Source of the DNA: Phormidesmis priestleyi ULC007
GTDB lineage: Bacteria; Cyanobacteriota; Cyanobacteriia; Leptolyngbyales; Leptolyngbyaceae
Direction: 5' to 3'
Assembly: GCF_001895925.1 (NCBI RefSeq)
Contig: NZ_MPPI01000005.1
Coordinates: 1-64,000 of the forward strand
DNA: 64,000 nt
Notes under the pieces: generated by a model
Seen by the model: only the letters and a program-made list of their open reading frames with translations
What the model was told of the DNA's origin: nothing
The model's database searches: none
Position numbers and translations under genes: made by a program
Shown: positions 1-64,000 of the stretch, piece after piece
Position numbering within the stretch: position 1 is the first letter of the stretch
How the letters are laid out: each line of letters opens with the position of its first letter

Positions 1-57
1 TTCAGCTAACGTGCGATCCTCTTCTGAAGTCAAAATGATCCGGAGGGGAGCAGGCAT
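1..57 (-). CDS. IS630-family transposase, N-terminal fragment cut by window edge
   Basis: Read leftwards, an ATG at 57 opens 19 codons that run off the window: MPAPLRIILTSEEDRTLAE. This matches the usual start of cyanobacterial IS630-type transposases (MPAP..I.LT.EEDRTL), just before the helix-turn-helix DNA-binding region. GGAG/AGGA-like bases lie shortly upstream. A 9-bp inverted pair, AGGGTCTTC at 75-83 and GAAGACCCT at 150-158, lies between it and modB and could belong to an element end or a terminator. Only the first residues are visible, so whether the gene is intact is unknown. Confidence 0.55.
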   Translation of the reverse strand, partial: MPAPLRIILTSEEDRTLAE

Positions 58-213
58 AAGGAGGGGTTAATTAGAGGGTCTTCCTATCTTATATTTAACT
101 TCACCCTCCTACTTAGCAATGATTTGGATTGAAAGAAGTAATTGATTCAGAAGACCCTGGTGCATTGCGAAGGCTTGCTTAAGCGATGGGTTGAGGCAGT
201 CTGCAAAGTGCAT

Positions 214-873
214 TTAGACTTTCCAAGAATTCATTGAAACAATTCCGATCAAGGAAATGCAGATCACGATAATCGTCCAAAACCATCCTTCCTGAATCGC
301 CCCTGCCTCAACTGCAAAATAAATCGCCATTGGCATCGTTTGTGTTTGCCTGGGGATATTTCCTGCAAGCATTAACGTTGCGCCAAACTCTCCTAATGCA
401 CGAGCAAAGGTAAGAACTGTGCCTGCCAAGATTCCAGGCATCGCCAAAGGCAGAGCAATATACCAAAAGACTCCTCCTTCCGATGCACCCTCTAGTCTGC
501 CAGCATCTAATAGTAACGGGTCAATCTGCTCAAAGGCTCCCAATGCTGCGCGATACATCAAGGGAAAGGACACAATCATGGCGGCTAAAACTGCTGCATA
601 CCAAGTGAATACCAGGCTCAGATCCCAGAAGGTGAGGATTTGCCCCAAAACACCATTTTTGCCCAGCAAAGTTAGCAGCACGAAGCCTACAACCGTCGGC
701 GGCAAAATCAAAGGCGCGATCAGAATTCCCTCAATCAGCGATCGCGCTTTTCCTCGATAAAGATACATCCTGTAAGCAACAATTGTTCCCAACCCAAACG
801 TGATGGCAGTTGCCAACAGCGATACTTTGAGAGAAATCCAGAGCGGAGACAAGTCGGGGATCAACATGCTCAA
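214..873 (-). CDS. modB: Molybdate ABC transporter permease ModB
   Basis: Inner-membrane permease that moves molybdate received from ModA. The 219-residue protein has about five hydrophobic helices and the permease EAA-type loop near residues 117-140 (LLLDAGRLEGAS...FWYIALPLA), followed by FARALGEFGATLMLAGN, a hallmark of the ModB/CysT family. The start codon lies 6 bp after the modA stop, so the two are co-transcribed. The C-terminus ends abruptly (SMNSWKV). No ATPase gene (modC) follows in the 213 bases before the window edge, where an IS630-like transposase begins. In many cyanobacteria ModB and ModC are fused, so this may be the permease half of a truncated modBC, or modC may be elsewhere. 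Confidence 0.9.
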   Translation of the reverse strand: MSMLIPDLSPLWISLKVSLLATAITFGLGTIVAYRMYLYRGKARSLIEGILIAPLILPPTVVGFVLLTLLGKNGVLGQILTFWDLSLVFTWYAAVLAAMIVSFPLMYRAALGAFEQIDPLLLDAGRLEGASEGGVFWYIALPLAMPGILAGTVLTFARALGEFGATLMLAGNIPRQTQTMPMAIYFAVEAGAIQEGWFWTIIVICISLIGIVSMNSWKV

Positions 874-879
874 TTCAGG

Positions 880-1707
880 TCAAGGCTTTGCAATCCCAAA
901 TCCATATTTTTCAAAGACCGCTTTTGCAGGGTCACTTTGTAAGAATTCAGCATATCGTTTGGAGCTATCGATCGATTTGCTCGACTTTAAGACTGCGATC
1001 GGGTAAAGAATGGGAGAATGCAGCTTTTGATCAGCCGTTGCAGCGATCGTGATCTGGTCTGAACTTTTAGCATCGGTGATGTAAACAATGCCTGCATCCA
1101 CATCACCCGTTTCCACAGCAGTTAGAACAGATTTCACATTACTACCAAACACAAATTTAGATTGCACCTGCTCCAAGATTCCTAAATTCTTCAAAACCTC
1201 GGTTGAGTATTGCCCTGCTGGAACCGATCGGGGTTCTCCAATAGAGATTCGCTTAATTTCTGGCTTAACAAGTTGCTGAAAGTCAGTTAAAGACACAGCG
1301 GCTTGCTTGGGGGTAATCAGAACCAACTGATTGGTCAACAAATCCCTCTGAGTTCCCGATGCGAACGACCCTTTTTCCTGTAGGGCTTTCATTTGTTTTT
1401 CGGCCGCCGAAATAAACACATCGACTGGGGCACCCTGTTCAATTTGTTGTTGCAATGCACCGGAGGCTGCAAAGTTATAGTTGATTGTCTGGTTGGAGTT
1501 TGCTTGGGTGTAAAGTGGTGTAATTTCTTGGAGCGCTTTCTGAAGGCTGGCGGCGGCTGCGACCAAAAGCGTCGAGGTTTGAGCAGCGGATTGAACCGTT
1601 GTCTGCTGACTTAGCTGTGGGGCAGGCGGCGCGAGTTGAGTGCAGGCAATCAGCAGTACTGTCATCCAGAAGCTCAAGAGTCCAACTCGCCAAGTCTTTA
1701 CACGCAT
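880..1707 (-). CDS. modA: Molybdate-binding lipoprotein ModA
   Basis: Periplasmic solute-binding protein of the molybdate ABC transporter. A signal peptide at residues 1-22 ends in the lipobox LLIAC, so Cys22 is the likely lipidated residue. A Ser/Thr/Gln-rich linker follows. The binding domain starts near residue 47 (LLVAAAASLQKAL) and shows the ModA signatures NFAASGALQQQIEQGAPVDV and a C-terminal PILYPIAVLKSS. Total length, 275 aa, fits the family. It is first in a modA-modB operon and divergent from an RHH-Mop regulator gene across an 87-bp gap that holds TACCAA half-sites, which suggests molybdate-responsive control (inference). Confidence 0.93.
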   Translation of the reverse strand: MRVKTWRVGLLSFWMTVLLIACTQLAPPAPQLSQQTTVQSAAQTSTLLVAAAASLQKALQEITPLYTQANSNQTINYNFAASGALQQQIEQGAPVDVFISAAEKQMKALQEKGSFASGTQRDLLTNQLVLITPKQAAVSLTDFQQLVKPEIKRISIGEPRSVPAGQYSTEVLKNLGILEQVQSKFVFGSNVKSVLTAVETGDVDAGIVYITDAKSSDQITIAATADQKLHSPILYPIAVLKSSKSIDSSKRYAEFLQSDPAKAVFEKYGFGIAKP

Positions 1708-1744
1708 ACGTAAAATGTTTTTAACGAAGTTCCTATTATTTGAA

Positions 1745-1791
1745 GAAATACCAACCCTCTGTCAAAATATTACCAACTAAATTGGTATTTC
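1745..1791. promoter_or_regulatory. Putative operator with three TACCAA half-sites in the modA/regulator gap
   Basis: The divergent gap holds GAAATACCAA at 1745-1754 and its exact complement TTGGTATTTC at 1782-1791, plus a third TACCAA at 1771-1776. The inner pair forms TACCAA-N5-TTGGTA. RHH proteins bind short repeated half-sites, so this is a plausible operator for the regulator starting 4 bp downstream and for modA. Binding is inferred from position and symmetry only. Confidence 0.5.
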
Positions 1792-1794
1792 GTC

Positions 1795-2211
1795 ATGCCT
1801 CGTAAAGATCAAGGTTGGATCACGTTTCAGTTACCCGAAGCCGAGCGACAGCTTCTTGAAAGACACTGTGAACAGACGCAGCGATCGAAAACGGATGTTC
1901 TACGGGAGTTGGTCAGAACTTTAGAGCGAGAAATGCCTGTCATGTCGTTAACCCCTCCCCCCAAACAGTCGCCCCGCTATGGTATAAACATTCGGGCGAT
2001 GCAAGTGAGTGCCCGTAATGTTTTCCCGGCGATCGTTAGACAGGTGAGGTTAGGCAGTGTAAATGCTGAGATTTTGCTCGAAATTGCCCCTAATGTTGAA
2101 GCCGTGTCTGTGATTACTCGTGCTTCAGCCGAGGTGTTGCAACTGAAAGAAGAGCGGCAAGTTTATGCCATGATCAAATCCAGCGATGTGATGGTCGCTG
2201 TAGATGATTAG
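1795..2211 (+). CDS. Ribbon-helix-helix/Mop fusion, probable molybdate-responsive regulator
   Basis: The 138-residue protein has two parts. Residues 8-46 (WITFQLPEAERQLLERH...SKTDVLRELVRTLE) read as a CopG-type ribbon-helix-helix DNA-binding domain: a short beta strand and two helices. After a Pro-rich linker, residues 68-137 form a Mop/TOBE molybdate-binding domain (SARNVFPAIV, VNAEILLEI, VYAMIKSSDVMVAVD). The classical molybdate regulator ModE instead joins a winged helix to Mop domains. Divergent placement beside modA with repeated TACCAA half-sites between suggests an autoregulated sensor repressing uptake when molybdate is plentiful. The function is inferred; the domain calls are strong. 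Confidence 0.82.
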   Translation: MPRKDQGWITFQLPEAERQLLERHCEQTQRSKTDVLRELVRTLEREMPVMSLTPPPKQSPRYGINIRAMQVSARNVFPAIVRQVRLGSVNAEILLEIAPNVEAVSVITRASAEVLQLKEERQVYAMIKSSDVMVAVDD

Positions 2212-2229
2212 ACTTCCTGTAAAAATACT

Positions 2230-2482
2230 CCGCCCTCACCCTAGCCCTCTCCCCAAGGAGCTACTGTGTACACACAAATTGTCGCTGCGTTCCAGTCCTT
2301 TCAGCCCCCTAAATCCCCCATTCTGGGGGACTTTAAGTCCAAACCTCCCATTTAAAGTCCCCCACTTTTGGGGATTTAGGGGGCGAAGATCTCGGCAATG
2401 ACGAATCGAGAAACTTGTGTGTACACGGTAGCCCCCAGGAGAAGGGAACAAGAGAGTTCTGGCTCCCTTCTCCTGGGTGTTC
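2230..2482. repeat. C-rich dispersed repeat split by a MITE
   Basis: The gap after the regulator carries a CCCTCACCCTAGCCCTCTCC repeat (from about 2233) whose complementary half (GAGAAGGGAAC, then GGCTCCCTTCTCCTGGGTG) resumes after 2431. The segment 2261-2431 interrupts it. Related copies occur at 4728-4747, 7293-7355 and 10544-10578. No gene is seen in 2212-2554. Confidence 0.6.
2261..2431. mobile_element. 171-bp MITE-like element with 20-bp terminal inverted repeats
   Basis: The ends CTACTGTGTACACACAAATT (2261-2280) and AACTTGTGTGTACACGGTAG (2412-2431) are inverted copies with 18 of 20 matches. Inside, 2304-2384 is a nearly perfect palindrome beginning GCCCCCTAAATCCCCC. It has no coding capacity. 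A related core palindrome is at 51763-51844 but with different outer ends, so the core may be a separate repeat captured by the terminal repeats. Confidence 0.6.
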
Positions 2483-2554
2483 TAACCAAACCGACTATGG
2501 CTCTAACGTCTGTGAAAACACTCCCAATCCCATTCAAGAGGGCAAGTTTTCTGA

Positions 2555-3361
2555 ATGACTGAATTGCATTTGGCTGACTCTCATCGAAAAGATCTCGATC
2601 GTCCCGTTTTAGAAGCCAAAGGATTGACCCGTCGCTTTGGCGGACTGGTAGCGGTTAACCACGTCTCTTTCACCGTCAATGAAGGCGAGATTTTTGGGCT
2701 AATTGGCCCTAATGGTGCCGGAAAAACGACTCTGTTTAACCTGGTGATCGGACTAACTCAATCCTCTAGTGGACAAATGCTTTATCGAGGTGAAGAAATT
2801 TCTAACCTACGTCCGCATCAAATTGCTAAAAAAGGGATTGCCAGAACCTTTCAAAATATTCGCCTGTTTGCTGATCTTTCAGCGTTAGAAAATGTGATGA
2901 TTGCTCAACATATTCACACCAAGAGCGGCGTATTTGCGGGCGTATTGGGCTTGCCTCCTGCGCCTCGTGAAGAACAAAAAACCCGATCGCGAGCCTTTGA
3001 GCTATTAGAATTGGTCGGCTTAAGCGATCGCGCTGACGAAAAAGCCGCTAACTTCCCCTATGGCGATCAGCGTCGGCTAGAAATCGCCCGCGCCCTGGCG
3101 CTTGAACCGCAGGTTCTCTTACTCGATGAACCTGCGGCTGGGATGAATCTTAACGAAAAGCAGCAGTTGAGTCACTTTATTCGTCAAATTCGTGACCAAT
3201 TTAATCTGACAATTTTGCTAATCGAACATCATGTGCCGCTCGTGATGGGATTGTGCGATCGCATTGCGGTTCTAAACTTTGGTCAACTGATCGCGATCGG
3301 CAATCCCGCACATGTGAAAGCCGATCGTGCGGTGATTGAAGCTTACTTGGGCACAGAGTAA
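2555..3361 (+). CDS. livG: Branched-chain amino-acid ABC transporter ATPase LivG
   Basis: Cytoplasmic ATPase of a HAAT-family (branched-chain/neutral amino acid) importer; 268 aa. It shows Walker A GPNGAGKTT near residue 52, the LivG-type segment ARTFQNIRLFADLSALENV, a signature region read as NFPYGDQRRLEIARAL (usually LSYGQQ), Walker B VLLLDEPAAGMN, and the C-terminal LNFGQLIAIGNP. livF follows 15 bp later. No permease or binding-protein genes are adjacent, so the partners are encoded elsewhere; in cyanobacteria the corresponding system is called Nat. Confidence 0.92.
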   Translation: MTELHLADSHRKDLDRPVLEAKGLTRRFGGLVAVNHVSFTVNEGEIFGLIGPNGAGKTTLFNLVIGLTQSSSGQMLYRGEEISNLRPHQIAKKGIARTFQNIRLFADLSALENVMIAQHIHTKSGVFAGVLGLPPAPREEQKTRSRAFELLELVGLSDRADEKAANFPYGDQRRLEIARALALEPQVLLLDEPAAGMNLNEKQQLSHFIRQIRDQFNLTILLIEHHVPLVMGLCDRIAVLNFGQLIAIGNPAHVKADRAVIEAYLGTE

Positions 3362-3376
3362 AATCGACTAAAAGCG

Positions 3377-4090
3377 ATGCAAAATCCTCTACTCGAAATT
3401 CAAGGACTCAGCGTTAATTATGGTGGCATTCAAGCCCTACAGGCGATCGACCTGATGATTTACCCTGGCGAAGTGGTGACGCTAATCGGCTCAAACGGGG
3501 CGGGTAAAAGCACGACTCTACAGGCAATTTCTCGGATCATTAACATTCGTCAGGGACAAATTCTCTACAACGGCGAAGAGATTACTCGTCGTCGCCCTCA
3601 TGAAGTTGTGAAACTGGGAATTGCCCATAGCCCAGAGGGGCGAAGAGTTTTGGCTCGTCAGACCGTGCTTGATAATTTAGAATTGGGCGCTTATACACGA
3701 TCGTCGCGTCTCAGCATCAAGTCCGACATTGAACAACAATTTCTGCTATTTCCCAAGTTAGCAGAGCGTAAAAATCAACTAGCAGGCACTCTGAGCGGCG
3801 GCGAACAGCAGATGTTAGCGATCGCTCGTGCTTTGATGAGTCGTCCTAAATTATTGCTGTTAGACGAACCGAGTTTGGGATTAGCACCGACGATCGTGCG
3901 CGAGATTTTCTCGATTATTCAAAATCTGCGAGAAACTGGAGTCACCATTCTTTTAGTCGAGCAAAACGCAAATCTAGCCTTGCAAATCGCCGATCGTGGA
4001 TATGTTTTAGAAGCAGGTTGTATGACATTATCCAACAAAGCCTCTGAGCTATTAGAGGACGATCGAGTGAGACAAGCTTATTTAGGTTAA
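3377..4090 (+). CDS. livF: Branched-chain amino-acid ABC transporter ATPase LivF
   Basis: Second ATPase of the same importer; 237 aa, normal for LivF. Walker A is GSNGAGKSTT, the family segment GIAHSPEGRRVLARQTVLDNL is present, the ABC signature is LSGGEQQMLAIARAL and Walker B is LLLLDEPSLGL. It differs from the urea transporter UrtE, whose N-terminus and signature read differently. It is co-transcribed with livG and probably with the oxygenase gene starting 6 bp downstream. Confidence 0.93.
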   Translation: MQNPLLEIQGLSVNYGGIQALQAIDLMIYPGEVVTLIGSNGAGKSTTLQAISRIINIRQGQILYNGEEITRRRPHEVVKLGIAHSPEGRRVLARQTVLDNLELGAYTRSSRLSIKSDIEQQFLLFPKLAERKNQLAGTLSGGEQQMLAIARALMSRPKLLLLDEPSLGLAPTIVREIFSIIQNLRETGVTILLVEQNANLALQIADRGYVLEAGCMTLSNKASELLEDDRVRQAYLG

Positions 4091-4096
4091 TCAACT

Positions 4097-4693
4097 ATGA
4101 ATTCAGATATTTTAGTGTCTAATTATTTACAAATCGACGACTTCTTGACGAGAGAAGACAAAAAAAGATTACTAAACTATGTGTTTGCAGAAGAGGCGGA
4201 GTTTGTACCGACCAGCACTTCAACTGATGAAACAAATTATCGACGATCGAGCGTTCTTTACTCGTTTCCTGACTTTGCAGAATTGATGAGCGATCGCATC
4301 TACTCTAGTCTCTCAACTATTTTTAATAAGCTAGAGTTGCCTACATTTGAGTCCTCTCACATTGAGGCTCAGTTAACGGCTCACAACGAGGGTAATTACT
4401 ACAAAGTTCATAACGATAATGGCAGCTCTGGCACGGCGACTAGAGAACTCACCTATGTTTATTATTTCTATCGAGAACCTAAGTCTTTTTTGGGCGGAGA
4501 ATTAGTGATTTACGATAGCAAGATCGAGAATGGATATTACACTAATGCAGAGTCTTTCAAAACCATTGAACCTAGAAATAACAGCATTGTCTTTTTCCAA
4601 AGTCGCTATATGCACGAAGTTTTGCCTGTGAATTGTCCGTCTCGATCGTTCCAAGATAGTCGATTCACCATCAACGGCTGGATTCATCGCTGA
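4097..4693 (+). CDS. 2-oxoglutarate/Fe(II)-dependent oxygenase, prolyl-hydroxylase type
   Basis: Predicted soluble 198-residue dioxygenase. The Fe(II) ligands fit the HxD...H pattern: His105 and Asp107 in KVHNDN, and His173 in YMHEVLPV, with a 2-oxoglutarate-binding Arg likely at 183 or 189. The flanking ELTYVYYFYREP and GGELVIYD segments are typical of P4Hc-fold enzymes. It starts 6 bp after livF, so the two are probably co-transcribed. Whether its substrate is a protein, an amino acid or something else cannot be told; coupling to amino-acid uptake is inference. Confidence 0.8.
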   Translation: MNSDILVSNYLQIDDFLTREDKKRLLNYVFAEEAEFVPTSTSTDETNYRRSSVLYSFPDFAELMSDRIYSSLSTIFNKLELPTFESSHIEAQLTAHNEGNYYKVHNDNGSSGTATRELTYVYYFYREPKSFLGGELVIYDSKIENGYYTNAESFKTIEPRNNSIVFFQSRYMHEVLPVNCPSRSFQDSRFTINGWIHR

Positions 4694-4730
4694 TTAACGA
4701 TCGTGGATTAAATAAGACCCGGATTTACCC

Positions 4731-5873
4731 TCACCCTAACCCTCTCCGAATTAGTTGCGCTAACTGTTCTGCACTGTTGACGACGGCTAAAGATGCCGCC
4801 TGCTTTGCCATTTGTTGAAGTCGATCGGGCGACTTTAACATCATCAATACCTGCGCTTCTAAAACTTCTGATGTGAGATCGGCTTGTCGATAAACTTCGG
4901 CGGCTCCTGCTTCAGCAAAAACAGCCGCGTTAAACGCTTGATGATCTTCAGCCGCAAATGGGTAAGGAATCAGAATCGATGGGGTGTGCGTGATCGCTAA
5001 CTCAGTCAAGGTGCCAGCCCCCGATCGGCTAATCGCTAAATTTGCCCGTTGAAATAGCGCCGCCATATTGTCATAGAACGGCAAGACCACATATTGAGAG
5101 TGTTGAAGGCGTTGGGCATCTGGATCGCTGTCACCCGTTAGATGAACTACCCAAGCGCCCGCGTCAAACCAGGCAGGGGCAGCTTTCCGCACTAGTTTGT
5201 TGAGGGCAACGGCTCCTTGACTGCCGCCCACTACCACAATTAATGGCACGTCTTTTGGAATTGATAAATCTTCTAGAGCAGTGTCGTCTAAGGCAGATCG
5301 AAACTGCGATCGCACCGGAGTTCCCACACAAATCGTTTTACCTCGTGGCAAATAGTCTGATGCAGCCTGAAACCCGATCGCCACAACACTACACCAGGGC
5401 GCAAACCAACGAGTCACTTTTCCGGGTAGCGCGTTTGACTCGTGAAGAATCACGGGCAAGCCGAGCGATCGGGCAGCCAGAATTGCTGGAGCCGCAATAT
5501 ATCCCCCAGTGGTGAACACGCCATCAAATTTGCCTTGCTTGAGCAGCCTTCTGACTTGCCGAATCGAGCCAATCAACCGCAGCAAAACTTTGAGGCTACC
5601 GAGTCCTAATTTTTGTTGAAACCCAGCCACAGAAATCGTGTGGAGGGGATAGCTCCCTTGAGCGTAATCGCCCACAAGCTGCGTTTCTAAGCGATCGGGC
5701 ACGCCCAACCACTCGATCTGATAGTCGCGAAGTTGTTCAGCCGTGGCGATCGCCGGGAAAACATGACCACCCGTGCCACTGGCAGCAATTAATAAGCGAA
5801 TCGTTTTTGAGGGAGACAGCACGGGCTTTTCTAAAATAGAGTCAGATGCACTTTTCACAGAGAGTTTTGGCAA
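4731..5873 (-). CDS. murG: UDP-GlcNAc:lipid I N-acetylglucosaminyltransferase MurG
   Basis: Peripheral membrane GT28 enzyme that adds GlcNAc to lipid I, forming lipid II for peptidoglycan. The N-terminal Rossmann loop is AASGTGGHVFPAIA, followed by the acceptor-side GGYIAAPAILAA and LPVILHESNALPGKVTRW. The donor-binding half has GGSQGAVALN, ISRSGAGTLTELA and IPYPFAAEDHQAFNA. Length 380 aa includes about 25 extra N-terminal residues; an internal start is possible. The final codons and stop lie inside a dispersed C-rich repeat (4728-4747), so the C-terminus RRGLG is repeat-encoded. Confidence 0.95.
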   Translation of the reverse strand: MPKLSVKSASDSILEKPVLSPSKTIRLLIAASGTGGHVFPAIATAEQLRDYQIEWLGVPDRLETQLVGDYAQGSYPLHTISVAGFQQKLGLGSLKVLLRLIGSIRQVRRLLKQGKFDGVFTTGGYIAAPAILAARSLGLPVILHESNALPGKVTRWFAPWCSVVAIGFQAASDYLPRGKTICVGTPVRSQFRSALDDTALEDLSIPKDVPLIVVVGGSQGAVALNKLVRKAAPAWFDAGAWVVHLTGDSDPDAQRLQHSQYVVLPFYDNMAALFQRANLAISRSGAGTLTELAITHTPSILIPYPFAAEDHQAFNAAVFAEAGAAEVYRQADLTSEVLEAQVLMMLKSPDRLQQMAKQAASLAVVNSAEQLAQLIRRGLG

Positions 5874-5984
5874 TGACAGAGTGATTCTACGCTAATTCTG
5901 TCGTGTGGTCACTCACAATAACCCTGTAAATTGATTAATATCTTAAGTGGCTGTCTTTTGCCCTAATAGTTTGAGCGATTCTCT

Positions 5985-6836
5985 ATGCGCCATTTTTTGC
6001 CCGTTCGATCGACCCTTGCGTCTGTGCCTCAAAATTTCAGGCAAAAGCCGTTGAGATCGCTGTTTTTGCTGACATTAGGGCTGACAATTTTAGGGAGTAG
6101 CAGTTTACACGATCGCGCCATTGCAGCCACGCCAGAAACCGCTCCCGTCCCCTTAAAACAAGCCTTGACCCAAATTGATGCAGCAGCAAATAGCAAAAAT
6201 TTGCCGGGGGTGCTTCAGTTCTACAGTCCTAACTTTGCTCACTCAGATGGGCTAAATCGGCGATCGCTCGAACAGGCATTGACTCAGCTTTGGAAACAAT
6301 ATCCTAATCTGACTTATCGCACTGAGCTAAAATCTTGGCAACCCGATGGGCGCGGCATTCGGGCTGAGACAGTGACTTATATTTCAGGAACGCAAATGGT
6401 GAACGGGCAATCACTCAAGCTCGATTCGACATTGCAGTCTCGGCAGCGATTTGAAGGTCAAACGATCGTTCAGCAAGACGTTCTTGCAGAGACGAGCAAA
6501 GTCACGTCGGGGGAGAATCCGCCTGACGTAAAGGTGAGTTTGCCTCAACAGGTACGAGTCGGACAAGACTTTAGTTTTGACGCGATCGTGCAAGATCCGT
6601 TAGGCAGTGACCTGCTGTTGGGGTCAGCGTTAGAAGAATCGATCAAACCGAGTGGCTACTTAAACCCCACTACCACAGATTTAGAGTTGCTCACCTCTGG
6701 AGGCATCTTTAAGGTGGGTCGTGCTTCCAAGACTCCTGAAAATCGCTGGATCTCTGCGGTCTTGGTGCGGCATGGTGGCACCACAATGGTGACGCAGCGA
6801 CTGCGGATTGTTGCGGGTAGTCCGATCGTAAAGTAA
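5985..6836 (+). CDS. Exported NTF2-like fold protein
   Basis: 283 residues. A basic N-terminus is followed by a hydrophobic stretch at residues 26-42 and an AIAAT cleavage-like site near residue 48, giving an exported protein. Residues 56-165 (ALTQIDAAANSKNLPGVLQFYSPN...ETVTYISG) fit the NTF2-like/SnoaL cone fold seen in cyanobacterial nuclear-transport-factor-2 family proteins. The C-terminal 110 residues look like a beta-rich domain (VSLPQQVRVGQDFSFDAIV). It is divergent from murG. The biological role is unknown. Confidence 0.7.
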   Translation: MRHFLPVRSTLASVPQNFRQKPLRSLFLLTLGLTILGSSSLHDRAIAATPETAPVPLKQALTQIDAAANSKNLPGVLQFYSPNFAHSDGLNRRSLEQALTQLWKQYPNLTYRTELKSWQPDGRGIRAETVTYISGTQMVNGQSLKLDSTLQSRQRFEGQTIVQQDVLAETSKVTSGENPPDVKVSLPQQVRVGQDFSFDAIVQDPLGSDLLLGSALEESIKPSGYLNPTTTDLELLTSGGIFKVGRASKTPENRWISAVLVRHGGTTMVTQRLRIVAGSPIVK

Positions 6837-6852
6837 ACAACTGGCTACCTAG

Positions 6853-7236
6853 AAGATCACTCAGAATCATTCGCATTTTTTACGGGTGCCGGGTTCAAAA
6901 TGGGGCGACGAGTCTGCTTGGATTGCTGATGTCGCGACTCAACTCGCTGCGGGTGCGCCCTCAGTCACCGTCTTGATCAATGGTGGTGAAGTCACTTGGG
7001 AAGATGCCCGACAGAGTGTTCGAGCGGGACGACTGGTGATCACGATCGCAGACAGTGGTCGCACCGCAGATTTATTAGCCGCCGGACTACGCGCAGATCC
7101 AACGGATGCCCGCGCTAAAGAATTGATTGCTTCTGGGCTTGTGCAAGCAGTAGATTTGACCGCAGGCACGATCGCATTAACCACTATCATAGAGACAATT
7201 TTTGCGAAGGAATCTATCCGTAGCGACCTACAATAG
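6853..7236 (+). pseudogene. Remnant of a prokaryotic LSDAT/SLOG-type gene
   Basis: An open frame preceded by a stop at 6850-6852 encodes about 127 residues with the segments GSKWGDESAW, TVLINGGEVTWEDARQSVRA and VITIADSGRTADLLA. These belong to the nucleotide-binding SLOG domain found in prokaryotic LSDAT/TRPM-like proteins. Full-length relatives carry a long N-terminal part that is absent here. The only starts available are a GTG at 6886 with no clear ribosome site. It is therefore most likely a 3' gene fragment, though expression of a truncated SLOG protein cannot be excluded. Confidence 0.65.
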
Positions 7237-7292
7237 ACCTCCTGCATGAATCTGGACAGCCCTCCTCACGGCAGTGGGGCGAAGCCTTCGCC

Positions 7293-7355
7293 AACCCTTC
7301 TCCCCAGCCAGAATCTTATTCCCTGTCCTTGGGGAGAGGGTTAGGGTGAGGGCGG
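7293..7355. repeat. C-rich dispersed palindromic repeat
   Basis: CCTTCTCCCC...GGGGAGAGGGTTAGGGTGAGG forms an imperfect hairpin and matches copies at 2230, 4728 and 10544. It occupies the otherwise empty gap 7237-7502 upstream of gcvP. I see no glycine-riboswitch signature in that gap. Confidence 0.55.
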
Positions 7356-7502
7356 TTCGGATGCCAGAGCATTTGTTGCCAAGTTAATAAGTGAGTCGTC
7401 TAAACTTCATCGTTCTTTTACAACTGTTAGCGGCGCTATTAGGTTAATTGTTGCAGAATATTTACAGGCAGCTTACTCTCTAACCTAATCTTAAACTCCC
7501 CT

Positions 7503-10496
7503 ATGTCAGAGCCTATTACTCAAGCGCAATCGACGGCTGAACTGAGTCTTTATGATCACGAGACAACCGTGGCTGAAATCGATTCAACTAACGGGTTTAG
7601 TCCTGTTTGCAACGGTTTGACGATCGCTGCTCAAGCTGACGAATTTGCTCACCCCGATCGCTTTGTCGATCGCCATATTGGGCCCAGCGATTTTGACATT
7701 CAGCAAATGCTGCAAACGCTAGGGCTGTCCTCTTTGAGTGCGTTGATTGACCAAGCAGTCCCGGCAGGCATTCGGATTCAACGTCCTTTGCAATTGAGTG
7801 CCAGCCGCACTGAATATGCGCTGCTGGCAGACCTGAAAGCGATCGCTCAGAAAAATCAAATCTTTCGATCGTTAATCGGCATGGGATACCACAATTGCAT
7901 CACGCCGCCCGTGATTCAGCGCAACATTCTTGAAAATCCTGGTTGGTATACCCAATACACACCCTATCAGCCCGAAATCGCTCAGGGTCGATTAGAAGCG
8001 CTGCTCAATTTTCAGACGATGGTGATTGACCTGACGGGGCTAGAAATCGCCAACGCCTCGCTGTTAGATGAGGGAACGGCGGCGGCTGAGGCCATGTCGA
8101 TGAGCTATGGGCTGTGCAAAACAGGGGCAAAAGCCTTTTGGGTGTCAGAGGCGTGTCATCCTCAAACGATCGACGTGATTCGCACACGAGCGCTCCCGTT
8201 AGGCATTGAGGTGATTGTGGGAGATCACCGCACCTTTAAGTTTGAAACTTCAGTGTTTGGGGCGCTACTGCAATACCCTGCCAGCGACGGCGCAATTTAT
8301 GACTATCAGGAATTTATCGATCGTGCCCACGCTGCCGATTCTCTGGTCACGGTTGCCGCCGATCTGCTCAGTCTCACCCTGTTAAAACCACCCGGAGAGT
8401 TTGGCGCAGACATCGCGATCGGCAACACTCAACGATTTGGCGTTCCCCTTGGCTATGGCGGGCCTCACGCTGCTTACTTTGCGACTAAAGAGGCATACAA
8501 ACGTCAGATTCCCGGACGGTTGGTGGGCGTTTCTAAAGATGTCAACGGTCATTCTGCATTGCGACTAGCGCTGCAAACTCGTGAACAACACATTCGTCGA
8601 GACAAAGCCACGAGCAATATCTGCACCGCCCAAGTTCTATTAGCGGTGATTGCCGGAATGTATGCGGTTTATCACGGTTCTCAAGGGCTGAAACTGATTG
8701 CCGAACGAGTTCACACAATGACAGCAACCCTGGCAGCCGGATTGCAAAAACTCGGCTATTCGCTGGGGTCAGCACCATTTTTTGACACACTGCGGCTTGA
8801 AGTCGGCGATCGGCAATCCCAAATTTTAGACCGCGCAATCGCCCATCAAATCAACCTCCGCAAAATTGGAGACGGCGCGATCGGGGTGACGATCGACGAA
8901 ACCACTTCTAAACAAGATCTCCTTGACCTCCTCGAAGTCTTCTCTGGTGACTCCGCCTCTGCCCTAGAATCGCTTCGCCCTGCATCGGTTGCCTTTCCTG
9001 CCGCCCTCTCCCGCACCACTCCCTACCTGACTCACCCGGTCTTTAACCGTTACCACTCCGAGACAGAATTGCTGCGATATATGTATCGTCTCCAGGCTAA
9101 AGATCTGTCGCTGACGACCGCGATGATTCCGCTCGGCTCATGCACAATGAAGCTAAACGGCACGTCTGAAATGGTGCCTGTGACTTGGGCTGAGTTTGGG
9201 CAAATTCACCCTTTTGCGCCCGGTGAGCAAACCCAGGGTTATCAAGTTCTGTTTCAACAGCTAGAAACGTGGCTGGCAGAAATCACCGGATTTGCTGGCA
9301 TCTCATTGCAGCCGAACGCAGGCTCTCAAGGAGAATATACTGGGCTGTTGGTGATTCGGCAATATCACCAACAGCGAGGTGAAGGGCATCGCAATGTTTG
9401 TCTGATTCCTCAATCTGCCCACGGCACAAATCCTGCCAGTGCGGTGATGGCAGGGATGCAAGTCGTGCCCGTTGCCTGTGACAACGACGGGAATATCGAC
9501 CTCGCAGACCTGAAGTCTAAAGCAGAAAAGCATCAAAACCACTTAGCGGCGCTGATGGTGACTTATCCCTCAACTCACGGTGTTTTTGAAGAAGGCATTC
9601 AGGAGATTTGCACGATCGTCCATCACCACGGCGGACAAGTTTATCTAGATGGTGCAAACCTCAATGCCCAAGTCGGACTCTGCCGCCCCGGTGATTTTGG
9701 CGCAGATGTCTGTCATCTAAACTTGCACAAAACCTTCTGCATTCCCCACGGCGGCGGCGGCCCAGGGATGGGGCCGATCGGGGTTGCGGCTCATCTCGTT
9801 CCCTTTCTCCCCGGTCATTCAGTCATCAGTCCAAACTCTCAAACTTCAAGCTCGATCGGAGCCGTGTCCGCCTCTCCCTGGGGGAGTTCTAGCATTCTGC
9901 CGATTTCGTGGATGTATATTGCTTTAATGGGGGGCGCTGGCTTAACCAAAGCCACTGAAGTAGCGATTCTCAATGCCAACTACATCGCAAAACGGCTAGA
10001 AACTCATTATCCCGTGCTTTACAAAGGCAAAAATGGGTTGGTTGCCCACGAGTGTATTCTCGATTTGCGCCAGTTCAAAAAGACTGCCGAGATTGAAGTC
10101 GATGACATCGCCAAGCGGTTGATTGACTATGGGTTTCATCCGCCTACGGTGTCTTGGCCTGTGGCAGGCACGGTGATGGTTGAGCCGACCGAAAGCGAAT
10201 CGAAAGCAGAACTCGATCGCTTCTGTGATGCCATGATTGCGATTCGCGAAGAGATTCGAGAGATCGAGGAAGGTGGGATCGATCGTCACAATAATCTGCT
10301 CAAAAATGCTCCTCACACTGCCGCCGACTTGACGGCTGATCAGTGGAGTCGCCCCTATTCTCGCCAACGTGCCGCCTACCCAACGCCCTGGACGCGAGAG
10401 AACAAATTTTGGGCAGCTACCGGACGCATTGACAATGCCTATGGCGATCGTAACCTCGTCTGTTCTTGCTTACCCATGGAGGCTTACGAGAGTTAA
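7503..10496 (+). CDS. gcvP: Glycine dehydrogenase (decarboxylating), P-protein
   Basis: PLP enzyme of the glycine cleavage system. It decarboxylates glycine and passes the aminomethyl group to H-protein lipoyl; in cyanobacteria this serves photorespiration and C1 supply. At 997 aa it is the long fused form, with N-half [17 protein letters not shown] and C-half [20 protein letters not shown]. The PLP lysine sits in [17 protein letters not shown] near residue 743, and the substrate/PLP segment AHGTNPASA is present. An N-terminal extension of about 50 residues precedes the conserved start. The stand-alone position without gcvT or gcvH is common in cyanobacteria. Confidence 0.97.
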
Positions 10497-10543
10497 CGGA
10501 GTTTACGCGAGGTGCAACTTCTCTCAAACGTTTGGAAAGATAG

Positions 10544-10578
10544 CCCTCACCCTAGCCCTCTCCCCAAGGAGAGGGAAC
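10544..10578. repeat. C-rich dispersed repeat
   Basis: CCCTCACCCTAGCCCTCTCC followed by CCAAGGAGAGGGAAC, the uninterrupted version of the element split at 2230. It abuts the broken gene at 10610-10793 on that gene's 3' side. Confidence 0.55.
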
Positions 10579-10609
10579 CAGAAAGCTGTTGAAAAAATTT
10601 GTGAGTTTG

Positions 10610-10793
10610 ATGCAAAAGAAGCGCCTTGCTCACAAACGCTTGGCTCTTATACTCCCATCTTCGGCAAAACTTTTGGCTCCTCCGCCGTCAAATCAACCAA
10701 AAACGGCAGCTTCGATCTAATGGTCAAAATTGCCGTCATCACCGCATCTCGATCGACCTGCGTCAACGCTGCGCTAATTCGATTGGTTGTCAT
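10610..10793 (-). pseudogene. Frameshifted, truncated conserved hypothetical gene
   Basis: An ATG at 10793 opens TTNRISAALTQVDRDAV, then IRSKLPFLVDLT and LPKMG, the N-terminus of a small conserved bacterial family common in cyanobacteria (relatives of about 160-180 aa, recalled rather than searched). At about 10650 the frame breaks (stop at 10647-10649). The expected continuation, KSQAFVSKALL, is in another frame, and then sequence identity is lost where the C-rich repeat begins. Both a frameshift and a 3' truncation are visible, so it is non-functional. Confidence 0.6.
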
Positions 10794-10884
10794 CGTAAAC
10801 CTACCTCATCATGAATAATTCTAGAGTCCCCACCCAGCCAGGAATGGGATGTCTAGGCTCTTCAAAGTGATTCACAAGCAATGA

Positions 10885-11025
10885 AGGTGCAAAAATGATG
10901 ACCTCTTAGAGGCATTATTAGGGCATAAAGTTGATGTTGGGACCGAAAGATCTTTGCACTATTTCATCCGCGATCGCATCTTAAGCGAAGCTCAACCGCT
11001 ATGCAAGATAGCCGTGTTTATCTAG
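10885..11025 (+). pseudogene. C-terminal remnant of MntA-type nucleotidyltransferase antitoxin
   Basis: In the frame ending at 11023-11025 there are 46 sense codons after a TGA (10882-10884). They contain DDLLEALLGHKVDVGTE and FIRDRILSEAQPL. This matches the C-terminal end of the MntA family, the minimal nucleotidyltransferase that AMPylates and silences HepT. The catalytic GSFARG-type N-terminal half is missing. Its stop overlaps the HepT start at 11001 as in intact MntA-HepT pairs. Confidence 0.65.
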
Positions 11026-11384
11026 TACACATTAGGGACCACATTAACCGCATTGAAGCTTACACTGTTGAGGGCAAAACAGCATTTTTTGCAGATCTAA
11101 AAACTCAGGATGCGGTGATCCGAAATCTGCAAACGTTATGTGAATCAACCCAGCGACTACCAGATGCTTGGAAAGCTACACGTCCCGAAATTGGCTGGAG
11201 AACGATTGGCGATTTTCGCAACGTTCTAGCCCATCAATATTTAGACATTGACCTTATTTAGACATTGACCTTATTTAGACATTGACCTTATTTAGACATT
11301 GACCTTGATATTGTCTGGAATGTGGTAGAAAGCTACCTGCCAGATTTAAAGCAAGCCGTTGAAGCAATTTTTCAACAGGTTTAG
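11001..11384 (+). pseudogene. HepT-like (DUF86) RNase toxin gene interrupted by a 17-bp tandem repeat
   Basis: The first 86 codons encode a HepT protein up to the active-site RNVLAHQY (RX4HXY-type motif). The gene then enters four copies of a 17-bp unit. The three extra copies add 51 bp, so the frame is unchanged, but a TAG in the second copy stops translation. Beyond the repeat the original frame resumes with DIVWNVVESYLPDLKQAVEAI and a natural stop at 11384. Without the extra copies the product would be 110 aa, the normal HepT length. A protein of 86 aa could still be made. The antitoxin gene upstream is also truncated. Confidence 0.75.
11238..11305. repeat. 17-bp tandem repeat, four perfect copies
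   Basis: The unit TATTTAGACATTGACCT occurs at 11238, 11255, 11272 and 11289 without a mismatch, inside the HepT gene. Perfect identity suggests recent slippage expansion. Confidence 0.97.
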
Positions 11385-11520
11385 ATTGCTTGATAGAAGA
11401 AAGATCTTATTTGCGATCGCACTTGAGCCAATCATGCAGGGGCGATCGAGGAAATAAGATAGTTTAGAAGCAGTTGAGCGATCGATTGACAGCGCAAAGA
11501 CATGAACGGTTAGGAGGACT

Positions 11521-12144
11521 TTAATTCTTGGAGGGTGGAGACGCCGACAGAGATGGCGAAGCGGGGGACGCAGTAGGCGACGGAGAAGCCGTTTTTGGAT
11601 CAGGCGAATCGGGTGCAATAATCAACGGGATGCCCTTTCCGATGGGCTGACTGCCACCCGTCACAAGCTGACGAGGATTGGTTTTGGCTTTTTGCTGGGC
11701 ATTGGCTAACTTGCTTTGATAGTCAGCGCGTTTTTGCTGCACATTAGCTTTTTGAGCACCTGCCGATGATAGAGGAGGCAGCAGCGCGATCGCCCGGTTC
11801 CATTGATTGATCACCAGGTTCCAATCTTCTTTAGACTGGGCAGACTGGGCCAAGTTTTCAGCACTAATCGCTTTGTCTTCTGCCTGCTGAAGTTGACTCG
11901 CCATCTCAGCAGCAGATAGCTTAACTTTTGTAGGTGACGATTTAGCCCCTGTAGGGTTAGGACTCAGGCGATAACTCGGTGTCCCTGCTGATCGAATCAA
12001 CGTCTCCGCAGGTAAAGGTTTGACCGGACGAGGCGATTCTTGACCCAAAGAGGAAGACGAGGGTAAGGGCGTGCAACCCGCGATCGCACCAAGAAGAACA
12101 AATCCGCACGTGGCTTGTTTGATCAGAGAAGCAGACTTGAGCAT
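11521..12144 (-). CDS. Hypothetical lipoprotein with helical domain
   Basis: The preferred start, 12144, gives MLKSASLIKQATCGFVLLGA followed by lipobox AIAGC, so Cys25 is probably lipidated; a longer open frame extends to 12207 but would bury the signal peptide. A Pro/Ser-rich linker follows, then an Ala/Gln-rich helical segment (MASQLQQAEDKAISAENLAQ, WNLVINQWNRAIALLPPL) resembling a TPR-like or coiled-coil domain conserved in cyanobacterial lipoproteins. The tail is low-complexity Ser/Pro/Ala. No function is recognised. Confidence 0.65.
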   Translation of the reverse strand: MLKSASLIKQATCGFVLLGAIAGCTPLPSSSSLGQESPRPVKPLPAETLIRSAGTPSYRLSPNPTGAKSSPTKVKLSAAEMASQLQQAEDKAISAENLAQSAQSKEDWNLVINQWNRAIALLPPLSSAGAQKANVQQKRADYQSKLANAQQKAKTNPRQLVTGGSQPIGKGIPLIIAPDSPDPKTASPSPTASPASPSLSASPPSKN

Positions 12145-12301
12145 AAAGCAGGGCGACAGGTTAACGACGGCACGATCGGAGCTTAGATATTTGAAACATC
12201 CTCTCAAACTGAATGCCTTTCAAATTATATTCGCAACTCAAAATTCCTCTCATTCCCCATTCCTATTACAATCTGTAAAGAAGTCTCAGTGAGAATGCGG
12301 A

Positions 12302-13771
12302 ATGCGAGTTGCGATCGTGGGGGCAGGTCTGGCAGGTTTAGCGGCAGCAGTTGAGCTAGTCGATGCCGGACATGAGGTTGAAATGTTTGAGTCGCGTCCG
12401 TTTATTGGCGGCAAGGCGGGCAGTTGGGTCGATGCCGATGGCAATCACATCGAGATGGGGCTGCACGTCTTTTTTAACAACTACTACAACCTGTTTGCCC
12501 TGGCAAAAAAAGTTGGCGCGTTTGACAATTTGCTGCCCAAAGAACACGTTCACACCTTTGTCAATCGCGGCGGCATGATTAAAGAACTTGATTTTCGGTT
12601 TCTGTTAGGTGCGCCCTTTCACGGGTTAAAAGCATTTTTCACCACTGGGCAACTGACGCTGCAAGACAAATTGCAAAACGCGATCGCTCTGGGCACTAGC
12701 CCGATCGTGCCTGGCTTAATCAACACTGATTTTGCGATGAAGCTAATTCGTGACCTCGATGGCATCAGCTTTGCCGACTGGTTTCGCAGTCATGGCGGCT
12801 CCCAAAACAGCCTCAAGCGGATGTGGAACCCGATCGCCCTCGCGTTGGGTTTCATCGACACCGAAGAAATTTCTGCCCGATGTATGCTGACCATCTTCAT
12901 GATGTTTGCCTCTAAAACCGAAGCGTCGCGGCTGAATCTATTGGCAGGCTCACCCGGTGAATATTTGAACAAACCGATCGTCGATTACATCAAAGCCAAA
13001 GGCGGCAAAATTCACACCCGTCGTCAAACTCGCAAGATTCTTTTTGAAGACGAGAACGGCACGCTGAAAGTCACAGGTTTGCAGGTAGCAAGCGGCGAGA
13101 CTGAAGAAACGGTCACGGCTGACATCTACCTCGCTGCCTGTGACGTGCCCGGAATTCAACGCCTATTGCCTCAAGAATGGCGCAGCATTCCAGAATTTGA
13201 CAACATCTACAAGCTAGAAGCCGTGCCAGTGACCACCGTTCAGTTGCGTTTTGACGGCTGGGTGACAGAACTCAACGACCCAGAAGCTCGAAAGCAAGTT
13301 GATCACGCGGCTGGCATTGATAATCTACTCTATAGCGCCGATGCTGATTTTTCCTGTTTTGCAGATCTGGCACTTTCCAGTCCCAAAGATTATTACCGTG
13401 AGGGACAAGGCTCTTTGATGCAGGTGGTTCTAACGCCAGGCGACCCGTTTATCAAAATGAGTAACGAAGAAATTGCTCAACACGCGCTCAAACAAATCCA
13501 GGATCTTTTCCCGTCATCGCGAGAACTCAACATGACCTGGTTTAGCGTCGTCAAGCTTGCCCAGTCGCTCTACCGTGAAAATCCTGGAATGGATGTTTAT
13601 CGTCCGCGCCAGAAAACGGCGGTTCAGAATTTCTTCCTAGCGGGAAGTTATACCCAACAGGACTACATTGACAGCATGGAAGGTGCGACAATCTCTGGTA
13701 AACAAGCCGCTCAAGCCATTCTTGAACCTACGGGCTATAAAGTTCAGGGCACCGGATTGTTTAAATATTAA
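12302..13771 (+). CDS. crtQ: 9,9'-di-cis-zeta-carotene desaturase
   Basis: FAD-dependent plant-type desaturase converting zeta-carotene through neurosporene to prolycopene, at the thylakoid or cytoplasmic membrane. The N-terminal dinucleotide fold is [22 protein letters not shown]. Family segments include [28 protein letters not shown] and the C-terminal [19 protein letters not shown], distinguishing it from phytoene desaturase. The length, 489 aa, is typical. A SRPBCC gene follows 21 bp downstream, a pairing seen in other cyanobacteria. Confidence 0.95.
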
Positions 13772-13792
13772 CCCTTCATTTCTCATTCCCTT

Positions 13793-14239
13793 ATGTCTGA
13801 TTGGCTAGAGCACACGGTTCAGGTTGAAGTTGATGCCCCGATCGAGTTTGTTTGGAGTCTGTGGTCAGATTTGCAGCAAATGCCACGCTGGATGAAATGG
13901 ATCGATTCTGTGACAATTCTCCCAGACAACCCAGAGCTGTCTCGCTGGAAGTTGGCGACGGGCGGGCTAGAGTTTAGCTGGCAGTCACGCATTCTCAAAC
14001 AAATTCCCAACCAGATTATTCAGTGGGAATCGGTGGATGGACTGCCCAACCGAGGGGCGATTCGGTTTTACGATCGCGGCTCTAGCAGCGTTGTCAAAAT
14101 GACCGTCTCTTATGCGATCCCCGGCTTTCTCGGTCAGTTGATGGATAATTTGTTTCTAGGTCGAGTCGTCGAGTCAACGCTTCAGGCAGACTTGGAGCGG
14201 TTTCGAGACTATGCGCTCAACACAAAGGCAGAGGGTTGA
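13793..14239 (+). CDS. SRPBCC/COQ10-START family protein
   Basis: 148 residues with the START-like helix-grip pattern: VEVDAPIEFVWSLWSDLQQMP at the N-terminus, a central antiparallel sheet (WKLATGGLEFSWQSRIL), and a long C-terminal helix after VKMTVSYAIPGFLGQL. Such proteins bind hydrophobic ligands such as polyketides or quinones. It directly follows crtQ and is probably co-transcribed, suggesting a role with carotenoid intermediates (inference). Confidence 0.85.
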   Translation: MSDWLEHTVQVEVDAPIEFVWSLWSDLQQMPRWMKWIDSVTILPDNPELSRWKLATGGLEFSWQSRILKQIPNQIIQWESVDGLPNRGAIRFYDRGSSSVVKMTVSYAIPGFLGQLMDNLFLGRVVESTLQADLERFRDYALNTKAEG

Positions 14240-14252
14240 AATTCTATAGCCT

Positions 14253-14492
14253 CTACCAAGTGGGATCAGAGTAGAGATTGATCGTCAAATGCGGTTGTCC
14301 TGGTGGTACAGCACTAATGCAGCTACAAATGCTTTCCTCGCCGTTGACTTCGACTTCGCAGGCGTGACAAGACCCCATCAGGCAACCCGTCGGAATGAAA
14401 ACGCCTGCCCGTTCAGCCACTTTGAGCAACGGCTCTCCTGGCTCGGCGGCGATCGTCACATCATCGGGCAAAAATCGGACGCTAACACTCAT
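14253..14492 (-). CDS. [2Fe-2S] ferredoxin, short form
   Basis: Soluble electron carrier of 79 aa. The cluster loop has Cys37, Cys42 and Cys45 (PTGCLMGSCHACEV), with the fourth ligand Cys56 or Cys58 (SICSCISAVPP). It lacks some of the N-terminal strands of photosynthetic PetF ferredoxin (about 97 aa) and resembles the short stand-alone 2Fe-2S ferredoxin-like proteins. The 3' end faces the SRPBCC gene 13 bp away. Its partner is unknown; cobQ starts upstream in the same direction but 73 bp separates their ends. Confidence 0.85.
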   Translation of the reverse strand: MSVSVRFLPDDVTIAAEPGEPLLKVAERAGVFIPTGCLMGSCHACEVEVNGEESICSCISAVPPGQPHLTINLYSDPTW

Positions 14493-14565
14493 GACAAAAT
14501 TCTAAGCAGATTTACGTACGGGCATGGCATCACCCTGCAAGTAACCAAGATTATAGTTTGCGATC

Positions 14566-16029
14566 TTAAGGCAACACAGGCTTTAAATCGAGGTGTGGCT
14601 CGACTGCATCGGCTAACTGATCGAGCAACAGTTCTCGCTGTTCACGATAGTTAGGAACGCCTGTCGGCAAAGACCCCAAGCCACGCTGCTGACGCAGGCG
14701 ATTTAACCAGGCACGTCGCCAAGGGCCATTGTCAAAAATGCCATGCAGATAAGTGCCCCAAATCGAATGAGTCTCATCGATCAACCCCAGATTTTGGTCA
14801 TCAAATAAAAACTGAGTGCCTTCGGGTTCGATCAGGCGTGTGCGCCCCTGGTGAATCTCGTAACCTGAGACAGGCAGCCCCTCTTGAGGAAAGTTAGACG
14901 TGACGTTGCGCTGGCGGGCAACTTTTTGCCCCGCAATCACGGTTCTGATCGGCAGCAGCCCTAACCCGCGATAGCGACCTTCTTGACCTTCGATGCCTTC
15001 GGGGTCTGCCAAAATTTTGCCCAACATTTGATAGCCGCCACAAATGCCCAAAATGGTGCCACCCGCCGCCGCATATTTTTGCAGCTCTTCTGCCATGCCA
15101 GATTTGTGGAGCGCGACGAGATCAGCGATCGTTGTCTTCGAGCCGGGAATAATCACCGCATCAGGATGACCCAGCGATTGTTTTGGGTGAATATATTTGA
15201 CCGAAACGCTAGGCTCTGCTTCGAGCGGGTCAAAATCAGTAAAGTTGGAGATGCGCGGCAGACGCACCACCCCGATCGTCAATTCACCACTCGATGTCTC
15301 TTGGCGATCGAACAAACTCAGCGAGTCTTCAGCCGGAAACGCAGTATCTAGCCAGGGAATCACCCCCACCACCGGAATTCCCGTCCGTTTTTCTAGCCAG
15401 TCAATGCCCGATTGCAGCAGCGATCGCTGTCCGCGAAACTTGTTGATAATCACCCCTTTAATCAACGCCCGCTCATCGGGATCGAGCAGCTCAAGGGTGC
15501 CAACCACATGGGCAAAGGCTCCACCGCGATCGATGTCTACCACTAGCAGAGTCGGCGCATTCAGGTGTTTAGCGACTCGCATGTTGGTCAGATCACGATG
15601 CTTGAGATTGATCTCAGCCGGACTGCCTGCCCCTTCACAAATTAGAAGATCAAATTCTTCGCCCAGACGACGCAGCGACTCTTCGATCGCTTGCCATCCC
15701 TGGTCAAAAAATTTCTCATAATACTCGGCGGCTCCGATTTTGCCGATGACTCTGCCCTTCAGCACGACTTGAGAGGTCATGTCTCCCTGCGGCTTCAGCA
15801 AGATCGGATTCATCTCAACCCACGGCACCACACCCGCTGCCCATGCCTGAACTGCCTGAGCATAACCAATCTCGCCCCCATTTGCCGTGACGTAGGAGTT
15901 GAGCGCCATGTTTTGCCCCTTAAACGGAGCCACTCGCCAACCCCGCCGAGCCAAGATGCGACACAGGGCTGCCGTAACCAGCGATTTTCCAGCGTGGGAT
16001 GTGGTTCCCACCACCATGATGGCTTTCAT
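14566..16029 (-). CDS. cobQ: Cobyric acid synthase CobQ
   Basis: ATP- and glutamine-dependent amidase that adds amide groups to adenosyl-cobyrinic acid a,c-diamide in cobamide synthesis. The N-terminal dethiobiotin-synthetase-like domain has the P-loop GTTSHAGKSLVTAAL and PFKGQNMALNSYVT. The glutamine amidotransferase domain has the catalytic Cys in GTILGICGGYQMLG and His in GTYLHGIFDN. The length, 487 aa, is normal. No other cobalamin gene lies within the window, and no cobalamin riboswitch was recognised upstream. Confidence 0.96.
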   Translation of the reverse strand: MKAIMVVGTTSHAGKSLVTAALCRILARRGWRVAPFKGQNMALNSYVTANGGEIGYAQAVQAWAAGVVPWVEMNPILLKPQGDMTSQVVLKGRVIGKIGAAEYYEKFFDQGWQAIEESLRRLGEEFDLLICEGAGSPAEINLKHRDLTNMRVAKHLNAPTLLVVDIDRGGAFAHVVGTLELLDPDERALIKGVIINKFRGQRSLLQSGIDWLEKRTGIPVVGVIPWLDTAFPAEDSLSLFDRQETSSGELTIGVVRLPRISNFTDFDPLEAEPSVSVKYIHPKQSLGHPDAVIIPGSKTTIADLVALHKSGMAEELQKYAAAGGTILGICGGYQMLGKILADPEGIEGQEGRYRGLGLLPIRTVIAGQKVARQRNVTSNFPQEGLPVSGYEIHQGRTRLIEPEGTQFLFDDQNLGLIDETHSIWGTYLHGIFDNGPWRRAWLNRLRQQRGLGSLPTGVPNYREQRELLLDQLADAVEPHLDLKPVLP

Positions 16030-16095
16030 GAAACACCTCTAATACTGGGGGGGCAAAGCAGCATAATGTCTAAACTCCGGGTAAGGAGACTCTTT

Positions 16096-16500
16096 TTAGA
16101 AGGGCAATCGAAACCAGCGACTCAAAGCATTGTGGAAGCGATCGCTCCAACTAGGTTGCAGGTCAGTGCGTCCTGAGTTGTACCACCTGGCGACTAGTTG
16201 ATGACCCAGGGGCGTGAGACGAAAGCTGTCAGTCAGACCTTGACCATCGACTTCTCGTCGGAGCAGCCCGACTTGGATCAGCCACAGCAGTTCACCTTCG
16301 GCTATTATCTCAGTCACAGCACGCTTGCTATATTGGTGCCGTATGCCCAAGATGCCCGCAACTGCTAGAAGTGAGACACTTTTGGTGAGCATTGTGGCAT
16401 AGAACTTTAACCGGAAGGGCGCACACCGAACGGCTCGCTCTGCTCGATCGAGGGTTTTTTGAGAATAACGAATCGATGAATGAGGCGTGATGGAAGTCAT
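16096..16500 (-). CDS. Npun_F0494-type conserved cyanobacterial protein
   Basis: 134 residues with the family pattern YSQKTLDRAERAVRCAPFRL, an internal segment ELLWLIQVGLLRREVDGQG and the C-terminal DSFRLTPLGHQLV. The second half looks like a winged helix (recognition helix plus wing), so DNA binding is possible but unproven. It lies upstream of cobQ on the same strand, 66 bp away, and may be co-transcribed with it. Confidence 0.65.
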   Translation of the reverse strand: MTSITPHSSIRYSQKTLDRAERAVRCAPFRLKFYATMLTKSVSLLAVAGILGIRHQYSKRAVTEIIAEGELLWLIQVGLLRREVDGQGLTDSFRLTPLGHQLVARWYNSGRTDLQPSWSDRFHNALSRWFRLPF

Positions 16501-16817
16501 TCAACACGAGGGGCCAGAACCCAATCAATAATAGGTTAAAAAATACAAACACATTTAACATTCTATGGGCTTTCTTTACCAGTGTGGGAGCTATATGGCA
16601 AGCTAACCGTGATTTCTTTTACACCAACTTAGTTTAAGTGACCGATCCGCGTGAAAGCGCAGGATGGTGTAGGGGCATGACATATCGTGCCCTCTCTCTA
16701 GATGCTGAACCCCAAAAACCGTTGCAAGATCTCTCAGAGATTTGCGATCGCTCTATCGCTCTTGAAGAATTTGCTTTAGGATTTGGACAAAGAATTCTTT
16801 AACTGGTGTAACTCGAC
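16501..16817. other. Intergenic region, possible 40-codon ORF
   Basis: Divergent promoter region between the Npun_F0494-type gene and the SLH gene. A plus-strand ATG at 16677 preceded by AGGGG opens 41 codons to a TAA at 16799-16801 (MTYRALSLDAEPQKPL...). It has no recognised family and may be chance. Nothing else was identified. Confidence 0.3.
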
Positions 16818-17735
16818 ATGACTTCTCCCCCTGAACCGCCCCCTTCTCGAAGAAAGCTTGATACCGATGAATTGATCGCCATCTTGGTGGCGTTTGGCAG
16901 CATTGGCGCAATTCTCTTTTGGGCGATCGGACGATCAGACCCTAAATTTAACCTTTCTTCAACGTCTGGAGGGCTAATTTCCCCGTCTGCCTCGGTGCCC
17001 AGACCGGGTGTGACCAATGCTCCAGGCGTGAATCCTCCCATTGCCGCAATCCCATCTCCATCTCCCGAACTAATTACACCCGACAATGTTCCTAACGTTG
17101 TCCCGGTTCCGGTGCCAATCCCGACTCCGCCTACTCAAGTCTACTCAAGTCCCCCTCCACAAGTGACTGCATTCTCAGACGTTCCGACGGCTTATTGGGC
17201 GGCTCCCTACATTGCAGAATTGACCCAGCGCGGCGTTTTAGGAGGGTTTCCGGGTGGAACGTTTCGACCTGATAAACCCGTCACACGAGCCGAGTTTGCA
17301 GACATTGTTAGCAAAGCGTTTGACCAAGCTAAAACTCGTCCCGCATTGCAGTTTCAGGATATTGCATCTACTCATTGGGCCAGTGGCTCGATCGAGACCG
17401 CCGTGCAAACCGGATTTATGAATGGCTACCCCGGTGGGGTGTTTCGGCCCAATCAACCGATTCCGCTCTCTCAGCTTCAGGTGGCTCTGGTGACTGGCTT
17501 AAATCTACCCGCCCCAGCAAATCCTGCCCAAATTGTCGGCAAATATGCGGATGCTCAAGAGGTGCCGAAGTGGGCAGTTGATAAAATTGCCACCGCGATC
17601 GAGGCTGGGTTAGTGCCTAGCTACCCGGACGATAACAAGCTGACCCCCAACCGCAACGCAACTCGTGCTGATGCTGCTGCGTTAGTTTATGAGGCGTTGG
17701 CAAAGCAAGGCAAGGTCAAGCAAATCCAGAAGTAA
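16818..17735 (+). CDS. S-layer homology (SLH) domain protein with one membrane helix
   Basis: 305 residues. A cytoplasmic-like N-terminus is followed by one hydrophobic helix at about residues 20-38 (LIAILVAFGSIGAILFWAIG), then a Pro-rich linker to about residue 112. Three SLH repeats follow: FSDVPTAYWAAPYIAEL...GGFPGGTFRPDKPVTRAEFA, a second with FQDIASTHWASGSIETA, and a third with YADAQEVPKWAVDKI. In cyanobacteria SLH domains bind peptidoglycan-linked polymer, so it probably ties the inner membrane to the cell wall. Confidence 0.88.
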   Translation: MTSPPEPPPSRRKLDTDELIAILVAFGSIGAILFWAIGRSDPKFNLSSTSGGLISPSASVPRPGVTNAPGVNPPIAAIPSPSPELITPDNVPNVVPVPVPIPTPPTQVYSSPPPQVTAFSDVPTAYWAAPYIAELTQRGVLGGFPGGTFRPDKPVTRAEFADIVSKAFDQAKTRPALQFQDIASTHWASGSIETAVQTGFMNGYPGGVFRPNQPIPLSQLQVALVTGLNLPAPANPAQIVGKYADAQEVPKWAVDKIATAIEAGLVPSYPDDNKLTPNRNATRADAAALVYEALAKQGKVKQIQK

Positions 17736-17739
17736 CTAA

Positions 17740-17823
17740 CCCGAAGTTTTGGAGAATCCCGAAACCGTGAGTGGCGATCCAGAGTTGCCAGGGTTTGTGC
17801 TGCGGATGGCAAGAATTTGGTGA
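17740..17823 (+). pseudogene. C-terminal remnant of a Uma2-family gene
   Basis: Just after the SLH gene, an open stretch preceded by a stop reads VLENPETVSGDPELPGF followed by VLRMARIW and a stop. This matches the conserved C-terminal tail of Uma2 (DUF820) PD-(D/E)XK proteins (..SG...LPGF.L....W). No upstream part of the gene survives. The rest of 17824-17944 shows nothing recognisable. Confidence 0.6.
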
Positions 17824-17944
17824 AGCGATCGCCTCTCTAGAAGCAATCCGTGGTCAAGCAATCAACCGTCAAAGGTAAACAAGTACAGAAGTACTATGCG
17901 ACGGTTCTGTGGTATGTCCTCATAGCTGGCACCAAATCGACAGT

Positions 17945-20428
17945 ATGACCACCTTCCTTACAGACTCCACAGATATTACTAGGATTCATTTTGCCTCAAA
18001 GTTAAGCCTGAAGCAGCGCAGTGAGTTGGGTCAGTTTTTGACTCCTGCTCCAATCGCTCGTTTTATGGCAGGACAATTTAGCAATCTGGCAGGTCATGTC
18101 AGATTACTAGATCCTGGAGCGGGGGTTGGATCATTAACCACCGCTTTTGTAGAGCGACTATTAATCAGTTCTGATAAGGTTGAAAGCTGCTTTATAACAG
18201 CATATGAAGTTGAGCCAATTTTCCTACCATCTTTAAAGCAAAGCCTTGCGGAGTGCTGTATAGCTTTAGAAAACAAAGGAATTAAAGCAAACTATTGTTT
18301 ATGCGAAGAGAGCTTTATAGAAGCTGCTGCCGAAGTAAATCTACCCCTCTTTACTCGATCTCCTATTAGTTTTACTCATGCGATTCTAAATCCTCCTTAC
18401 AAGAAGATCAGCAGTCAATCAATTGAAAAGAAGATTCTTTTAAGTCTTGGAGTCGAAACTGTCAATCTTTACAGTGCATTTGTCTGGCTTGCGATGTTAC
18501 AGGTTGCTGAGGGTGGAGAGATCGTAGCTATTACGCCAAGAAGCTTTTGTAACGGCACGTATTTTCGTCCTTTTCGTAAAGCTCTTCTGGCAGAGATGGG
18601 GCTTGGGAAAATTCATGTATTCGAGAGTCGTTCAGCAGCTTTTGCAGAAGATAACGTGCTACAAGAAAACATTATTTTTCAGGCTACTAAAACAAAGCTT
18701 AAACCTGATTTTATAGAAGTCACTAATAATTCTGGAAATGCCTTAGGTGAATTTTCAGAAAAGAGACTTGTTCCTTATAGCGAAGTTATTGAAACCAGCG
18801 ACTCTGAGCAATTTATCCATATTATTACAAACTCTCTTGAAGATGCGTTGAGAGTGCAGATGGATAAGTTGCCCTGCACCTTAGATGAGCTCAGTTTAGA
18901 AGTGTCAACCGGCCCAGTTGTAGACTTTCGCCTCAAGTCAGCTTTGAGGAGTTGTTTGGATGAGAAGAGCATCCCGTTGATTTACCCAGAATCAATGAAG
19001 GCAGGGGAAATTTCGTTTCCACCCAAGAATCCTCGGAAGGCGATCGCAATTGAACCAAACCAGGAAACACAGAAATGGCTGATTCAGAGAGGTTGGTATG
19101 TTTTAACAAGGCGTTTTTCTGCTAAAGAAGAGAAACGTCGCGTTGTGGCTGCTGTGTGTTCTCCTATGAAGGAACCATTACTAGGCATAGAGAATCATCT
19201 CAACTACTATCATGCCAAAGGTGAAGGTATGAATCCTGATCTTGCACGGGGTTTAGCTGCATTTCTGAATTCAACGCTATTCGACAACTACTTCCGTCAG
19301 TTCAGCGGTCACACACAAATCAACGCAACAGATTTGCGTAGAATCAAATACCCTCGTAAAGATGATTTAATTTCTTTGGGAAGCCAAGTCGATGACTCTA
19401 TATCCAATCAAGAACGACTTGATGAGCTTGTCCATAAAGCTCTGTCAATTATGAGCGAAGTAACCAATGCAATTCAGGCTAGTAAACGCATTGAAGAGTC
19501 CCTTGTGATTCTCAAGGATGTTTCTGCTCCGAGGGAGCAGCAGAATGAACGTTCAGCACTTTGCTTACTGGCATTGGCAAACGTTCTACCTGAAACTCCT
19601 TGGAGTCAGGCGACAGCCCCAAGGCGCGGAATTACCGAAATGATGGATTGGTTTCGTGATTACTACGGTAAACAATACGCACCCAATACACGCGAAACAG
19701 TACGACGACAAACAATGCACCAGTTCGTGCAGATAGGGTTAGTGATTGAGAACCCTGATCGCCCCGATCGACCCATTAATAGCCCCAAGTGGTGTTATCA
19801 ACTTCATCAACAAGCACTCTCCCTTCTTCAATCGTATGGCTCTGAACAATGGGAAGAGGCTCGTGAGAATTACGTTGTTTCAGTCAAAAACCTGTTGCAG
19901 GATAGAGAGCGAAATATATCGATGATTCCTGTTAATTTGCCTAATGGTCAGGCAATCCAGCTTTCATCGGGTGGACAGAACATATTGATAAAAGACATCT
20001 TAGAGAAATTTTGCCCCCGATTTACGCCAGGAGGCACGGTACTATATGTGGGCGATGCTGGAGATAAATTTATCGTTAACGAAACTCAGAAGTTTCGAGA
20101 AATTGGGGTTCAACTAGACCCCCACGGTAAGATGCCGGATCTTGTAGTGCATTATAAAGGGCAGGACTGGCTGGTGTTGGTAGAAGCCGTAACTAGCCAC
20201 GGTCCAGTTAATTTAAAGCGCCATAATGAATTGAAGCGACTTTTTCAGTCAAGTAGTAAGGGGTTGGTCTTTGTGACTGCTTTCCCAAGCCGCAAGCAAA
20301 TGACTCGATATCTTGCTGAGATTTCTTGGGAAACAGAAGTTTGGGTAGCCGACCAACCGGATCACATGATTCATTTCAATGGAGAGAGATTTCTCGGACC
20401 CTACGAAGAGCCGGAGAATCGTTCTTGA
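17945..20428 (+). CDS. Fused N6-adenine methyltransferase / BsuBI-PstI-type restriction endonuclease
   Basis: 827 residues from the ATG at 17945; the open frame extends to 17909 but this ATG precedes the conserved start. Residues about 30-320 form the methylase: SAM-binding LLDPGAGVGSLTTAF and catalytic AILNPPYKKI (NPPY). A middle region (GEISFPPKNP, FLNSTLFDNYFRQFSGHTQI) resembles the target-recognition part of Eco57I-like type IIG enzymes. The last ~160 residues match BsuBI/PstI nucleases: VLYVGDAGDKFI, KMPDLVVHYKGQDWLVLVEA and VTSHGPVNLKRHNELKRLF. BsuBI and PstI cut CTGCAG, usually with a separate methylase; here both activities sit on one chain. The gene is AT-richer and poor in HIP1 sites, suggesting transfer. 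Confidence 0.87.
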   Translation: MTTFLTDSTDITRIHFASKLSLKQRSELGQFLTPAPIARFMAGQFSNLAGHVRLLDPGAGVGSLTTAFVERLLISSDKVESCFITAYEVEPIFLPSLKQSLAECCIALENKGIKANYCLCEESFIEAAAEVNLPLFTRSPISFTHAILNPPYKKISSQSIEKKILLSLGVETVNLYSAFVWLAMLQVAEGGEIVAITPRSFCNGTYFRPFRKALLAEMGLGKIHVFESRSAAFAEDNVLQENIIFQATKTKLKPDFIEVTNNSGNALGEFSEKRLVPYSEVIETSDSEQFIHIITNSLEDALRVQMDKLPCTLDELSLEVSTGPVVDFRLKSALRSCLDEKSIPLIYPESMKAGEISFPPKNPRKAIAIEPNQETQKWLIQRGWYVLTRRFSAKEEKRRVVAAVCSPMKEPLLGIENHLNYYHAKGEGMNPDLARGLAAFLNSTLFDNYFRQFSGHTQINATDLRRIKYPRKDDLISLGSQVDDSISNQERLDELVHKALSIMSEVTNAIQASKRIEESLVILKDVSAPREQQNERSALCLLALANVLPETPWSQATAPRRGITEMMDWFRDYYGKQYAPNTRETVRRQTMHQFVQIGLVIENPDRPDRPINSPKWCYQLHQQALSLLQSYGSEQWEEARENYVVSVKNLLQDRERNISMIPVNLPNGQAIQLSSGGQNILIKDILEKFCPRFTPGGTVLYVGDAGDKFIVNETQKFREIGVQLDPHGKMPDLVVHYKGQDWLVLVEAVTSHGPVNLKRHNELKRLFQSSSKGLVFVTAFPSRKQMTRYLAEISWETEVWVADQPDHMIHFNGERFLGPYEEPENRS

Positions 20429-20472
20429 AAATATCGGTTGTGACAGTACACCTAACCATTAAATGCGCTGCA

Positions 20473-20641
20473 ATGGACAGGCGAAACTTTTTAGCAATGA
20501 TGGAGAAGTCACAGACTGCCGTTGAGCTTCACCATAAGGTGGGTGGTTGCCGTAGCAAGGCGCTTAAATGGAGATGGTTTTCTTATTACGGCATATCAGA
20601 CCGATGCGATGAAGGAGGGTCAAACCGAATGGCTCAAATAA
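20473..20641 (+). pseudogene. Broken small gene, partner of the DUF2283-like gene
   Basis: An ATG at 20473 gives MDRRNFLAMMEKSQTAVEL. A different frame then carries VVAVARRLNGDGFLITAYQT and ends with a stop at 20639-20641, overlapping the next gene's ATG. The two segments look like the ends of one small protein whose middle is deleted or frameshifted. The ending F.ITAY.TD..KEG is like that of toxins in the RelE/DUF4258-like classes, but the family is uncertain. Confidence 0.5.
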
Positions 20642-20837
20642 AGGTGTTTTACGAACCTGAGACTGAACTGTTAAGCGTGTTCTGGCAGAATCCAAGAAAA
20701 AATCAGATTGCCACAGAATTGGGTGATGGAGTCATTTTGCTCAAGGATGGAGTAAGCGGTGAGCCAATTGGTTAGAGGTCTTGTCTTGTCATCCCGGAGA
20801 TGCTCGTTTCGATGCAGTTAGTGTTGAGCTAGGTTAA
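20629..20837 (+). pseudogene. DUF2283-like small gene with a one-base frameshift
   Basis: The ATG at 20629 follows a good ribosome site (GAAGGAGGG). It encodes AQIKVFYEPETELLSVFW...GDGVILLKDGVSGEPIG and then stops at 20773-20775. Inserting a single T there restores the family continuation LEVLSCHPGDARFDAVSVEL, ending at 20837. The 48-residue product is therefore a truncated DUF2283-type protein. DUF2283 proteins are often second genes in two-gene toxin-antitoxin-like pairs, in keeping with the 13-bp overlap upstream. Confidence 0.65.
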
Positions 20838-20940
20838 TCGAACTGAATGCAGCCAGCTAACATCCTTTGGATCAGATTGCAAAAGAGGGAGAGTTTGTCA
20901 GCGAATCCTTCCTCTTTTGCAGTCGATCGATCGTCAAACG

Positions 20941-21078
20941 CTAGAAAACATAAGCTGACTTAAGTGCCCACAAAATCAATACTGCAATGCTTCCTAGAAT
21001 GACGATCGCAGATGCGGTGAGAGCAGCAGCGCTATCTGCACCCTCGAATTTCATGATGCCGCGATTTAAGTCTGACAT
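20941..21078 (-). CDS. 45-residue single-helix membrane protein
   Basis: The ATG at 21078 follows AAAAGGA. The product begins MSDLNRGIMKFEGADSAAAL and continues with one strong transmembrane helix (ASAIVILGSIAVLILWAL) and a short KSAYVF tail. An open frame of 65 codons extends upstream, but the internal start has the ribosome site. The short polar N-terminus plus one helix resembles small photosynthetic-complex subunits, yet I cannot match it to a named one. No neighbour explains it. Confidence 0.65.
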   Translation of the reverse strand: MSDLNRGIMKFEGADSAAALTASAIVILGSIAVLILWALKSAYVF

Positions 21079-21289
21079 GGTGGGAAATCCTTTTGAGTGT
21101 GGTGTAGAAAGTTGTAGATCCGCCTCTACGGTAGTCAAGAAAAAGCAGTTTGTTACGATTTCTAAAGCATTATTTTAGCTTTTGTTTTTGATAAGTGTCC
21201 GTAATGTCGTCCTTTCCTGAGACTTTAAGAATACGATCGCTCAATCTCACCTCACACGCCAAGATAGAAAGGCAATTTTATAGACATCG

Positions 21290-22228
21290 ATGCTGATGAA
21301 ACTTGTGCTGCTGATCGGGGGGATTCTCATCGTCGTATTGATTTTTTTAGAGGTTTTTCTACAGTTAGCGTTTGGGTTTGGCAATCCCTTACTATATGAG
21401 AGCGATCGTCAAATCGGCTACCTGTTAACGCCTAATCAAAATGTCCGTCGTTTCGGCAATCGCATTCAAATTAACCAACACTCAATGCGAAGCGGCGTTA
21501 TCTCTGCAACTCGTCCCGACTCAACGCTGCGGGTTTTAATGATTGGAGACTCGATCGTCAACGGTGGCTGGTGGACTGATCAAAAAAACACCCTCTCCGA
21601 AGTGCTGACCGCGCAATTAAAAGCATTCAAATCGGGTTCTGTCGAAGTTCTCAACGCCTCTGCTAACTCCTGGAGTCCTCGTAACGAGTTGGCGTATCTT
21701 CAGCGATTTGGACTTTTTCAGGCGCAGGTACTTGTGCTGGTGATCAATACCGATGATTTATTTGCGACGGCTCCAACTTCGCTTCCTGTGGGGCACGATC
21801 GTAACTATCCCGATCGTAAACCGCCATTCGCCCTTGCAGAAGTGGTTAGCCGCTACCTTCTCCCGGCTCCGCCAATGTCAGAAGCGTTGCAGGCAGTACA
21901 GGCAGAAAGTGGCGATCGAGTCGGCATCAACTTAGAGGCGATTCGTCAAATTCATCAACTCTCTGATCAAAACAACGCTCGATTCTTGCTCGTCATGACC
22001 CCGCTGTTAAGAGAACTTGAACATGCTCCAAGAGACTACGAACTTGTTGCCCGTCAGCGTTTGTTAGACCTGACTCAAACAGAATCGATTCAATACATCG
22101 ATTTCTTAACGGTTTTTAGTGCGGGAGTCAAAAAGCCGAAAGATGTTTACCATGATCACATTCATCTCAACCTGGCAGGAAATAAACTAGTGAGTGATTG
22201 GATCAGCAAAACGCTTCACGAATCTTAA
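21290..22228 (+). CDS. Membrane-anchored SGNH/GDSL hydrolase-like protein
   Basis: 312 residues: an N-terminal membrane helix (LVLLIGGILIVVLIFLEVFL) followed by an SGNH fold. The nucleophile motif is MIGDSIVNGG (block I), the Asn-containing block III is likely near NASANSWSPRNE, and the catalytic Asp/His pair is in YHDHIHLNLAGN. Such proteins hydrolyse or transfer acyl groups on polysaccharides or lipids outside the cytoplasm. The substrate is unknown. The lysozyme gene follows 49 bp downstream on the same strand, so both may act on the cell envelope. Confidence 0.8.
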   Translation: MLMKLVLLIGGILIVVLIFLEVFLQLAFGFGNPLLYESDRQIGYLLTPNQNVRRFGNRIQINQHSMRSGVISATRPDSTLRVLMIGDSIVNGGWWTDQKNTLSEVLTAQLKAFKSGSVEVLNASANSWSPRNELAYLQRFGLFQAQVLVLVINTDDLFATAPTSLPVGHDRNYPDRKPPFALAEVVSRYLLPAPPMSEALQAVQAESGDRVGINLEAIRQIHQLSDQNNARFLLVMTPLLRELEHAPRDYELVARQRLLDLTQTESIQYIDFLTVFSAGVKKPKDVYHDHIHLNLAGNKLVSDWISKTLHES

Positions 22229-22277
22229 AGCTCACCACTGAATCAGTCAGATAACCAGCATTTTGGAGGAACGGACT

Positions 22278-23297
22278 ATGGCTTTAGAAGGGATTGATGT
22301 CTCTACTTATCAAGGCGATGTTGATTGGGCAACGGTTGCAAATCAAGGCATTCTCTACGCGTTTGCAAAGGCAACTGAGGGCGCAAGCAGCACCGACCCG
22401 TCCTTCACTCGCAACTGGACGAACATGAAAACTTTTGGCGTTGTCCGGGGTGCCTATCACTTTTTTCGGCCTGCTAAAGACCCGATCGTGCAAGCCAATA
22501 ACTTCTTGCAGTTGGTCAAAAACAGTTTAGAAGCGTCCGATTTGCCGCCCGTTTTAGATTTAGAAGTGATGGACGGCTTAGATGCCCCAACGGTAATCAA
22601 TAACGCTCTTAAATGGATCTCAGCGATCGAAACCGCTACTGGAAGAAAGCCGATCGTCTACACCTATCCTTCATTTTGGGAAGATAAGCTGGGTAACCCA
22701 ACCCAGTTTTCTAACTACCCACTCTGGATTGCTAACTTTGGGACGCGCACTCCCTCTCTTCCGAGTGCTTGGCGAAACTGGGCATTCCATCAATACTCAG
22801 AATCCGGGAAGCTACAGGGCATTCAGGGCAATGTCGATCTCAACCAATTTAATGGCACCCTTGATGATTTGCAAAAGCTGTTGAAGGGTAAGGTTCCGCT
22901 GCGAGTTGGCTCTAGAGGGCAAGTGGTGCTGGAGTTACAGCAATTCCTTAAAGCCAATGGTTTCGACCCAGGTACGCCCGATGGAGCATTTGGCGCTAAG
23001 ACAAAATCTGCGGTTGTGAGCTACCAGCAAGCAAAACGCCTCGCCCCCGATGGCATTGTTGGAGCAGCCACTTGGACAGCCCTGCAATCGACTTCTCAAC
23101 CCACTCCAACCCCTATACCCACTCCAAAGCCGACTCCTGCCCCCGCACCCACGCCAGTGCCAGCAGGTATCAGTTTAGTCAGTGTTGCTAAAAACTATCG
23201 ATCGCTGCCTCACCAAGATCAAGCACTCAACTGGTTACAAGGACAAATTCCTCAAGAGGTGATCGAGGGGTTTGCCAAGCGCTGGCGGCAGATGTAG
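22278..23297 (+). CDS. GH25 lysozyme with peptidoglycan-binding domain
   Basis: The start is the ATG at 22278, because GGAGG at 22266-22270 serves as its ribosome site; the longer frame from a TTG at 22263 would contain that site. Residues 1-200 are a GH25 muramidase: GIDVSTYQGDVDW, FAKATEGASSTD, GAYHFFRP, catalytic DLE in PPVLDLEVMD and a C-terminal HQYSESGK. Residues 205-268 form a PG_binding_1 domain (LRVGSRGQVVLELQQFLKAN). A TPTPIPTPKP-like linker leads to a short C-terminal helical domain. No signal peptide is visible, as in several GH25 proteins and phage endolysins. Confidence 0.92.
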   Translation: MALEGIDVSTYQGDVDWATVANQGILYAFAKATEGASSTDPSFTRNWTNMKTFGVVRGAYHFFRPAKDPIVQANNFLQLVKNSLEASDLPPVLDLEVMDGLDAPTVINNALKWISAIETATGRKPIVYTYPSFWEDKLGNPTQFSNYPLWIANFGTRTPSLPSAWRNWAFHQYSESGKLQGIQGNVDLNQFNGTLDDLQKLLKGKVPLRVGSRGQVVLELQQFLKANGFDPGTPDGAFGAKTKSAVVSYQQAKRLAPDGIVGAATWTALQSTSQPTPTPIPTPKPTPAPAPTPVPAGISLVSVAKNYRSLPHQDQALNWLQGQIPQEVIEGFAKRWRQM

Positions 23298-23298
23298 T

Positions 23299-23383
23299 TT
23301 AGATTTTGGGTTTTGGAGGTTTTGTTGCTGTCTGATAGTTTTTCAGAAAACCCAGCTAGAACCATCCAAAATCCAAAATCTAA
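23299..23383. repeat. Inverted repeat of the ATTTTGG type, possible terminator
   Basis: TTAGATTTTGGGTTTTGG (23299-23316) and CCAAAATCCAAAATCTAA (23366-23383) pair with one mismatch. The pair lies directly after the lysozyme gene. It may act as a bidirectional terminator or be a dispersed repeat. Confidence 0.55.
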
Positions 23384-23392
23384 TATTATAAT

Positions 23393-23614
23393 TTATTGCT
23401 CTTCCGCGTTTAAGTCTTGTCGCCAGCAATGCTCTAGCAGATGCAACTCCGATCGCAACCAGCAATGCTCTAGCTGCTGAATGTTGTGATATCGCCAGAA
23501 TCGACGTGGACGAGCAAAAAAGGGTTGAGCAGGGTGAAAAAGTGGTTGATTGAGATAGGCCCAGAGAGGAAAGCGAGGAGCTCGACTGTCTTCTGTGTGG
23601 AAGCGATCGTTCAT
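23393..23614 (-). CDS. Small hypothetical protein rich in aromatic residues
   Basis: 73 residues: MNDRFHTEDSRAPRFPLWAY, then RRFWRYHNIQQLEHCWLRSE and a second LEHCW. The Trp/Tyr/His-rich composition and the doubled LEHCW segment look like a real short protein, but no family is recognised. No strong ribosome site is visible. The 280-bp gap to dxr holds a perfect 10-bp hairpin (CTTCTGCCAG 23648-23657, CTGGCAGAAG 23671-23680) and nothing else recognisable. Confidence 0.45.
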   Translation of the reverse strand: MNDRFHTEDSRAPRFPLWAYLNQPLFHPAQPFFARPRRFWRYHNIQQLEHCWLRSELHLLEHCWRQDLNAEEQ

Positions 23615-23894
23615 GTCAATAACAATAACTAAACGGCTGATTGCGAGCTTCTGCCAGAATCACGGCTAACCTGGCAGAAGATTGCGGTAGTGGTTCAGGG
23701 ATCTGACACCTACCCAAAGAGTGATTTTTAGATCACCAATCAGCCAATCAGTATGGCACTGATTCATTTAGTTTTGGGAAAAGAAAGCGTTACTTTGTCA
23801 AGGTTTTATGGTTTTCTTGGCAAAATATTAGAGAATTCACCTATTTGTAAACTTCGATTGAGAGAAGACAGATTCTTTAAAGGAAGATTTGGCG

Positions 23895-25088
23895 CTATTT
23901 CACCATAAAGTACTTTCGATCGCCGCTTTCTTGACTAGCGGTTAATAAATCCTGTCTTGCCCATTCGTCAGCCGCCAAAATATCGTCTAGGCATGGAGTT
24001 GCTTGATTTTGAGACTGGTAGTGATCGCAAGTCTGCTCAATCAATCGAGGAATGTCTAAAAAGCGAATCTTCTCATCTAAAAATAGGGCCACAGCTTGTT
24101 CGTTTGCGGCATTCAGAACGGCAGGTAAACAGCCTCCAGCGCGACCTGCGGCGTAGGCAAGTCCCATGCAAGGATACTTTTCGTGATCGGGTTCTCTAAA
24201 GGTGAGATTGCCTGCTTTAACGAGGTTTAACCGCTCCCAGTTGGTGGGGAGACGATCGGGGTAAGACAGCGCGTAGAGCAGTGGCAGCCGCATATCTGCC
24301 CAACCCAGTTGAGCCAGCACTGATGTGTCTTGCAGTTCGATCAACGAGTGAATGATGCTCTGGGGATGAATGACAATCTCAATATCGTCGTAATCTAGGC
24401 CAAACAAATAGTGGGCCTCGATCACTTCTAAGCCTTTGTTCATCAGGGTTGCAGAGTCTACAGTGATCTTGCGACCCATCGACCAATTGGGATGTTTGAG
24501 CGCGTCGGCAACCGTGACATCAGCTAGTTTTTCGACTGCCCAATCTCTAAACGCGCCGCCCGAAGCCGTTAATAAAATCTTTCTCAGTCCGCCTTTTGGG
24601 ACTCCCTGCAAACACTGGAAAATCGCAGAGTGTTCTGAATCTGCGGGCAGGAGTTTCACGCCATGCTTTTCTACCAACGGCAAAACGACCGGGCCACCCG
24701 CAATCAGCGTTTCTTTATTTGCTAAAGCGATGTCTTTGCCTGCTTTGATCGCGGCGATCGTCGGCAGCAATCCCGCACATCCCACAATGCCAGTCACGAC
24801 GGCTTCGGCATCGCCATATTGGGCAACCTCAACGACTCCGGCACTTCCGGCTAAGAGAATGGGCTGCGGATCGAGATCAGCGATCGCCGCTCTCAATTCG
24901 GGTAGTTTGTCTTCATCACAAATGGCAACAATTTCAGGATGAAACTGACGGATTTGTTGGGCGAACAGTTCTACGTTGCGTCCTGCTGCCATGCCGACGA
25001 TCCGAAACTGATCGGGATATTGGGCAACAATATCGAGGGTTTGAGTCCCAATTGAGCCAGTTGAACCAAGGAGGGAGATTGCTTTCAC
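23895..25088 (-). CDS. dxr: 1-deoxy-D-xylulose 5-phosphate reductoisomerase
   Basis: Second enzyme of the MEP isoprenoid pathway; NADPH-dependent conversion of DXP to MEP in the cytoplasm. The NADPH loop is [15 protein letters not shown]; other marks are [26 protein letters not shown] (Asp/Glu metal ligands), [32 protein letters not shown] and the flexible-loop HPQSIIHSL. The length, 397 aa, is typical. It supplies isoprenoid units used by the carotenoid step encoded by crtQ upstream in the window. Confidence 0.97.
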
Positions 25089-25120
25089 GATCGCTGATCC
25101 GGTGACACTTTAGGATTATC

Positions 25121-25162
25121 TTACTCTGTAGTGAAATCTACTCAATAAAAGCTACAGAGTAA
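25121..25162. terminator. Perfect 11-bp hairpin at the transposase stop
   Basis: TTACTCTGTAG (25121-25131) and CTACAGAGTAA (25152-25162) are exact inverted copies with a 20-base loop. The right arm encodes the last residues and stop of the transposase. It could terminate transcription toward dxr or mark an element end; no T-run follows. Confidence 0.45.
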
Positions 25163-26336
25163 TGAGGTCATGAAACAACATCGTGATCATTCTACGAATG
25201 ACTCGCATCGATCGCTGATCACCCTTTCCAGGGTCAAGATGTTTAAGTTCACCTTTGACGATCGCATCTGTTCCATTTTCGTAGTAGTGCCTGAGTTTTT
25301 GAATGGTAGGTAGCTCTAGATTTGGATCAATGATGATGGCCATCGTGCACCATCGCCACAATGCTCGACGGATATCGCTTCTTCCGCCTGCTTTTTCTCC
25401 TTGAGTTCCGCCTGATTGGTATTGCACCATGCCGACTCCTAGAGCCAGTTTGAAGCTGGCTAGGGAGCGATATCGTTTACTACCTTCAATGCGCTCAATA
25501 ATGGGTTTTCCATCCGCTCCTAAAAATTGGCTGATGGGATAAATTACCCCTAAAAGTGCGGCGCTCGTGCGATCGCCGATTGCGTAACGGTCGAAGACTT
25601 GCAAATAAGGCTGAAACTCGTCTCTCTCCATCTCTTGCGCGATTTCTTGCTCAATCAGAAACTCTCGCTCTTCAACCAGAATTAGCTGGTGAGCAAGTCC
25701 TTGGCTAAAGCTGCTAATTCCCGTTCCGATCGAGGTCGATAAGATTTTTTCCCATTTTGCGGATGGATTGCCGATCATGGCTCTTAAGACTCCTGGTGGA
25801 TTCTGAGTCAGCCAGTTGCGATTGATCTGTTTTTGAGCAATTTCGGGGCACTCGTGGGCAAGCTGGAGACGCAATCGAGCCACGATCGGATTACGAATCC
25901 GCGTCAGGCTTTCCAATTGGTGAACTAGATCTCGCAAGCGGCTCGAAACGCCTCGAATAAAGAACTGTGGACGATTCCACCGCTCTAATCCGTAGCAGGC
26001 AAGCGCGATCGCGTCGAGGCGATCTGACTTGTTAAAGACTTTCCACGATTCTCGATAATTGGCAATTTCCCGATGCCCCACCCAGCGCACTTCTCGACCC
26101 GCTTGAATCAGATGATGGGCCCAGATTTTGGAGTAGTGCGCGCCTGTTGGCTCCATCAGTGCCCCATCAAACGGTAGGGCAAGTAACTGAGTAATGCCTT
26201 CACGATCGGCGGCAAACTCTAACTTTTTAAATCCCTGCTTGAACCGTTTTAAATCGGGCGGAATTTCCGATAGAATGCACACTGAAATTGAGGATCGACT
26301 GATGTCAATCCCGGCGACGGTGATATTGGTTCCCAT
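25152..26336 (-). CDS. IS110-family (DEDD) transposase
   Basis: 394-residue recombinase. The N-terminal RuvC-like DEDD domain shows AGIDISRSSISV (first Asp), ALMEPTGAHYSKIW (Glu), and KSDRLDAIALACYG (paired Asp). A helical region follows, then a C-terminal Transposase_20-type domain with QYQSGG (candidate Ser nucleophile) and GRSDIRRALWRW. IS110 enzymes work with a bridge RNA encoded in the element's non-coding end, and the 180 bases upstream of this start hold a strong fold candidate. The gene is full length and lacks visible frameshifts. No terminal inverted repeats are expected for this family, so the element's ends were not fixed. Confidence 0.82.
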   Translation of the reverse strand: MGTNITVAGIDISRSSISVCILSEIPPDLKRFKQGFKKLEFAADREGITQLLALPFDGALMEPTGAHYSKIWAHHLIQAGREVRWVGHREIANYRESWKVFNKSDRLDAIALACYGLERWNRPQFFIRGVSSRLRDLVHQLESLTRIRNPIVARLRLQLAHECPEIAQKQINRNWLTQNPPGVLRAMIGNPSAKWEKILSTSIGTGISSFSQGLAHQLILVEEREFLIEQEIAQEMERDEFQPYLQVFDRYAIGDRTSAALLGVIYPISQFLGADGKPIIERIEGSKRYRSLASFKLALGVGMVQYQSGGTQGEKAGGRSDIRRALWRWCTMAIIIDPNLELPTIQKLRHYYENGTDAIVKGELKHLDPGKGDQRSMRVIRRMITMLFHDLITL

Positions 26337-26416
26337 TAGTTGATCCTTAATCTCTGAAGACCCGCAAGTAAGGCATTACCGCGAGTCCATACTTCTGTTA
26401 AATCGGTTTGGGAGGG

Positions 26417-26514
26417 GCAATCTGGAAGACCTGTAAGATAATAAGTCCCCTTTTTCCAGAGACCCTTAATCTCTGAAGTCCGTAGACCCTTAAGGTTTTA
26501 AGTCCCCAGATTGC
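26417..26514 (-). ncRNA. Candidate IS110 bridge RNA or other structured RNA
   Basis: On the transposase strand, GCAATCTGG and CCAGATTGC (26506-26514 and 26417-26425 on plus) close a 98-nt multiloop. Inside are a hairpin CAGAGA-N7-TCTCTG (26457-26475), a small ACC-UUAA-GGU hairpin and a third GAC...GUC pairing. Variants of the segment GACTT...TTAAGGGTCT recur four times between 26345 and 26505. It lies about 80 nt before the transposase ATG, where IS110 elements encode the bridge RNA. The structure was folded by eye only. Confidence 0.5.
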
Positions 26515-26576
26515 GCGATCGGCTTTGGACACCTACCGCGACGGGTCATGCAGTCACAACCCGTTTCGTCTGTGTG

Positions 26577-26861
26577 TCAGGCAGACTCATCAGGCGTTGC
26601 TGGTCGATCGGGATTGACTTCGATTCGCGTTCCACCGTATCCACGGCATCTCTGGTGCTCGATCGCCTCGATGACCTCCTCCACTTGCGAGTCGCTCATC
26701 TCCTGAGTGTTCTGGTAAGCCAGGGTTGCAACTTGCCCCATCCAAAACTCAGGGGAGGAATCTGTTTGCTGACTGAGGGCAATCACGGCAAGCGTCGTCA
26801 TCCTCGTGTGGTAAACGAGTTCGCGCTTGACATTGATCGGTAGGGTTCTAAAGTCGATCAT
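26577..26861 (-). CDS. Small hypothetical protein D of overlapping accessory operon
   Basis: 94 residues, MIDFRTLPINVKRELVYHTR at the start, probably soluble and helical (VEEVIEAIEHQRC). Its ATG overlaps the upstream gene's stop by four bases (ATGA), so it is translationally coupled. It is last in a four-gene leftward operon from 27468. No family recognised. Confidence 0.55.
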   Translation of the reverse strand: MIDFRTLPINVKRELVYHTRMTTLAVIALSQQTDSSPEFWMGQVATLAYQNTQEMSDSQVEEVIEAIEHQRCRGYGGTRIEVNPDRPATPDESA

Positions 26862-27121
26862 GCTGACTCCTCTCGATAAATCGGTTCTCCATCAATCCAG
26901 CCGATCGGCACTTCAAGGCGGTTGCTAGGGGGAATGAGCGGCGGGTCATCTCCGTAAGCTTGCTCCAAGTCAGCAGCGATCGCTTTTAACCGGATCGCGA
27001 CCTCGATCGGGCGATCGAACTCTAGAATCCCTGCCAAAATGCCTCCAACTTCAGTCAAAACGTGGGCTTGCCATTCCGTCAGTCGGTAGCTCATATCAGT
27101 GTTGGTTAGTGGCTCTGCCAT
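26858..27121 (-). CDS. Small hypothetical protein C of overlapping accessory operon
   Basis: Start at 27121 gives an 87-residue protein (MAEPLTNTDMSYRLTEWQAH), acidic and helical in the middle, ending VPIGWIDGEPIYREESA. The open frame extends to 27241, but that part overlaps the previous gene fully. The chosen start overlaps the upstream gene by 26 bp. No family recognised. Confidence 0.5.
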   Translation of the reverse strand: MAEPLTNTDMSYRLTEWQAHVLTEVGGILAGILEFDRPIEVAIRLKAIAADLEQAYGDDPPLIPPSNRLEVPIGWIDGEPIYREESA

Positions 27122-27302
27122 CGTGTTGATGGGCGATGTTGCGCCCGATGTATTCGATATTAAAAGCGGCATTGGGATATCTGGCTGATAGCTGAGAAAT
27201 GCAAGCCATCGCCTCTCGGTGGCGGGCAAAATCACCCGCAACCGATTTAATCACGCCTCTAGAACCTGACCACCAGACACGCCATAAAGCATCACTACTC
27301 AT
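27096..27302 (-). CDS. Small hypothetical protein B of overlapping accessory operon
   Basis: 68 residues, MSSDALWRVWWSGSRGVIKS, with a helical middle (ARHREAMACISQLSARY) and NIEYIGRNIAHQH. The ATG lies within the last codons of the upstream gene and follows GGAGGAATGCGCC, a good ribosome site. This is the type of small protein seen in cyanobacterial plasmids and islands. Function unknown. Confidence 0.5.
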   Translation of the reverse strand: MSSDALWRVWWSGSRGVIKSVAGDFARHREAMACISQLSARYPNAAFNIEYIGRNIAHQHDGRATNQH

Positions 27303-27468
27303 GGCGCATTCCTCCGATCCAAATCATTTCAAATTGGGCGTTTACCGTGTGCTTTCTCAAATCTTTGAGGCATTTTTGAGCGTCGATCGTGAGAATAAAG
27401 CGATGTTTGAGCAGGTGACGGCATTCTGGGGTGATACAGAGAATCCCCCATCGGGGTTGAGTTTCCAT
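27295..27468 (-). CDS. Small hypothetical protein A, first gene of the overlapping operon
   Basis: 57 residues from an ATG at 27468 preceded by AAGGAGATTAAAC (ribosome site). It begins METQPRWGILCITPECRHLL and ends EMIWIGGMRHE, its last codons overlapping the next gene. Two Cys (ITPEC, QKC) are spaced too far apart for a simple zinc ribbon. The opposite strand is also open (27199-27474) but this frame has the better start and operon fit. Confidence 0.45.
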   Translation of the reverse strand: METQPRWGILCITPECRHLLKHRFILTIDAQKCLKDLRKHTVNAQFEMIWIGGMRHE

Positions 27469-27489
27469 GTTTAATCTCCTTAAGTGAAA

Positions 27490-27597
27490 GAGGAAAGGAC
27501 GATCGACGGCTCAAGGACAGTGAGTGGATCGATCGCCCAAACTTTGAGGAAAGGACGGTGCCTCCGCAGCATTAGTGAGTTCAACCGTCCAAACTTT
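27490..27597. repeat. Imperfect 56-bp direct repeat between small accessory genes
   Basis: GAGGAAAGGACG recurs at 27490 and 27546, and CCAAACTTT at 27537 and 27589, giving two units of about 55 bp. AGTGAGT is also shared. It separates the gene ending at 27597 from the operon starting at 27468 and may hold the operon promoter or operator. Confidence 0.6.
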
Positions 27598-27860
27598 TAG
27601 CCCGCTTTTGCCGCGTCTAGCCTTTCGTCTAGAAGGTCAAGGAGACTGAGGGCACGACCAAGGGGAAGGTGTTTGAAGAGTTCAAGAATCTGTTCTTCCA
27701 TCTCTTCTGGGGTCAAAGGCGGCATTGGTAACTCCTTAATCAAGACTTTTTGCCGTTCGGGGAGGAGCTGGCGGAAGAGGTCGGTAATCTGTTGTTCGGT
27801 GTTTTCTGGGTTCATAAGATGTTCGGGAATAAAGAGTGAATGCCAAGCATCAAAGCTCAT
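27597..27860 (-). CDS. Small hypothetical acidic helical protein
   Basis: 87 residues. A repeated pattern, TEQQITDLFRQLLPERQKVL then EEMEEQILELFKHLPLGRAL, indicates two related amphipathic helical units joined by a PMPPLTPE linker. The start may instead be Met16 (MNPENTEQQ). The gap 27861-28019 separates it from divergent genes at 28083, so a shared control region is likely. No function assigned. Confidence 0.5.
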   Translation of the reverse strand: MSFDAWHSLFIPEHLMNPENTEQQITDLFRQLLPERQKVLIKELPMPPLTPEEMEEQILELFKHLPLGRALSLLDLLDERLDAAKAG

Positions 27861-28082
27861 AGGTTTTCAGGAAGGGTTGACAGGCTTGAGTGGCACAATC
27901 CTGTACAGACGAGTCTGGTGTAATGGCGATTACGATCGCTTGTGATCCACTCCAAGACAATAAGATTGTACCCCTAATATAGGAAGAGTGCTACTATCAG
28001 GGGAACAATATAATTAAGGGTGTGGATCAAACACACTTCTTTCATTGCGGGTACAATAGGAGGAATACAATGTCTAAGACCA

Positions 28083-28271
28083 ATGCCAAAAGCCAAGCAC
28101 AATCAACACGGGGAACTGAAAAGCGCAGAACTGAAGGTACGGATAAGTCCGACAGCGAAGGAGGGGTTACAACGTCTAGCGAAGAATCTGAACCTGTCAG
28201 TGGGCGAATTTTTCGAGCGGCTGGGGCGGGGACAGTTGGAGGAATTATTGGGGGAATTGTTACCCGGATGA
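28083..28271 (+). CDS. Small RHH-like DNA-binding protein candidate
   Basis: 62 residues: MPKAKHNQHGELKSAELKVR, then ISPTAKEGLQRLAKNLNLSV and GEFFERLGRGQLEELLGELL. A basic N-terminal strand plus two helices fits the ribbon-helix-helix pattern of small plasmid or transposon regulators. The start is uncertain: the strong GGAGG at 28059-28063 serves an ATG at 28070 in another frame, and the ATG used here is about 19 bases from it. That other frame (28070-28447) reads through a Ser/Glu-rich shadow and is less protein-like in this stretch. Confidence 0.5.
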   Translation: MPKAKHNQHGELKSAELKVRISPTAKEGLQRLAKNLNLSVGEFFERLGRGQLEELLGELLPG

Positions 28272-28447
28272 TTCAAGAGAAGCAAGAACGCATCCGGGAA
28301 GCGAGAGAGTGTATTGAGTGGTATCAGCGAGAGGAAGCCAGACGGCTTGACGAACTTGCTGATTTACAGCAACTTGCCGAACAAATGCAGCCCGAAACGG
28401 AAGACTCTGAAGAAGGTTCTGAGGGCGATCGTGAAGTGGAGGCGTAA
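28268..28447 (+). CDS. Small coiled-coil protein coupled to the RHH-like gene
   Basis: 59 residues starting at an ATGA overlap with the previous stop: MIQEKQERIREARECIEWYQ, then REEARRLDELADLQQLAEQM and an acidic tail. It is a charged helical protein. The same frame is open back to 28070, so a 125-residue product is formally possible. A strong terminator follows at 28501. Confidence 0.45.
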   Translation: MIQEKQERIREARECIEWYQREEARRLDELADLQQLAEQMQPETEDSEEGSEGDREVEA

Positions 28448-28500
28448 AACGCTATAGCTTGAGTGGGAAAGCTAAACTTACGTCTCTTTAAAAACAACAA

Positions 28501-28530
28501 ACCCCGCACAGCTTAAATTATGTGCGGGGT
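28501..28530. terminator. Bidirectional rho-independent terminator
   Basis: ACCCCGCACA (28501-28510) and TGTGCGGGGT (28521-28530) form a perfect 10-bp stem with a 10-base loop, flanked by A-rich sequence on the left and T-rich on the right. It separates the converging genes ending at 28447 and 28558. Confidence 0.85.
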
Positions 28531-28557
28531 TTTCTATATTTAGCTTGGGCGATCGCG

Positions 28558-29007
28558 TTACTGCTGGCTTGCCTGAACGTGATATGAGTATGCCTCCATA
28601 CAAGTTGCTGGGAATTTCTCGAACCCTGACTCAACGTCGGACATAAGTTCCTGTAAGCCTTCCAGGTAGGTGACTTCCTGCTGCTGTTTTCTCTCGTGCT
28701 TAGTCAGTGCCCTCGAAATTCCCATTAGTTCAGTTCGCGGCTCTATGCACTTTGCCTCAAGCTGGTTCAGCAATTCAGCATAGGGTCTAACCACTTCTGG
28801 CTGCTTAGAGTCTTTACCATCCAGACTCGCTAAAGCCACTTCTGGCAGTAATCCTGATTGTTCAAAGCTTGCAACGGCTTTGTCTAGCTTAGTTCTCGAC
28901 TGTTGATAGCGAATTCCTACCAAAACAAAATTGATGCAGGTCATGACGATAATGGCGATCACCATTTTGCCCATCAGCCCTTCTAGTCGTTGTCTAAAGT
29001 TGTTCAT
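28558..29007 (-). CDS. Hypothetical single-pass membrane protein
   Basis: Start at 29007 gives 149 residues: MNNFRQRLEGLMGKM, then one transmembrane helix (VIAIIVMTCINFVLVGI), then a charged helical domain (SRTKLDKAVASFEQS, ALTKHERKQQQEV). The frame is open to 29046. No family recognised; the layout (short cytoplasmic tail, one helix, coiled-coil body) is common for accessory membrane proteins. Confidence 0.5.
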   Translation of the reverse strand: MNNFRQRLEGLMGKMVIAIIVMTCINFVLVGIRYQQSRTKLDKAVASFEQSGLLPEVALASLDGKDSKQPEVVRPYAELLNQLEAKCIEPRTELMGISRALTKHERKQQQEVTYLEGLQELMSDVESGFEKFPATCMEAYSYHVQASQQ

Positions 29008-29073
29008 GGTCAGTTCAATTAACGTCTCTTGCTTCAGCGTTCCCAACGCTCAACCGCTCAGAGCAAATTGGCT

Positions 29074-29529
29074 ATGAATCACTGCACTCACCCCCGCGCG
29101 ATCGCAGGTCTCGACGGCACCTGGTGCCCCGATTGCCATCAAACATTTCCTTCAGTGCCCTCACTCCATCAGCAATTCAAGAATTCCGCCTCGCAACAAG
29201 TCCGTAAACTACAAGCTTGTAAATCCATTCCGTCAGTACCCTTAGAAACTCGTGACGAGATGATCCCATCAATTCCGTCAGTCTTCCCAGAGGGTAAGGT
29301 GTGGATGAAAACGCGCCCCTACCGATCGCGCGGTGCCCTCTACTACAAATTTGCCTGGGGCATCGGCAGCGCGATCAAGCAAAACATTCACATTCCCGGC
29401 GGCTGCACCGATAGCCCGATTTCGACAGCCCGACGGGAAATGGTCGATCACTGGATTGAGTTGGGGCATTCACCCGGTCAGATTGTGGGGGCGATCGGCA
29501 AGTGGAGACGCAAACCGACCCTGAACTAG
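29074..29529 (+). CDS. Zinc-ribbon protein with a C-terminal IPGG domain
   Basis: 151 residues from the ATG at 29074. The N-terminus MNHCTHPRAIAGLDGTWCPD plus CHQTF places Cys4, Cys18 and Cys21 like a zinc ribbon with His6 or His22. After a Ser/Pro linker, residues about 84-148 (LYYKFAWGIG, NIHIPGGCTDSP, REMVDHWIELGHSPGQIVGA, IGKWRRK) share a pattern with the next gene. The domain ends in a likely helix-turn-helix (GHSPGQIVGAIGKW). DNA binding is inferred. Confidence 0.55.
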   Translation: MNHCTHPRAIAGLDGTWCPDCHQTFPSVPSLHQQFKNSASQQVRKLQACKSIPSVPLETRDEMIPSIPSVFPEGKVWMKTRPYRSRGALYYKFAWGIGSAIKQNIHIPGGCTDSPISTARREMVDHWIELGHSPGQIVGAIGKWRRKPTLN

Positions 29530-29551
29530 TACACTTGACACCCTCAGAAAA

Positions 29552-29591
29552 CTTTCACATCCTAAAAAGATATAAAAAATCGCTGTGAAAG
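29552..29591. promoter_or_regulatory. Inverted repeat just before the second IPGG gene
   Basis: CTTTCACA (29552-29559) and TGTGAAAG (29584-29591) are perfect inverted copies ending 3 bases before the ATG at 29595, with an AT-rich centre (AAAAAGATATAAAAAAT). It may be an operator or a hairpin masking translation start. Confidence 0.4.
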
Positions 29592-29594
29592 ACC

Positions 29595-29924
29595 ATGAAC
29601 TACCAACAACTCTCACTCATCGAAAGCGCCGAAACCCCTACTACGCCGTTGCTTACGGAGCGTCCCCCGCGTTCCGTTAACGATTTAGCTTCCGGCTTCA
29701 CCCACAAGATCTATGAGGTTCCATCGCGTGGGCACCGCTATTATCGCTATGTGGTCAATAGTGGTCACGAAGTCATTCAATCCCTGTCCATTCCCGGCGG
29801 CAACACGACCAACAAAATCGCTCAAAAACGAGCTAAGTTAGTGCAGGAATACCTCGATCGCGGGGTTTGTCCCAGCGACATTATCAACCTGATTGGGAGC
29901 TGGCAACTAAGAGACAAGCGCTAG
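29595..29924 (+). CDS. Second IPGG-domain protein, paralogue of the upstream gene
   Basis: 109 residues without the zinc ribbon. The C-terminal half (HRYYRYVVNSGHEVI, QSLSIPGGNTTNKIAQKRAK, LVQEYLDRGVCPSDIINLIG, SW) aligns with that of the preceding protein: aromatic strand, IPGG turn, basic helix and G..P..I...IG.W ending. It overlaps the recombinase stop by four bases, converging. Possible roles include a recombination directionality factor or element regulator (inference from position). Confidence 0.55.
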   Translation: MNYQQLSLIESAETPTTPLLTERPPRSVNDLASGFTHKIYEVPSRGHRYYRYVVNSGHEVIQSLSIPGGNTTNKIAQKRAKLVQEYLDRGVCPSDIINLIGSWQLRDKR

Positions 29925-30472
29925 AGCATGGCCGCGATCGCCGCCACTTCCGAGTCACTCACCTCGATATACCGTTGCAGGTTGCCTAAACTGGCATGAC
30001 CTGAGAGGGCTTGAATTTGTCGGATTCCTGCCCCCGATCGTGAAAGCGTCGTCAAACTCCCTCGCCGGGTGGAATAAGTCGAAAATCCTCGCAGCCCTAA
30101 TTTCTCAAACACCCGGCGCAATCCCTTGTCGTAGGCAGAAAAGGTGAGATGCCCTGCTCGACCGGGAAACAAATAGCCCTCCGATGGAGCGGAATAGGCT
30201 TTCAGTTCTTGTCTGAGCGCCGTTGCGATCGGCACCTCACGCGTTTTCTTATCCTTGCGAGTCCGTGCCGCGATCACCATTTTCTCTAGGGGCACCCGTG
30301 CAGATCCATACACGTCACTCACCTGCAATTGCAAAATTGCCGAGGGTCGTTCGGTCGTGTACCAACACAGGGCAAAAATCAACCGATGTGAATCATTTTT
30401 GATTTCACCCAACACTTTCTGAAACATCTCTTTTGTGAGTGCTTCCGCTTGACCACACCGATTAATTTTCAT
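29921..30472 (-). CDS. Minimal tyrosine recombinase/integrase
   Basis: 183 residues forming only the catalytic domain of a phage-type integrase. The first Arg is in WYTTERPSAILQLQVSDV, a Lys likely lies in RTRKDKKTREVPI, the HxxR box reads YSTRRGSLTT (Tyr replaces His), the second His is in LSGHASLGNL and the nucleophile Tyr is in LQRYIEVSD. It lacks the N-terminal core-binding domain of typical integrases (about 300 aa), yet no upstream frame continues it. Direct repeats lie just upstream (30474-30645). Confidence 0.82.
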   Translation of the reverse strand: MKINRCGQAEALTKEMFQKVLGEIKNDSHRLIFALCWYTTERPSAILQLQVSDVYGSARVPLEKMVIAARTRKDKKTREVPIATALRQELKAYSAPSEGYLFPGRAGHLTFSAYDKGLRRVFEKLGLRGFSTYSTRRGSLTTLSRSGAGIRQIQALSGHASLGNLQRYIEVSDSEVAAIAAML

Positions 30473-30473
30473 A

Positions 30474-30645
30474 TCTCACTTTTGTTCTAGGAAGCGGCGA
30501 ATCTAGGAACTACCCTTGCTTGCAGCATTCCCACTTTCTCCGCGTCCTTATCTCCGTAAGATTCCTAGACTTTCACTCGTGTCTCACTTTTGTCTAGAAG
30601 TGGGATATTTTTAGTGAAGTCGTTCGTGTTACCACTTTTGTTAAT
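30474..30645. repeat. CACTTTTGT direct repeats next to the recombinase
   Basis: TCTCACTTTTGTTCTAG (30474-30490), TCTCACTTTTGTCTAG (30582-30597) and ACCACTTTTGTTAAT (30631-30645) are related direct repeats. TCTAGGAA also occurs twice and once inverted (TTCCTAG). They resemble recombinase arm-type sites or iterated operators in the divergent region between the recombinase and the virion-like operon. Confidence 0.5.
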
Positions 30646-30683
30646 CAGGGAATTACTGAAGGAGTGAACTTAGGTAATTTTTT

Positions 30684-30989
30684 ATGACTGCCATCACTAT
30701 CGCTACTGACATTCCTAGCTCGATCGTCACCCTTGAACAGCTCCACGCCTGGAGTGGACTGACTCTCGATCGCATTAATCCCTCTCTCGCCGTCCTAGAA
30801 GCTGAAAACCTCGCCCAATTCGTGATGCAAACAGGCATTTTTTCGGCTGCGGACAATTCTAATCGATTGCTGGTTCGCTCCTCGTTTGCGATCGATCCCG
30901 ACTTCATCAGCAATCGCACAAAAAAACTATGGATGTTCACAAAAGAATTTTCTGGTGTGTCCATTCCCCAAGCGTTTAAAGAGAACTAA
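30684..30989 (+). CDS. Small protein, first gene of the virion-like operon
   Basis: 101 residues: MTAITIATDIPSSIVTLEQL, then HAWSGLTLDRINPSLAVLEA. It is mixed helix and strand without membrane segments. It overlaps the next start in a TAATG arrangement. Function unknown; possibly a small structural or connector protein. Confidence 0.5.
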   Translation: MTAITIATDIPSSIVTLEQLHAWSGLTLDRINPSLAVLEAENLAQFVMQTGIFSAADNSNRLLVRSSFAIDPDFISNRTKKLWMFTKEFSGVSIPQAFKEN

Positions 30990-33736
30990 TGGCAAGCCCT
31001 AGCGATTTTGATCAACTAGCGGCGCGGGCGAAGTTTCAGAAAATCTACGATTTCAAGCCAGCCGCACAGCAAAGTGATGGCTATTTTCGCCCCAAATATC
31101 CACCGCCACCGCCTAAAGTCGCACCCAAGGAAATTAACGATAGTTGGATGCGTGCCGAGCGGCGGATTGATCAGGGCTTCAACACCCCGCGACCGCTTCA
31201 GAATAATCCCAACGTCGATCGCTCTCTAGTGCCGGGGCAGAAAATCTCACCGGGCGGTGGCGGTGCCAATCCAACCGCACCGCGAACGCCAAACTTCTTA
31301 GAGCGGGGACTCAACCGACTGACTGGGGAGAGTCCAGGCGCGCAGGTGGGGAACCGTAACCCCATCACCGCGAACCCGATTACCGGACCCCTCTCCGATC
31401 GTGTGGCCAGGAGTTTAAAGGGCCTCGCTAATCCCGTTTCTTATATACCGGGATTGGTCGGGGGGCAAGCATCCGATCAAATTAATCAATATGACGAGCG
31501 GCTGCGGCAAGATGTGCAACAACTGCTAGAAAAAGCTGGGGTGCCGCGTGCAATAGCGGATGCGGCCTCTAGACTTTACGACACGGGCAATAAACTTCAG
31601 AATGGGGGCGAGTATACGCCGGGAGGTCAAGCCACCAATCCAACCCTGGTTAACAAAGCGCTTGACCTTGCCAAGCAATTTGCTGGCCAATCAGGAATCC
31701 TCGGGCCATTAAACCAAAGCATTAAAGATAGCGGCATTCCTGACTGGCTTAACCCCTTCAAGGACACCTCAAAAAATGGGGAGAGAACTAATTACCCAAA
31801 CCCCAGCGACAAGCCCAGCGCTGAATCTAAAGCGTGGTTTCCCAATGCAACAAAAATCAGGGTTTGGTCTCCCAACAACAGGCGGTACGTAACTTACGGA
31901 ATGCTGTCTTACAGCATCACAGCACTCCCTAAATACAATCAGGGCACGTCACAAAACCCGAAAATGTCAGCTAGAAGTGGCAACTTCACCTATCTCCGAG
32001 AGGGGACTGACGATTATATAATCCAGTTCTCTTTTTGGACGTATGCCGATTCTTTCGCGACCTTCAAGGTAGCGCAAGGAAGTTTTAACTGTGAACCCTG
32101 GACGCTTGAAAACCTCGGACTCGACCCAACCGTAAAGGACCCCAACCCAGAATCACCCGAAAATATTGTTCCAGAAACCAATCAGCCGTTTTTTCCCCCG
32201 CTCCCTAAATATCTAGATGACATAGCGCAACCTTATCCACCAACGATTCTTGACCCAAACGACTTCCGGCATCCCGGTAAACCACCAACACCGCCCACGC
32301 TGCCGTCTTGGCCATCTTTGCCACAACTAGATCCACCGCCATTCGACCCCCTCAAGGAAGAAAAAAAAGAGCAAGAAGCGAACCCTGTAGCGCCGATCTT
32401 CCCTTCATTCAACCCTACAGACACACCCAGACTGCCCATTCCTCAAGACCCTATTCCGACTCCTCCCACCTTTCAGCCGATTCCACCCACGAACGATCCA
32501 ACGCCTCAGAACCCTAACCAACGGCTGAACGATCGGGGCATTTTCCCGGCAACTAAAGCGACGATCACACCGACCGTCTCAGGTAGCCCGTTGTCACCCG
32601 ATGTTGAAATCGGCGGTGACCCCGTTCGCCTGAAGCCGATTAACCCTAAAACCAAACCGATCCCTACCACTGACCCAGACCCAACAGAACAGAAGAAAAA
32701 GGATGACGAGAGAACCCTTCCTTTCCCTCTACTCCCCCCCATCTTTCCACGACCGACCGGGCCCACTGGCACGATCGACCCGCAAACGGCTGACGATATC
32801 ACCAAGAGCAAGAATCCGCCGCCTCCACCTGTGGGCACTAAGCCCAAATGTCAGGACGGCTGTATGGCTGGGCTAGAAACCGGACAGCAATCAATCTTAG
32901 ACAAGCTGAATGGCAACGGCTTAAACGTTGGGCTGAATGCGGCTGAGTTAGGATTGCTGACCACTATTAACAACAAAATGGGTGATCAGTTGACGGGCGG
33001 TCTATCTGGAAAGTTAACCCGGCTGAGTTCATGGCTGCATCTCGATCGAGCACTTAATTTAATGACTTATGCCAACACTCTGCACAATGCTTACTTCTTG
33101 AGTTCTGGATTGACACAAACATTGTTCAGCATGATCAGCAATGTACTTGCAGTTGTTGGCATTAAAGACGCTGAAAACAATCCTCTAGATATTGGCTCCG
33201 TACTCGGAAAGGCAGCAGATGCTTACGCTAAAACTGTGCTAGGAGTAACAACAGTAGACGGAATCAAAGCGGAATGGAAAAAGTACAGCAGAATCTACGC
33301 GGCGGCGGCTAGTCTTTTATGGTCAATGCAATCAATCGGACAATCAATCTTAGGTGCCTTGGAAGTTGTTGGTTCAATGGTTGCGAAAATCGGAAACGCG
33401 CTTAGAAAGTTCGGTGCAATCGGTGAAAAAGCATTCGGCTGGATGAATGACACGCCTAACTATCAAAACAGATTCTTTACAGCATTAGAGAAGACAGAAG
33501 AGGTTGTTAGTCAAATAGATCAAGTAGCAAGTGAAGCGCTATCAATCAAGGACACTGTTGATCAGATAGGAGTACAAAAGAAAGAGTTAGACGATGCGCT
33601 CAAACAAAATGAAGAGAGTAAACAGGGTAAGGAATTATCAGAAGCCGCAAAACTGAAGACTGACGAAACGAAAAAGAAAACAGATAGTCAACCGCCGATT
33701 GTCCCTCCTACAGCCGAGAAGAAGCCTGAGAACTAA
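30989..33736 (+). CDS. 915-residue Pro-rich protein with hydrophobic helical C-terminus
   Basis: Largest gene of the accessory operon. Residues 1-130 are Pro-rich (PPPPPKVAPKEINDSWMR) with a GGGGAN stretch. A folded part near 280-370 (KIRVWSPNNRRYVTYGMLSY, YIIQFSFWTYADSFATFKV) follows, then a long Pro/Asp linker to about 620. Residues 625-915 are helical with hydrophobic runs (SLLWSMQSIGQSILGALEVV) and a Lys/Glu-rich tail. The layout recalls phage tape-measure or other minor tail proteins but no family is recognised. Codon use becomes AT-richer in the last third. Confidence 0.6.
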   Translation: MASPSDFDQLAARAKFQKIYDFKPAAQQSDGYFRPKYPPPPPKVAPKEINDSWMRAERRIDQGFNTPRPLQNNPNVDRSLVPGQKISPGGGGANPTAPRTPNFLERGLNRLTGESPGAQVGNRNPITANPITGPLSDRVARSLKGLANPVSYIPGLVGGQASDQINQYDERLRQDVQQLLEKAGVPRAIADAASRLYDTGNKLQNGGEYTPGGQATNPTLVNKALDLAKQFAGQSGILGPLNQSIKDSGIPDWLNPFKDTSKNGERTNYPNPSDKPSAESKAWFPNATKIRVWSPNNRRYVTYGMLSYSITALPKYNQGTSQNPKMSARSGNFTYLREGTDDYIIQFSFWTYADSFATFKVAQGSFNCEPWTLENLGLDPTVKDPNPESPENIVPETNQPFFPPLPKYLDDIAQPYPPTILDPNDFRHPGKPPTPPTLPSWPSLPQLDPPPFDPLKEEKKEQEANPVAPIFPSFNPTDTPRLPIPQDPIPTPPTFQPIPPTNDPTPQNPNQRLNDRGIFPATKATITPTVSGSPLSPDVEIGGDPVRLKPINPKTKPIPTTDPDPTEQKKKDDERTLPFPLLPPIFPRPTGPTGTIDPQTADDITKSKNPPPPPVGTKPKCQDGCMAGLETGQQSILDKLNGNGLNVGLNAAELGLLTTINNKMGDQLTGGLSGKLTRLSSWLHLDRALNLMTYANTLHNAYFLSSGLTQTLFSMISNVLAVVGIKDAENNPLDIGSVLGKAADAYAKTVLGVTTVDGIKAEWKKYSRIYAAAASLLWSMQSIGQSILGALEVVGSMVAKIGNALRKFGAIGEKAFGWMNDTPNYQNRFFTALEKTEEVVSQIDQVASEALSIKDTVDQIGVQKKELDDALKQNEESKQGKELSEAAKLKTDETKKKTDSQPPIVPPTAEKKPEN

Positions 33737-33739
33737 CCT

Positions 33740-34570
33740 ATGCCACTACCCGTTGATTTCAGTTCTTGGGAACATTTACAGTCCACAATGATGCAGGTAC
33801 AAAACCGCATCGTTAGAGAAGAGTTTAATGATTTAGGCGATGAAAGTTGGGACGATGATATCACCCAACCTAGAGGTAGTCTGAGAGTCGCTTCTACGCT
33901 AAGAGATAATGACTCTGCGATCGAAACACTCAATAAACTGTTGTTCTTTTATGTTGTTCTTAGAAAAGCAGCAGACTTACAGGCTCCGATCTACGGTATT
34001 CCCGTCACCACTTTCCAAGATTCTGTTAAGTTCCTTCCTCAAGTGCGATTGTTCTTCTTGGAGGATTCAAGTCAAGTTGAAGAAGGTTACAGTCCGGTTG
34101 AGGCTGAGATCACATTCAGAGTGATGAATGAAACGAGCGAATCAATGACAGAAGCAAAGGCTAAAGTTACTGCTAATAAAATTAAAACTTTGTTCTGTGC
34201 GGGTAACGGTTTTGCCTGGAAAAAAGGACGCGAATTGTGGATGTATAAAGAGCCAGCTAAAGGCTACAATTTGCAGCTTTACGCGTGGAATGAAACAGAG
34301 GCGAAAAAAGTTATTGAACAGATTTTAGATGTTCAAAGCGACACTCCAAACTGGGAGAAACATTTAGAGGGCACGACGAAGAAAAAGACCTTCCGCACTA
34401 TCCCGGCTTCCAGTCGGATTTACGGAAAGGTCAGACGGGAGGCAAGAGAGCGCCCGATCGCCACAGTTCGGTTTCGCTATGCAGAGCTAAAAATACATGG
34501 ACTGCCCAACGATGTGCAGCTCGTCGATCGGACTGGCTTCCGCCACAACCCGTTAGTCAAGGCAAACTAG
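33740..34570 (+). CDS. Hypothetical protein, virion-like operon
   Basis: 276 residues, soluble, without signal peptide. Features: MPLPVDFSSWEHLQSTMMQV at the start, VRLFFLEDSSQVEEGYSPVE, a helical block rich in Lys (EAKAKVTANKIKTLFCAG) and a C-terminal beta part (RPIATVRFRYAELKIHGLP). It starts 3 bp after the preceding stop. The lysine-rich internal region is AT-rich compared with the rest. No family recognised. Confidence 0.55.
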   Translation: MPLPVDFSSWEHLQSTMMQVQNRIVREEFNDLGDESWDDDITQPRGSLRVASTLRDNDSAIETLNKLLFFYVVLRKAADLQAPIYGIPVTTFQDSVKFLPQVRLFFLEDSSQVEEGYSPVEAEITFRVMNETSESMTEAKAKVTANKIKTLFCAGNGFAWKKGRELWMYKEPAKGYNLQLYAWNETEAKKVIEQILDVQSDTPNWEKHLEGTTKKKTFRTIPASSRIYGKVRREARERPIATVRFRYAELKIHGLPNDVQLVDRTGFRHNPLVKAN

Positions 34571-34601
34571 TCGCTTTTCCCAAAATTGCCAAAAAGTGAC
34601 T

Positions 34602-34618
34602 GGAACCCTTAGGGTTCC
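34602..34618. terminator. Short hairpin in the only gap of the operon
   Basis: GGAACCCTTAGGGTTCC is a perfect short palindrome in the 132-bp gap 34571-34702. It is not followed by a T-run, so it may be a processing site, attenuator or protein site rather than a terminator. Nothing else is seen in the gap apart from ribosome-site sequence before 34703. Confidence 0.35.
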
Positions 34619-34702
34619 GGGTGCGAAAAATGATGCAAAACGCTTGCTGCGAGGGCATCACTAGAACTATCGAGCTAACTCATCCACAATCCTTTTATTT
34701 CT

Positions 34703-35245
34703 ATGAGCACCCGCAAGACGGTTTTACAATTACAACGGCAGCTAGACGAGGCGAAACGCCGCGCTGCTTACGTTGCCCCTCAGCGAGAAGAAGGCGCAGC
34801 TACTCAGCGACGCCCTAAGAGCGCCATCAAGTACGGTTGCACCTCCGCCCCTAGCACTGACTTTACAATTCAAGGCTCTAAAGCTGGCATCATCTTTTTT
34901 GGCGGTGAAGCGGCATTAGGACTGGCTGACGCAGGCTCTGATCCGACTGCACCCAAAGGCTTTCACCCGAATCGGATTTACGCAATGATTTCCGATGCTT
35001 CGCCTCAAGTCGTGAGAGCAAAAGCGAGTAATCGGGCCTACACTCGATACGCTCGTGGCACTCGTGGCAGCAATACCCAGAGCACGTTTTCGGCTCCGAT
35101 TAGCGACATAACGACTCCGACAATGGCATCGGTTCGCGCCAAGTTTGGCACCGTTGCCAACTCCAAGAAAGATGAAGTCGGCGGTTCTTACGGGCGCATC
35201 TGGTTCGAGCCGGAACGCCTCCCCCTAGTCGAAAGCGGTAACTAA
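34703..35245 (+). CDS. Hypothetical protein, virion-like operon
   Basis: 180 residues. It starts with a basic helix (STRKTVLQLQRQLDEAKRRA) and continues with a compact beta-rich part (FTIQGSKAGIIFFGGEAALG, YAMISDASPQVVRAKASNRA). Basic overall (many Arg). Its last base overlaps the next ATG (TAATG). Possibly a small structural protein; unrecognised. Confidence 0.55.
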   Translation: MSTRKTVLQLQRQLDEAKRRAAYVAPQREEGAATQRRPKSAIKYGCTSAPSTDFTIQGSKAGIIFFGGEAALGLADAGSDPTAPKGFHPNRIYAMISDASPQVVRAKASNRAYTRYARGTRGSNTQSTFSAPISDITTPTMASVRAKFGTVANSKKDEVGGSYGRIWFEPERLPLVESGN

Positions 35246-35472
35246 TGAAAGAACTGCTACTCGCAACGCCCGCGCTCTGGTATCCAGGGCAGAGTGAAAC
35301 GGAGTGGCAAGAAGAGGTTGATGCGATGGTCGAACGGACATACATTACAGCCGCGTTCATGCGGGGTGAAGTGTATGTCGATTCCTTTTTGGATTACCTC
35401 GCTGAGACCTATGCCGACCCGCTTGAAGTGGCTGATAGCTGGGATGAGGAGCTGTGCTTAATCTCAATCTAA
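35245..35472 (+). CDS. Small acidic hypothetical protein, virion-like operon
   Basis: 75 residues: MKELLLATPALWYPGQSETE, WQEEVDAMVERTYITAAFMR, then an acidic C-terminus (WDEELCLISI). It is coupled by overlap to both neighbours: TAATG upstream and 19 bp shared with the GTG-started gene downstream. Function unknown. Confidence 0.5.
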   Translation: MKELLLATPALWYPGQSETEWQEEVDAMVERTYITAAFMRGEVYVDSFLDYLAETYADPLEVADSWDEELCLISI

Positions 35473-35954
35473 GCAATGCTGGCTCCTGGCGGCTTGTCTA
35501 TTCCCAGTTGCACGTTGGTAATCCTGAAGCCCGTAAAACTCGGTCAGCGATGATCGACATTATTGAAATCCCCGTAACCATTCCCGGCAGGATTTTGGCA
35601 GTAGGGGCAAGCTACATCGCGGCTCCTCCCACTTGGCACGTTGCAGGCTACTTCTATCAAGAGGTAGGAGGGGTGGCTTTAGATGATGCGCTAGTTTTTC
35701 CGGGTGTAGGCGGCTCCCCCACGGCCGTACTCGATGCCTCGAAACGGCGCATTGTGCTCAACACGATCGAGATGCACGTCTTTACGCGCTTCGCCACAGA
35801 ACACCGCTATCGATTTGAAGCGATGCGATGGATTCCGCGCCTGACTTTGGTGGTGTGGGAATACATCGGAGCCGAAACAGACAGTACAGAAGACCTATTG
35901 CAAACCGTCCGTGTCGATTTGGCACGAGTCGAATTTAAGGTGAATCAATTATGA
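35454..35954 (+). CDS. Hypothetical beta-rich protein, virion-like operon
   Basis: 166 residues from a GTG inside the preceding gene; an ATG at 35550 is an alternative. Segments IEIPVTIPGRILAVGASYIA, TWHVAGYFYQEVGG and FEAMRWIPRLTLVVWEYIGA suggest a beta-sheet structural protein. It overlaps the next start as ATGA. No family recognised. Confidence 0.5.
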   Translation: MLNLNLSNAGSWRLVYSQLHVGNPEARKTRSAMIDIIEIPVTIPGRILAVGASYIAAPPTWHVAGYFYQEVGGVALDDALVFPGVGGSPTAVLDASKRRIVLNTIEMHVFTRFATEHRYRFEAMRWIPRLTLVVWEYIGAETDSTEDLLQTVRVDLARVEFKVNQL

Positions 35955-36301
35955 CGATGATGAATATTGCAGGTTTGAGTCAGAATTTGCCCGATGAAGC
36001 CATTACTTGGGCAGGGTTTGGCGAACCCGTGCGGTTAAATTTCACTTTGCTTTCAGGCGAGTCTTTAACGCCTGAATCGAGTGCACTGGAAGCGATGACT
36101 AAATTGCTGAACGGACTCTATCAGCAACAGATCGAACTGAATCAGGTTCGCGCACAGACTGGGTTAGCGCCGATCGCGGTTGTGACTCGGACGGTAGACA
36201 CCAATGCTGATGGCAACCCGATCGTGACTTTGGCGCTCTCGCTTGAAATTGATCTGAATGCCTCCCTGAATAATCTGATTGATCCCACAGATGAGGGCTA
36301 A
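35951..36301 (+). CDS. Hypothetical protein, virion-like operon
   Basis: 116 residues: LSQNLPDEAITWAGFGEPVR, a helix EAMTKLLNGLYQQQIELNQV and a final strand pair (GNPIVTLALSLEIDLNASLN). A short helical trimerisation-type segment in tail-fibre proteins can look like this, but the match is only by shape. It is tightly coupled to both neighbours. Confidence 0.5.
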   Translation: MTMMNIAGLSQNLPDEAITWAGFGEPVRLNFTLLSGESLTPESSALEAMTKLLNGLYQQQIELNQVRAQTGLAPIAVVTRTVDTNADGNPIVTLALSLEIDLNASLNNLIDPTDEG

Positions 36302-36303
36302 TC

Positions 36304-36612
36304 ATGCCACTTCACTCAGACCAGGCGGCGGCTTCTAGCGGGCAGCAGGTGACGGAGGTGTTGAAACGGGCGATCGCGACTTCAATCACGTCCAAACTCA
36401 TGGCACCTGCCAAAGAGAGGAAAGGACTAACGATTTTTAATCACAGCACGAGCGCTCTCTATATCGACTTCGGAGCTTCGGTTTCGCTGACTGATTTTGC
36501 CGTTCGCATTCCATCCGGCGGGTATTACGAGATGCCGTTCGTCGTCTCCACAGACGTACGGGGCATCTGGGAGCAAGGGCAAGGCAAAGCATTTATTAGG
36601 GAGATGATTTAA
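36304..36612 (+). CDS. Small virion-like beta protein, copy 1
   Basis: 102 residues with the pattern RKGLTIFNHSTSALYIDFGA, FAVRIPSGGYYEMPF and a final GIWEQGQGKAFIREM. The same pattern (RKG.TIYN.ST..LYI..G...F.V...GGYYE.P.....I.GIW....G.A.VTEL) occurs in the next gene and in phage and prophage small structural proteins as I recall them. Likely a virion decoration or fibre-associated protein. Confidence 0.6.
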   Translation: MPLHSDQAAASSGQQVTEVLKRAIATSITSKLMAPAKERKGLTIFNHSTSALYIDFGASVSLTDFAVRIPSGGYYEMPFVVSTDVRGIWEQGQGKAFIREMI

Positions 36613-36616
36613 TTTA

Positions 36617-36928
36617 ATGGCTCTTTTCAACCCCACGGCGATCGCGGCTCCATCAAGCAGCGCGGCGATCGGAACACCCACAACCGTTGCATCTGCAATT
36701 ACCAGCAATATTCTTCTAGCGACAAATGCAGCTAGAAAGGGATCGACTATCTATAACAGCAGTACTTCAAGGCTCTATATTTCCCTTGGCTCTGTCGCGA
36801 CGGCGGCGGCGTTTACAGTACTGCTAGAGGCGGGGGGCTACTATGAAGTACCCTTCTGGTTTACGGGCAACATTCATGGGATCTGGACAACGGCAAACGG
36901 CAACGCTTTGGTCACGGAGTTGACGTAA
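36617..36928 (+). CDS. Small virion-like beta protein, copy 2
   Basis: 103 residues, a clear paralogue of the preceding gene: ARKGSTIYNSSTSRLYISLG, FTVLLEAGGYYEVPFWFTGN and IHGIWTTANGNALVTELT. The two differ at most positions outside the motif, so the duplication is not recent. It overlaps the next start as TAATG. Confidence 0.62.
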   Translation: MALFNPTAIAAPSSSAAIGTPTTVASAITSNILLATNAARKGSTIYNSSTSRLYISLGSVATAAAFTVLLEAGGYYEVPFWFTGNIHGIWTTANGNALVTELT

Positions 36929-37137
36929 TGCCCGTTAGTAATCCGGCTCAGACATCGACGATTCCAAACTTGCAAGAATACATCGTGGATTCTGTAGCTC
37001 AAGCGCTGCAATCCTCGGACATCACCATCAATTACGATGACGCTGCCGGGGTGATTCAATTAGCGGCACCTCCGACCGTAGCGGGTGACTGGGACGCGAT
37101 CGATGCGACGGTATGGGATGCCCTACAGACCACGTAA
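36928..37137 (+). CDS. Small hypothetical protein preceding the fibre-like gene
   Basis: 69 residues, acidic: STIPNLQEYIVDSVAQALQS, then DITINYDDAAGVIQLAAPPT and a Trp-containing end (DWDAIDATVWDALQTT). The gap to the next start is 12 bp. It resembles a short structural peptide; no family recognised. Confidence 0.45.
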   Translation: MPVSNPAQTSTIPNLQEYIVDSVAQALQSSDITINYDDAAGVIQLAAPPTVAGDWDAIDATVWDALQTT

Positions 37138-37149
37138 AACGGAGATCTA

Positions 37150-38379
37150 ATGCCTGTCAATGTCGATAATATTGCCTCATTGAAATCGGTCGGTGCCAAT
37201 ACAAAGAAACTACGCTGGGTTGATTCTGAGCGATCGTGGTTTCAATCCGATCCAAGCGCTACGAACCCAGGCGATGATGTCAATATCGTTGCTCCCAACA
37301 CTGGATCGGGTCGATGGCTTAAGCAGTTCTCCGTCAACTCGAATAATCAAGGGCTGATCTGGCAGTCTGTCACCGCAGAAACCACCCTTTCTGCTAACTC
37401 TGGCTATTTTGTGGATTTATCTGCGAGTAGCGGGAACGTCGATCTCACTCTTCCCTCGTCACCCGTGGCGGGGCAAGTGATCAGCCTGATTTATATGGGT
37501 GCGACTTCTTTGCTTAAAAAGGCGATCGTGCGGCGCAATGGCAAACTGATTAGTTCAGGCGCGATCGACCTACAGATCTACACACAAAATCAACGCCTCA
37601 CCCTGACTTATGTCAGCGCTGCGGTGGGTTGGTTTCCAGAGAGTGCAAGACCTTTAGAGTTCTTTCAAGCCAGTGCTATTTTCACGCGCCCCGCGACTAC
37701 AACCGTTGCTCAAAATGGCATCCTCAACTATCTAGGCACCAACTTAAACACGGGCAGTTATTTAAATCCATTCGTGCTTAGCACCAACCCGCTTCGACCC
37801 AGACGCGCTATATTTTGCGCTCGATTGGCGTGGACTAATGTGGGGACAGCTATTTTGATGGCTGATAAAAGTACCACTGCTACTATTGCAAATCGAGCTG
37901 ATCCGGCGGCTGATTCTGCTAGTTTTTTCATTCTCTTCTACAACTCGGAAACCAAAGCACCCATTCAGATCAAGCTGAGTTCTCTCTATATTCAATTTGC
38001 GAGTACGGGGGGAGTCTACACCCCTAAAACTTTCAATATTCGAGGAGCCAAGAATTTAGGGGTAAACCTTGCTTTGTCGGATGTAGAGGCAAAAATTGCC
38101 TCTGCTCAGTCCCTTTTACCTCAGCAAGATTCCAGGATTCTGATTTCTCCTGAATGGGTCAGCCTAGCAACCTTTACGGATGCCAACAGTGGGCTTAGTG
38201 GCAACTATTACGGCAACTCAGGAGCCAACGCTACAGTGAGCAAATTTTACGATCTGAATGCGGCTGATTTTTATCCGGCTTATATGATCACCTCGCTGCC
38301 TTCAGTGGTGAATGGCACGGCATTCGAGGGGTGGGAGATCAGGCAGATGGAACTCTATGGGGAGGTGATCGCAGCATGA
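37150..38379 (+). CDS. Tail-fibre-like or receptor-binding-like protein
   Basis: 409 residues. The N-terminus (VDNIASLKSVGANTKKLRWV...WFQSDPSATNPGDDVNIVAP, TGSGRWLKQ) follows the common phage-fibre pattern of an IA.L...G repeat ending in a ..P..G.GRW motif. The body is beta-rich with Ser/Thr/Asn (SGNVDLTLPSSPVAGQVISL, FTRPATTTVAQNGILNYLGT). No signal peptide or membrane segment. Last codons overlap the next ATG. Position near the end of the operon also fits a fibre gene. Confidence 0.6.
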   Translation: MPVNVDNIASLKSVGANTKKLRWVDSERSWFQSDPSATNPGDDVNIVAPNTGSGRWLKQFSVNSNNQGLIWQSVTAETTLSANSGYFVDLSASSGNVDLTLPSSPVAGQVISLIYMGATSLLKKAIVRRNGKLISSGAIDLQIYTQNQRLTLTYVSAAVGWFPESARPLEFFQASAIFTRPATTTVAQNGILNYLGTNLNTGSYLNPFVLSTNPLRPRRAIFCARLAWTNVGTAILMADKSTTATIANRADPAADSASFFILFYNSETKAPIQIKLSSLYIQFASTGGVYTPKTFNIRGAKNLGVNLALSDVEAKIASAQSLLPQQDSRILISPEWVSLATFTDANSGLSGNYYGNSGANATVSKFYDLNAADFYPAYMITSLPSVVNGTAFEGWEIRQMELYGEVIAA

Positions 38380-38681
38380 ATCCCCAATTTGATACGAAAA
38401 CTCTCATCTCACTTGCTACTTTTCTGGCTGGTGCCGGATCGGCCGTATGGGGAATGGTGCGCTTCTATGCGGATGGCGAAAAGAAGCGCTATGCAGCAGA
38501 GCGAGATTTTACGCATCTGAGAAATAATCAGGATCAAATGAGGCAATCCATTCAGGAGCTGACAAAGGAAATCGACGAACTGAGCGACGACATGAAAACC
38601 CTCACAGCAGTGTTTAACGTTATGCTGGCTCAACGAGGGGAAAGTGTTTCGGGTATTTTGGGCTATAAAAAAAGAGATTGA
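38376..38681 (+). CDS. Holin-like/XhlA-like single-helix coiled-coil protein
   Basis: 101 residues from the ATG overlapping the previous stop (ATGA). A membrane helix near the N-terminus (LISLATFLAGAGSAVWGMVR) is followed by a charged coiled coil (HLRNNQDQMRQSIQELTKEI, DELSDDMKTLTAVFNVML). This order, small helix plus coiled coil after the fibre genes, resembles phage holin or haemolysin-XhlA-type genes. The role is inferred by layout. Confidence 0.5.
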   Translation: MNPQFDTKTLISLATFLAGAGSAVWGMVRFYADGEKKRYAAERDFTHLRNNQDQMRQSIQELTKEIDELSDDMKTLTAVFNVMLAQRGESVSGILGYKKRD

Positions 38682-38682
38682 G

Positions 38683-38880
38683 ATGAACCCAGTTCGGCGC
38701 ATTGATCCATGCGAAGTCGCGATCGTCCGCACGGCGATCCGCGAAACTCTCAGCAACCCAACCTTGATGAGCTATGACAGACGGGCGATCGTGTTAGCGC
38801 TCGAAGAGTTGCTGACTGATCTGAAGCAACGGCTGTCGAGCGAGAATTCCGATACATTTGTAGCAATGAAGAATTTGTGA
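38683..38880 (+). CDS. Small helical protein, last gene of the virion-like operon
   Basis: 65 residues from the ATG directly after the preceding stop: MNPVRRIDPCEVAIVRTAIR, ETLSNPTLMSYDRRAIVLAL and EELLTDLKQRLSSE. Helical and charged. A GTG at 38644 would lengthen it by 13 residues into the previous gene. A hairpin follows immediately, ending the operon. Confidence 0.5.
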   Translation: MNPVRRIDPCEVAIVRTAIRETLSNPTLMSYDRRAIVLALEELLTDLKQRLSSENSDTFVAMKNL

Positions 38881-38903
38881 GAGAGGGCGATCGCGCTCCT
38901 CTC
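38881..38903 (+). terminator. Hairpin after the virion-like operon
   Basis: GAGAGGGCG (38881-38889) pairs with CGCTCCTCTC (38894-38903) around a 4-base loop, with one bulge. It has no long T-run. It directly follows the last gene stop and probably ends the transcript. Confidence 0.45.
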
Positions 38904-38997
38904 CCGTGAAATCCTTCTATCTCCACTCAGAGAAATAAGCAACTTTACTAGAGATTAAGGTTTCGTGGCACTCTTAATACGCAGTTTTGCTAACCTT

Positions 38998-39192
38998 ATG
39001 TCTTCTTCTAAGCGTCAAAAGAGATCGAACTTGATTTTTTGGTGTGCAGTCTTGGGCATGACCTACTTCAACGCTTTTTCTAGTTTAGATATCGACTCTG
39101 GTCTGAGAAATGGGTTAGCGATCGTGCCCATTTTGCTGGGATTGGGACTGGTGCAGTACCTTCAGAAAAAATCGTCTCCCGTTCCGCGATAG
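38998..39192 (+). CDS. Small two-helix membrane protein
   Basis: Start at 38998 gives 64 residues: MSSSKRQKRSNLIFWCAVLG, then a second helix (NGLAIVPILLGLGLVQYLQK). A basic N-terminus is consistent with cytoplasmic orientation. The frame is open from a GTG at 38965. It converges on glycerate kinase with a 31-bp overlap of the 3' ends. No family recognised. Confidence 0.45.
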   Translation: MSSSKRQKRSNLIFWCAVLGMTYFNAFSSLDIDSGLRNGLAIVPILLGLGLVQYLQKKSSPVPR

Positions 39193-40214
39193 ACGCTTCC
39201 GGGTGAATGATCTGCATTAATTTCAATGACTAAATCGCAAGCTTGAATGAGTGGCGTGATGAATAATTCGGGGTGGAGCGATCGCCAGAAGTATTCAACA
39301 AATTCGTCGATTTCTGCATCTGACATACCCGGTTTACCTTGAGCAATCATCTGATGCTCTGCTTGCTTGCGCCACTGCTTACTGAGTCGATAATCAGGGA
39401 CATGGAGCACAATCAAACGGTCTACTTGCTGCCACAGCGGGAGATAATCGCGTAATCGAGTATTCATATCGTGGGCAAAGGCGCGATCGAGTTCTGTCAA
39501 AATTGGTGCAGGTGCCGTTTCAAATAAAGCTGGATCGATCGGACGTGCACCCACAAACCAGCCCTCGAACAGAACAATATCAGCCTTTGAAATCGCTTCT
39601 GACTGAGCGCGATCGCCCGCTCCATTCCACAGCGATTTGTCAAAGCGGGGAATGTTTACGGGTGAATGGTTTTGTTTGAGTTGGGTTAATACTTGCAGTC
39701 CAAGTTTGAGATCATGAGTTCCAGGAGGCCCACGACGAGCTAAACGTGGATCTTGAGATTGAAGGACTTGGCGATTGGTATAAGTCAAATACAAATCATC
39801 TAAAGATAAGCTAACGGTTGAATATCCCAAATGACTCAAAATTAGGGTCAAGATGGCTGTGAGAGTTGTTTTTCCGGTTCCCTGTCCGCCTAAAAATCCT
39901 TGAATTAGGGGCTGCATCTGCTGCTTACGCCAATCAGCAATCTGAATCGCCAAGGGCAACCACAAATCCCAAAGAGTTTCATTGAGAGCCGTTTCAAGCT
40001 TGAGTTTTTGCTGGCAAAATTTAACAAAATCAGGATAGATTGCTTTAAATAATTGAAGTCTAAAATCAATAATTGGGTTAATATTTTCGGTGGTGATACC
40101 AAACGCTTGAGCGCGTTGTTGATCCTGTAACGCTAAAGTTGAAAGAGATAGAGCAATTTTATCGATCGGTTTTTCTTTAATAAGATTCTGCAAAAGTTGA
40201 CTTAGAGAATCCAT
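39162..40214 (-). CDS. glxK: D-glycerate 3-kinase, plant/cyanobacterial type
   Basis: ATP:D-glycerate 3-phosphotransferase, the last step of the photorespiratory cycle, returning carbon to the Calvin cycle. The P-loop is GFLGGQGTGKTTLTA near residue 107; other family marks are SLDDLYLTYTNRQVL, RRGPPGTHDLKLG, PRFDKSLWNGAGDR and LFEGWFVGARP. The length, 350 aa, agrees with GLYK, and it differs from bacterial GarK/GlxK kinases, so the symbol is only the common label. It complements gcvP in the same pathway. Confidence 0.88.
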   Translation of the reverse strand: MDSLSQLLQNLIKEKPIDKIALSLSTLALQDQQRAQAFGITTENINPIIDFRLQLFKAIYPDFVKFCQQKLKLETALNETLWDLWLPLAIQIADWRKQQMQPLIQGFLGGQGTGKTTLTAILTLILSHLGYSTVSLSLDDLYLTYTNRQVLQSQDPRLARRGPPGTHDLKLGLQVLTQLKQNHSPVNIPRFDKSLWNGAGDRAQSEAISKADIVLFEGWFVGARPIDPALFETAPAPILTELDRAFAHDMNTRLRDYLPLWQQVDRLIVLHVPDYRLSKQWRKQAEHQMIAQGKPGMSDAEIDEFVEYFWRSLHPELFITPLIQACDLVIEINADHSPGSVYRGTGDDFF

Positions 40215-40267
40215 AAGATTTAGGGCTAAAAGATGAGCATGAGTCTACTATCATCTAACCATAAAAT

Positions 40268-40299
40268 ATCGCGAGAGGGTCAAAGGACTCTCCCGCGAT
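40268..40299. terminator. Strong hairpin between hemerythrin gene and glycerate kinase
   Basis: ATCGCGAGAGGGTC pairs with GACTCTCCCGCGAT around an AAAG loop, one mismatch and one G-U pair. It lies 59 bp after the hemerythrin stop and upstream of glycerate kinase on the same strand, so it likely insulates the two. Confidence 0.65.
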
Positions 40300-40358
40300 C
40301 GTTCACAAAAGCAATTTTCTAAAGCTAGATTACTTCAGAGAACATCAATAAACAAGCA

Positions 40359-41414
40359 CTACTTTTTGGCGCTCATTTCATCTTGAATCTTGCTCTTTGC
40401 AGCTTTGAATTGAGTCGCCAACTGCTCACTTTCTGCGCTGCTGAAGTTGTCACGAATGGCAGCAAAGTAAGTGCTTTCTTCTTGACGGACGTGATCCATC
40501 ACGATATCTTTTAGGCGATGAATCGCATTCATGAAATCTTCAGAAGATGGATTCAAAGAACGAATTTGATCCAAGAGCACCTTCATTTCGGCTTGCTCAT
40601 CATAGAGTTCTTTAAGGTCGCCGTCGGGATATCGGCCTCGAACTGCGGGATAAGCAACTTCCTCTTCAGCGCGAGAATGAGCATTTAAATCTTTGTAGAT
40701 TTGACCAAAATATTCCTGCCGCTTTTGAGGATCTTGAGTCGCGTCAATCTGCATAAACAGGGTATTTACCTTCTGGTGATCCATCCGAATCACATCCTGA
40801 AGATTCATGTCAGACTTGTCGCTGGTTTGAGTGATGACGCTACCCACAACGCCTGTCAGCGCAGCAACCGAGTCTTGCACCCGTGCCCACAGTCCTTGAT
40901 CGGCCTCCATTCCAGTTAGTTCACGAACCCCTAAAACCTCTAGAACGCCTTTGAGTTGCTCTTGGTGAGCACGGTTTTCAAAGTTGATTGTGTTAAGCGG
41001 AGTGATAGCAGCCTCCACATCAGCCCCAACTTTTTGAGCCGCTTTGTGAATCACAATTCCGGTCATCACTTGTTGGTGCTTTAAAAGCTCATGCTGAAAG
41101 ACTTTTTCATAAATGGTCAGCTTAGATTCTGACATCAATTGATCAAGTTTCTTGACCATTTCACTGACGGTTTCTTTGGGTTCTGACTTCACGCCATATT
41201 GCACCATCACCGTATCTAAAACACCCAAGTTTTTTTGATCATCTTTGAGCATGTCTCTCAAACGATCGGCAATGTCACTGTCATTTACAGCCGAGATAAA
41301 TTTTTGCTCGTTAGAGATTAGAAGCTCTTGAACCGCCTTCATATCAGAAAGCTTCATGGCGATCGCCATACGCTTTGTATCATCAAGTGTCATTACCATT
41401 TTTCCATTCTCCAA
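40359..41414 (-). CDS. Hemerythrin-domain protein with ferritin-like N-terminal region
   Basis: 351 residues, soluble. Residues 1-185 are helical (KLSDMKAVQELLISNEQKFI, IYEKVFQHELLKHQQVMTGI) and resemble the DUF892/ferritin-like proteins of cyanobacteria. Residues 205-335 are a hemerythrin HHE domain with di-iron ligands His in VIRMDHQKVNTLF, His and Glu in NAHSRAEEEVAYP, an Asp/Glu in LYDEQAEM and His in MDHVRQEESTYF. Likely role: oxygen, iron or oxidative-stress response. The protein may start at Met1 or Met7; no signal peptide. Confidence 0.85.
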   Translation of the reverse strand: MENGKMVMTLDDTKRMAIAMKLSDMKAVQELLISNEQKFISAVNDSDIADRLRDMLKDDQKNLGVLDTVMVQYGVKSEPKETVSEMVKKLDQLMSESKLTIYEKVFQHELLKHQQVMTGIVIHKAAQKVGADVEAAITPLNTINFENRAHQEQLKGVLEVLGVRELTGMEADQGLWARVQDSVAALTGVVGSVITQTSDKSDMNLQDVIRMDHQKVNTLFMQIDATQDPQKRQEYFGQIYKDLNAHSRAEEEVAYPAVRGRYPDGDLKELYDEQAEMKVLLDQIRSLNPSSEDFMNAIHRLKDIVMDHVRQEESTYFAAIRDNFSSAESEQLATQFKAAKSKIQDEMSAKK

Positions 41415-41618
41415 TGAGCGATAATTGAATCGGCCTTTGTCTTATCTCTTAAAGGTTGGCATAGCGATCGGGTTCGTTCATCCTTCTGTTGGCTGACTCA
41501 AACAGACTGCTTAACGAATTCATGATCTGACTCTAGAGGGAGAAGAAACTTAATGTCAGTCAAGACAAATTACGATCGTAAAATAATTGCAGAAGTAAGG
41601 CGGCTCGTCCCGATTCAA

Positions 41619-42473
41619 TCACAGGGTGGTTTGATACGATCGGGCTTTTGTCTGCTTGAGTTCTTGAATTTCTCGCTGAAGGTGGTTTATCCATTCTTCT
41701 TGCTGCTTTTGCACACAGCGCAGATTGACCTGGTGTTCAACGCGAACTAAAACCTCTTCAACGTGGAACGGTTTTGTAATGTAGTCAACACCGCCTACCT
41801 GAAAAGCTTGGACTTTGCTCGCAACATTGTTAACAGCGCTCACAAACAGAACTGGAATTTTTTGAGTTGAGCGATCGACCTTAAATTGTTCACAAACTCC
41901 ATAGCCGTTGATATCAGGCAACACCACATCTAGCAAAACTGCATCGGGGTGAAGACGTTGGACGCTTTCTACTGCCTCCCTACCATCATTTGCGGTGTGA
42001 ACTCGATAGCCGTGATAGTTCAACACAGTCGTCAACAAATGGCGACTAGCAGGTTCAGCATCTACAATCAAAACGCTTCTGAGGTGAGGAGTTTTTTCGA
42101 GGTTGTGGCTAGAGTGGCGATTTGGGTAAGCCAGTGTAGTGTTGCCATGAAAAGTCATAGAACCAGCCAGCCCCTTAAGTTCGCAACCTAATAGCCCAAA
42201 AATCTGTTTCTCGACGTTCTGAAGGTCTTGTAGGTCTTTAACACTGGCTTGGCTAAGAGACTGATGTAGCAAAGCAAGTCGCTCGATTTCAAACATCACC
42301 GAGTCAATTTTTTGCGCTTTGACATACAGGTTGGCAAGAATCTCGCCCAAGTTTGTGTTGGCATCTGCTTTTTTGCCGATGCTGTCAACGACTGGAAACG
42401 TCAAACGATCGTGATGCTGATGGAGAAGTCTACGGATGTAGTAAGTTATTGCAGGCGCAAGCTGTCGTCGCAT
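41619..42473 (-). CDS. Response regulator with receiver domain and C-terminal coiled coil
   Basis: 284 residues. The N-terminal 130 residues are helical and unassigned (VEKQIFGLLGCELKGLAG). The receiver domain spans about 133-250: VLIVDAEPASRHLL, phospho-acceptor Asp in AVLLDVVLPDINGYG, PVLFVSAV, and the conserved Lys in YITKPFHVEEVL. It ends in a coiled coil (QQEEWINHLQREIQELKQTK). There is no DNA-binding output domain, so it probably acts through protein contacts. No histidine kinase gene is adjacent, unlike many paired systems. Confidence 0.85.
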   Translation of the reverse strand: MRRQLAPAITYYIRRLLHQHHDRLTFPVVDSIGKKADANTNLGEILANLYVKAQKIDSVMFEIERLALLHQSLSQASVKDLQDLQNVEKQIFGLLGCELKGLAGSMTFHGNTTLAYPNRHSSHNLEKTPHLRSVLIVDAEPASRHLLTTVLNYHGYRVHTANDGREAVESVQRLHPDAVLLDVVLPDINGYGVCEQFKVDRSTQKIPVLFVSAVNNVASKVQAFQVGGVDYITKPFHVEEVLVRVEHQVNLRCVQKQQEEWINHLQREIQELKQTKARSYQTTL

Positions 42474-42652
42474 GGGTCAGCCAGTGATAGGTCGATGAAC
42501 GGAGGCAACGGTGTAATGCCAAGAGCACCCTGATAAAGAACCGATTAGGCTTCCTGTCGTCGATATACGGGTAGCATTAGTCACCTATTATATAGTTTTC
42601 CCCACTTTGCACAACCTTCAACACGATGGCTAACGATCTTTAAACGGTTCCT

Positions 42653-43438
42653 ATGTTTCTCTTTGTCTCAAAACTGCTGCCTCTGCTTTTTTACCCCTTG
42701 GGGTTGTCATGTTTATTACTAATAGTGGCGTTTTTACTGTTGTGGAAACGTCCTCGACTGGCTGCAATTCCGATCGTGGCAGTGTTGCTGATTCTTTTGC
42801 TGGGCAGCAACGCTAGGGTGAGCGATGGGTTAGCGCGATCGCTAGAGTTTCAAAATCTCCCCACCGAGTTGCCCAAAACAGACGCGATCGTAGTCCTCGG
42901 TGGATGTACGGAGTCTGCCGTAGCGCCGCGTCCTTGGGTGGAAGTTAGAGAAGAGGGCGATCGAGTGCTCTATGCTGCCAAACTCTATCGAGACGGAAAA
43001 GCTCCGCGTCTCATTCTGAGTGGCGGACGCATTGATTGGCGCAGGAGTGGCAGCGCCGAATCTGAGGATATGGCAGTTTTGCTGGAGCCAATGGGCGTTC
43101 CTCGGTCGGCGATGCTGCAAGATCCTAGCTCACTCAACACGCGTGAGAATGCGGTCAACGTCAAACAAATTATGGAGGCTCAAGGAATTCGTCGGGTGTT
43201 GCTGGTGACTTCTGCGATGCACATGCCGCGATCGCTGATGATTTTTAGGAAGCTGGGAATGGAGGCGATCGCGGCTCCCACAGACTTTACATCCACCCAG
43301 TTTGACCCACAGCAAGTCAATACTACAGAAGCCAACATTCTTGATGCTCTGCCTGATGCTGACCAACTTCGACGCACCACCAGAGCTTTAAAAGAATATG
43401 TCGGAATCGCCGTATATTGGCTGCGAGGATGGGTTTAG
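42653..43438 (+). CDS. YdcF/ElyC-family (DUF218) membrane protein
   Basis: 261 residues with two N-terminal membrane helices (residues 5-30 and 35-55), then a DUF218 domain: DAIVVLGGCTESAVAPRP, LYRDGKAPRLILSGGRIDW, SLNTRENAVNVKQIM, RVLLVTSAMHMPRSLMIFR. ElyC-type proteins act on envelope polysaccharide or lipid-carrier metabolism, while the YdcF domain may bind nucleotides. The C-terminus (LKEYVGIAVYWLRGW) is the usual ending. It stands alone on its strand. Confidence 0.88.
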   Translation: MFLFVSKLLPLLFYPLGLSCLLLIVAFLLLWKRPRLAAIPIVAVLLILLLGSNARVSDGLARSLEFQNLPTELPKTDAIVVLGGCTESAVAPRPWVEVREEGDRVLYAAKLYRDGKAPRLILSGGRIDWRRSGSAESEDMAVLLEPMGVPRSAMLQDPSSLNTRENAVNVKQIMEAQGIRRVLLVTSAMHMPRSLMIFRKLGMEAIAAPTDFTSTQFDPQQVNTTEANILDALPDADQLRRTTRALKEYVGIAVYWLRGWV

Positions 43439-43936
43439 TCTGTCACTATTTGCATCAGCGATCGCAGTGCCTCGCTCAGATAGCTTCTTAGATTAGAGGC
43501 TTTCTCATCTTTCATCAACTTGAAGTAATCTTCATAAAACTGACGGGGATCGGGTGACTGCGAAGCGAATGCATTTTTACTTTCGCTATCTCAATCAGGT
43601 CGGTTTCTGAAAGCTTTGTATCGGAATATCACAATCTCAGCTTTTTGTTAATAAGTGTTGCGACTACTTGATGCCTTTGTTAAGGTGTGCAGGTTCAGTG
43701 ATGACGGGTTGATTCTCGTCTTTAGGAGTTGTGTCTAATGCTTTACACTCTCGACTCTAACCCCACCTTCTGAATCCCAGAATTGGCTGTAGGAGCGAAC
43801 CACAGCAAAATATCGATCGGAGCAACAGGCACTCAACTTAAAGCCCCACTCAAAGACTTCTCTCAGTTCTTTGCCCCTTCTATCAGTTTGGCAAAGGCTG
43901 AGAGCACTACAAAAGCCCAAAATTGGAGGCGTTAGC
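43439..43936. other. Gene-poor region with short coding-like fragments
   Basis: On the minus strand a 50-codon stretch ending at about 43438 (SPDPRQFYEDYFKLMKDE, then SNLRSYLSEALRSLMQIVT) looks like the end of a lost gene; it has no start codon. On the plus strand a stretch ending in KAQNWRR just before the SDR gene is also open. Neither is assigned. The SDR ribosome site GGAGG is at the right end. Confidence 0.35.
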
Positions 43937-44761
43937 ATGAATATTCAAGGAAAGACCGTTCTCGTTACGGGCGCTTCTCGTGGCATTGGACGGGCGATCG
44001 CGCTGGAACTGGCTCGACAAGGAGCGCAACGGCTGATCTTAGTGGCACGAACCCATCAACGTTTAGTCGAAGTAGCAACTGAAATCGAAGCCCTGGGAGT
44101 TGAAGCGGTTCCGATCGCTTTAAATCTGGCTCACCCGGTAGAAGTCAACATTGCCGTTGCTCAAGCTTGGCGCGATAACGGGCCGATTCATCTTCTCGTC
44201 AATTGTGCAGGGGTTGCCCACCAAACGCCCTTCTTACAATCACAACTGCCTCAAATGCAAGAAGAGATTGCCCTCAATCTCATGGGGATGTACACCATCA
44301 CTCGTCTAATCGCTCGACGTATGGCAGTGCAACGACAAGGCACGATCGTCAATGTGTCGAGCCTCATGGGAAAAATTGCCGCTCCAACGATGGCGACTTA
44401 TTCCGCAACCAAGTTTGCCATTTTGGGATTCACTCAAGCGCTGCGGGGAGAACTTGCAGCCCATAACATTCGAGTCATCGCGCTGCTGCCTTCTCTGACT
44501 GATACAGAAATGGTTCAGAACTTTCAGTGGTTTCGATGGGTCATGCCGACTACGCCTGAAAAAGTGGCTCAAACCCTGATTGTGGGACTCGAAAAGAACT
44601 CGCCAGAAATTTTAGTAGGATGGCAAAGTCATCTTGCAGTGTTGGGCAACCGCCTGATGCCCTGGCTAGTTGAAAACGTTTCACGATTAGCAGCCCCCCT
44701 TTCCGAAAATCGTCAGGCACTCGACGCAAGACTCAGAGAGGCTAGAGCAGATTCTCATTAA
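43937..44761 (+). CDS. Short-chain dehydrogenase/reductase
   Basis: 274 residues; start at 43937 follows GGAGGCGTTAGC. Classical SDR: cofactor loop TGASRGIGRAIALELA, NCAG in LLVNCAGVAHQTPF, catalytic Ser in IVNVSSLMGKIAAP and Tyr/Lys in YSATKFAILGFTQAL. Arg/Lys residues after the second strand (LVARTHQRLVE) favour NADP(H). The substrate is unknown; the C-terminal helical tail (LIVGLEKNSPEILVGWQS) is like those of DltE/YqjQ-type SDRs. Confidence 0.88.
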   Translation: MNIQGKTVLVTGASRGIGRAIALELARQGAQRLILVARTHQRLVEVATEIEALGVEAVPIALNLAHPVEVNIAVAQAWRDNGPIHLLVNCAGVAHQTPFLQSQLPQMQEEIALNLMGMYTITRLIARRMAVQRQGTIVNVSSLMGKIAAPTMATYSATKFAILGFTQALRGELAAHNIRVIALLPSLTDTEMVQNFQWFRWVMPTTPEKVAQTLIVGLEKNSPEILVGWQSHLAVLGNRLMPWLVENVSRLAAPLSENRQALDARLREARADSH

Positions 44762-44826
44762 ACCCTTCTAATCGAGAGTTTCAAGGTTTCGCTCTTGAAA
44801 CATCGGCAACAAATTGCATTCACGAT

Positions 44827-44853
44827 AGCCTCCTAGACCGCGGAGGCTCTTTT
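44827..44853 (+). terminator. Rho-independent terminator after the SDR gene
   Basis: AGCCTCC (44827-44833) and GGAGGCT (44842-44848) form a 7-bp stem followed by CTTTTT. Good match to an intrinsic terminator. Confidence 0.75.
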
Positions 44854-44889
44854 TATATAAGAGGGGGTTTGGGAACTGGCTATCTGCTC

Positions 44890-45125
44890 TTAATTCTGCA
44901 AATGCTCAAGCCAGACTTCTAGATCCGTTAGCTGCGTGAAGTCGAGCAAGGCTTCTCCTAACGCTTCTAGCTGATTGAGTGGAAGCAAATTAATTTGTGC
45001 TTGGGTGTCTTTTGGCAAAGCTCCTACTTGACGATCGAGGAGACGCAGAACGAGCGATCGGGCTTCTTCTTGTCTGCCTTCTTGCAGAATATCTTGATAG
45101 TTTGTAATCCAGTTTTTGATAGCGC
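44890..45125 (-). pseudogene. DUF4351 C-terminal fragment of an Rpn/YhgA-like nuclease gene
   Basis: The minus strand reads NWITNYQDILQEGRQEEARS, LVLRLLDRQVGALPKDTQAQ and ALGEALLDFTQLTDLEVWLE with a stop at 44890-44892. This is the DUF4351 tail found on cyanobacterial Rpn-family PD-(D/E)XK proteins, which are transposase-like. The nuclease domain and start are absent. Confidence 0.65.
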
Positions 45126-45173
45126 TGCAACTACAACAAGGCGGAAATAATCACCGCGCCACCCGCTATCCCT

Positions 45174-45296
45174 TCAAGCTTCACCCGTAAATCCTGTATT
45201 AATGACTGCTCTCACACTCTTGAGACGCTTATTCTCACCAACTATTGCGATCTGAATGACTGCCTCACGATTTGCGGTTACGTTCCCTAAAATCAT
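45174..45296 (-). pseudogene. N-terminal fragment of a clan AA aspartic protease-like gene
   Basis: 40 codons from an ATG at 45296: MILGNVTANREAVIQIAIVG, then VRAVINTGFTGEA and a stop. The motif IDTGFTG with catalytic Asp is expected; here it reads INTGFTG, so the catalytic residue is Asn. The remaining two-thirds of the family length are missing. It is coupled to the upstream broken gene by an ATGA overlap. Confidence 0.6.
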
Positions 45297-45598
45297 CGTG
45301 ATTCAACCGACCCAGAAAAACCAATCCGATGAACAGCGCGATGCCCGATTCGCACAAACCAAATTTGAGCATTAGGATGGTGAGCGAGTAAGAGGTCTGA
45401 AGCGGTCAAGCTGTTCTTGGCAACCTCAAAGGCTCCCATTTCGATATCGATCGCCACAATTTTGCCATGATTACCTGCTTCAACTTGTGAACGCACACTT
45501 GATTCGTAAGATTGCGTCCGCGTTGAGCAAATTCTTCTTTGCTGTATCGTGATTGTCGGACTTCCACAAAGGTTGCTCCTGTTTGCGTCTTACTAATT
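45293..45598 (-). pseudogene. Frameshifted partner gene of the protease-like fragment
   Basis: One frame gives TFVEVRQSRYSKEEFAQRGR up to about 45500. The continuation YESSVRSQVEAGNHGKIVAI, DIEMGAFEVAKNSLTASDLL and NAQIWFVRIGHRAVHRIGF is in another frame to a stop at 45293-45295. A single frameshift links the two. Intact versions are common in cyanobacteria directly upstream of such protease-like genes. Confidence 0.6.
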
Positions 45599-45655
45599 GA
45601 ATTGTAGACGGTGTGCGCTTAGGACATACCTTTAAACTGCCTGCTTTACATAACA

Positions 45656-45683
45656 AAAGGGCGAAAGTATTCTTTCACCCTTT
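45656..45683. terminator. Hairpin with A/T-rich flanks
   Basis: AAAGGGCGAAAG and CTTTCACCCTTT pair around TATT with one mismatch. It lies between decayed genes on the minus strand and could end transcripts from either side. Confidence 0.5.
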
Positions 45684-45712
45684 GCCAACTTAAAAATTAG
45701 ATTTCGCGAAAG

Positions 45713-45862
45713 CTAGGAAAAGATCTTTCCAACTTTCATAGCAGCTTGCACAGCTTTTGAGGCAGGAAACACAACCTCAGCAACCATAAGAGCGATCGGA
45801 GCCGCTTTATAAGTAACTTTCTACACTTGCTTAAAATGTTTTGGCTTTACCTTAAATCCCAT
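45713..45862 (-). pseudogene. Small ORF with one in-frame amber codon
   Basis: From the ATG at 45862 the frame reads MGFKVKPKHFKQV, then TAG, then KVTYKAAPIALMVAEVVFPA and SKAVQAAMKVGKIF to a stop at 45713-45715. Apart from the single TAG it is a 49-residue basic, amphipathic peptide. It could be a dead small gene. No family recognised. Confidence 0.35.
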
Positions 45863-46174
45863 TTTCTGACTCTCTTGTTTACGGTGTGTAAATTAATACT
45901 AATCTACCTCAGTTCCTACGTAAATAGAAGAATATTCAATCAGAAATAGCCGTACTTGCCATGTAGAGAGGAAACAAGTAAAGGTGATTGTGAGGGGCAA
46001 AATTTTTGATCTCACTGTGATATCGAAAGACACAACCTTTTTCCACAAAAATGAACTTGAAACAATAATTGCCTACGTAACCATAGTGCAGAGGACTAAT
46101 GCAGCATTCTCTGACGCTAACTGACATAACGCCAATACAGCAAGCTCTACAACCCACTATTCACGTCCAAAGTT

Positions 46175-47449
46175 ATGGAAGATTTTGTCATCGCGATTAC
46201 TGCGGTTTTGGCGTTGTATTTAGCGTGGAACCTTGGCGCAAACGATGTTGCCAACTCAATGGGCACCTCTGTTGGCTCCAAAGCAGTCACCCTCAAACAA
46301 GCCCTAATCATCGCGGGGATTCTGGAATTCACCGGGGCGGTTGTCTTTGGGCAAGAAGTCTCTGCAAAGTTAGCAACTGGAATTGTCGATCCCGCTTTGT
46401 TTGCTCAAACGCCTCAGATTCTATTAGTCGGGATGGTTTCCGTCTTGATTTCGGCTGGGGTTTGGCTCAACATCGCCACACTTTTCGGCTTTCCGGTGTC
46501 GTCATCTCATGCAACTGTAGGCGCGATCGCCGGATTCGCGTGTGTTGCCCTCAGCCCCAGTGCCGTTGATTGGTCATCGATCGGCATAATTTCACTGACG
46601 TGGATGATTACTCCTCTAATTAGTGGCACGATCGCCGCTCTCTTCTACAGCCAAATCAAACACTGGATTCTTGATCAGCCCGACCCGATCACCCAACTTC
46701 GAGAATGGATTCCCTGGCTAAGTGCCGCTCTGATGGGCATCTTTGGCGTAATTGTCTTGCCAACGTTGAGCCGACCTCTTCAGAGGATTTTGCGCGATCG
46801 CTTCGAGCTAGACATTCCGGCTCATGATTTGCCGTTGCTGATCGGGAGCGGCGGCGCGATCGCGCTAACTCTTATGATCTGGCGAGAGTTAGATCAAAAC
46901 ACCCAAGCCAAAATTCAAAACCCTGAACCTTTACTGGCTCGTTTTCAAGTCCTGAGCGCTTGTTTTGTGGCGTTTGCCCATGGCTCAAATGATGTCGGCA
47001 ATGCTGTTTCACCTTTGGCAGCGATTGTTTATATTACTCAAACTAAGTCCGTTCCGCTGCAAAACTTTCAGGTTCCCTTGTGGATTTTGGTTCTTGGCGG
47101 CATCGGGATCGTTGCTGGATTAGCCGTGATGGGAAAGAAGGTAATCGCCACGATCGGAGAAGGCATTATCGCACTTCAGCCCAGTGGCGGATTTTGCGCT
47201 GAGTTGGCAACCGCTGCAACGATTTTAGTGGCATCTCGATTGGGTTTGCCCGTCTCCACGTCTCATGCTCTCGTGGGAGGGGTCGTCGGTATCGGACTCA
47301 TTCAAAGCTTAAAATCAATTCAGTTTAAAACCTTGCGATCGATTGGTTTAACCTGGTTAGTTACCATTCCGATCGCGGCTGGGCTAAGTGCCACAATTTT
47401 CGCCGTCGCTCAGTTTTTGATCACAACCTATTTCGTGCAGATCTTGTAA
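46175..47449 (+). CDS. pit: PiT-family inorganic phosphate transporter
   Basis: 424-residue, about 10-helix membrane carrier importing phosphate with a cation. Both PiT signature repeats are present: AWNLGANDVANSMGTSVGS in the N-half and VAFAHGSNDVGNAVSPLAA in the C-half, plus the matching pairs FPVSSSHATVGAI and LPVSTSHALVGGV. The length fits the family. The upstream gap 45863-46174 holds no other gene; a Pho box could not be recognised with confidence. Confidence 0.94.
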   Translation: MEDFVIAITAVLALYLAWNLGANDVANSMGTSVGSKAVTLKQALIIAGILEFTGAVVFGQEVSAKLATGIVDPALFAQTPQILLVGMVSVLISAGVWLNIATLFGFPVSSSHATVGAIAGFACVALSPSAVDWSSIGIISLTWMITPLISGTIAALFYSQIKHWILDQPDPITQLREWIPWLSAALMGIFGVIVLPTLSRPLQRILRDRFELDIPAHDLPLLIGSGGAIALTLMIWRELDQNTQAKIQNPEPLLARFQVLSACFVAFAHGSNDVGNAVSPLAAIVYITQTKSVPLQNFQVPLWILVLGGIGIVAGLAVMGKKVIATIGEGIIALQPSGGFCAELATAATILVASRLGLPVSTSHALVGGVVGIGLIQSLKSIQFKTLRSIGLTWLVTIPIAAGLSATIFAVAQFLITTYFVQIL

Positions 47450-47540
47450 TTTATGGGGAACAATAGCAAACAAGGAAATGAAAGCTTTTGTGAAGACTAA
47501 ACGATGATTTGTGCACTACAGGCTAGAGGATAGAAATTCA

Positions 47541-48839
47541 ATGGGTGAGGATAGTCGATCGAACCCCTCAGGGAATGAGAATGCTAAACCAGAAAAATTT
47601 GGTTTGGGTTCAGGCACCCAGGATCTAAAGGAACTGCAACACAACACGGCCAATGAATTGTCTCAAGATGTGACTCGGCTGCAAATTGAGAAGATGCAGC
47701 TAATTCAAGATATTGCAAACCTGCAAGCCCGATATCAGACCCTACAAACCCATTCACAAGCCCTCGAAGCGCAGCCCATTCCACTAGAATTTCCTGCCGC
47801 TCCTTTGCCGCTCAACGCAGAACCTCGTCTGCGGTCTCAGCTTCAGATCGGGCTATGGTTTGTGTTGATCTCTACCTTGGCGCTGTCGGTTCACAATGTG
47901 GTCGTCAAAATCATTATTGGCAGCCCGATTAGCTTGTTGGGACTGATGCCTTTTGGCGGGTTCATTCAGCCCAGTCTTGGCAACTCGCTGCTAATTTTAT
48001 GGATGCGAATGCTGATTGTGGTGCCCTTGATGGCTACGATCGCCGCATTTATCTACCCACAAGTTTGGAGAGACATCAAAAAATTGGTGCTTGATCGCGA
48101 TCGTCGGGCGCTGTTTAACGTGATTGGCAGTGGTGGCTTTTTGTTTCTGTCGCAGGTGTTGATCTATATTGCGATCGGGCAAATCGGCCCTGGCCCTGCC
48201 GTCACAATTCTATTTATGTATCCGTTAGTAACCGTGCCGTTAGCGTGGTGGCTCTTTGGTGATCGTCCGACTCGGTTACGTTTAGCGGTGATGGTGGCGA
48301 TTTTGGTAGGCGTGATTATGGCGGCACTGCCCAACTTAGCAAGGACTAGCATGGTGACTTCTGGTGGAGTCTTTGCGGCTATTTTGGCAGGAATTGCGTT
48401 TGCGTTTTATCTGATCTTTATGCAGCTTGGCTTTCGTAAACTGCATCCCGTTCCGGTGAGTCTGGTGCAGTTTGTCACGATTCTGTTTTTGTCGAGCCTC
48501 AGCCTGACGCTGCCGCTCCAGTTGGGAGTCGTCATCTTACCCGAAAAGCGGCTAGGATTTTTTGTCGGTGGGTTGGTTTTGGGCGCATTAACGCTAGTCG
48601 GCTATCTGAGTAATAACTTTGGGGTGCGGTATCTGGGCGCGGCCCGATCGTCGATTATTGCCTCTAGCGGCCCGGTGATCACAGCAGTTTTGGCGGCTAT
48701 TATCATTCATAGTCAATTGCAGCAGGTGCAAGTGTTTGGCATTTTGCTGGTGACGATCGGGGTGACTGCTCTCAGCTTTGAGCGGATGCGACTCGTGAAA
48801 GCCACAAACCCTATCAAGCCAGAAACCGCGAGTCGATAG
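47541..48839 (+). CDS. EamA/DMT-family transporter with N-terminal coiled coil
   Basis: Start at 47541 (MGEDSRSNPSGNENAKPEKF) gives 432 residues; ten more precede it in frame. Residues about 30-75 (ELSQDVTRLQIEKMQLIQDI) are a cytoplasmic coiled coil, unusual for DMT exporters. Ten helices follow, with two EamA repeats (QIGLWFVLISTLALSVHNVV; SGGVFAAILAGIAFAFYLIF). Substrate unknown; EamA proteins export metabolites such as amino acids. A second EamA gene converges 14 bp downstream. Confidence 0.88.
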   Translation: MGEDSRSNPSGNENAKPEKFGLGSGTQDLKELQHNTANELSQDVTRLQIEKMQLIQDIANLQARYQTLQTHSQALEAQPIPLEFPAAPLPLNAEPRLRSQLQIGLWFVLISTLALSVHNVVVKIIIGSPISLLGLMPFGGFIQPSLGNSLLILWMRMLIVVPLMATIAAFIYPQVWRDIKKLVLDRDRRALFNVIGSGGFLFLSQVLIYIAIGQIGPGPAVTILFMYPLVTVPLAWWLFGDRPTRLRLAVMVAILVGVIMAALPNLARTSMVTSGGVFAAILAGIAFAFYLIFMQLGFRKLHPVPVSLVQFVTILFLSSLSLTLPLQLGVVILPEKRLGFFVGGLVLGALTLVGYLSNNFGVRYLGAARSSIIASSGPVITAVLAAIIIHSQLQQVQVFGILLVTIGVTALSFERMRLVKATNPIKPETASR

Positions 48840-48853
48840 AAGTCAAAGAGAAT

Positions 48854-49756
48854 TTATCGGTTAGCGGCGATCGAGATTGCCACCCCTATCAACAAAATCA
48901 TTGCTCCGATAAGCACTTGGATTCCTGGCACTTCTCCAAACAGCACCAATGCCAACCCGCTCGACGCAACAGGCTCAAACAAAGTTAGCACCGATACCAA
49001 CGTTGGAGACACCCAGCAAACCGCCCAATTGAGGCTAGTGTGTCCGATGAGCTGAGGCACGATCGCCATCAGCAAAATCAATCCATAAGTGAGCGGTGAA
49101 TAGCCCGTGTAGGAAGCTCCCGCAAGCAAGGGTAAAGGCAACAGTACGATCGCTGCCACACTGTAAGCGATCGTGACATAGCTCCTCACATCTAAATCCC
49201 GTCGCTGTGCCTCTCGTCCTAGCAAAAGATATAAACTGGCTGTCCAGGCTCCGACCAATGCCAGCCCATTGCCTAAAAGCGGATTCGTGCCTGTCGCCTC
49301 AGAAGTCTGCCATCCGATCGTGATGCCGCCAATCAGCGCGATCGCGATGCCTGCTAGCGTGACCCGGTTGGGTTTCTCGCCAAACCACCGCCACGAAAGC
49401 AACGCTACCCAAATCGAAGTCGTCGTGACGATCGTGGTAGAAGCCGCGATCGACGTATAAGACAGCGACGTAATCCAGGTGGCAAAGTGAGCGGCAAGCG
49501 CAACTCCGGCGGCTGTTGCATAGCGCCATGCCGATCGAGTGGGAGGGTTGCGACGAATAGTTTGCCAGGTAGGAAGCAGCACCCCAGAAGCAATGATTAA
49601 CCGAGACGCAGCTAACACTAAACTAAATCCGACGGCCGAAAGCTGGGCTTCACGAGTCGCCAACCGAACTAAAACTGCTGCGGTCGAAACTGCCAAAATT
49701 CCGATCGTTAAGACCAGCACAGTTTGCCAACCCGTCGGCTGAGTGAAAAATTTCAT
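48854..49756 (-). CDS. EamA/DMT-family transporter
   Basis: 300 residues with ten predicted helices and two EamA repeats: LVLTIGILAVSTAAVLVRLA at the start; SIWVALLSWRWFGEKPNRVT ends the first; GNGLALVGAWTASLYLLLGR opens the second and FEPVASSGLALVLFGEVPGI completes it. No coiled-coil extension, unlike its convergent neighbour. Substrate unknown. Confidence 0.9.
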   Translation of the reverse strand: MKFFTQPTGWQTVLVLTIGILAVSTAAVLVRLATREAQLSAVGFSLVLAASRLIIASGVLLPTWQTIRRNPPTRSAWRYATAAGVALAAHFATWITSLSYTSIAASTTIVTTTSIWVALLSWRWFGEKPNRVTLAGIAIALIGGITIGWQTSEATGTNPLLGNGLALVGAWTASLYLLLGREAQRRDLDVRSYVTIAYSVAAIVLLPLPLLAGASYTGYSPLTYGLILLMAIVPQLIGHTSLNWAVCWVSPTLVSVLTLFEPVASSGLALVLFGEVPGIQVLIGAMILLIGVAISIAANR

Positions 49757-49801
49757 GATGTTATGTCAATTTCAAAAATAATTGCAACCGATCAAACGGT
49801 G

Positions 49802-49862
49802 GTAGGGACATGGCACTGCCGTGTCCTCATGCGAATCTGTCACGTCAATCAAATCGGTATGT
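49802..49862. repeat. Dispersed repeat copy A flanking groEL
   Basis: CATGGCACTGCCG, ATGCG.ATCTG and CAAATC..TATG-like blocks here recur at 52009-52062 in the same order. The two copies lie 2.2 kb apart on either side of groEL. Confidence 0.5.
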
Positions 49863-49926
49863 CAGTCGATCGGGCCTGTTTGAAGATTATTTACCCATGT
49901 CGTACGGTTTTCCGATCTAATCTTAA

Positions 49927-49953
49927 TTAGCACTCTGCCTTAACGAGTGCTAA
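49927..49953. promoter_or_regulatory. CIRCE operator
   Basis: TTAGCACTC (49927-49935), nine bases, GAGTGCTAA (49945-49953): an exact match to the CIRCE consensus bound by the HrcA repressor. It lies 30 bp before the groEL ATG and shows heat-shock repression of that gene. Confidence 0.96.
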
Positions 49954-49965
49954 ATTTCTAGGTAG

Positions 49966-51669
<1,704 letters not shown>

Positions 51670-51690
51670 TCCCCACTTAAATTAATTTGA

Positions 51691-51727
51691 AAGGGGTCGA
51701 TCGTGTAGCGCGCTCGGCTCCTTTTTT
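51691..51727 (+). terminator. Terminator of groEL
   Basis: AAGGGGTCGA pairs with TCGGCTCCTT (two wobble pairs) around a 13-base loop and is followed by a T-run (51722-51727), 22 bp after the stop. Confidence 0.8.
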
Positions 51728-51762
51728 AACGTGAATTCGACGGCTTCGTTACAGTTTGTCGT

Positions 51763-51844
51763 GCCCCCTAAATCCCCCAAGTTTGGGGGACTTCAAGCCA
51801 AAATTTCCGGTTCAAAGTCCCCCAGAATGGGGGATTTAGGGGGC
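51763..51844. repeat. Palindromic CCCCCTAAATCCCCC repeat
   Basis: GCCCCCTAAATCCCCC (51763-51778) is matched by GGGGGATTTAGGGGGC (51829-51844), with inner arms GGGGGACTT and AAAGTCCCCC. It is the same core as 2304-2384 but without that copy's outer terminal repeats. Confidence 0.75.
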
Positions 51845-52008
51845 AGAAGCCGCTGACAACGCAGCGAAAAAACTCGTCGAACTGACGTTTTTTTAGTGCC
51901 CAAAGGCGAACACACCTGCTTCCATTTGTTCATACCAATTTCGGAGGCAATTGCGATCGATCGTTCAATCCGACGGGGCACGGCATGCCATGCTTTTTGT
52001 CCGGGCAT

Positions 52009-52062
52009 GGCACTGCCGCTCTCATGCGGATCTGCCGCCTTCACAAATCAAATGGGTATCAA
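52009..52062. repeat. Dispersed repeat copy B flanking groEL
   Basis: CATGGCACTGCCG, CTCATGCGGATCTG and CAAATCAAATGGGTAT repeat the order of 49802-49862. The region 51850-52107 has no gene that I can support. Confidence 0.5.
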
Positions 52063-52107
52063 CGCTGATGGGTAAAATTTCAGTTACGCCTTCGTTAATT
52101 TGCTGTA

Positions 52108-52788
52108 TCAAAGCAAGCTTCGTTTCTTCAACTTGGACATAGCATCTTCAGCCGCCTGTTTTTCTGCATCTCTCTTGTTACGACCTTTCCCTTCACCGTA
52201 AAGTTTGTTGCCCACATAAACTCTAGAAGCAAACTCAGGAGCATGGTCTGCTCCACCTATTTGTTCTGTGACATACTTCGGAATTGTTGCATCATTCGCC
52301 TGCGCGAATTCCTGAAACTTGTTTTTTGAGTCTACATTTGAGCGAACTATCATCACTTCTGGAGGTACAGAGTTAAACAGTTGTTCGACTAAAGGACGCA
52401 ATGCTTCAATATCTCGATCGTGGTCTAAATAATAAGCTCCAACGACTGCCTCGAAAGTGCTGCTAAGAAGATTCGGATTTTGATAGCCACCATCGCGGAT
52501 TGCACCTTGCCCTAATCGCATTCTGAAATCTAGACCAACCTCAGTGGCAAATTTAGCCAATTGTCTTTCGTCTACGAGTGCGGCTCGTCGTCGGGTCATT
52601 TCATCTTCTCCCAGTTCAGGATGAACCCGATAAAGATACTCGCCACTCACGAAATTGAGGATTGCATCACCTAAAAACTCCAGTCGCTCGTTGTCTCCAT
52701 TTTCTCCAGGATTTTCATTGACGTAGGAACGATGGGTGAGCGATCGACGCAGAAGTTTCTCGTCATTAAACATCAAAAGTTTGTGCAT
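52108..52788 (-). CDS. rnc: Ribonuclease III
   Basis: Double-strand RNA endonuclease acting in rRNA and mRNA maturation. The catalytic domain has the RNase III signature NERLEFLGDAILNFVSGEYL (residues 33-52), with further conserved SLTHRSYVNEN and LLSSTFEAVVGAYYLD. The dsRNA-binding domain covers about 153-222 (SKNKFQEFAQANDATIPKYV, GRNKRDAEKQAAEDAM). The length, 226 aa, is normal. It stands alone. Confidence 0.95.
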   Translation of the reverse strand: MHKLLMFNDEKLLRRSLTHRSYVNENPGENGDNERLEFLGDAILNFVSGEYLYRVHPELGEDEMTRRRAALVDERQLAKFATEVGLDFRMRLGQGAIRDGGYQNPNLLSSTFEAVVGAYYLDHDRDIEALRPLVEQLFNSVPPEVMIVRSNVDSKNKFQEFAQANDATIPKYVTEQIGGADHAPEFASRVYVGNKLYGEGKGRNKRDAEKQAAEDAMSKLKKRSLL

Positions 52789-52864
52789 TTTTTCTGGTTG
52801 TATTAACTAAAAACTGATTTGGGTGGAAACAAGAAAGCGCAATTGTCTGTAACACCTTCATCCC

Positions 52865-52936
52865 CCAACCTTTTCTTCCATGCCGTGAGAAGGGGAGCGA
52901 TCCAGATCCCCTCTTCTAGGGCAGAAAAGAGGTTGG
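52865..52936. repeat. Imperfect palindrome upstream of rnc
   Basis: CCAACCTTTTCTTCC...GAGAAGGGGA and TCCCCTCTTCT...GGTTGG form a long imperfect hairpin. It is a C-rich repeat distinct from the CCCTCACCCT family and sits between rnc and the HNH gene. Confidence 0.5.
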
Positions 52937-52954
52937 AGAAGAAGGGCGACCCAG

Positions 52955-53182
52955 CTACTTACATGACTGTCGAGGTGGAAAAAGGCTATCTCCACGAGAG
53001 TTGTTGCATGAAAAACAGGCGAGTCGTAAGTTCTCTAGTGAATTGGAGCCACCTCGACTCTTCGGTATCAGGTGATCGAGGGTCAGTTCTTCTGTGAGCA
53101 AGCAACGCCCACTCCAAAAACAATGAGAACCAAACTTGTGGGTCAATTGAGTTCTTTTAGACTTTCTTTGCTTAGAGTTCAT
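52955..53182 (-). CDS. Small HNH endonuclease
   Basis: 75 residues. The HNH core is LTLDHLIPKSRGGSNSLENL plus CFSCNNSRGDSLFP, with His and Asp in LDHLIP and the zinc pair CFSC (a second pair may be FWSGRC, incomplete). A basic N-terminus (MNSKQRKSKRTQLTHKF) precedes it. Small stand-alone HNH proteins are common in cyanobacteria and may be nicking enzymes or domesticated intron nucleases; the function is not known. Confidence 0.75.
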   Translation of the reverse strand: MNSKQRKSKRTQLTHKFGSHCFWSGRCLLTEELTLDHLIPKSRGGSNSLENLRLACFSCNNSRGDSLFPPRQSCK

Positions 53183-53287
53183 GTCAAATTTCCTTGACTA
53201 CTAGAGTTTAGTAGCATCGGAATATCGGACATAATCAGTTCCTTCCCACTTGTTGAGGAAATCACTAACTTGTCACCTAATGGTAAA

Positions 53288-53442
53288 CGTCTCAAACGCA
53301 CTATCTCAAAGCCTCACACCAGCGCATACCCAGTATGCTGAACCAGCGTTTACCCGAAATAGAATCTCACATCTCAGAAAACGCTAGACCAGAATACTGG
53401 GTGTGCATTGACTTGAGGATCAGAGATAGTGCCCATGAGACG
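53288..53442. repeat. 155-bp foldback element
   Basis: Starting CGTCTCA...GCACTATCTC and ending GAGATAGTGCCCATGAGACG, the two arms of about 65 bp pair along most of their length, including CA.ACCCAGTAT and AGCGTTT/AAACGCT near the centre. No coding sequence. A foldback MITE is likely. The rest of 53183-53594 holds nothing else recognised. Confidence 0.7.
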
Positions 53443-53594
53443 AACATCTAGGAATTGATATTCATCTGCATGACTCAATACAAACACAGCTAGTTTTGAT
53501 TGTCAAGTATCGAAAACTCACGCTTCTTTGCGATCGCGTCTCGCCAATATTTCTTTTGCGCTCTCACGAATAACTTAGAGTGCTAACGGGCTAT

Positions 53595-55418
53595 TTAGGC
53601 TGAAACCTGGATGGTCTGGCTTCCTGCTAAACCAAAGGCATGATGAATCGCTCGCAGCGCCAGCACTCCCTGATCTTCTGCGACGACACAACTGACCTTA
53701 ATTTCAGAAGTTGCAATCATTTGAATATTAATCTTCTGCTTGTACAATGCGTCAAACATCCGGGCTGCGACTCCGGGTTGACCAACCATGTCTGAGCCGA
53801 CAATGCTGACCTTAGCGATCACCACATCCACCAAAATTTCACCATAACCTAATTCAGGAGCCGCTTTTTCTAAAACAGTCCGAGCCGCTTCTGCATCCAT
53901 TTGGGCAACAGTGAAGGCAATATCGCGTGTCATGATGCCATTGAGCACTCGACAGCGCTGAGATTGGATGATCATATCGACGCTGATATTGTGATCGGCA
54001 AGCAGTTGGAAGACGTTTGCAGCCATACCCGGACGATCGGGCACATGACGAATCGCTAACTGGGCTTGCTTGAGATCCAACGCAACCCCGCGAACGGGAT
54101 TTTGAGTGTTGAAGGTTGAGTCGTGGGTTTTGGGCTGATGATCGATCGCTGACTGAGTAATTTCAAACGCTTGGCAGAGCGTCGCGATCGCGTTTTCATA
54201 ATCTTTCTGATCAATCACACAACTGACTTTGACCTCAGAAGTCGAGATCATCTGAATATTGATTCCAGCATTGGCTAACGTCGAGAACATTTGGGCAGCG
54301 ACTCCCGGACGACCAATCATCCCGGCTCCAGCGATCGTCACTTTGGCGATCTGCTGCTCGACCATTACTTCTGGAGCTTTTTCTAAACTAGAAGCCTGAT
54401 TGCCCATTAACGCTGGAATGATTGCATTGGCAACCGCTTCTGCACGGTTGAGAGAATTTTTTCTAACGGTAAATGCAATGTCGTTGGTATTGCCTTCGTG
54501 AATTGACTGAATCACTAAGTCAACATCTAAACTCTGAGTTGCAATCTCACCAAATAAGCGCGAGGCAACCCCTGGACGATCGGGCACTCGCAGTAAAGCA
54601 ACTTTGGCTTGATCGGTGTCAAACTCGACAGCATCGACCGGACGGGCAATTTCTAATCCTTCGAGCGATCGCGGCTGTGGAGTCGGAGAAGTCACCCAAG
54701 TGCCTGGATCGTCTGTCCAGCTAGAACGCACGACAAGCGGCATTCCATAGTTACGGGCGATCTCAACCGCACGAGGATGCAGAACTTTTGCCCCCAAGCT
54801 GGCGAGTTCTAGCATCTCATCGCAGGTGATGTCGGTCATTAATTGAGCGTCTTCGACCAGTCGCGGATCTGCTGTGAGAATGCCCGGAACATCGGTGTAG
54901 ATTTCGCAAAAGTCAGCTTTGAGGGCGGCGGCAAGGGCGACGGCTGACGTGTCTGAGCCGCCTCGACCGAGCGTCGTAATTTCTAGATCTTCGGTGCGGC
55001 TGACCCCCTGAAATCCGGCGACGACTACCACTTCACCACTTTTGAGATGACGCTCTAAGCGATCGGTGGCGATGTTCAAAATTCGGGCGCGGGTGTGGTG
55101 GGCTTCGGTGACGATGCCAACTTGTGCGCCAGTCAGAGAAACGGCAGGCTGTCCGAGTGCTTGCAGCGCCATGCTGAGGAGAGCGATCGTCACCTGTTCA
55201 CCCGTTGAGAGCAGCATATCCATCTCGCGCCGACTGGGGTTGGTGGAGATCTGGTTAGCTAATTTGACTAACCCATCTGTGGTTTTGCCCATCGCGGAAA
55301 CGACGACGACGACTGAATTTCCAGCGTTGACGGTTTTGATGACTCGCTGGGCGACCGCTTGAATGCGATCAACCGATCCCACCGAGGTGCCCCCATATTT
55401 CTGAACAATTAACGCCAT
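53595..55418 (-). CDS. lysC: Aspartate kinase with four ACT domains
   Basis: Phosphorylates aspartate, first step toward lysine, threonine and methionine. Kinase domain: VQKYGGTSVGSVDRIQAVAQ, GRGGSDTSAVALAAALKADF and EIYTDVPGILTADPRLVEDA (residues about 1-250). Four ACT domains follow in two tandem pairs (KVALLRVPDRPGVASRLFGE; KVTIAGAGMIGRPGVAAQMF; QLAIRHVPDRPGMAANVFQL; KVSIVGSDMVGQPGVAARMF). The length, 607 aa, is typical of cyanobacteria, against about 400-450 elsewhere. Feedback inhibition by lysine or threonine through the ACT pairs is expected. Confidence 0.95.
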   Translation of the reverse strand: MALIVQKYGGTSVGSVDRIQAVAQRVIKTVNAGNSVVVVVSAMGKTTDGLVKLANQISTNPSRREMDMLLSTGEQVTIALLSMALQALGQPAVSLTGAQVGIVTEAHHTRARILNIATDRLERHLKSGEVVVVAGFQGVSRTEDLEITTLGRGGSDTSAVALAAALKADFCEIYTDVPGILTADPRLVEDAQLMTDITCDEMLELASLGAKVLHPRAVEIARNYGMPLVVRSSWTDDPGTWVTSPTPQPRSLEGLEIARPVDAVEFDTDQAKVALLRVPDRPGVASRLFGEIATQSLDVDLVIQSIHEGNTNDIAFTVRKNSLNRAEAVANAIIPALMGNQASSLEKAPEVMVEQQIAKVTIAGAGMIGRPGVAAQMFSTLANAGINIQMISTSEVKVSCVIDQKDYENAIATLCQAFEITQSAIDHQPKTHDSTFNTQNPVRGVALDLKQAQLAIRHVPDRPGMAANVFQLLADHNISVDMIIQSQRCRVLNGIMTRDIAFTVAQMDAEAARTVLEKAAPELGYGEILVDVVIAKVSIVGSDMVGQPGVAARMFDALYKQKINIQMIATSEIKVSCVVAEDQGVLALRAIHHAFGLAGSQTIQVSA

Positions 55419-55571
55419 GACGGTTGGTTTCCTACGATCGAAGGGTTCAGCCTCCGAAGCTCTTTTAAGGTTTTGATTTTATCGCGCTTAGGTCGTTGAG
55501 TTTTATAAACTACTTAGATGATAGCGAGGCAACCGATTTTGCAAACTAAAACTTGTCTAAGCGAAGTCGGG

Positions 55572-56318
55572 CTAGAGATCGTCAAGGTCAATTCCCTTCT
55601 CTCGTAAACGATTTAGTAAATCTTCTCGGAGTTGCCGCTCTTGTTCTGCCCGCTGTCGCTCTTGTTCTGCCCGCTGTCGCTCTTGTTCTGCCCGCTGTCG
55701 CTCTCGCGCAATGATCGTGTCAGGTGTCGGAAGACGTTGCCCGTGTAGGTCATACCAATACAACCAATTTTGTGTCCAGCTTTCAAACGTTCCTTGTTCA
55801 ACTCCGATGCCTAGCGCTAATTCGGGCATCCAGACAGGATTTCCTGACTGTCGTAGGTAGTGTCCGTTGACTAGACGATAGACTTCAAACGAGTCGTGCT
55901 GGTCGCGCCGTCCATAGTCTGGATTGTAGATGATGTAGTAGAGTGCGCCTATGTTGGCATACTTTGCTATTTTGTTGTCATACTCGCCGCCATAGGTTTG
56001 AGAGACGCATTCTAAAACCAACTGAGGCACAACTTGTTCCTGCCAGATCACATAACTTCGTCTCCCGTTTTCCCGTTTTTGACGCGGAACGCCCAAACTT
56101 AGAAAGCCATCTGGCACGATCGCAGGTTGCCCAACTTCATAATAAACGCCCATGTTGACCCCAAAAAACCAATCCATTCGGTCTGCCCACAAGAGAGCGA
56201 GAATCGATCGCAACAAACTCGGAATCAGGACTTGAAGTTCATTATCCACTGGGGTATCGTCACTGTCGGGCAGATCGTCTTCGGTCGGCAGAGATTGCAA
56301 CGGATTATATTGCACCAC
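55572..56318 (-). CDS. Uma2-family (DUF820) putative nuclease
   Basis: 248 residues. The PD-(D/E)XK-like core includes GQPAIVPDGFLSLGVPRQKR, YVIWQEQVVPQLVLECVSQT (Glu/Lys pair), KIAKYANIGALYYIIYNPDY and the C-terminal VWMPELALGIGVEQGTFE. The final 50 residues carry three copies of a 7-residue block (ERQRAEQ), a charged helix encoded by a 21-bp tandem repeat, and a tail LNRLREKGIDLDDL. Uma2 proteins are greatly expanded in cyanobacteria and their role is unsettled. Confidence 0.85.
   Translation of the reverse strand: MVQYNPLQSLPTEDDLPDSDDTPVDNELQVLIPSLLRSILALLWADRMDWFFGVNMGVYYEVGQPAIVPDGFLSLGVPRQKRENGRRSYVIWQEQVVPQLVLECVSQTYGGEYDNKIAKYANIGALYYIIYNPDYGRRDQHDSFEVYRLVNGHYLRQSGNPVWMPELALGIGVEQGTFESWTQNWLYWYDLHGQRLPTPDTIIARERQRAEQERQRAEQERQRAEQERQLREDLLNRLREKGIDLDDL
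55636..55698. repeat. 21-bp tandem repeat inside the Uma2 gene
   Basis: CGCTCTTGTTCTGCCCGCTGT occurs three times without mismatch at 55636, 55657 and 55678. Being a multiple of three, copy-number change would alter helix length without frameshift. Confidence 0.97.
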
Positions 56319-56372
56319 AACGATGTCCTCTGAGACTTCTTGGCTCTATTTTGACATTGACGCGATTAAAAA

Positions 56373-56392
56373 AGCCTCCCGATCGGGAGGCT
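56373..56392 (-). terminator. Intrinsic terminator of the repeat-protein gene
   Basis: On the minus strand AGCCTCCC-GATC-GGGAGGCT is followed by a run of T (TTTTTT), 29 bp after the stop at 56422. Perfect 8-bp stem. Confidence 0.9.
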
Positions 56393-56421
56393 GTGTCGTG
56401 AGATTAACCAAGAGCCATCGT

Positions 56422-59400
56422 TTATAGAACTGCGATCGCGCCTGCAATCGCGGAGGCCGCCGCAGAAATGATGGCGGTGCCAAATAACCACCAGGCGGCT
56501 GATTCGGCTGATTTACGGGTTTCTTCTGCCTGTTTTTTCGCCTGCCGCTTGACCGCTTCTAGGCGACGCTGGGCCTCTTCTTGAACGCGCTCTGCTCGTT
56601 GCAAAACGGTGTTTCGTGCGCCTTCGATTTGGTCGATGACGCGGTTAGCATCGGTTTCTGAGATGTCTTCACGAGAGCTAAGAAGGGCAACCAGCGTTTC
56701 ACGATTAAAGCTGCCGAGCCGATCGCGCATGGCATCAAATCCAGCTTGGGGGTCGTGGAACATTGTCCGCACGTCTTGACGAATGCCTTCATAGTTGAGT
56801 TCGGGGCGATCGAGGGAATTCAGATAGTCCCGAATTCTCGCAAAGATGCCGTCAACTACAGACTGAAGGCGGTCTTGAATGCCCTGGATTTGCGCCATAA
56901 ACTGCTCACGCACCGAGAGAACTTGATCGACGACGCGATTAGCTTCTTCTTCGGTCATGTCTTGACGCTGGGATAGGAGCGCGACGATCGTCGGGCGATC
57001 GATTTCGGCAACGCGAGTTCCGAGGTTACTCAATCCCAATCGGGGGTCACGCAGCAGGATGTGCAAATCGTGCTTAATGCCATCGGGGTTGAGGGCAGCC
57101 TTGTGAGTGTTGCGGAGATAGCCTTCTAAAGCTGATTCAAAGTTCATAACTCGCTGCTGAGTCCGGGTTGCCAGACGACGAGGCGCACGAGCAATGCTGC
57201 GAAGCGACGATTGAACTTGATCGATCACCTGGTTGACTTGCTCTTCGCTCAGATCTTGGCGCTGGCTAAGAAGTTTAACCAGGGTTTCACGATCGACCTG
57301 AGAGAGCCGCGTCCCCAGTGCGTAGGCTCCTGCTTTGGGGTCGTGCAGCAGCGTATTTAAATCGCGCTTAATGCCGTCGGGGTCGAGTTCCTTCAGGTTG
57401 GTGTTTTTCAAATAGTCTGAGATTTTGACCGTGACTTGATCCACTTGCTCTTTTGCTTTTCCGGCAGCAATTTGAGGCGAATGGAGAATGTTGTGCCGCA
57501 CGTCTTCAAGCTGACTGATCACCCGATCGGCTTCTTCGGCAGTCATGTCTTTACGTTGGGCAAGCAACTGCACGAGGGTGTCTCGATCGAACTGACTGAG
57601 CCGACCGCGCAACGCTGATGCTCCTGCTTGCGGATCGTCTAACAGAAGTTTGAAATCGCGCTTGATGCCGTCAGGGTTGAGTTCATCTTTGTTAGTGTTT
57701 TGCAGATAAGACTCGACTCTAATTCGCAATGCGTCGGCTTCAGATTTGACGCGCTCTTGAGCCGTCTTTGCGGTATTGAGGGTGCGATCGCGCACACTTT
57801 CGACCTGTCCAACGATGCGCTCGGCTTCTTCTTGCGATATATCTGAGCGTTGTGCCAACAATTGCACGATCGTGTCTCGATCGAACTGACTCAAACGGCT
57901 GCTTAATGCATCGTAACCCGCTTCGGGGTCTTGCAGGATTAGGGAGAGATCTCGCTCGATGCCGTCAGGATTGAGTTCGGCTTTATCAGTTGAGCGTAAA
58001 TAATTCTCAAGGCGACCCCGCAGATCTTGAGACTGACCTTGTTCGTCAGAGGCTTGCACCGTTCCTAAAATGGCAGTGCGAATCGTTTCTAGCTGATCAG
58101 CGACCTCTGCAACTCTGGCAACAGAAAGGTCGCCTCGTTGAGTTAGCAGATTTACAAAGTCAGTCCGGTTTAACTGCTCTAGCTGACGACGCACGATCGC
58201 GGGGTTGGCTTCGGGATCGTAGAGAACGTCTCTAAATTCGGTTTCTAAGGTTTCTCGATTCAGGTGCCAAGAGTAGGCGTTGAGTAGATAATTTTCGACA
58301 TCTGCTTTGATCGGGCTAAAGCCTGGAGCCTTTTCAGCCACCTGACTTCCGACCTGTTGAGCGCCCTGAGTCACTTTATCTTTTGCGGTCTGAAGTTGTC
58401 CTAAAATCTTCTCGACATCTAGATCCGCGAGGTCGGTGCGTCCCATCACAGTGCCCATCAGGGTGGCAAACTGCATCGCCCGATCGACCATACTCAGTTG
58501 CTCTTTAGGCGGCTGACTCGTTGCAGCTAGTCCAGACTGCTGAGGATTTTCCAACATTTGCCCCTGTCGGCGGACTTCTTCGGTCAGTCGATCGAGCTTG
58601 GCGTTTAGCTCGTTGGTGTTGACTGAACCCGATTGGACAGTTTTTAAATACTCCATCATTTCTGCGGTGGGATCTTTGCGCTGAAACTGACCGAGTGTTT
58701 TTTGCCAAACCGACTCTAACTGATCGACTAATCGATTTGCGTCTTGCTTAGATAAGTCAGTGCGGCTGCTAATCAGATTTAAGAATGTGTTGCGATCGAT
58801 GTGCCGCAACCGCTCCATGACTTCAGTCGGAGACGTGCTTCCGGCGATTGACTGCAATTCTGGGTCGTTGACAAGTTTCTCAAACTCTCCTCGAATCCGA
58901 GACACATCTAACTGAGGCGGACGAATTTTTTCGAGATAGTCTTCGATCGAGTCGCGAACGTGGATCGGATCAACTGCGTTCCCCAACTCTCGCCGAACTG
59001 CTGCCGCCGCCGCTTCTGCGGTAGAAACGACTTGCTGATTGATCGCTTTAGCGCCAACTGCTGCTGTTGCTGTGCCCAAAATTGCCTGAAACCCAGAGGT
59101 AGCGCTGTTCACCAATGAGCCAATCAGAGAACCAACTGTGGTTGAGCTAAACCACACCAAAAGGACGAAGTAAGCGCCCCAAATTACCAGACCTACGATC
59201 GCACCCAAAACTGCACTGCTCAACAAACTCAGCTTCACTGCCAGCAGACAGGCAACAAATAGAGCAATGCTAACGGTAATGAGTGTCCATAAGCCAACCG
59301 CAAATTCAATTTTACGAATGGTTCCACCTACGCTGCCTGATTCAGGATTGTGATCCTGATCAGAGTCAGAAGAACGCCCTAAATATGAAATACCTGCCGC

Positions 59401-59592
59401 AACGGACAAGTTTGTTAACAGAATCTGAAATGCAAACGCTAATACAAGTCCTGAAATTAGAGCTACAAAAAATCTTGGACCTGAAAATACTAATGCTGCC
59501 TGTTCGGGAGTGTTAACCCCCGGATCGACGGGAATCTGCATCAGCCAGGGGATCTGACTGAGTTCCCAAGTAATTTTTGAAAGTTGAAACAT
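56422..59592 (-). CDS. 1056-residue membrane protein with seven ~115-residue helical repeats
   Basis: The ATG at 59592 follows GGAGAGGAAATTCCT, so it is preferred over the ATG at 59646. Four to five helices occupy the first ~180 residues (FFVALISGLVLAFAFQILLT, VLGAIVGLVIWGAYFVLLVW). Then come seven copies of a unit: YL.NT....LNPDGI..DL..LL.DP..G...L..RL...DR.TLV.LL.QR.D...E.A.R.V.Q.E..R. It ends in a basic coiled coil (EAQRRLEAVKRQAKKQAEET) and one C-terminal helix (WWLFGTAIISAAASAIAGAI). Each unit probably forms a helical bundle. No function is known to me. Confidence 0.8.
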   Translation of the reverse strand: MFQLSKITWELSQIPWLMQIPVDPGVNTPEQAALVFSGPRFFVALISGLVLAFAFQILLTNLSVAAGISYLGRSSDSDQDHNPESGSVGGTIRKIEFAVGLWTLITVSIALFVACLLAVKLSLLSSAVLGAIVGLVIWGAYFVLLVWFSSTTVGSLIGSLVNSATSGFQAILGTATAAVGAKAINQQVVSTAEAAAAAVRRELGNAVDPIHVRDSIEDYLEKIRPPQLDVSRIRGEFEKLVNDPELQSIAGSTSPTEVMERLRHIDRNTFLNLISSRTDLSKQDANRLVDQLESVWQKTLGQFQRKDPTAEMMEYLKTVQSGSVNTNELNAKLDRLTEEVRRQGQMLENPQQSGLAATSQPPKEQLSMVDRAMQFATLMGTVMGRTDLADLDVEKILGQLQTAKDKVTQGAQQVGSQVAEKAPGFSPIKADVENYLLNAYSWHLNRETLETEFRDVLYDPEANPAIVRRQLEQLNRTDFVNLLTQRGDLSVARVAEVADQLETIRTAILGTVQASDEQGQSQDLRGRLENYLRSTDKAELNPDGIERDLSLILQDPEAGYDALSSRLSQFDRDTIVQLLAQRSDISQEEAERIVGQVESVRDRTLNTAKTAQERVKSEADALRIRVESYLQNTNKDELNPDGIKRDFKLLLDDPQAGASALRGRLSQFDRDTLVQLLAQRKDMTAEEADRVISQLEDVRHNILHSPQIAAGKAKEQVDQVTVKISDYLKNTNLKELDPDGIKRDLNTLLHDPKAGAYALGTRLSQVDRETLVKLLSQRQDLSEEQVNQVIDQVQSSLRSIARAPRRLATRTQQRVMNFESALEGYLRNTHKAALNPDGIKHDLHILLRDPRLGLSNLGTRVAEIDRPTIVALLSQRQDMTEEEANRVVDQVLSVREQFMAQIQGIQDRLQSVVDGIFARIRDYLNSLDRPELNYEGIRQDVRTMFHDPQAGFDAMRDRLGSFNRETLVALLSSREDISETDANRVIDQIEGARNTVLQRAERVQEEAQRRLEAVKRQAKKQAEETRKSAESAAWWLFGTAIISAAASAIAGAIAVL

Positions 59593-59869
59593 AGGAATTT
59601 CCTCTCCATTACCAAACCCGCGCAACTGAGCAATTGCGCCAGCCAAGCTCTGTAATTGTGTAGAACAACGCTTGCTGTCAGGATGACTGACTTAAAAGGG
59701 TTTCAGCATCCTCCACAAGTCGGAGAAAGATATGCCCGCAGGAGTAGGGGCTACAGATATTGTGAGCGAAATTGCTCGACGACGCGATCGAGAGGCTTCA
59801 AATAGTCGATAGCATGATCCGGCGGAGGTTAACTGAGATTTTGCACCAGCCTCTTCACTGCGATTGTGT

Positions 59870-59998
59870 CCCGCCCGTGAATGGAATTCCGGGCTAGCCT
59901 TGCGAAGTCCGTTGAAACGGACTGAATACCTCAAATCCTCTTGCAGTCCCTTCAGTGGACTTCGCACCGTTAGACCGTGATTGAAAATCACGGGCGGG
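59870..59998. repeat. 129-bp palindromic repeat, copy 1
   Basis: Starts CCCGCCCGTGA and ends TCACGGGCGGG; internal arms GCGAAGTCCGTTGAAACGG and AGTCCCTTCAGTGGACTTCG pair imperfectly. Related to copy 2 at 60321-60452. It is non-coding and MITE-like. Confidence 0.75.
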
Positions 59999-60051
59999 TC
60001 TGAGCTAAAAACGACTCGATCGAACGGGGCTGATTGAGTGGGTGCAAGGTC

Positions 60052-60290
60052 TCAGCTAATGAAGAAAATTCCGTGAATTCGGTCTGGAAAGGCAGCCAGC
60101 ATTATTTTGGCGGCAACTAGGTTGAGGTGTTCGCTGGTCTGTTTGGGGATGAGGAGGCGATCGTTTGCATGAGTCCCTCGCTGGATATCTGACGTTGTAG
60201 GGCGGATTGGCAGCGGCAATCAGTATGGCTTCTAACTGTGATGATAGCGTTTGGAGTTGATGAAATTGAGCTGAGAAGATGTTTGAACAG
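60052..60290 (-). pseudogene. Coding-like fragments of a lost gene
   Basis: Two minus-strand frames look protein-like without start codons. One reads SAQFHQLQTLSSQLEAILIA, AANPPYNVRYPA (about 60175-60290). The other reads QRGTHANDRLLIPKQ and TSEHLNLVAAKIMLAAFPDR to a stop at 60052-60054. They may be parts of one frameshifted gene. A third piece, RFRHHPSLNDPHNPAAVEAY, ends at 60517. None is assigned. Confidence 0.35.
60145..60183. repeat. 39-bp direct repeat, left copy
   Basis: The 39 bases beginning GGGGATGAGGAGGCGATCG are identical to 61263-61301. The two copies bracket the fragments and the two small genes at 60693-61236, suggesting a duplication or insertion boundary. Confidence 0.9.
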
Positions 60291-60320
60291 TATAAGAAGT
60301 TCCTTCGCTCTCGATGCTGT

Positions 60321-60452
60321 CCCGCCCGTGACTGAAAGTCCGGGCTAACGGTGCGAAGTCCACTGAAGGGACTAAGACAGTCTATTTGAGGCTCTTTCAG
60401 TCCCTTTAGTGGACTTTATCGGGTTAGCCCCGACTTTCAGTCGAGGGGCGGG
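60321..60452. repeat. 132-bp palindromic repeat, copy 2
   Basis: Starts CCCGCCCGTGACTGAAAGTC and ends GACTTTCAGTCGAGGGGCGG plus G; inner arms GCGAAGTCCACTGAAGGGAC and AGTCCCTTTAGTGGACTT pair well. It is more symmetrical than copy 1 (59870-59998). Confidence 0.8.
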
Positions 60453-60692
60453 TGAATGCAATGAACGACACGTTTCAAACACGCTCTAACCTTGGATGAT
60501 TTGCCAGTTGGGTTTCTCATGCGTCCCAGACGTGCTTGCGGCAGACTTCGTAGGCTTCGACGGCGGCGGGATTGTGGGGGTCGTTGAGGCTGGGATGGTG
60601 ACGGAAGCGATTACCCCTTGGGAAACTGCGTAGCAACCGCAGTCAACCCTGAACAGGTGCTTAAACACAATCTGGCTTGCAGCGAGGTGGGG

Positions 60693-60941
60693 TTAGGCAA
60701 CTTTTTCGGCTTTGAGCTGTCCTTCAACTCGCTCGTATTCATCTTCGAGGAGCCAGAGTTTTGCGGCTTGGTAGGAAGATCCGGTAAAGACAACTTGATA
60801 GTTTTGTGCTGGATCGTAGATGCTACAGTTCTCCTGTTCGTCGCAGAGCAGGATCAGAACGTAGGGGGGAGAGGCGGTTGGATCGACCCAGAGTTCTGTG
60901 AAGTCCCAGTTATCGGCTAGGGCGAGTGCGGGGGATAACAT
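60693..60941 (-). CDS. Small hypothetical protein, second of an overlapping pair
   Basis: 82 residues: MLSPALALADNWDFTELWVD, PYVLILLCDEQENCSIYDPA and a helical end (AAKLWLLEDEYERVEGQLKA). Its ATG lies 32 bp inside the previous gene. An acidic helical partner after a basic first gene is the layout of toxin-immunity or toxin-antitoxin pairs, but no family was recognised. Confidence 0.55.
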   Translation of the reverse strand: MLSPALALADNWDFTELWVDPTASPPYVLILLCDEQENCSIYDPAQNYQVVFTGSSYQAAKLWLLEDEYERVEGQLKAEKVA

Positions 60942-61236
60942 GATATTTGTCTCCTTTGATCTTCATTTCTCCATAATAGAGCAGGGTTTGGTTGCCGTCT
61001 GCGTCGAGTCGATAGCCAATGGGTTCTGCAAAGTAGAGTCCGTAGCGATCGTGTCCCCGCAGGGTTCCTGTAAATTCGCCGTTCTGTAAAATGGCTGTGG
61101 CGACGGTTTTGAGTGTGGCGCGATCGTGGAAGAGATGGACGCTGCCTTCTTGCTCTAGGAGCTTTTGCATTTGTGGGGTGTTGGGCAGGTGTTTGGCAAG
61201 GTGTCTTGTGTCGAGAGTCAGGTCACGATCGATCAT
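60910..61236 (-). CDS. Hypothetical cyanobacterial protein, first of an overlapping pair
   Basis: 108 residues: MIDRDLTLDTRHLAKHLPNT at the start, HLFHDRATLKTVATAILQNG, then a compact beta part GTLRGHDRYGLYFAEPIGYR and YYGEMKIKGDKYHVIPRTRP. The conserved-looking RG..RYGL.F.EPIG and YHVIPRTRP segments resemble RNase-like toxin domains by feel only; a DUF6972-like family is a possible match. Its stop overlaps the next start. The upstream gap contains the right 39-bp repeat. Confidence 0.6.
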   Translation of the reverse strand: MIDRDLTLDTRHLAKHLPNTPQMQKLLEQEGSVHLFHDRATLKTVATAILQNGEFTGTLRGHDRYGLYFAEPIGYRLDADGNQTLLYYGEMKIKGDKYHVIPRTRPSR

Positions 61237-61262
61237 GCTGTTGTTTCATCTCTGTTTTGCCT

Positions 61263-61301
61263 GGGGATGAGGAGGCGATCGTTTGCATGAGTCCCTCGCT
61301 G
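61263..61301. repeat. 39-bp direct repeat, right copy
   Basis: Identical to 60145-60183 over 39 bases. In the minus-strand frame it encodes QRGTHANDRLLIP, as the left copy does. Confidence 0.9.
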
Positions 61302-61342
61302 AGACGATGAGTTTGGTCTAATGGTAACGATTGAGAGATTCA

Positions 61343-63622
61343 TTATTTTTTCTCATCGGATTTGGGAGGCAGCTTACGATCGTGGTTCTCTTCTGGGTCG
61401 TGGTCTTTGAGGAAGGGGACAGCTTTCCAGAAGCCATCCAAGGTTTCTTGAAAGGTGCTGTTGTCGATGATGCCTGTGGTTCTTAGGATGAAGATGCCGA
61501 TTCCACCGAAAGCGATTAGAACTGCCATCATGGTCACAACCAGATTTAATCCGGGGACGTAATGGGCGATCGCTGCAAAGATTGCGGCGACGACTCCTAG
61601 AACGACGAGCATTACGACACTTGTTTTGACTAAGCCGGGACGCTGGTGAGGTTTAGGTAGAGGGCGGAGGGGTTGATCGCTGCGGGTTCTTTCACTGCGA
61701 TCGAGGCGATCGTTGAGGTTATTTTGGCGATTTGCTTGGGATTCCACGCCTTCGAGGAGGTCGCGAAGATTGTAGGTTCCTTTGAGGCGGGGGAGGGAGG
61801 CTTCTACGGTGCCTTCGTGTTCAAGTTTGCAGAGGTAATTGTAATCGACGGGGACTTCTCGTTTGGTGGGTTTGCCGTTGACAATTTCTCGAATGACTAG
61901 GAATTCTTGGACGGCTAGGTTGGTGTGGAGTTTGGTGAAGTCGGCGCGGATCAGGTTGAGTAGAGAACTGGTGCGGGAGCCTTGGACTTTGATGCTGATG
62001 ATGTTGTCTTCTTCGTCTGCGCGGACGAGGGCTTTGCTGTTGTCACGGGTGAGGACGGCTCCGCTACGCCAGCGCATGGTTTTGTAGATGAGGGTGTGGT
62101 TGCGGACGATGAAGCGGGAGATGATGATGCTGGGGAGGATGTCGTAGTGATATTGGAAGTGGAGCGGGGCGGTTTCGTAGGTGTCTACGTCGGGTTCGTC
62201 GATCGGTAAGAGGTCAGAGATGAGGTAACGATCGCCGCTGTAGCCGTCGAGGGGAAAGCAGAGTTCAAACTTCTCCATTAGTTGCATGAGGAAGGGGCGT
62301 TTGTTTTGGGGATAGCGATCGGGTTGTTTGAGGATGGTGCTGAGGTCGGGGAGGGCAAGGATACCTTTTTTGTTGACCATGAGGTCATGGTTGTTGAGGA
62401 TGTCGTATACGCCGCTTGTGACCCATTCGGGGTTGAGGACGTTGGTTTCGCTGAGGCGGGGGTCGTTGCGGTAGTTGAGGACAATGCCAAGGTCGTGGAG
62501 GACTTCGACGAGGATTTCTTGGTCTTGAGGGGTATCGATTTCGGCGTGGGTGCAGAGGGTTTGGTATCTTTCGTAAGAAATGAAGTCGTAGCTGGTTCGC
62601 ATTTGTTCGAGTTGGGTTTTGATGTCGAACCAGGCTTGGGGGAAGAGATCGCGGATGTGGGGGATTTGGTCGATTTGGTTGGCGATTGCTTGCCAGAGTT
62701 TGTCGATGCCGTCGCCTGTTTTGCAGGAGGTGGAGAGGACTTGTTTAATTTGGGGGTATTTCTTTTTGAGGGTGCGGGCTTTGAGTTCTAGGGGGTGTTC
62801 GTCTGAGCAGTTGCCGACGATGATCACGGGGGAGTTGCCGCCGTATGTTTCGATGAGCTTGAGCCAATATTCGACGCGGTTTTGCGGTTCGTTTTTGCGG
62901 TTGTCAAGGACGAGGAGATAGAGGCTGCGTTTGGTGAGGAAGAATTGGTGGGTGCTGTGCATGACGCGCTGCCCGCCAAAGTCCCAGAGATTAAGCTGGA
63001 TGGTTTGGTCGCTGTTGGGCAGTCGCCAGGGTTGGATGTTGATGCCGGGAGTTTTGGGTTCGTTGGGGTTGAAGGTGTCTTGGGTGAGCCGTTTGAGGAG
63101 GGAGGTTTTGCCGACATCACCTTCGCCGATGAGGAGGATTTTTAATTCATTTAATGGGCGATTAAAGACAGATTTGAGGTAGGCGAAAATTGCCTGCGGC
63201 TCACCGTCTTCCCCTTCATGTTCACCCCAACCCTTACGAACAATTTCAGGCGGCACATTCTGAATGGGGTTATCTTCCAAGGCAAGGCTTTTGAGATTAG
63301 TCAGTTGAGTGATCGCGTCCGGGATAACAGTAATTTGGTTGTCCCGGAGATTAAGCCCTTTGAGATTGGTCAATTGAGTGATCGCGTCCGGGATAATGGT
63401 GATTTGGTTGTCCCGGAGGTCAAGCTGTGTGAGATTGGTCAGTTGAGTGATCGCGTCCGGGATAACAGTGATTTGGTTGTGATAGAGGTTAAGCGCTTTC
63501 AACTGGGTCAATCGCCCGATCTCTAGCGGTACCTCCGTGAGTTTCTGCCCCGACAGGTCAAGCACTTTCAAGTTTTCGGTGTAGGCACGATCGATAAGTT
63601 CAAGAACAGAGGAAGGAGTCAT
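61343..63622 (-). CDS. LRR-Roc-COR GTPase with two C-terminal membrane helices
   Basis: 759-residue Roco protein. Residues 15-130 hold about five leucine-rich repeats (LKALNLYHNQITVIPDAITQ), the last three nearly identical. The Roc GTPase spans about 155-320: P-loop IGEGDVGKTSLLKRL, switch LWDFGGQRVMHSTHQFFL, G4 position GNCSDEH instead of NKxD, G5 STSCKTGDG. The COR domain follows (FISYERYQTLCTHAEIDTPQ to EFLVIREIVNG). Two helices near 672-725 (VVMLVVLGVVAAIFAAIAHY; VVTMMAVLIAFGGIGIFIL) anchor it, with a charged tail. Dimerising nucleotide switch is the known Roco behaviour; the signal here is unknown. Confidence 0.93.
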   Translation of the reverse strand: MTPSSVLELIDRAYTENLKVLDLSGQKLTEVPLEIGRLTQLKALNLYHNQITVIPDAITQLTNLTQLDLRDNQITIIPDAITQLTNLKGLNLRDNQITVIPDAITQLTNLKSLALEDNPIQNVPPEIVRKGWGEHEGEDGEPQAIFAYLKSVFNRPLNELKILLIGEGDVGKTSLLKRLTQDTFNPNEPKTPGINIQPWRLPNSDQTIQLNLWDFGGQRVMHSTHQFFLTKRSLYLLVLDNRKNEPQNRVEYWLKLIETYGGNSPVIIVGNCSDEHPLELKARTLKKKYPQIKQVLSTSCKTGDGIDKLWQAIANQIDQIPHIRDLFPQAWFDIKTQLEQMRTSYDFISYERYQTLCTHAEIDTPQDQEILVEVLHDLGIVLNYRNDPRLSETNVLNPEWVTSGVYDILNNHDLMVNKKGILALPDLSTILKQPDRYPQNKRPFLMQLMEKFELCFPLDGYSGDRYLISDLLPIDEPDVDTYETAPLHFQYHYDILPSIIISRFIVRNHTLIYKTMRWRSGAVLTRDNSKALVRADEEDNIISIKVQGSRTSSLLNLIRADFTKLHTNLAVQEFLVIREIVNGKPTKREVPVDYNYLCKLEHEGTVEASLPRLKGTYNLRDLLEGVESQANRQNNLNDRLDRSERTRSDQPLRPLPKPHQRPGLVKTSVVMLVVLGVVAAIFAAIAHYVPGLNLVVTMMAVLIAFGGIGIFILRTTGIIDNSTFQETLDGFWKAVPFLKDHDPEENHDRKLPPKSDEKK

Positions 63623-64000
63623 AAGACGTGAGAATGAGGGATTGAGAAGTCAGAAGGATGTTTCTAGTTTGACAAAGAGATTCGAGAAGTAGACGAGTGG
63701 CATCCTATCCATTTGGCTTGTCGCCGTATCCGTTCAGGTTGTTGTCATGATCGCTAAGCCGTTCTTCGTGAAAACCGCAACCTTCGCCACAAACATTCCG
63801 ACATTCACCACAAACGTTACAACCTTCGTCACAAACACCGCAATTTTCTGAGTAAAACTACTCGCCGTCGCGACATCACTACGGAAAACCATGAGACGCG
63901 ATCGCCAAACTCTTCACAAACAACACAATCTTTGCGCGAATCACTCAACCAGTTTTCTAGCAACCAAAGACAAACTAGAACAGTACAGAATCCTAGAAAG
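63623..64000. other. Intergenic end region with 21-bp tandem repeats
   Basis: No intact gene is seen. Three 21-bp units start at 63781, 63802 and 63823 (CCTTCGCCACAAAC-like). The minus strand is open from 63857 to a TAG at 63705 without a start codon and encodes a Cys-rich stretch there. HIP1 sites and simple A/C-rich sequence fill the rest. Confidence 0.5.

What the first reader, a model, noticed from the sequence alone, without database searches (positions are those of the whole stretch)
26337..26520. Structured RNA candidate upstream of an IS110 transposase
Seen: a 9-bp closing stem, a 6-bp hairpin with a TTAAGGG loop, two smaller hairpins, and four variants of a GACTT...TTAAGGGTCT unit. 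Known: IS110 elements use a bridge RNA from the non-coding end to choose target and donor. The repeated-unit layout is unlike simple noise.
Basis: partly seen in the sequence, partly recalled or inferred. Interest (0 to 1): 0.6.

Follow-up and report, generated by a model that had tools for sequence, protein, structure and literature searches.

The report
Ribozyme-released bridge RNA of mobile element
The flagged stretch is a real bridge RNA, a guide RNA that tells an IS110-type DNA recombinase where to insert, and directly in front of it lies a self-cutting hammerhead ribozyme, apparently unreported in this setting, that probably cuts the guide free from a longer transcript; the pair is shared by dozens of cyanobacterial mobile elements.

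Summary
The structured RNA is real and lies on the minus strand. It is an IS110 bridge RNA: 5' stem-loop, target loop, donor loop. A same-genus genome (G001) holds the uninterrupted insertion site, so the element is 25121-38954, about 13.8 kb, not a compact IS. The two 10-nt sides of the target loop (AAAACCUUAA, AUUAUCUUAC) match that site, GAAACCT-TAA-GATAAT, at 18 of 20 positions. In 24 related elements the guide matches the element's own right flank (mean 4.79 nt beyond the core against 1.25 in permutations, p<=5e-5).

A covariance model built without it finds it at E=5e-10; Rfam does not reach threshold. I collected 55 distinct copies next to IS110 recombinases; stems II and III covary. 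Predicted cleavage (26540/26539) starts the product at the first base of the bridge RNA's 5' stem-loop. The ribozyme usually abuts the stop codon of an upstream gene. Best reading: it cuts the bridge RNA out of an operon transcript. Cleavage is inferred, not shown. Bridge RNAs and hammerheads are known; I found no report of the combination (preprint servers were not searchable).

The parts
25121..38954 (.). Whole mobile element (about 13.8 kb) inserted upstream of dxr; core TAA at the right junction 25121-25123 and again at the left junction 38955-38957
   Evidence: Flanks 25120 and 38955 are contiguous in the same-genus genome G001 (C6:87686/87687)
25152..26336 (-). IS110-family DEDD recombinase, 394 aa; D11, E62, D105, D108 and S308 conserved in the family
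   Evidence: Pfam DEDD_Tnp_IS110 2.8e-8 and Transposase_20 3.9e-5; family profile matches IS621 and ISCro4 structures; single copy in its genome
26534..26599 (-). Hammerhead ribozyme with open stem I (type I layout); CUGAUGA 26593-26587, GAAA 26567-26564, predicted cleavage after C26540, before G26539
   Evidence: Covariance model built without this sequence: 44.1 bits, E 5.2e-10, only hit in the window; pattern absent from 100 shuffles; 55 relatives with covarying stems
26515..26539 (-). Bridge RNA 5' stem-loop with GUCCAAA loop; its first base is the first base after the predicted cut, and it re-pairs the 3' strand of ribozyme stem I
   Evidence: Fold of the predicted product; the same hairpin in relatives
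26417..26514 (-). Bridge RNA target-binding loop
   Evidence: Fold; homologous structure with covariation
26490..26499 (-). Left target guide AAAACCUUAA
   Evidence: Matches target GAAACCT-TAA, 9 of 10
26433..26442 (-). Right target guide AUUAUCUUAC
   Evidence: Reverse complement matches target core plus right side, (T)TAA-GATAAT, 9 of 10
26342..26404 (-). Bridge RNA donor-binding loop; left donor guide AACAGAAGUAU (26399-26389), right donor guide UUCAGAGAUUA (26358-26348)
   Evidence: Right donor guide is complementary to TAA-TCTCT of the left end, 8 nt; left donor guide resembles right end ACAGAG-TAA with one extra A. AAGGA at 26348-26344, the likely ribosome-binding site, lies in its 3' strand (sequence)
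26577..26861 (-). Upstream 94-aa ORF whose stop codon lies inside the ribozyme (stem II loop)
   Evidence: ORF list; in 39 of 55 loci an upstream ORF of at least 70 codons ends within 60 nt of the ribozyme core, nearly always within -13 to +14
29921..30472 (-). Tyrosine recombinase (integrase) carried by the element and shared by relatives
   Evidence: Pfam Phage_integrase 3.2e-16; homologs in 10 related loci sets
30989..38681 (+). Phage-like block: 915-aa and 276-aa proteins shared by related elements, small proteins, tail-fibre-like 409-aa protein, coiled-coil protein
   Evidence: Shared genes; weak tail PHROGs for 37150-38379; no capsid or terminase recognised

Best explanation
The RNA is the bridge RNA of an IS110-type recombinase that acts as integrase of a 13.8 kb phage-like element. 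It is transcribed on the minus strand as part of, or by read-through from, the small-gene operon just upstream. A hammerhead ribozyme overlapping the end of that operon folds as the RNA emerges and cuts between C26540 and G26539. The freed GCGGU leaves ribozyme stem I and pairs downstream to make the bridge RNA's 5' stem-loop. The mature RNA binds the recombinase; its target loop pairs with both halves of the chromosomal site (AAACCT-TAA-GATAAT) and its donor loop with the joined element ends, so the element inserts there. Shown by computation: guide RNA, insertion site, ribozyme motif, association with IS110, position of the cut relative to the 5' stem-loop. Inferred: transcription, self-cleavage, strand exchange, and that the cut serves the guide RNA rather than the mRNA.
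For: Empty site in G001 and 18 of 20 guide positions matching it. Guide-flank covariation across 24 elements: target 4.79 nt against 1.25, donor 4.83 against 2.0, no permutation of 20,000 as high. In G284 the guides predicted the left end, found once in each of two copies as AGGGTGAATCCCC where the copies begin to agree. Bridge RNA covariation. Ribozyme: independent model E 5.2e-10; 94% of cells paired and covariation score 0.783 against 0.186 shuffled; no shuffled region of 1740 parses as a hammerhead. Association: 33 of 39 cyanobacterial pattern hits have the recombinase downstream on the same strand, and the other 6 are cut by the end of the fetched DNA (4) or are decayed or interrupted copies (2); 0 of 78 non-cyanobacterial hits do. 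48 of 55 predicted products pair at least 3 of their first 4 bases in a short 5' hairpin. Upstream ORF stop abuts the ribozyme.
Against: No transcript or cleavage data. Stem I is short, in the window only 3 Watson-Crick pairs before a mismatch, and the minimum-energy fold of the isolated 76-nt region does not show the three-way junction. The product-pairing test is weak alone because GCGG pairs easily (58% in the null). Pattern and parser demanded the core motif, so its conservation is not independent evidence. In 14 loci from two host families the ribozyme is replaced by a hairpin, so it is dispensable. A weaker hammerhead in the same genome precedes a tyrosine integrase that has no bridge RNA.
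Confidence: 0.78

Rival explanations
1. The bridge RNA is real, but the hammerhead serves the recombinase messenger RNA (new 5' end, stability or translation control) or separates the upstream operon, and its nearness to the bridge RNA is secondary.
For: Bacterial hammerheads are often found near prophage integrase genes (PMC3088659); the window's genome has a second hammerhead-like hit before a tyrosine integrase without any bridge RNA.
Against: The predicted cut sits at a fixed place, the first base of the bridge RNA 5' stem-loop, while its distance to the start codon varies from 95 to 354 nt. The hammerhead precedes IS110 genes only in cyanobacteria, and there almost always.
Confidence: 0.17
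2. The hammerhead fold is kept as an uncut structural module, a 5' domain bound by the recombinase, and no longer self-cleaves.
For: In ribozyme-less relatives a long interrupted hairpin holds the same place, which could be read as a structural role; stem I is short.
Against: The stems vary freely while core letters stay, and the base at the cleavage site is C or A, never G, in the 31 copies found through the recombinase rather than through the pattern. Known hammerheads with these cores cleave (established knowledge).
Confidence: 0.08
3. Chance structure: repeats and hairpins without a guide function.
For: Folding energy alone is only about 2 sd below shuffles.
Against: Match to the empty site, permutation test, left ends predicted from the guides, covariation.
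Confidence: 0.01

Closest known systems
IS621 bridge RNA and recombinase, IS110 family (PMC11208160, PMC11208158)
   Same: Order 5' stem-loop, target loop, donor loop; each loop has two guide strands for the two halves of target or donor; RNA lies upstream of the recombinase gene; DEDD plus serine recombinase of the same superfamily.
   Different: IS621 is a compact IS whose RNA is made from a promoter formed at the joined ends; here the element is 13.8 kb, the left end is 12 kb away, and a hammerhead ribozyme precedes the RNA. The recombinase is longer (394 against 328 aa) and remote.
seekRNA of IS1111/IS110 elements (PMC11187229)
   Same: Same principle: a non-coding RNA of the element picks the target.
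   Different: No ribozyme found in the held text searches; IS1111 carries the RNA at the other end.
Prophage-associated bacterial hammerhead ribozymes (PMC3088659)
   Same: Same catalytic core and similar CCGC/GCGG stem I; near integration genes; proposed to cut long phage transcripts.
   Different: Those listed are not tied to a guide RNA; here the cut coincides with the 5' end of a bridge RNA, and the association is specific to cyanobacterial IS110 elements.
VIPR arrays with interspersed hammerhead ribozymes (PMC13142463)
   Same: A hammerhead next to guide RNAs in phage-related systems; the only precedent found.
   Different: Unrelated protein and RNA system, arrays rather than one bridge RNA, no recombination.

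Membership tests
IS110 bridge RNA | Next to a DEDD IS110 recombinase gene, non-coding end | tested here: met
   Pfam hits, invariant E62, D105, D108 and S308, nearly invariant D11, profile hit to IS621 and ISCro4
[quoted passage not shown]
   Folds and covariation
IS110 bridge RNA | First internal loop matches both halves of the target site | tested here: met
   18 of 20 positions against the G001 empty site; permutation test
IS110 bridge RNA | Second internal loop matches both element ends | tested here: inconclusive
   Window: right donor guide exact for 8 nt, left donor guide only with one extra A. Relatives: clearly met for the right end
IS110 bridge RNA | Transcribed and bound by the recombinase; directs recombination | not testable with these tools
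   No RNA or activity data
Hammerhead ribozyme | CUGANGA, GAAA and NUH core joined by three helices | tested here: met
   Model hit 44.1 bits; helices II and III covary, helix I nearly invariant
Hammerhead ribozyme | Reaches Rfam gathering score | tested here: not met
   Best Rfam hit Hammerhead_3, 20 bits against 48.5; no relative reached threshold in 14 loci
Hammerhead ribozyme | Self-cleavage at the predicted site | not testable with these tools
   Needs transcription in vitro

The most novel reading that the evidence does not exclude
A self-cleaving ribozyme is a built-in, ancestral part of a large clade of RNA-guided recombinases. It releases the bridge RNA from an operon transcript, and the same four bases then switch from ribozyme stem I to the bridge RNA's 5' stem-loop. 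This lets an IS110 recombinase serve as a programmable integrase for large phage-like elements whose two ends are too far apart for the promoter-at-the-junction arrangement of compact IS elements.
Probability: 0.65. Interest if true: 0.85.

Novelty: new variant of a known kind. Interest (0 to 1): 0.78.

Why it matters
Bridge RNAs are the newest class of programmable DNA-rearrangement guides. How their ends are made is known for compact IS elements only. A ribozyme that defines the 5' end would be a natural solution for making a guide from any transcript, directly testable and directly usable in tools. It would also give a concrete job to a subset of the phage-associated bacterial hammerheads whose function has been unclear since 2011. 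The family supplies dozens of guide-target pairs and natural ribozyme losses for comparison.

Tried and rejected
Close-relative scan of GTDB contigs with the recombinase alone found nothing; whole-genome searches did. No relatives in phage records or by peptide pattern in IMG/VR, two in plasmids. Rfam at gathering score finds nothing in the window. Reading the element as a compact IS was rejected once copies shared more than 1.5 kb upstream and the empty site was found. Homology breakpoints as left ends were rejected: mosaic sharing stops inside elements, and the guide-predicted ends lie further out. A MAFFT alignment of full hammerheads misaligned stem II, so loops were trimmed to four bases before modelling. 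TIGR-like array reading of the repeated units was considered and dropped, because the units are the strands of two loops. PADLOC found no defence genes.

Full report
Observation. The minus strand folds better than shuffles (z -2.07), the plus strand does not (z -0.40).

The element. The recombinase is single copy in its genome. In a same-genus genome, G001, the sequences flanking window 25120 and 38955 are contiguous. The site before insertion reads ..GCCACGAAACCT-TAA-GATAATCC.., so the element spans 25121-38954 and sits just upstream of dxr. Left junction..GAAACCTTAA|TCTCTAGTAAAG; right junction..CACTACAGAGTAA|GATAATCC. A caution: a more distant genome, G008, has CAGAGTAAGATAATCC at this place, so a few bases of the right end could be older host sequence; G001 and the left junction still fix the insertion point. 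The element carries a tyrosine recombinase and a block of phage-like genes with weak tail matches, shared with relatives. Two related copies in G284 are about 19 kb with a tail-fibre protein; no capsid or terminase was recognised among the proteins tested.

The bridge RNA. Folded from the predicted ribozyme cut, the RNA shows a 5' stem-loop, a target loop and a donor loop. The two 10-nt sides of the first internal loop are AAAACCUUAA and AUUAUCUUAC. Against GAAACCTTAA and the reverse complement of TTAAGATAAT they match 9 of 10 each. At a fixed register, 18 or more of 20 has a chance of about 2e-9 (my binomial estimate at 0.25 per base). The second loop's 3' strand is complementary to TAA-TCTCT of the left end; its 5' strand ACAGAAGUA resembles ACAGAG-TAA with one extra base, and the relative L003 shows the same kind of extra A (AAGGAACTAT against AAGGACTAT, read by eye). 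In 24 relatives with a recognisable right end, the RNA matches a mean of 4.79 nt of each element's own right flank beyond the core, against 1.25 in permutations, and 4.83 against 2.0 for the donor; none of 20,000 permutations reached either. One value (L032, 12) is inflated because its flank is truncated to 5 nt. In G284 the guides predicted a left end AGGGTGAATCACC; AGGGTGAATCCCC occurs once in each of two 40 kb regions, exactly where the two copies begin to agree. Twelve relatives give 47 pairs, 21 with changes on both sides, and hypervariable guide strands in the first loop.

The hammerhead. Upstream of the RNA the minus strand reads CGCCUGAUGAGUCUG..CAGACGAAACGGGU..ACCCGUC^GCGG. Rfam scores it below threshold. 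A model built from 27 relatives with trimmed loops and without the window sequence finds it at 44.1 bits, E 5.2e-10, the only hit in the window. The motif does not occur in shuffled windows. Among 55 distinct copies next to IS110 genes, stems II and III use up to four Watson-Crick pair types per position, and the covariation score is 0.783 against 0.186 in shuffles. Of the 55, 31 came from recombinase searches and the rest from a pattern that demanded the core, so only the first set bears on the cleavage-site base, which is C or A and never G.

Association. Of 39 cyanobacterial ones, 33 have an IS110 recombinase on the same strand within about 600 nt; four more are cut short by the end of the fetched DNA and two are decayed or interrupted. 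None of 78 others has one; they look like the prophage hammerheads of Perreault et al. (PMC3088659). An unbiased model search in 194 cyanobacterial genomes gave 30 hits, 25 with the recombinase. The recombinase tree puts the ribozyme across the clade with several losses. All 12 loci of host family f23 and both of f19 lack it and carry an interrupted hairpin in its place, although their recombinases come from separate branches: its loss seems to follow the host.

How it works. The predicted cut leaves GCGG.. as the 5' end, and these bases form the base of the bridge RNA's 5' stem-loop, with loop GUCCAAA, in the window and most relatives. L026 has GUGG with CAC downstream and CCAC upstream, keeping both alternative helices. 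The count alone (48 of 55 against 58% in the null) is suggestive only. The distance from the cut to this stem-loop is fixed, while that to the start codon varies. In 39 of 55 loci an upstream ORF ends at the ribozyme; in the window its stop codon lies inside stem II's loop. I infer that the bridge RNA is made on an operon transcript and released by self-cleavage. In IS621 the RNA is made from a promoter at the joined ends, which here are 12 kb away. The ribosome-binding site of the recombinase lies in the donor loop's 3' strand, so RNA binding could also limit translation; this is speculation.

Novelty. In the held library no relevant paper joins hammerhead with IS110, or hammerhead ribozyme with bridge RNA, apart from the VIPR preprint that mentions hammerhead-interspersed guide arrays. 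Subscription papers and most preprints were not searchable. I rate it a new variant of a known kind.

Noticed in passing
L014, L019, L022, L028, L035, L040, L041, L043, L044, L050, L051, L055 (host family f23); L007, L024 (f19): All informative loci from two host families lack the hammerhead and have an interrupted hairpin in its place, although their recombinases fall on several branches; loss follows the host, not the element.
   Followed up: partly
30989-38681: A phage-like block with a 915-aa and a 276-aa protein without PHROG or Pfam family, shared by many IS110-hammerhead elements, with tail-like genes but no recognised capsid or terminase: possibly a tail-only or satellite-like element family.
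   Followed up: partly
29921-30472: The element carries a tyrosine recombinase as well as the IS110 recombinase; which one moves the element, or when, is unclear.
   Followed up: no
L369 (G000:C104:151218-151267, minus): A second, weaker hammerhead-like hit (25.6 bits) in the same genome precedes a tyrosine integrase gene.
   Followed up: partly
26482-26461 and 26361-26341: The sequence CTTCAGAGATTAAGG occurs both in the apical hairpin of the target loop and in the donor loop; its role in the target loop is unexplained.
   Followed up: no
L115, L119, L141, L145, L187, L193, L198, L205: Arthrospira sp. PCC 9108 carries at least eight near-identical copies of the hammerhead and bridge RNA unit, one interrupted inside the bridge RNA: a good model for experiments.
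   Followed up: partly
26348-26344: The likely Shine-Dalgarno sequence AAGGA of the recombinase gene is part of the donor loop's 3' strand, suggesting feedback on translation.
   Followed up: no
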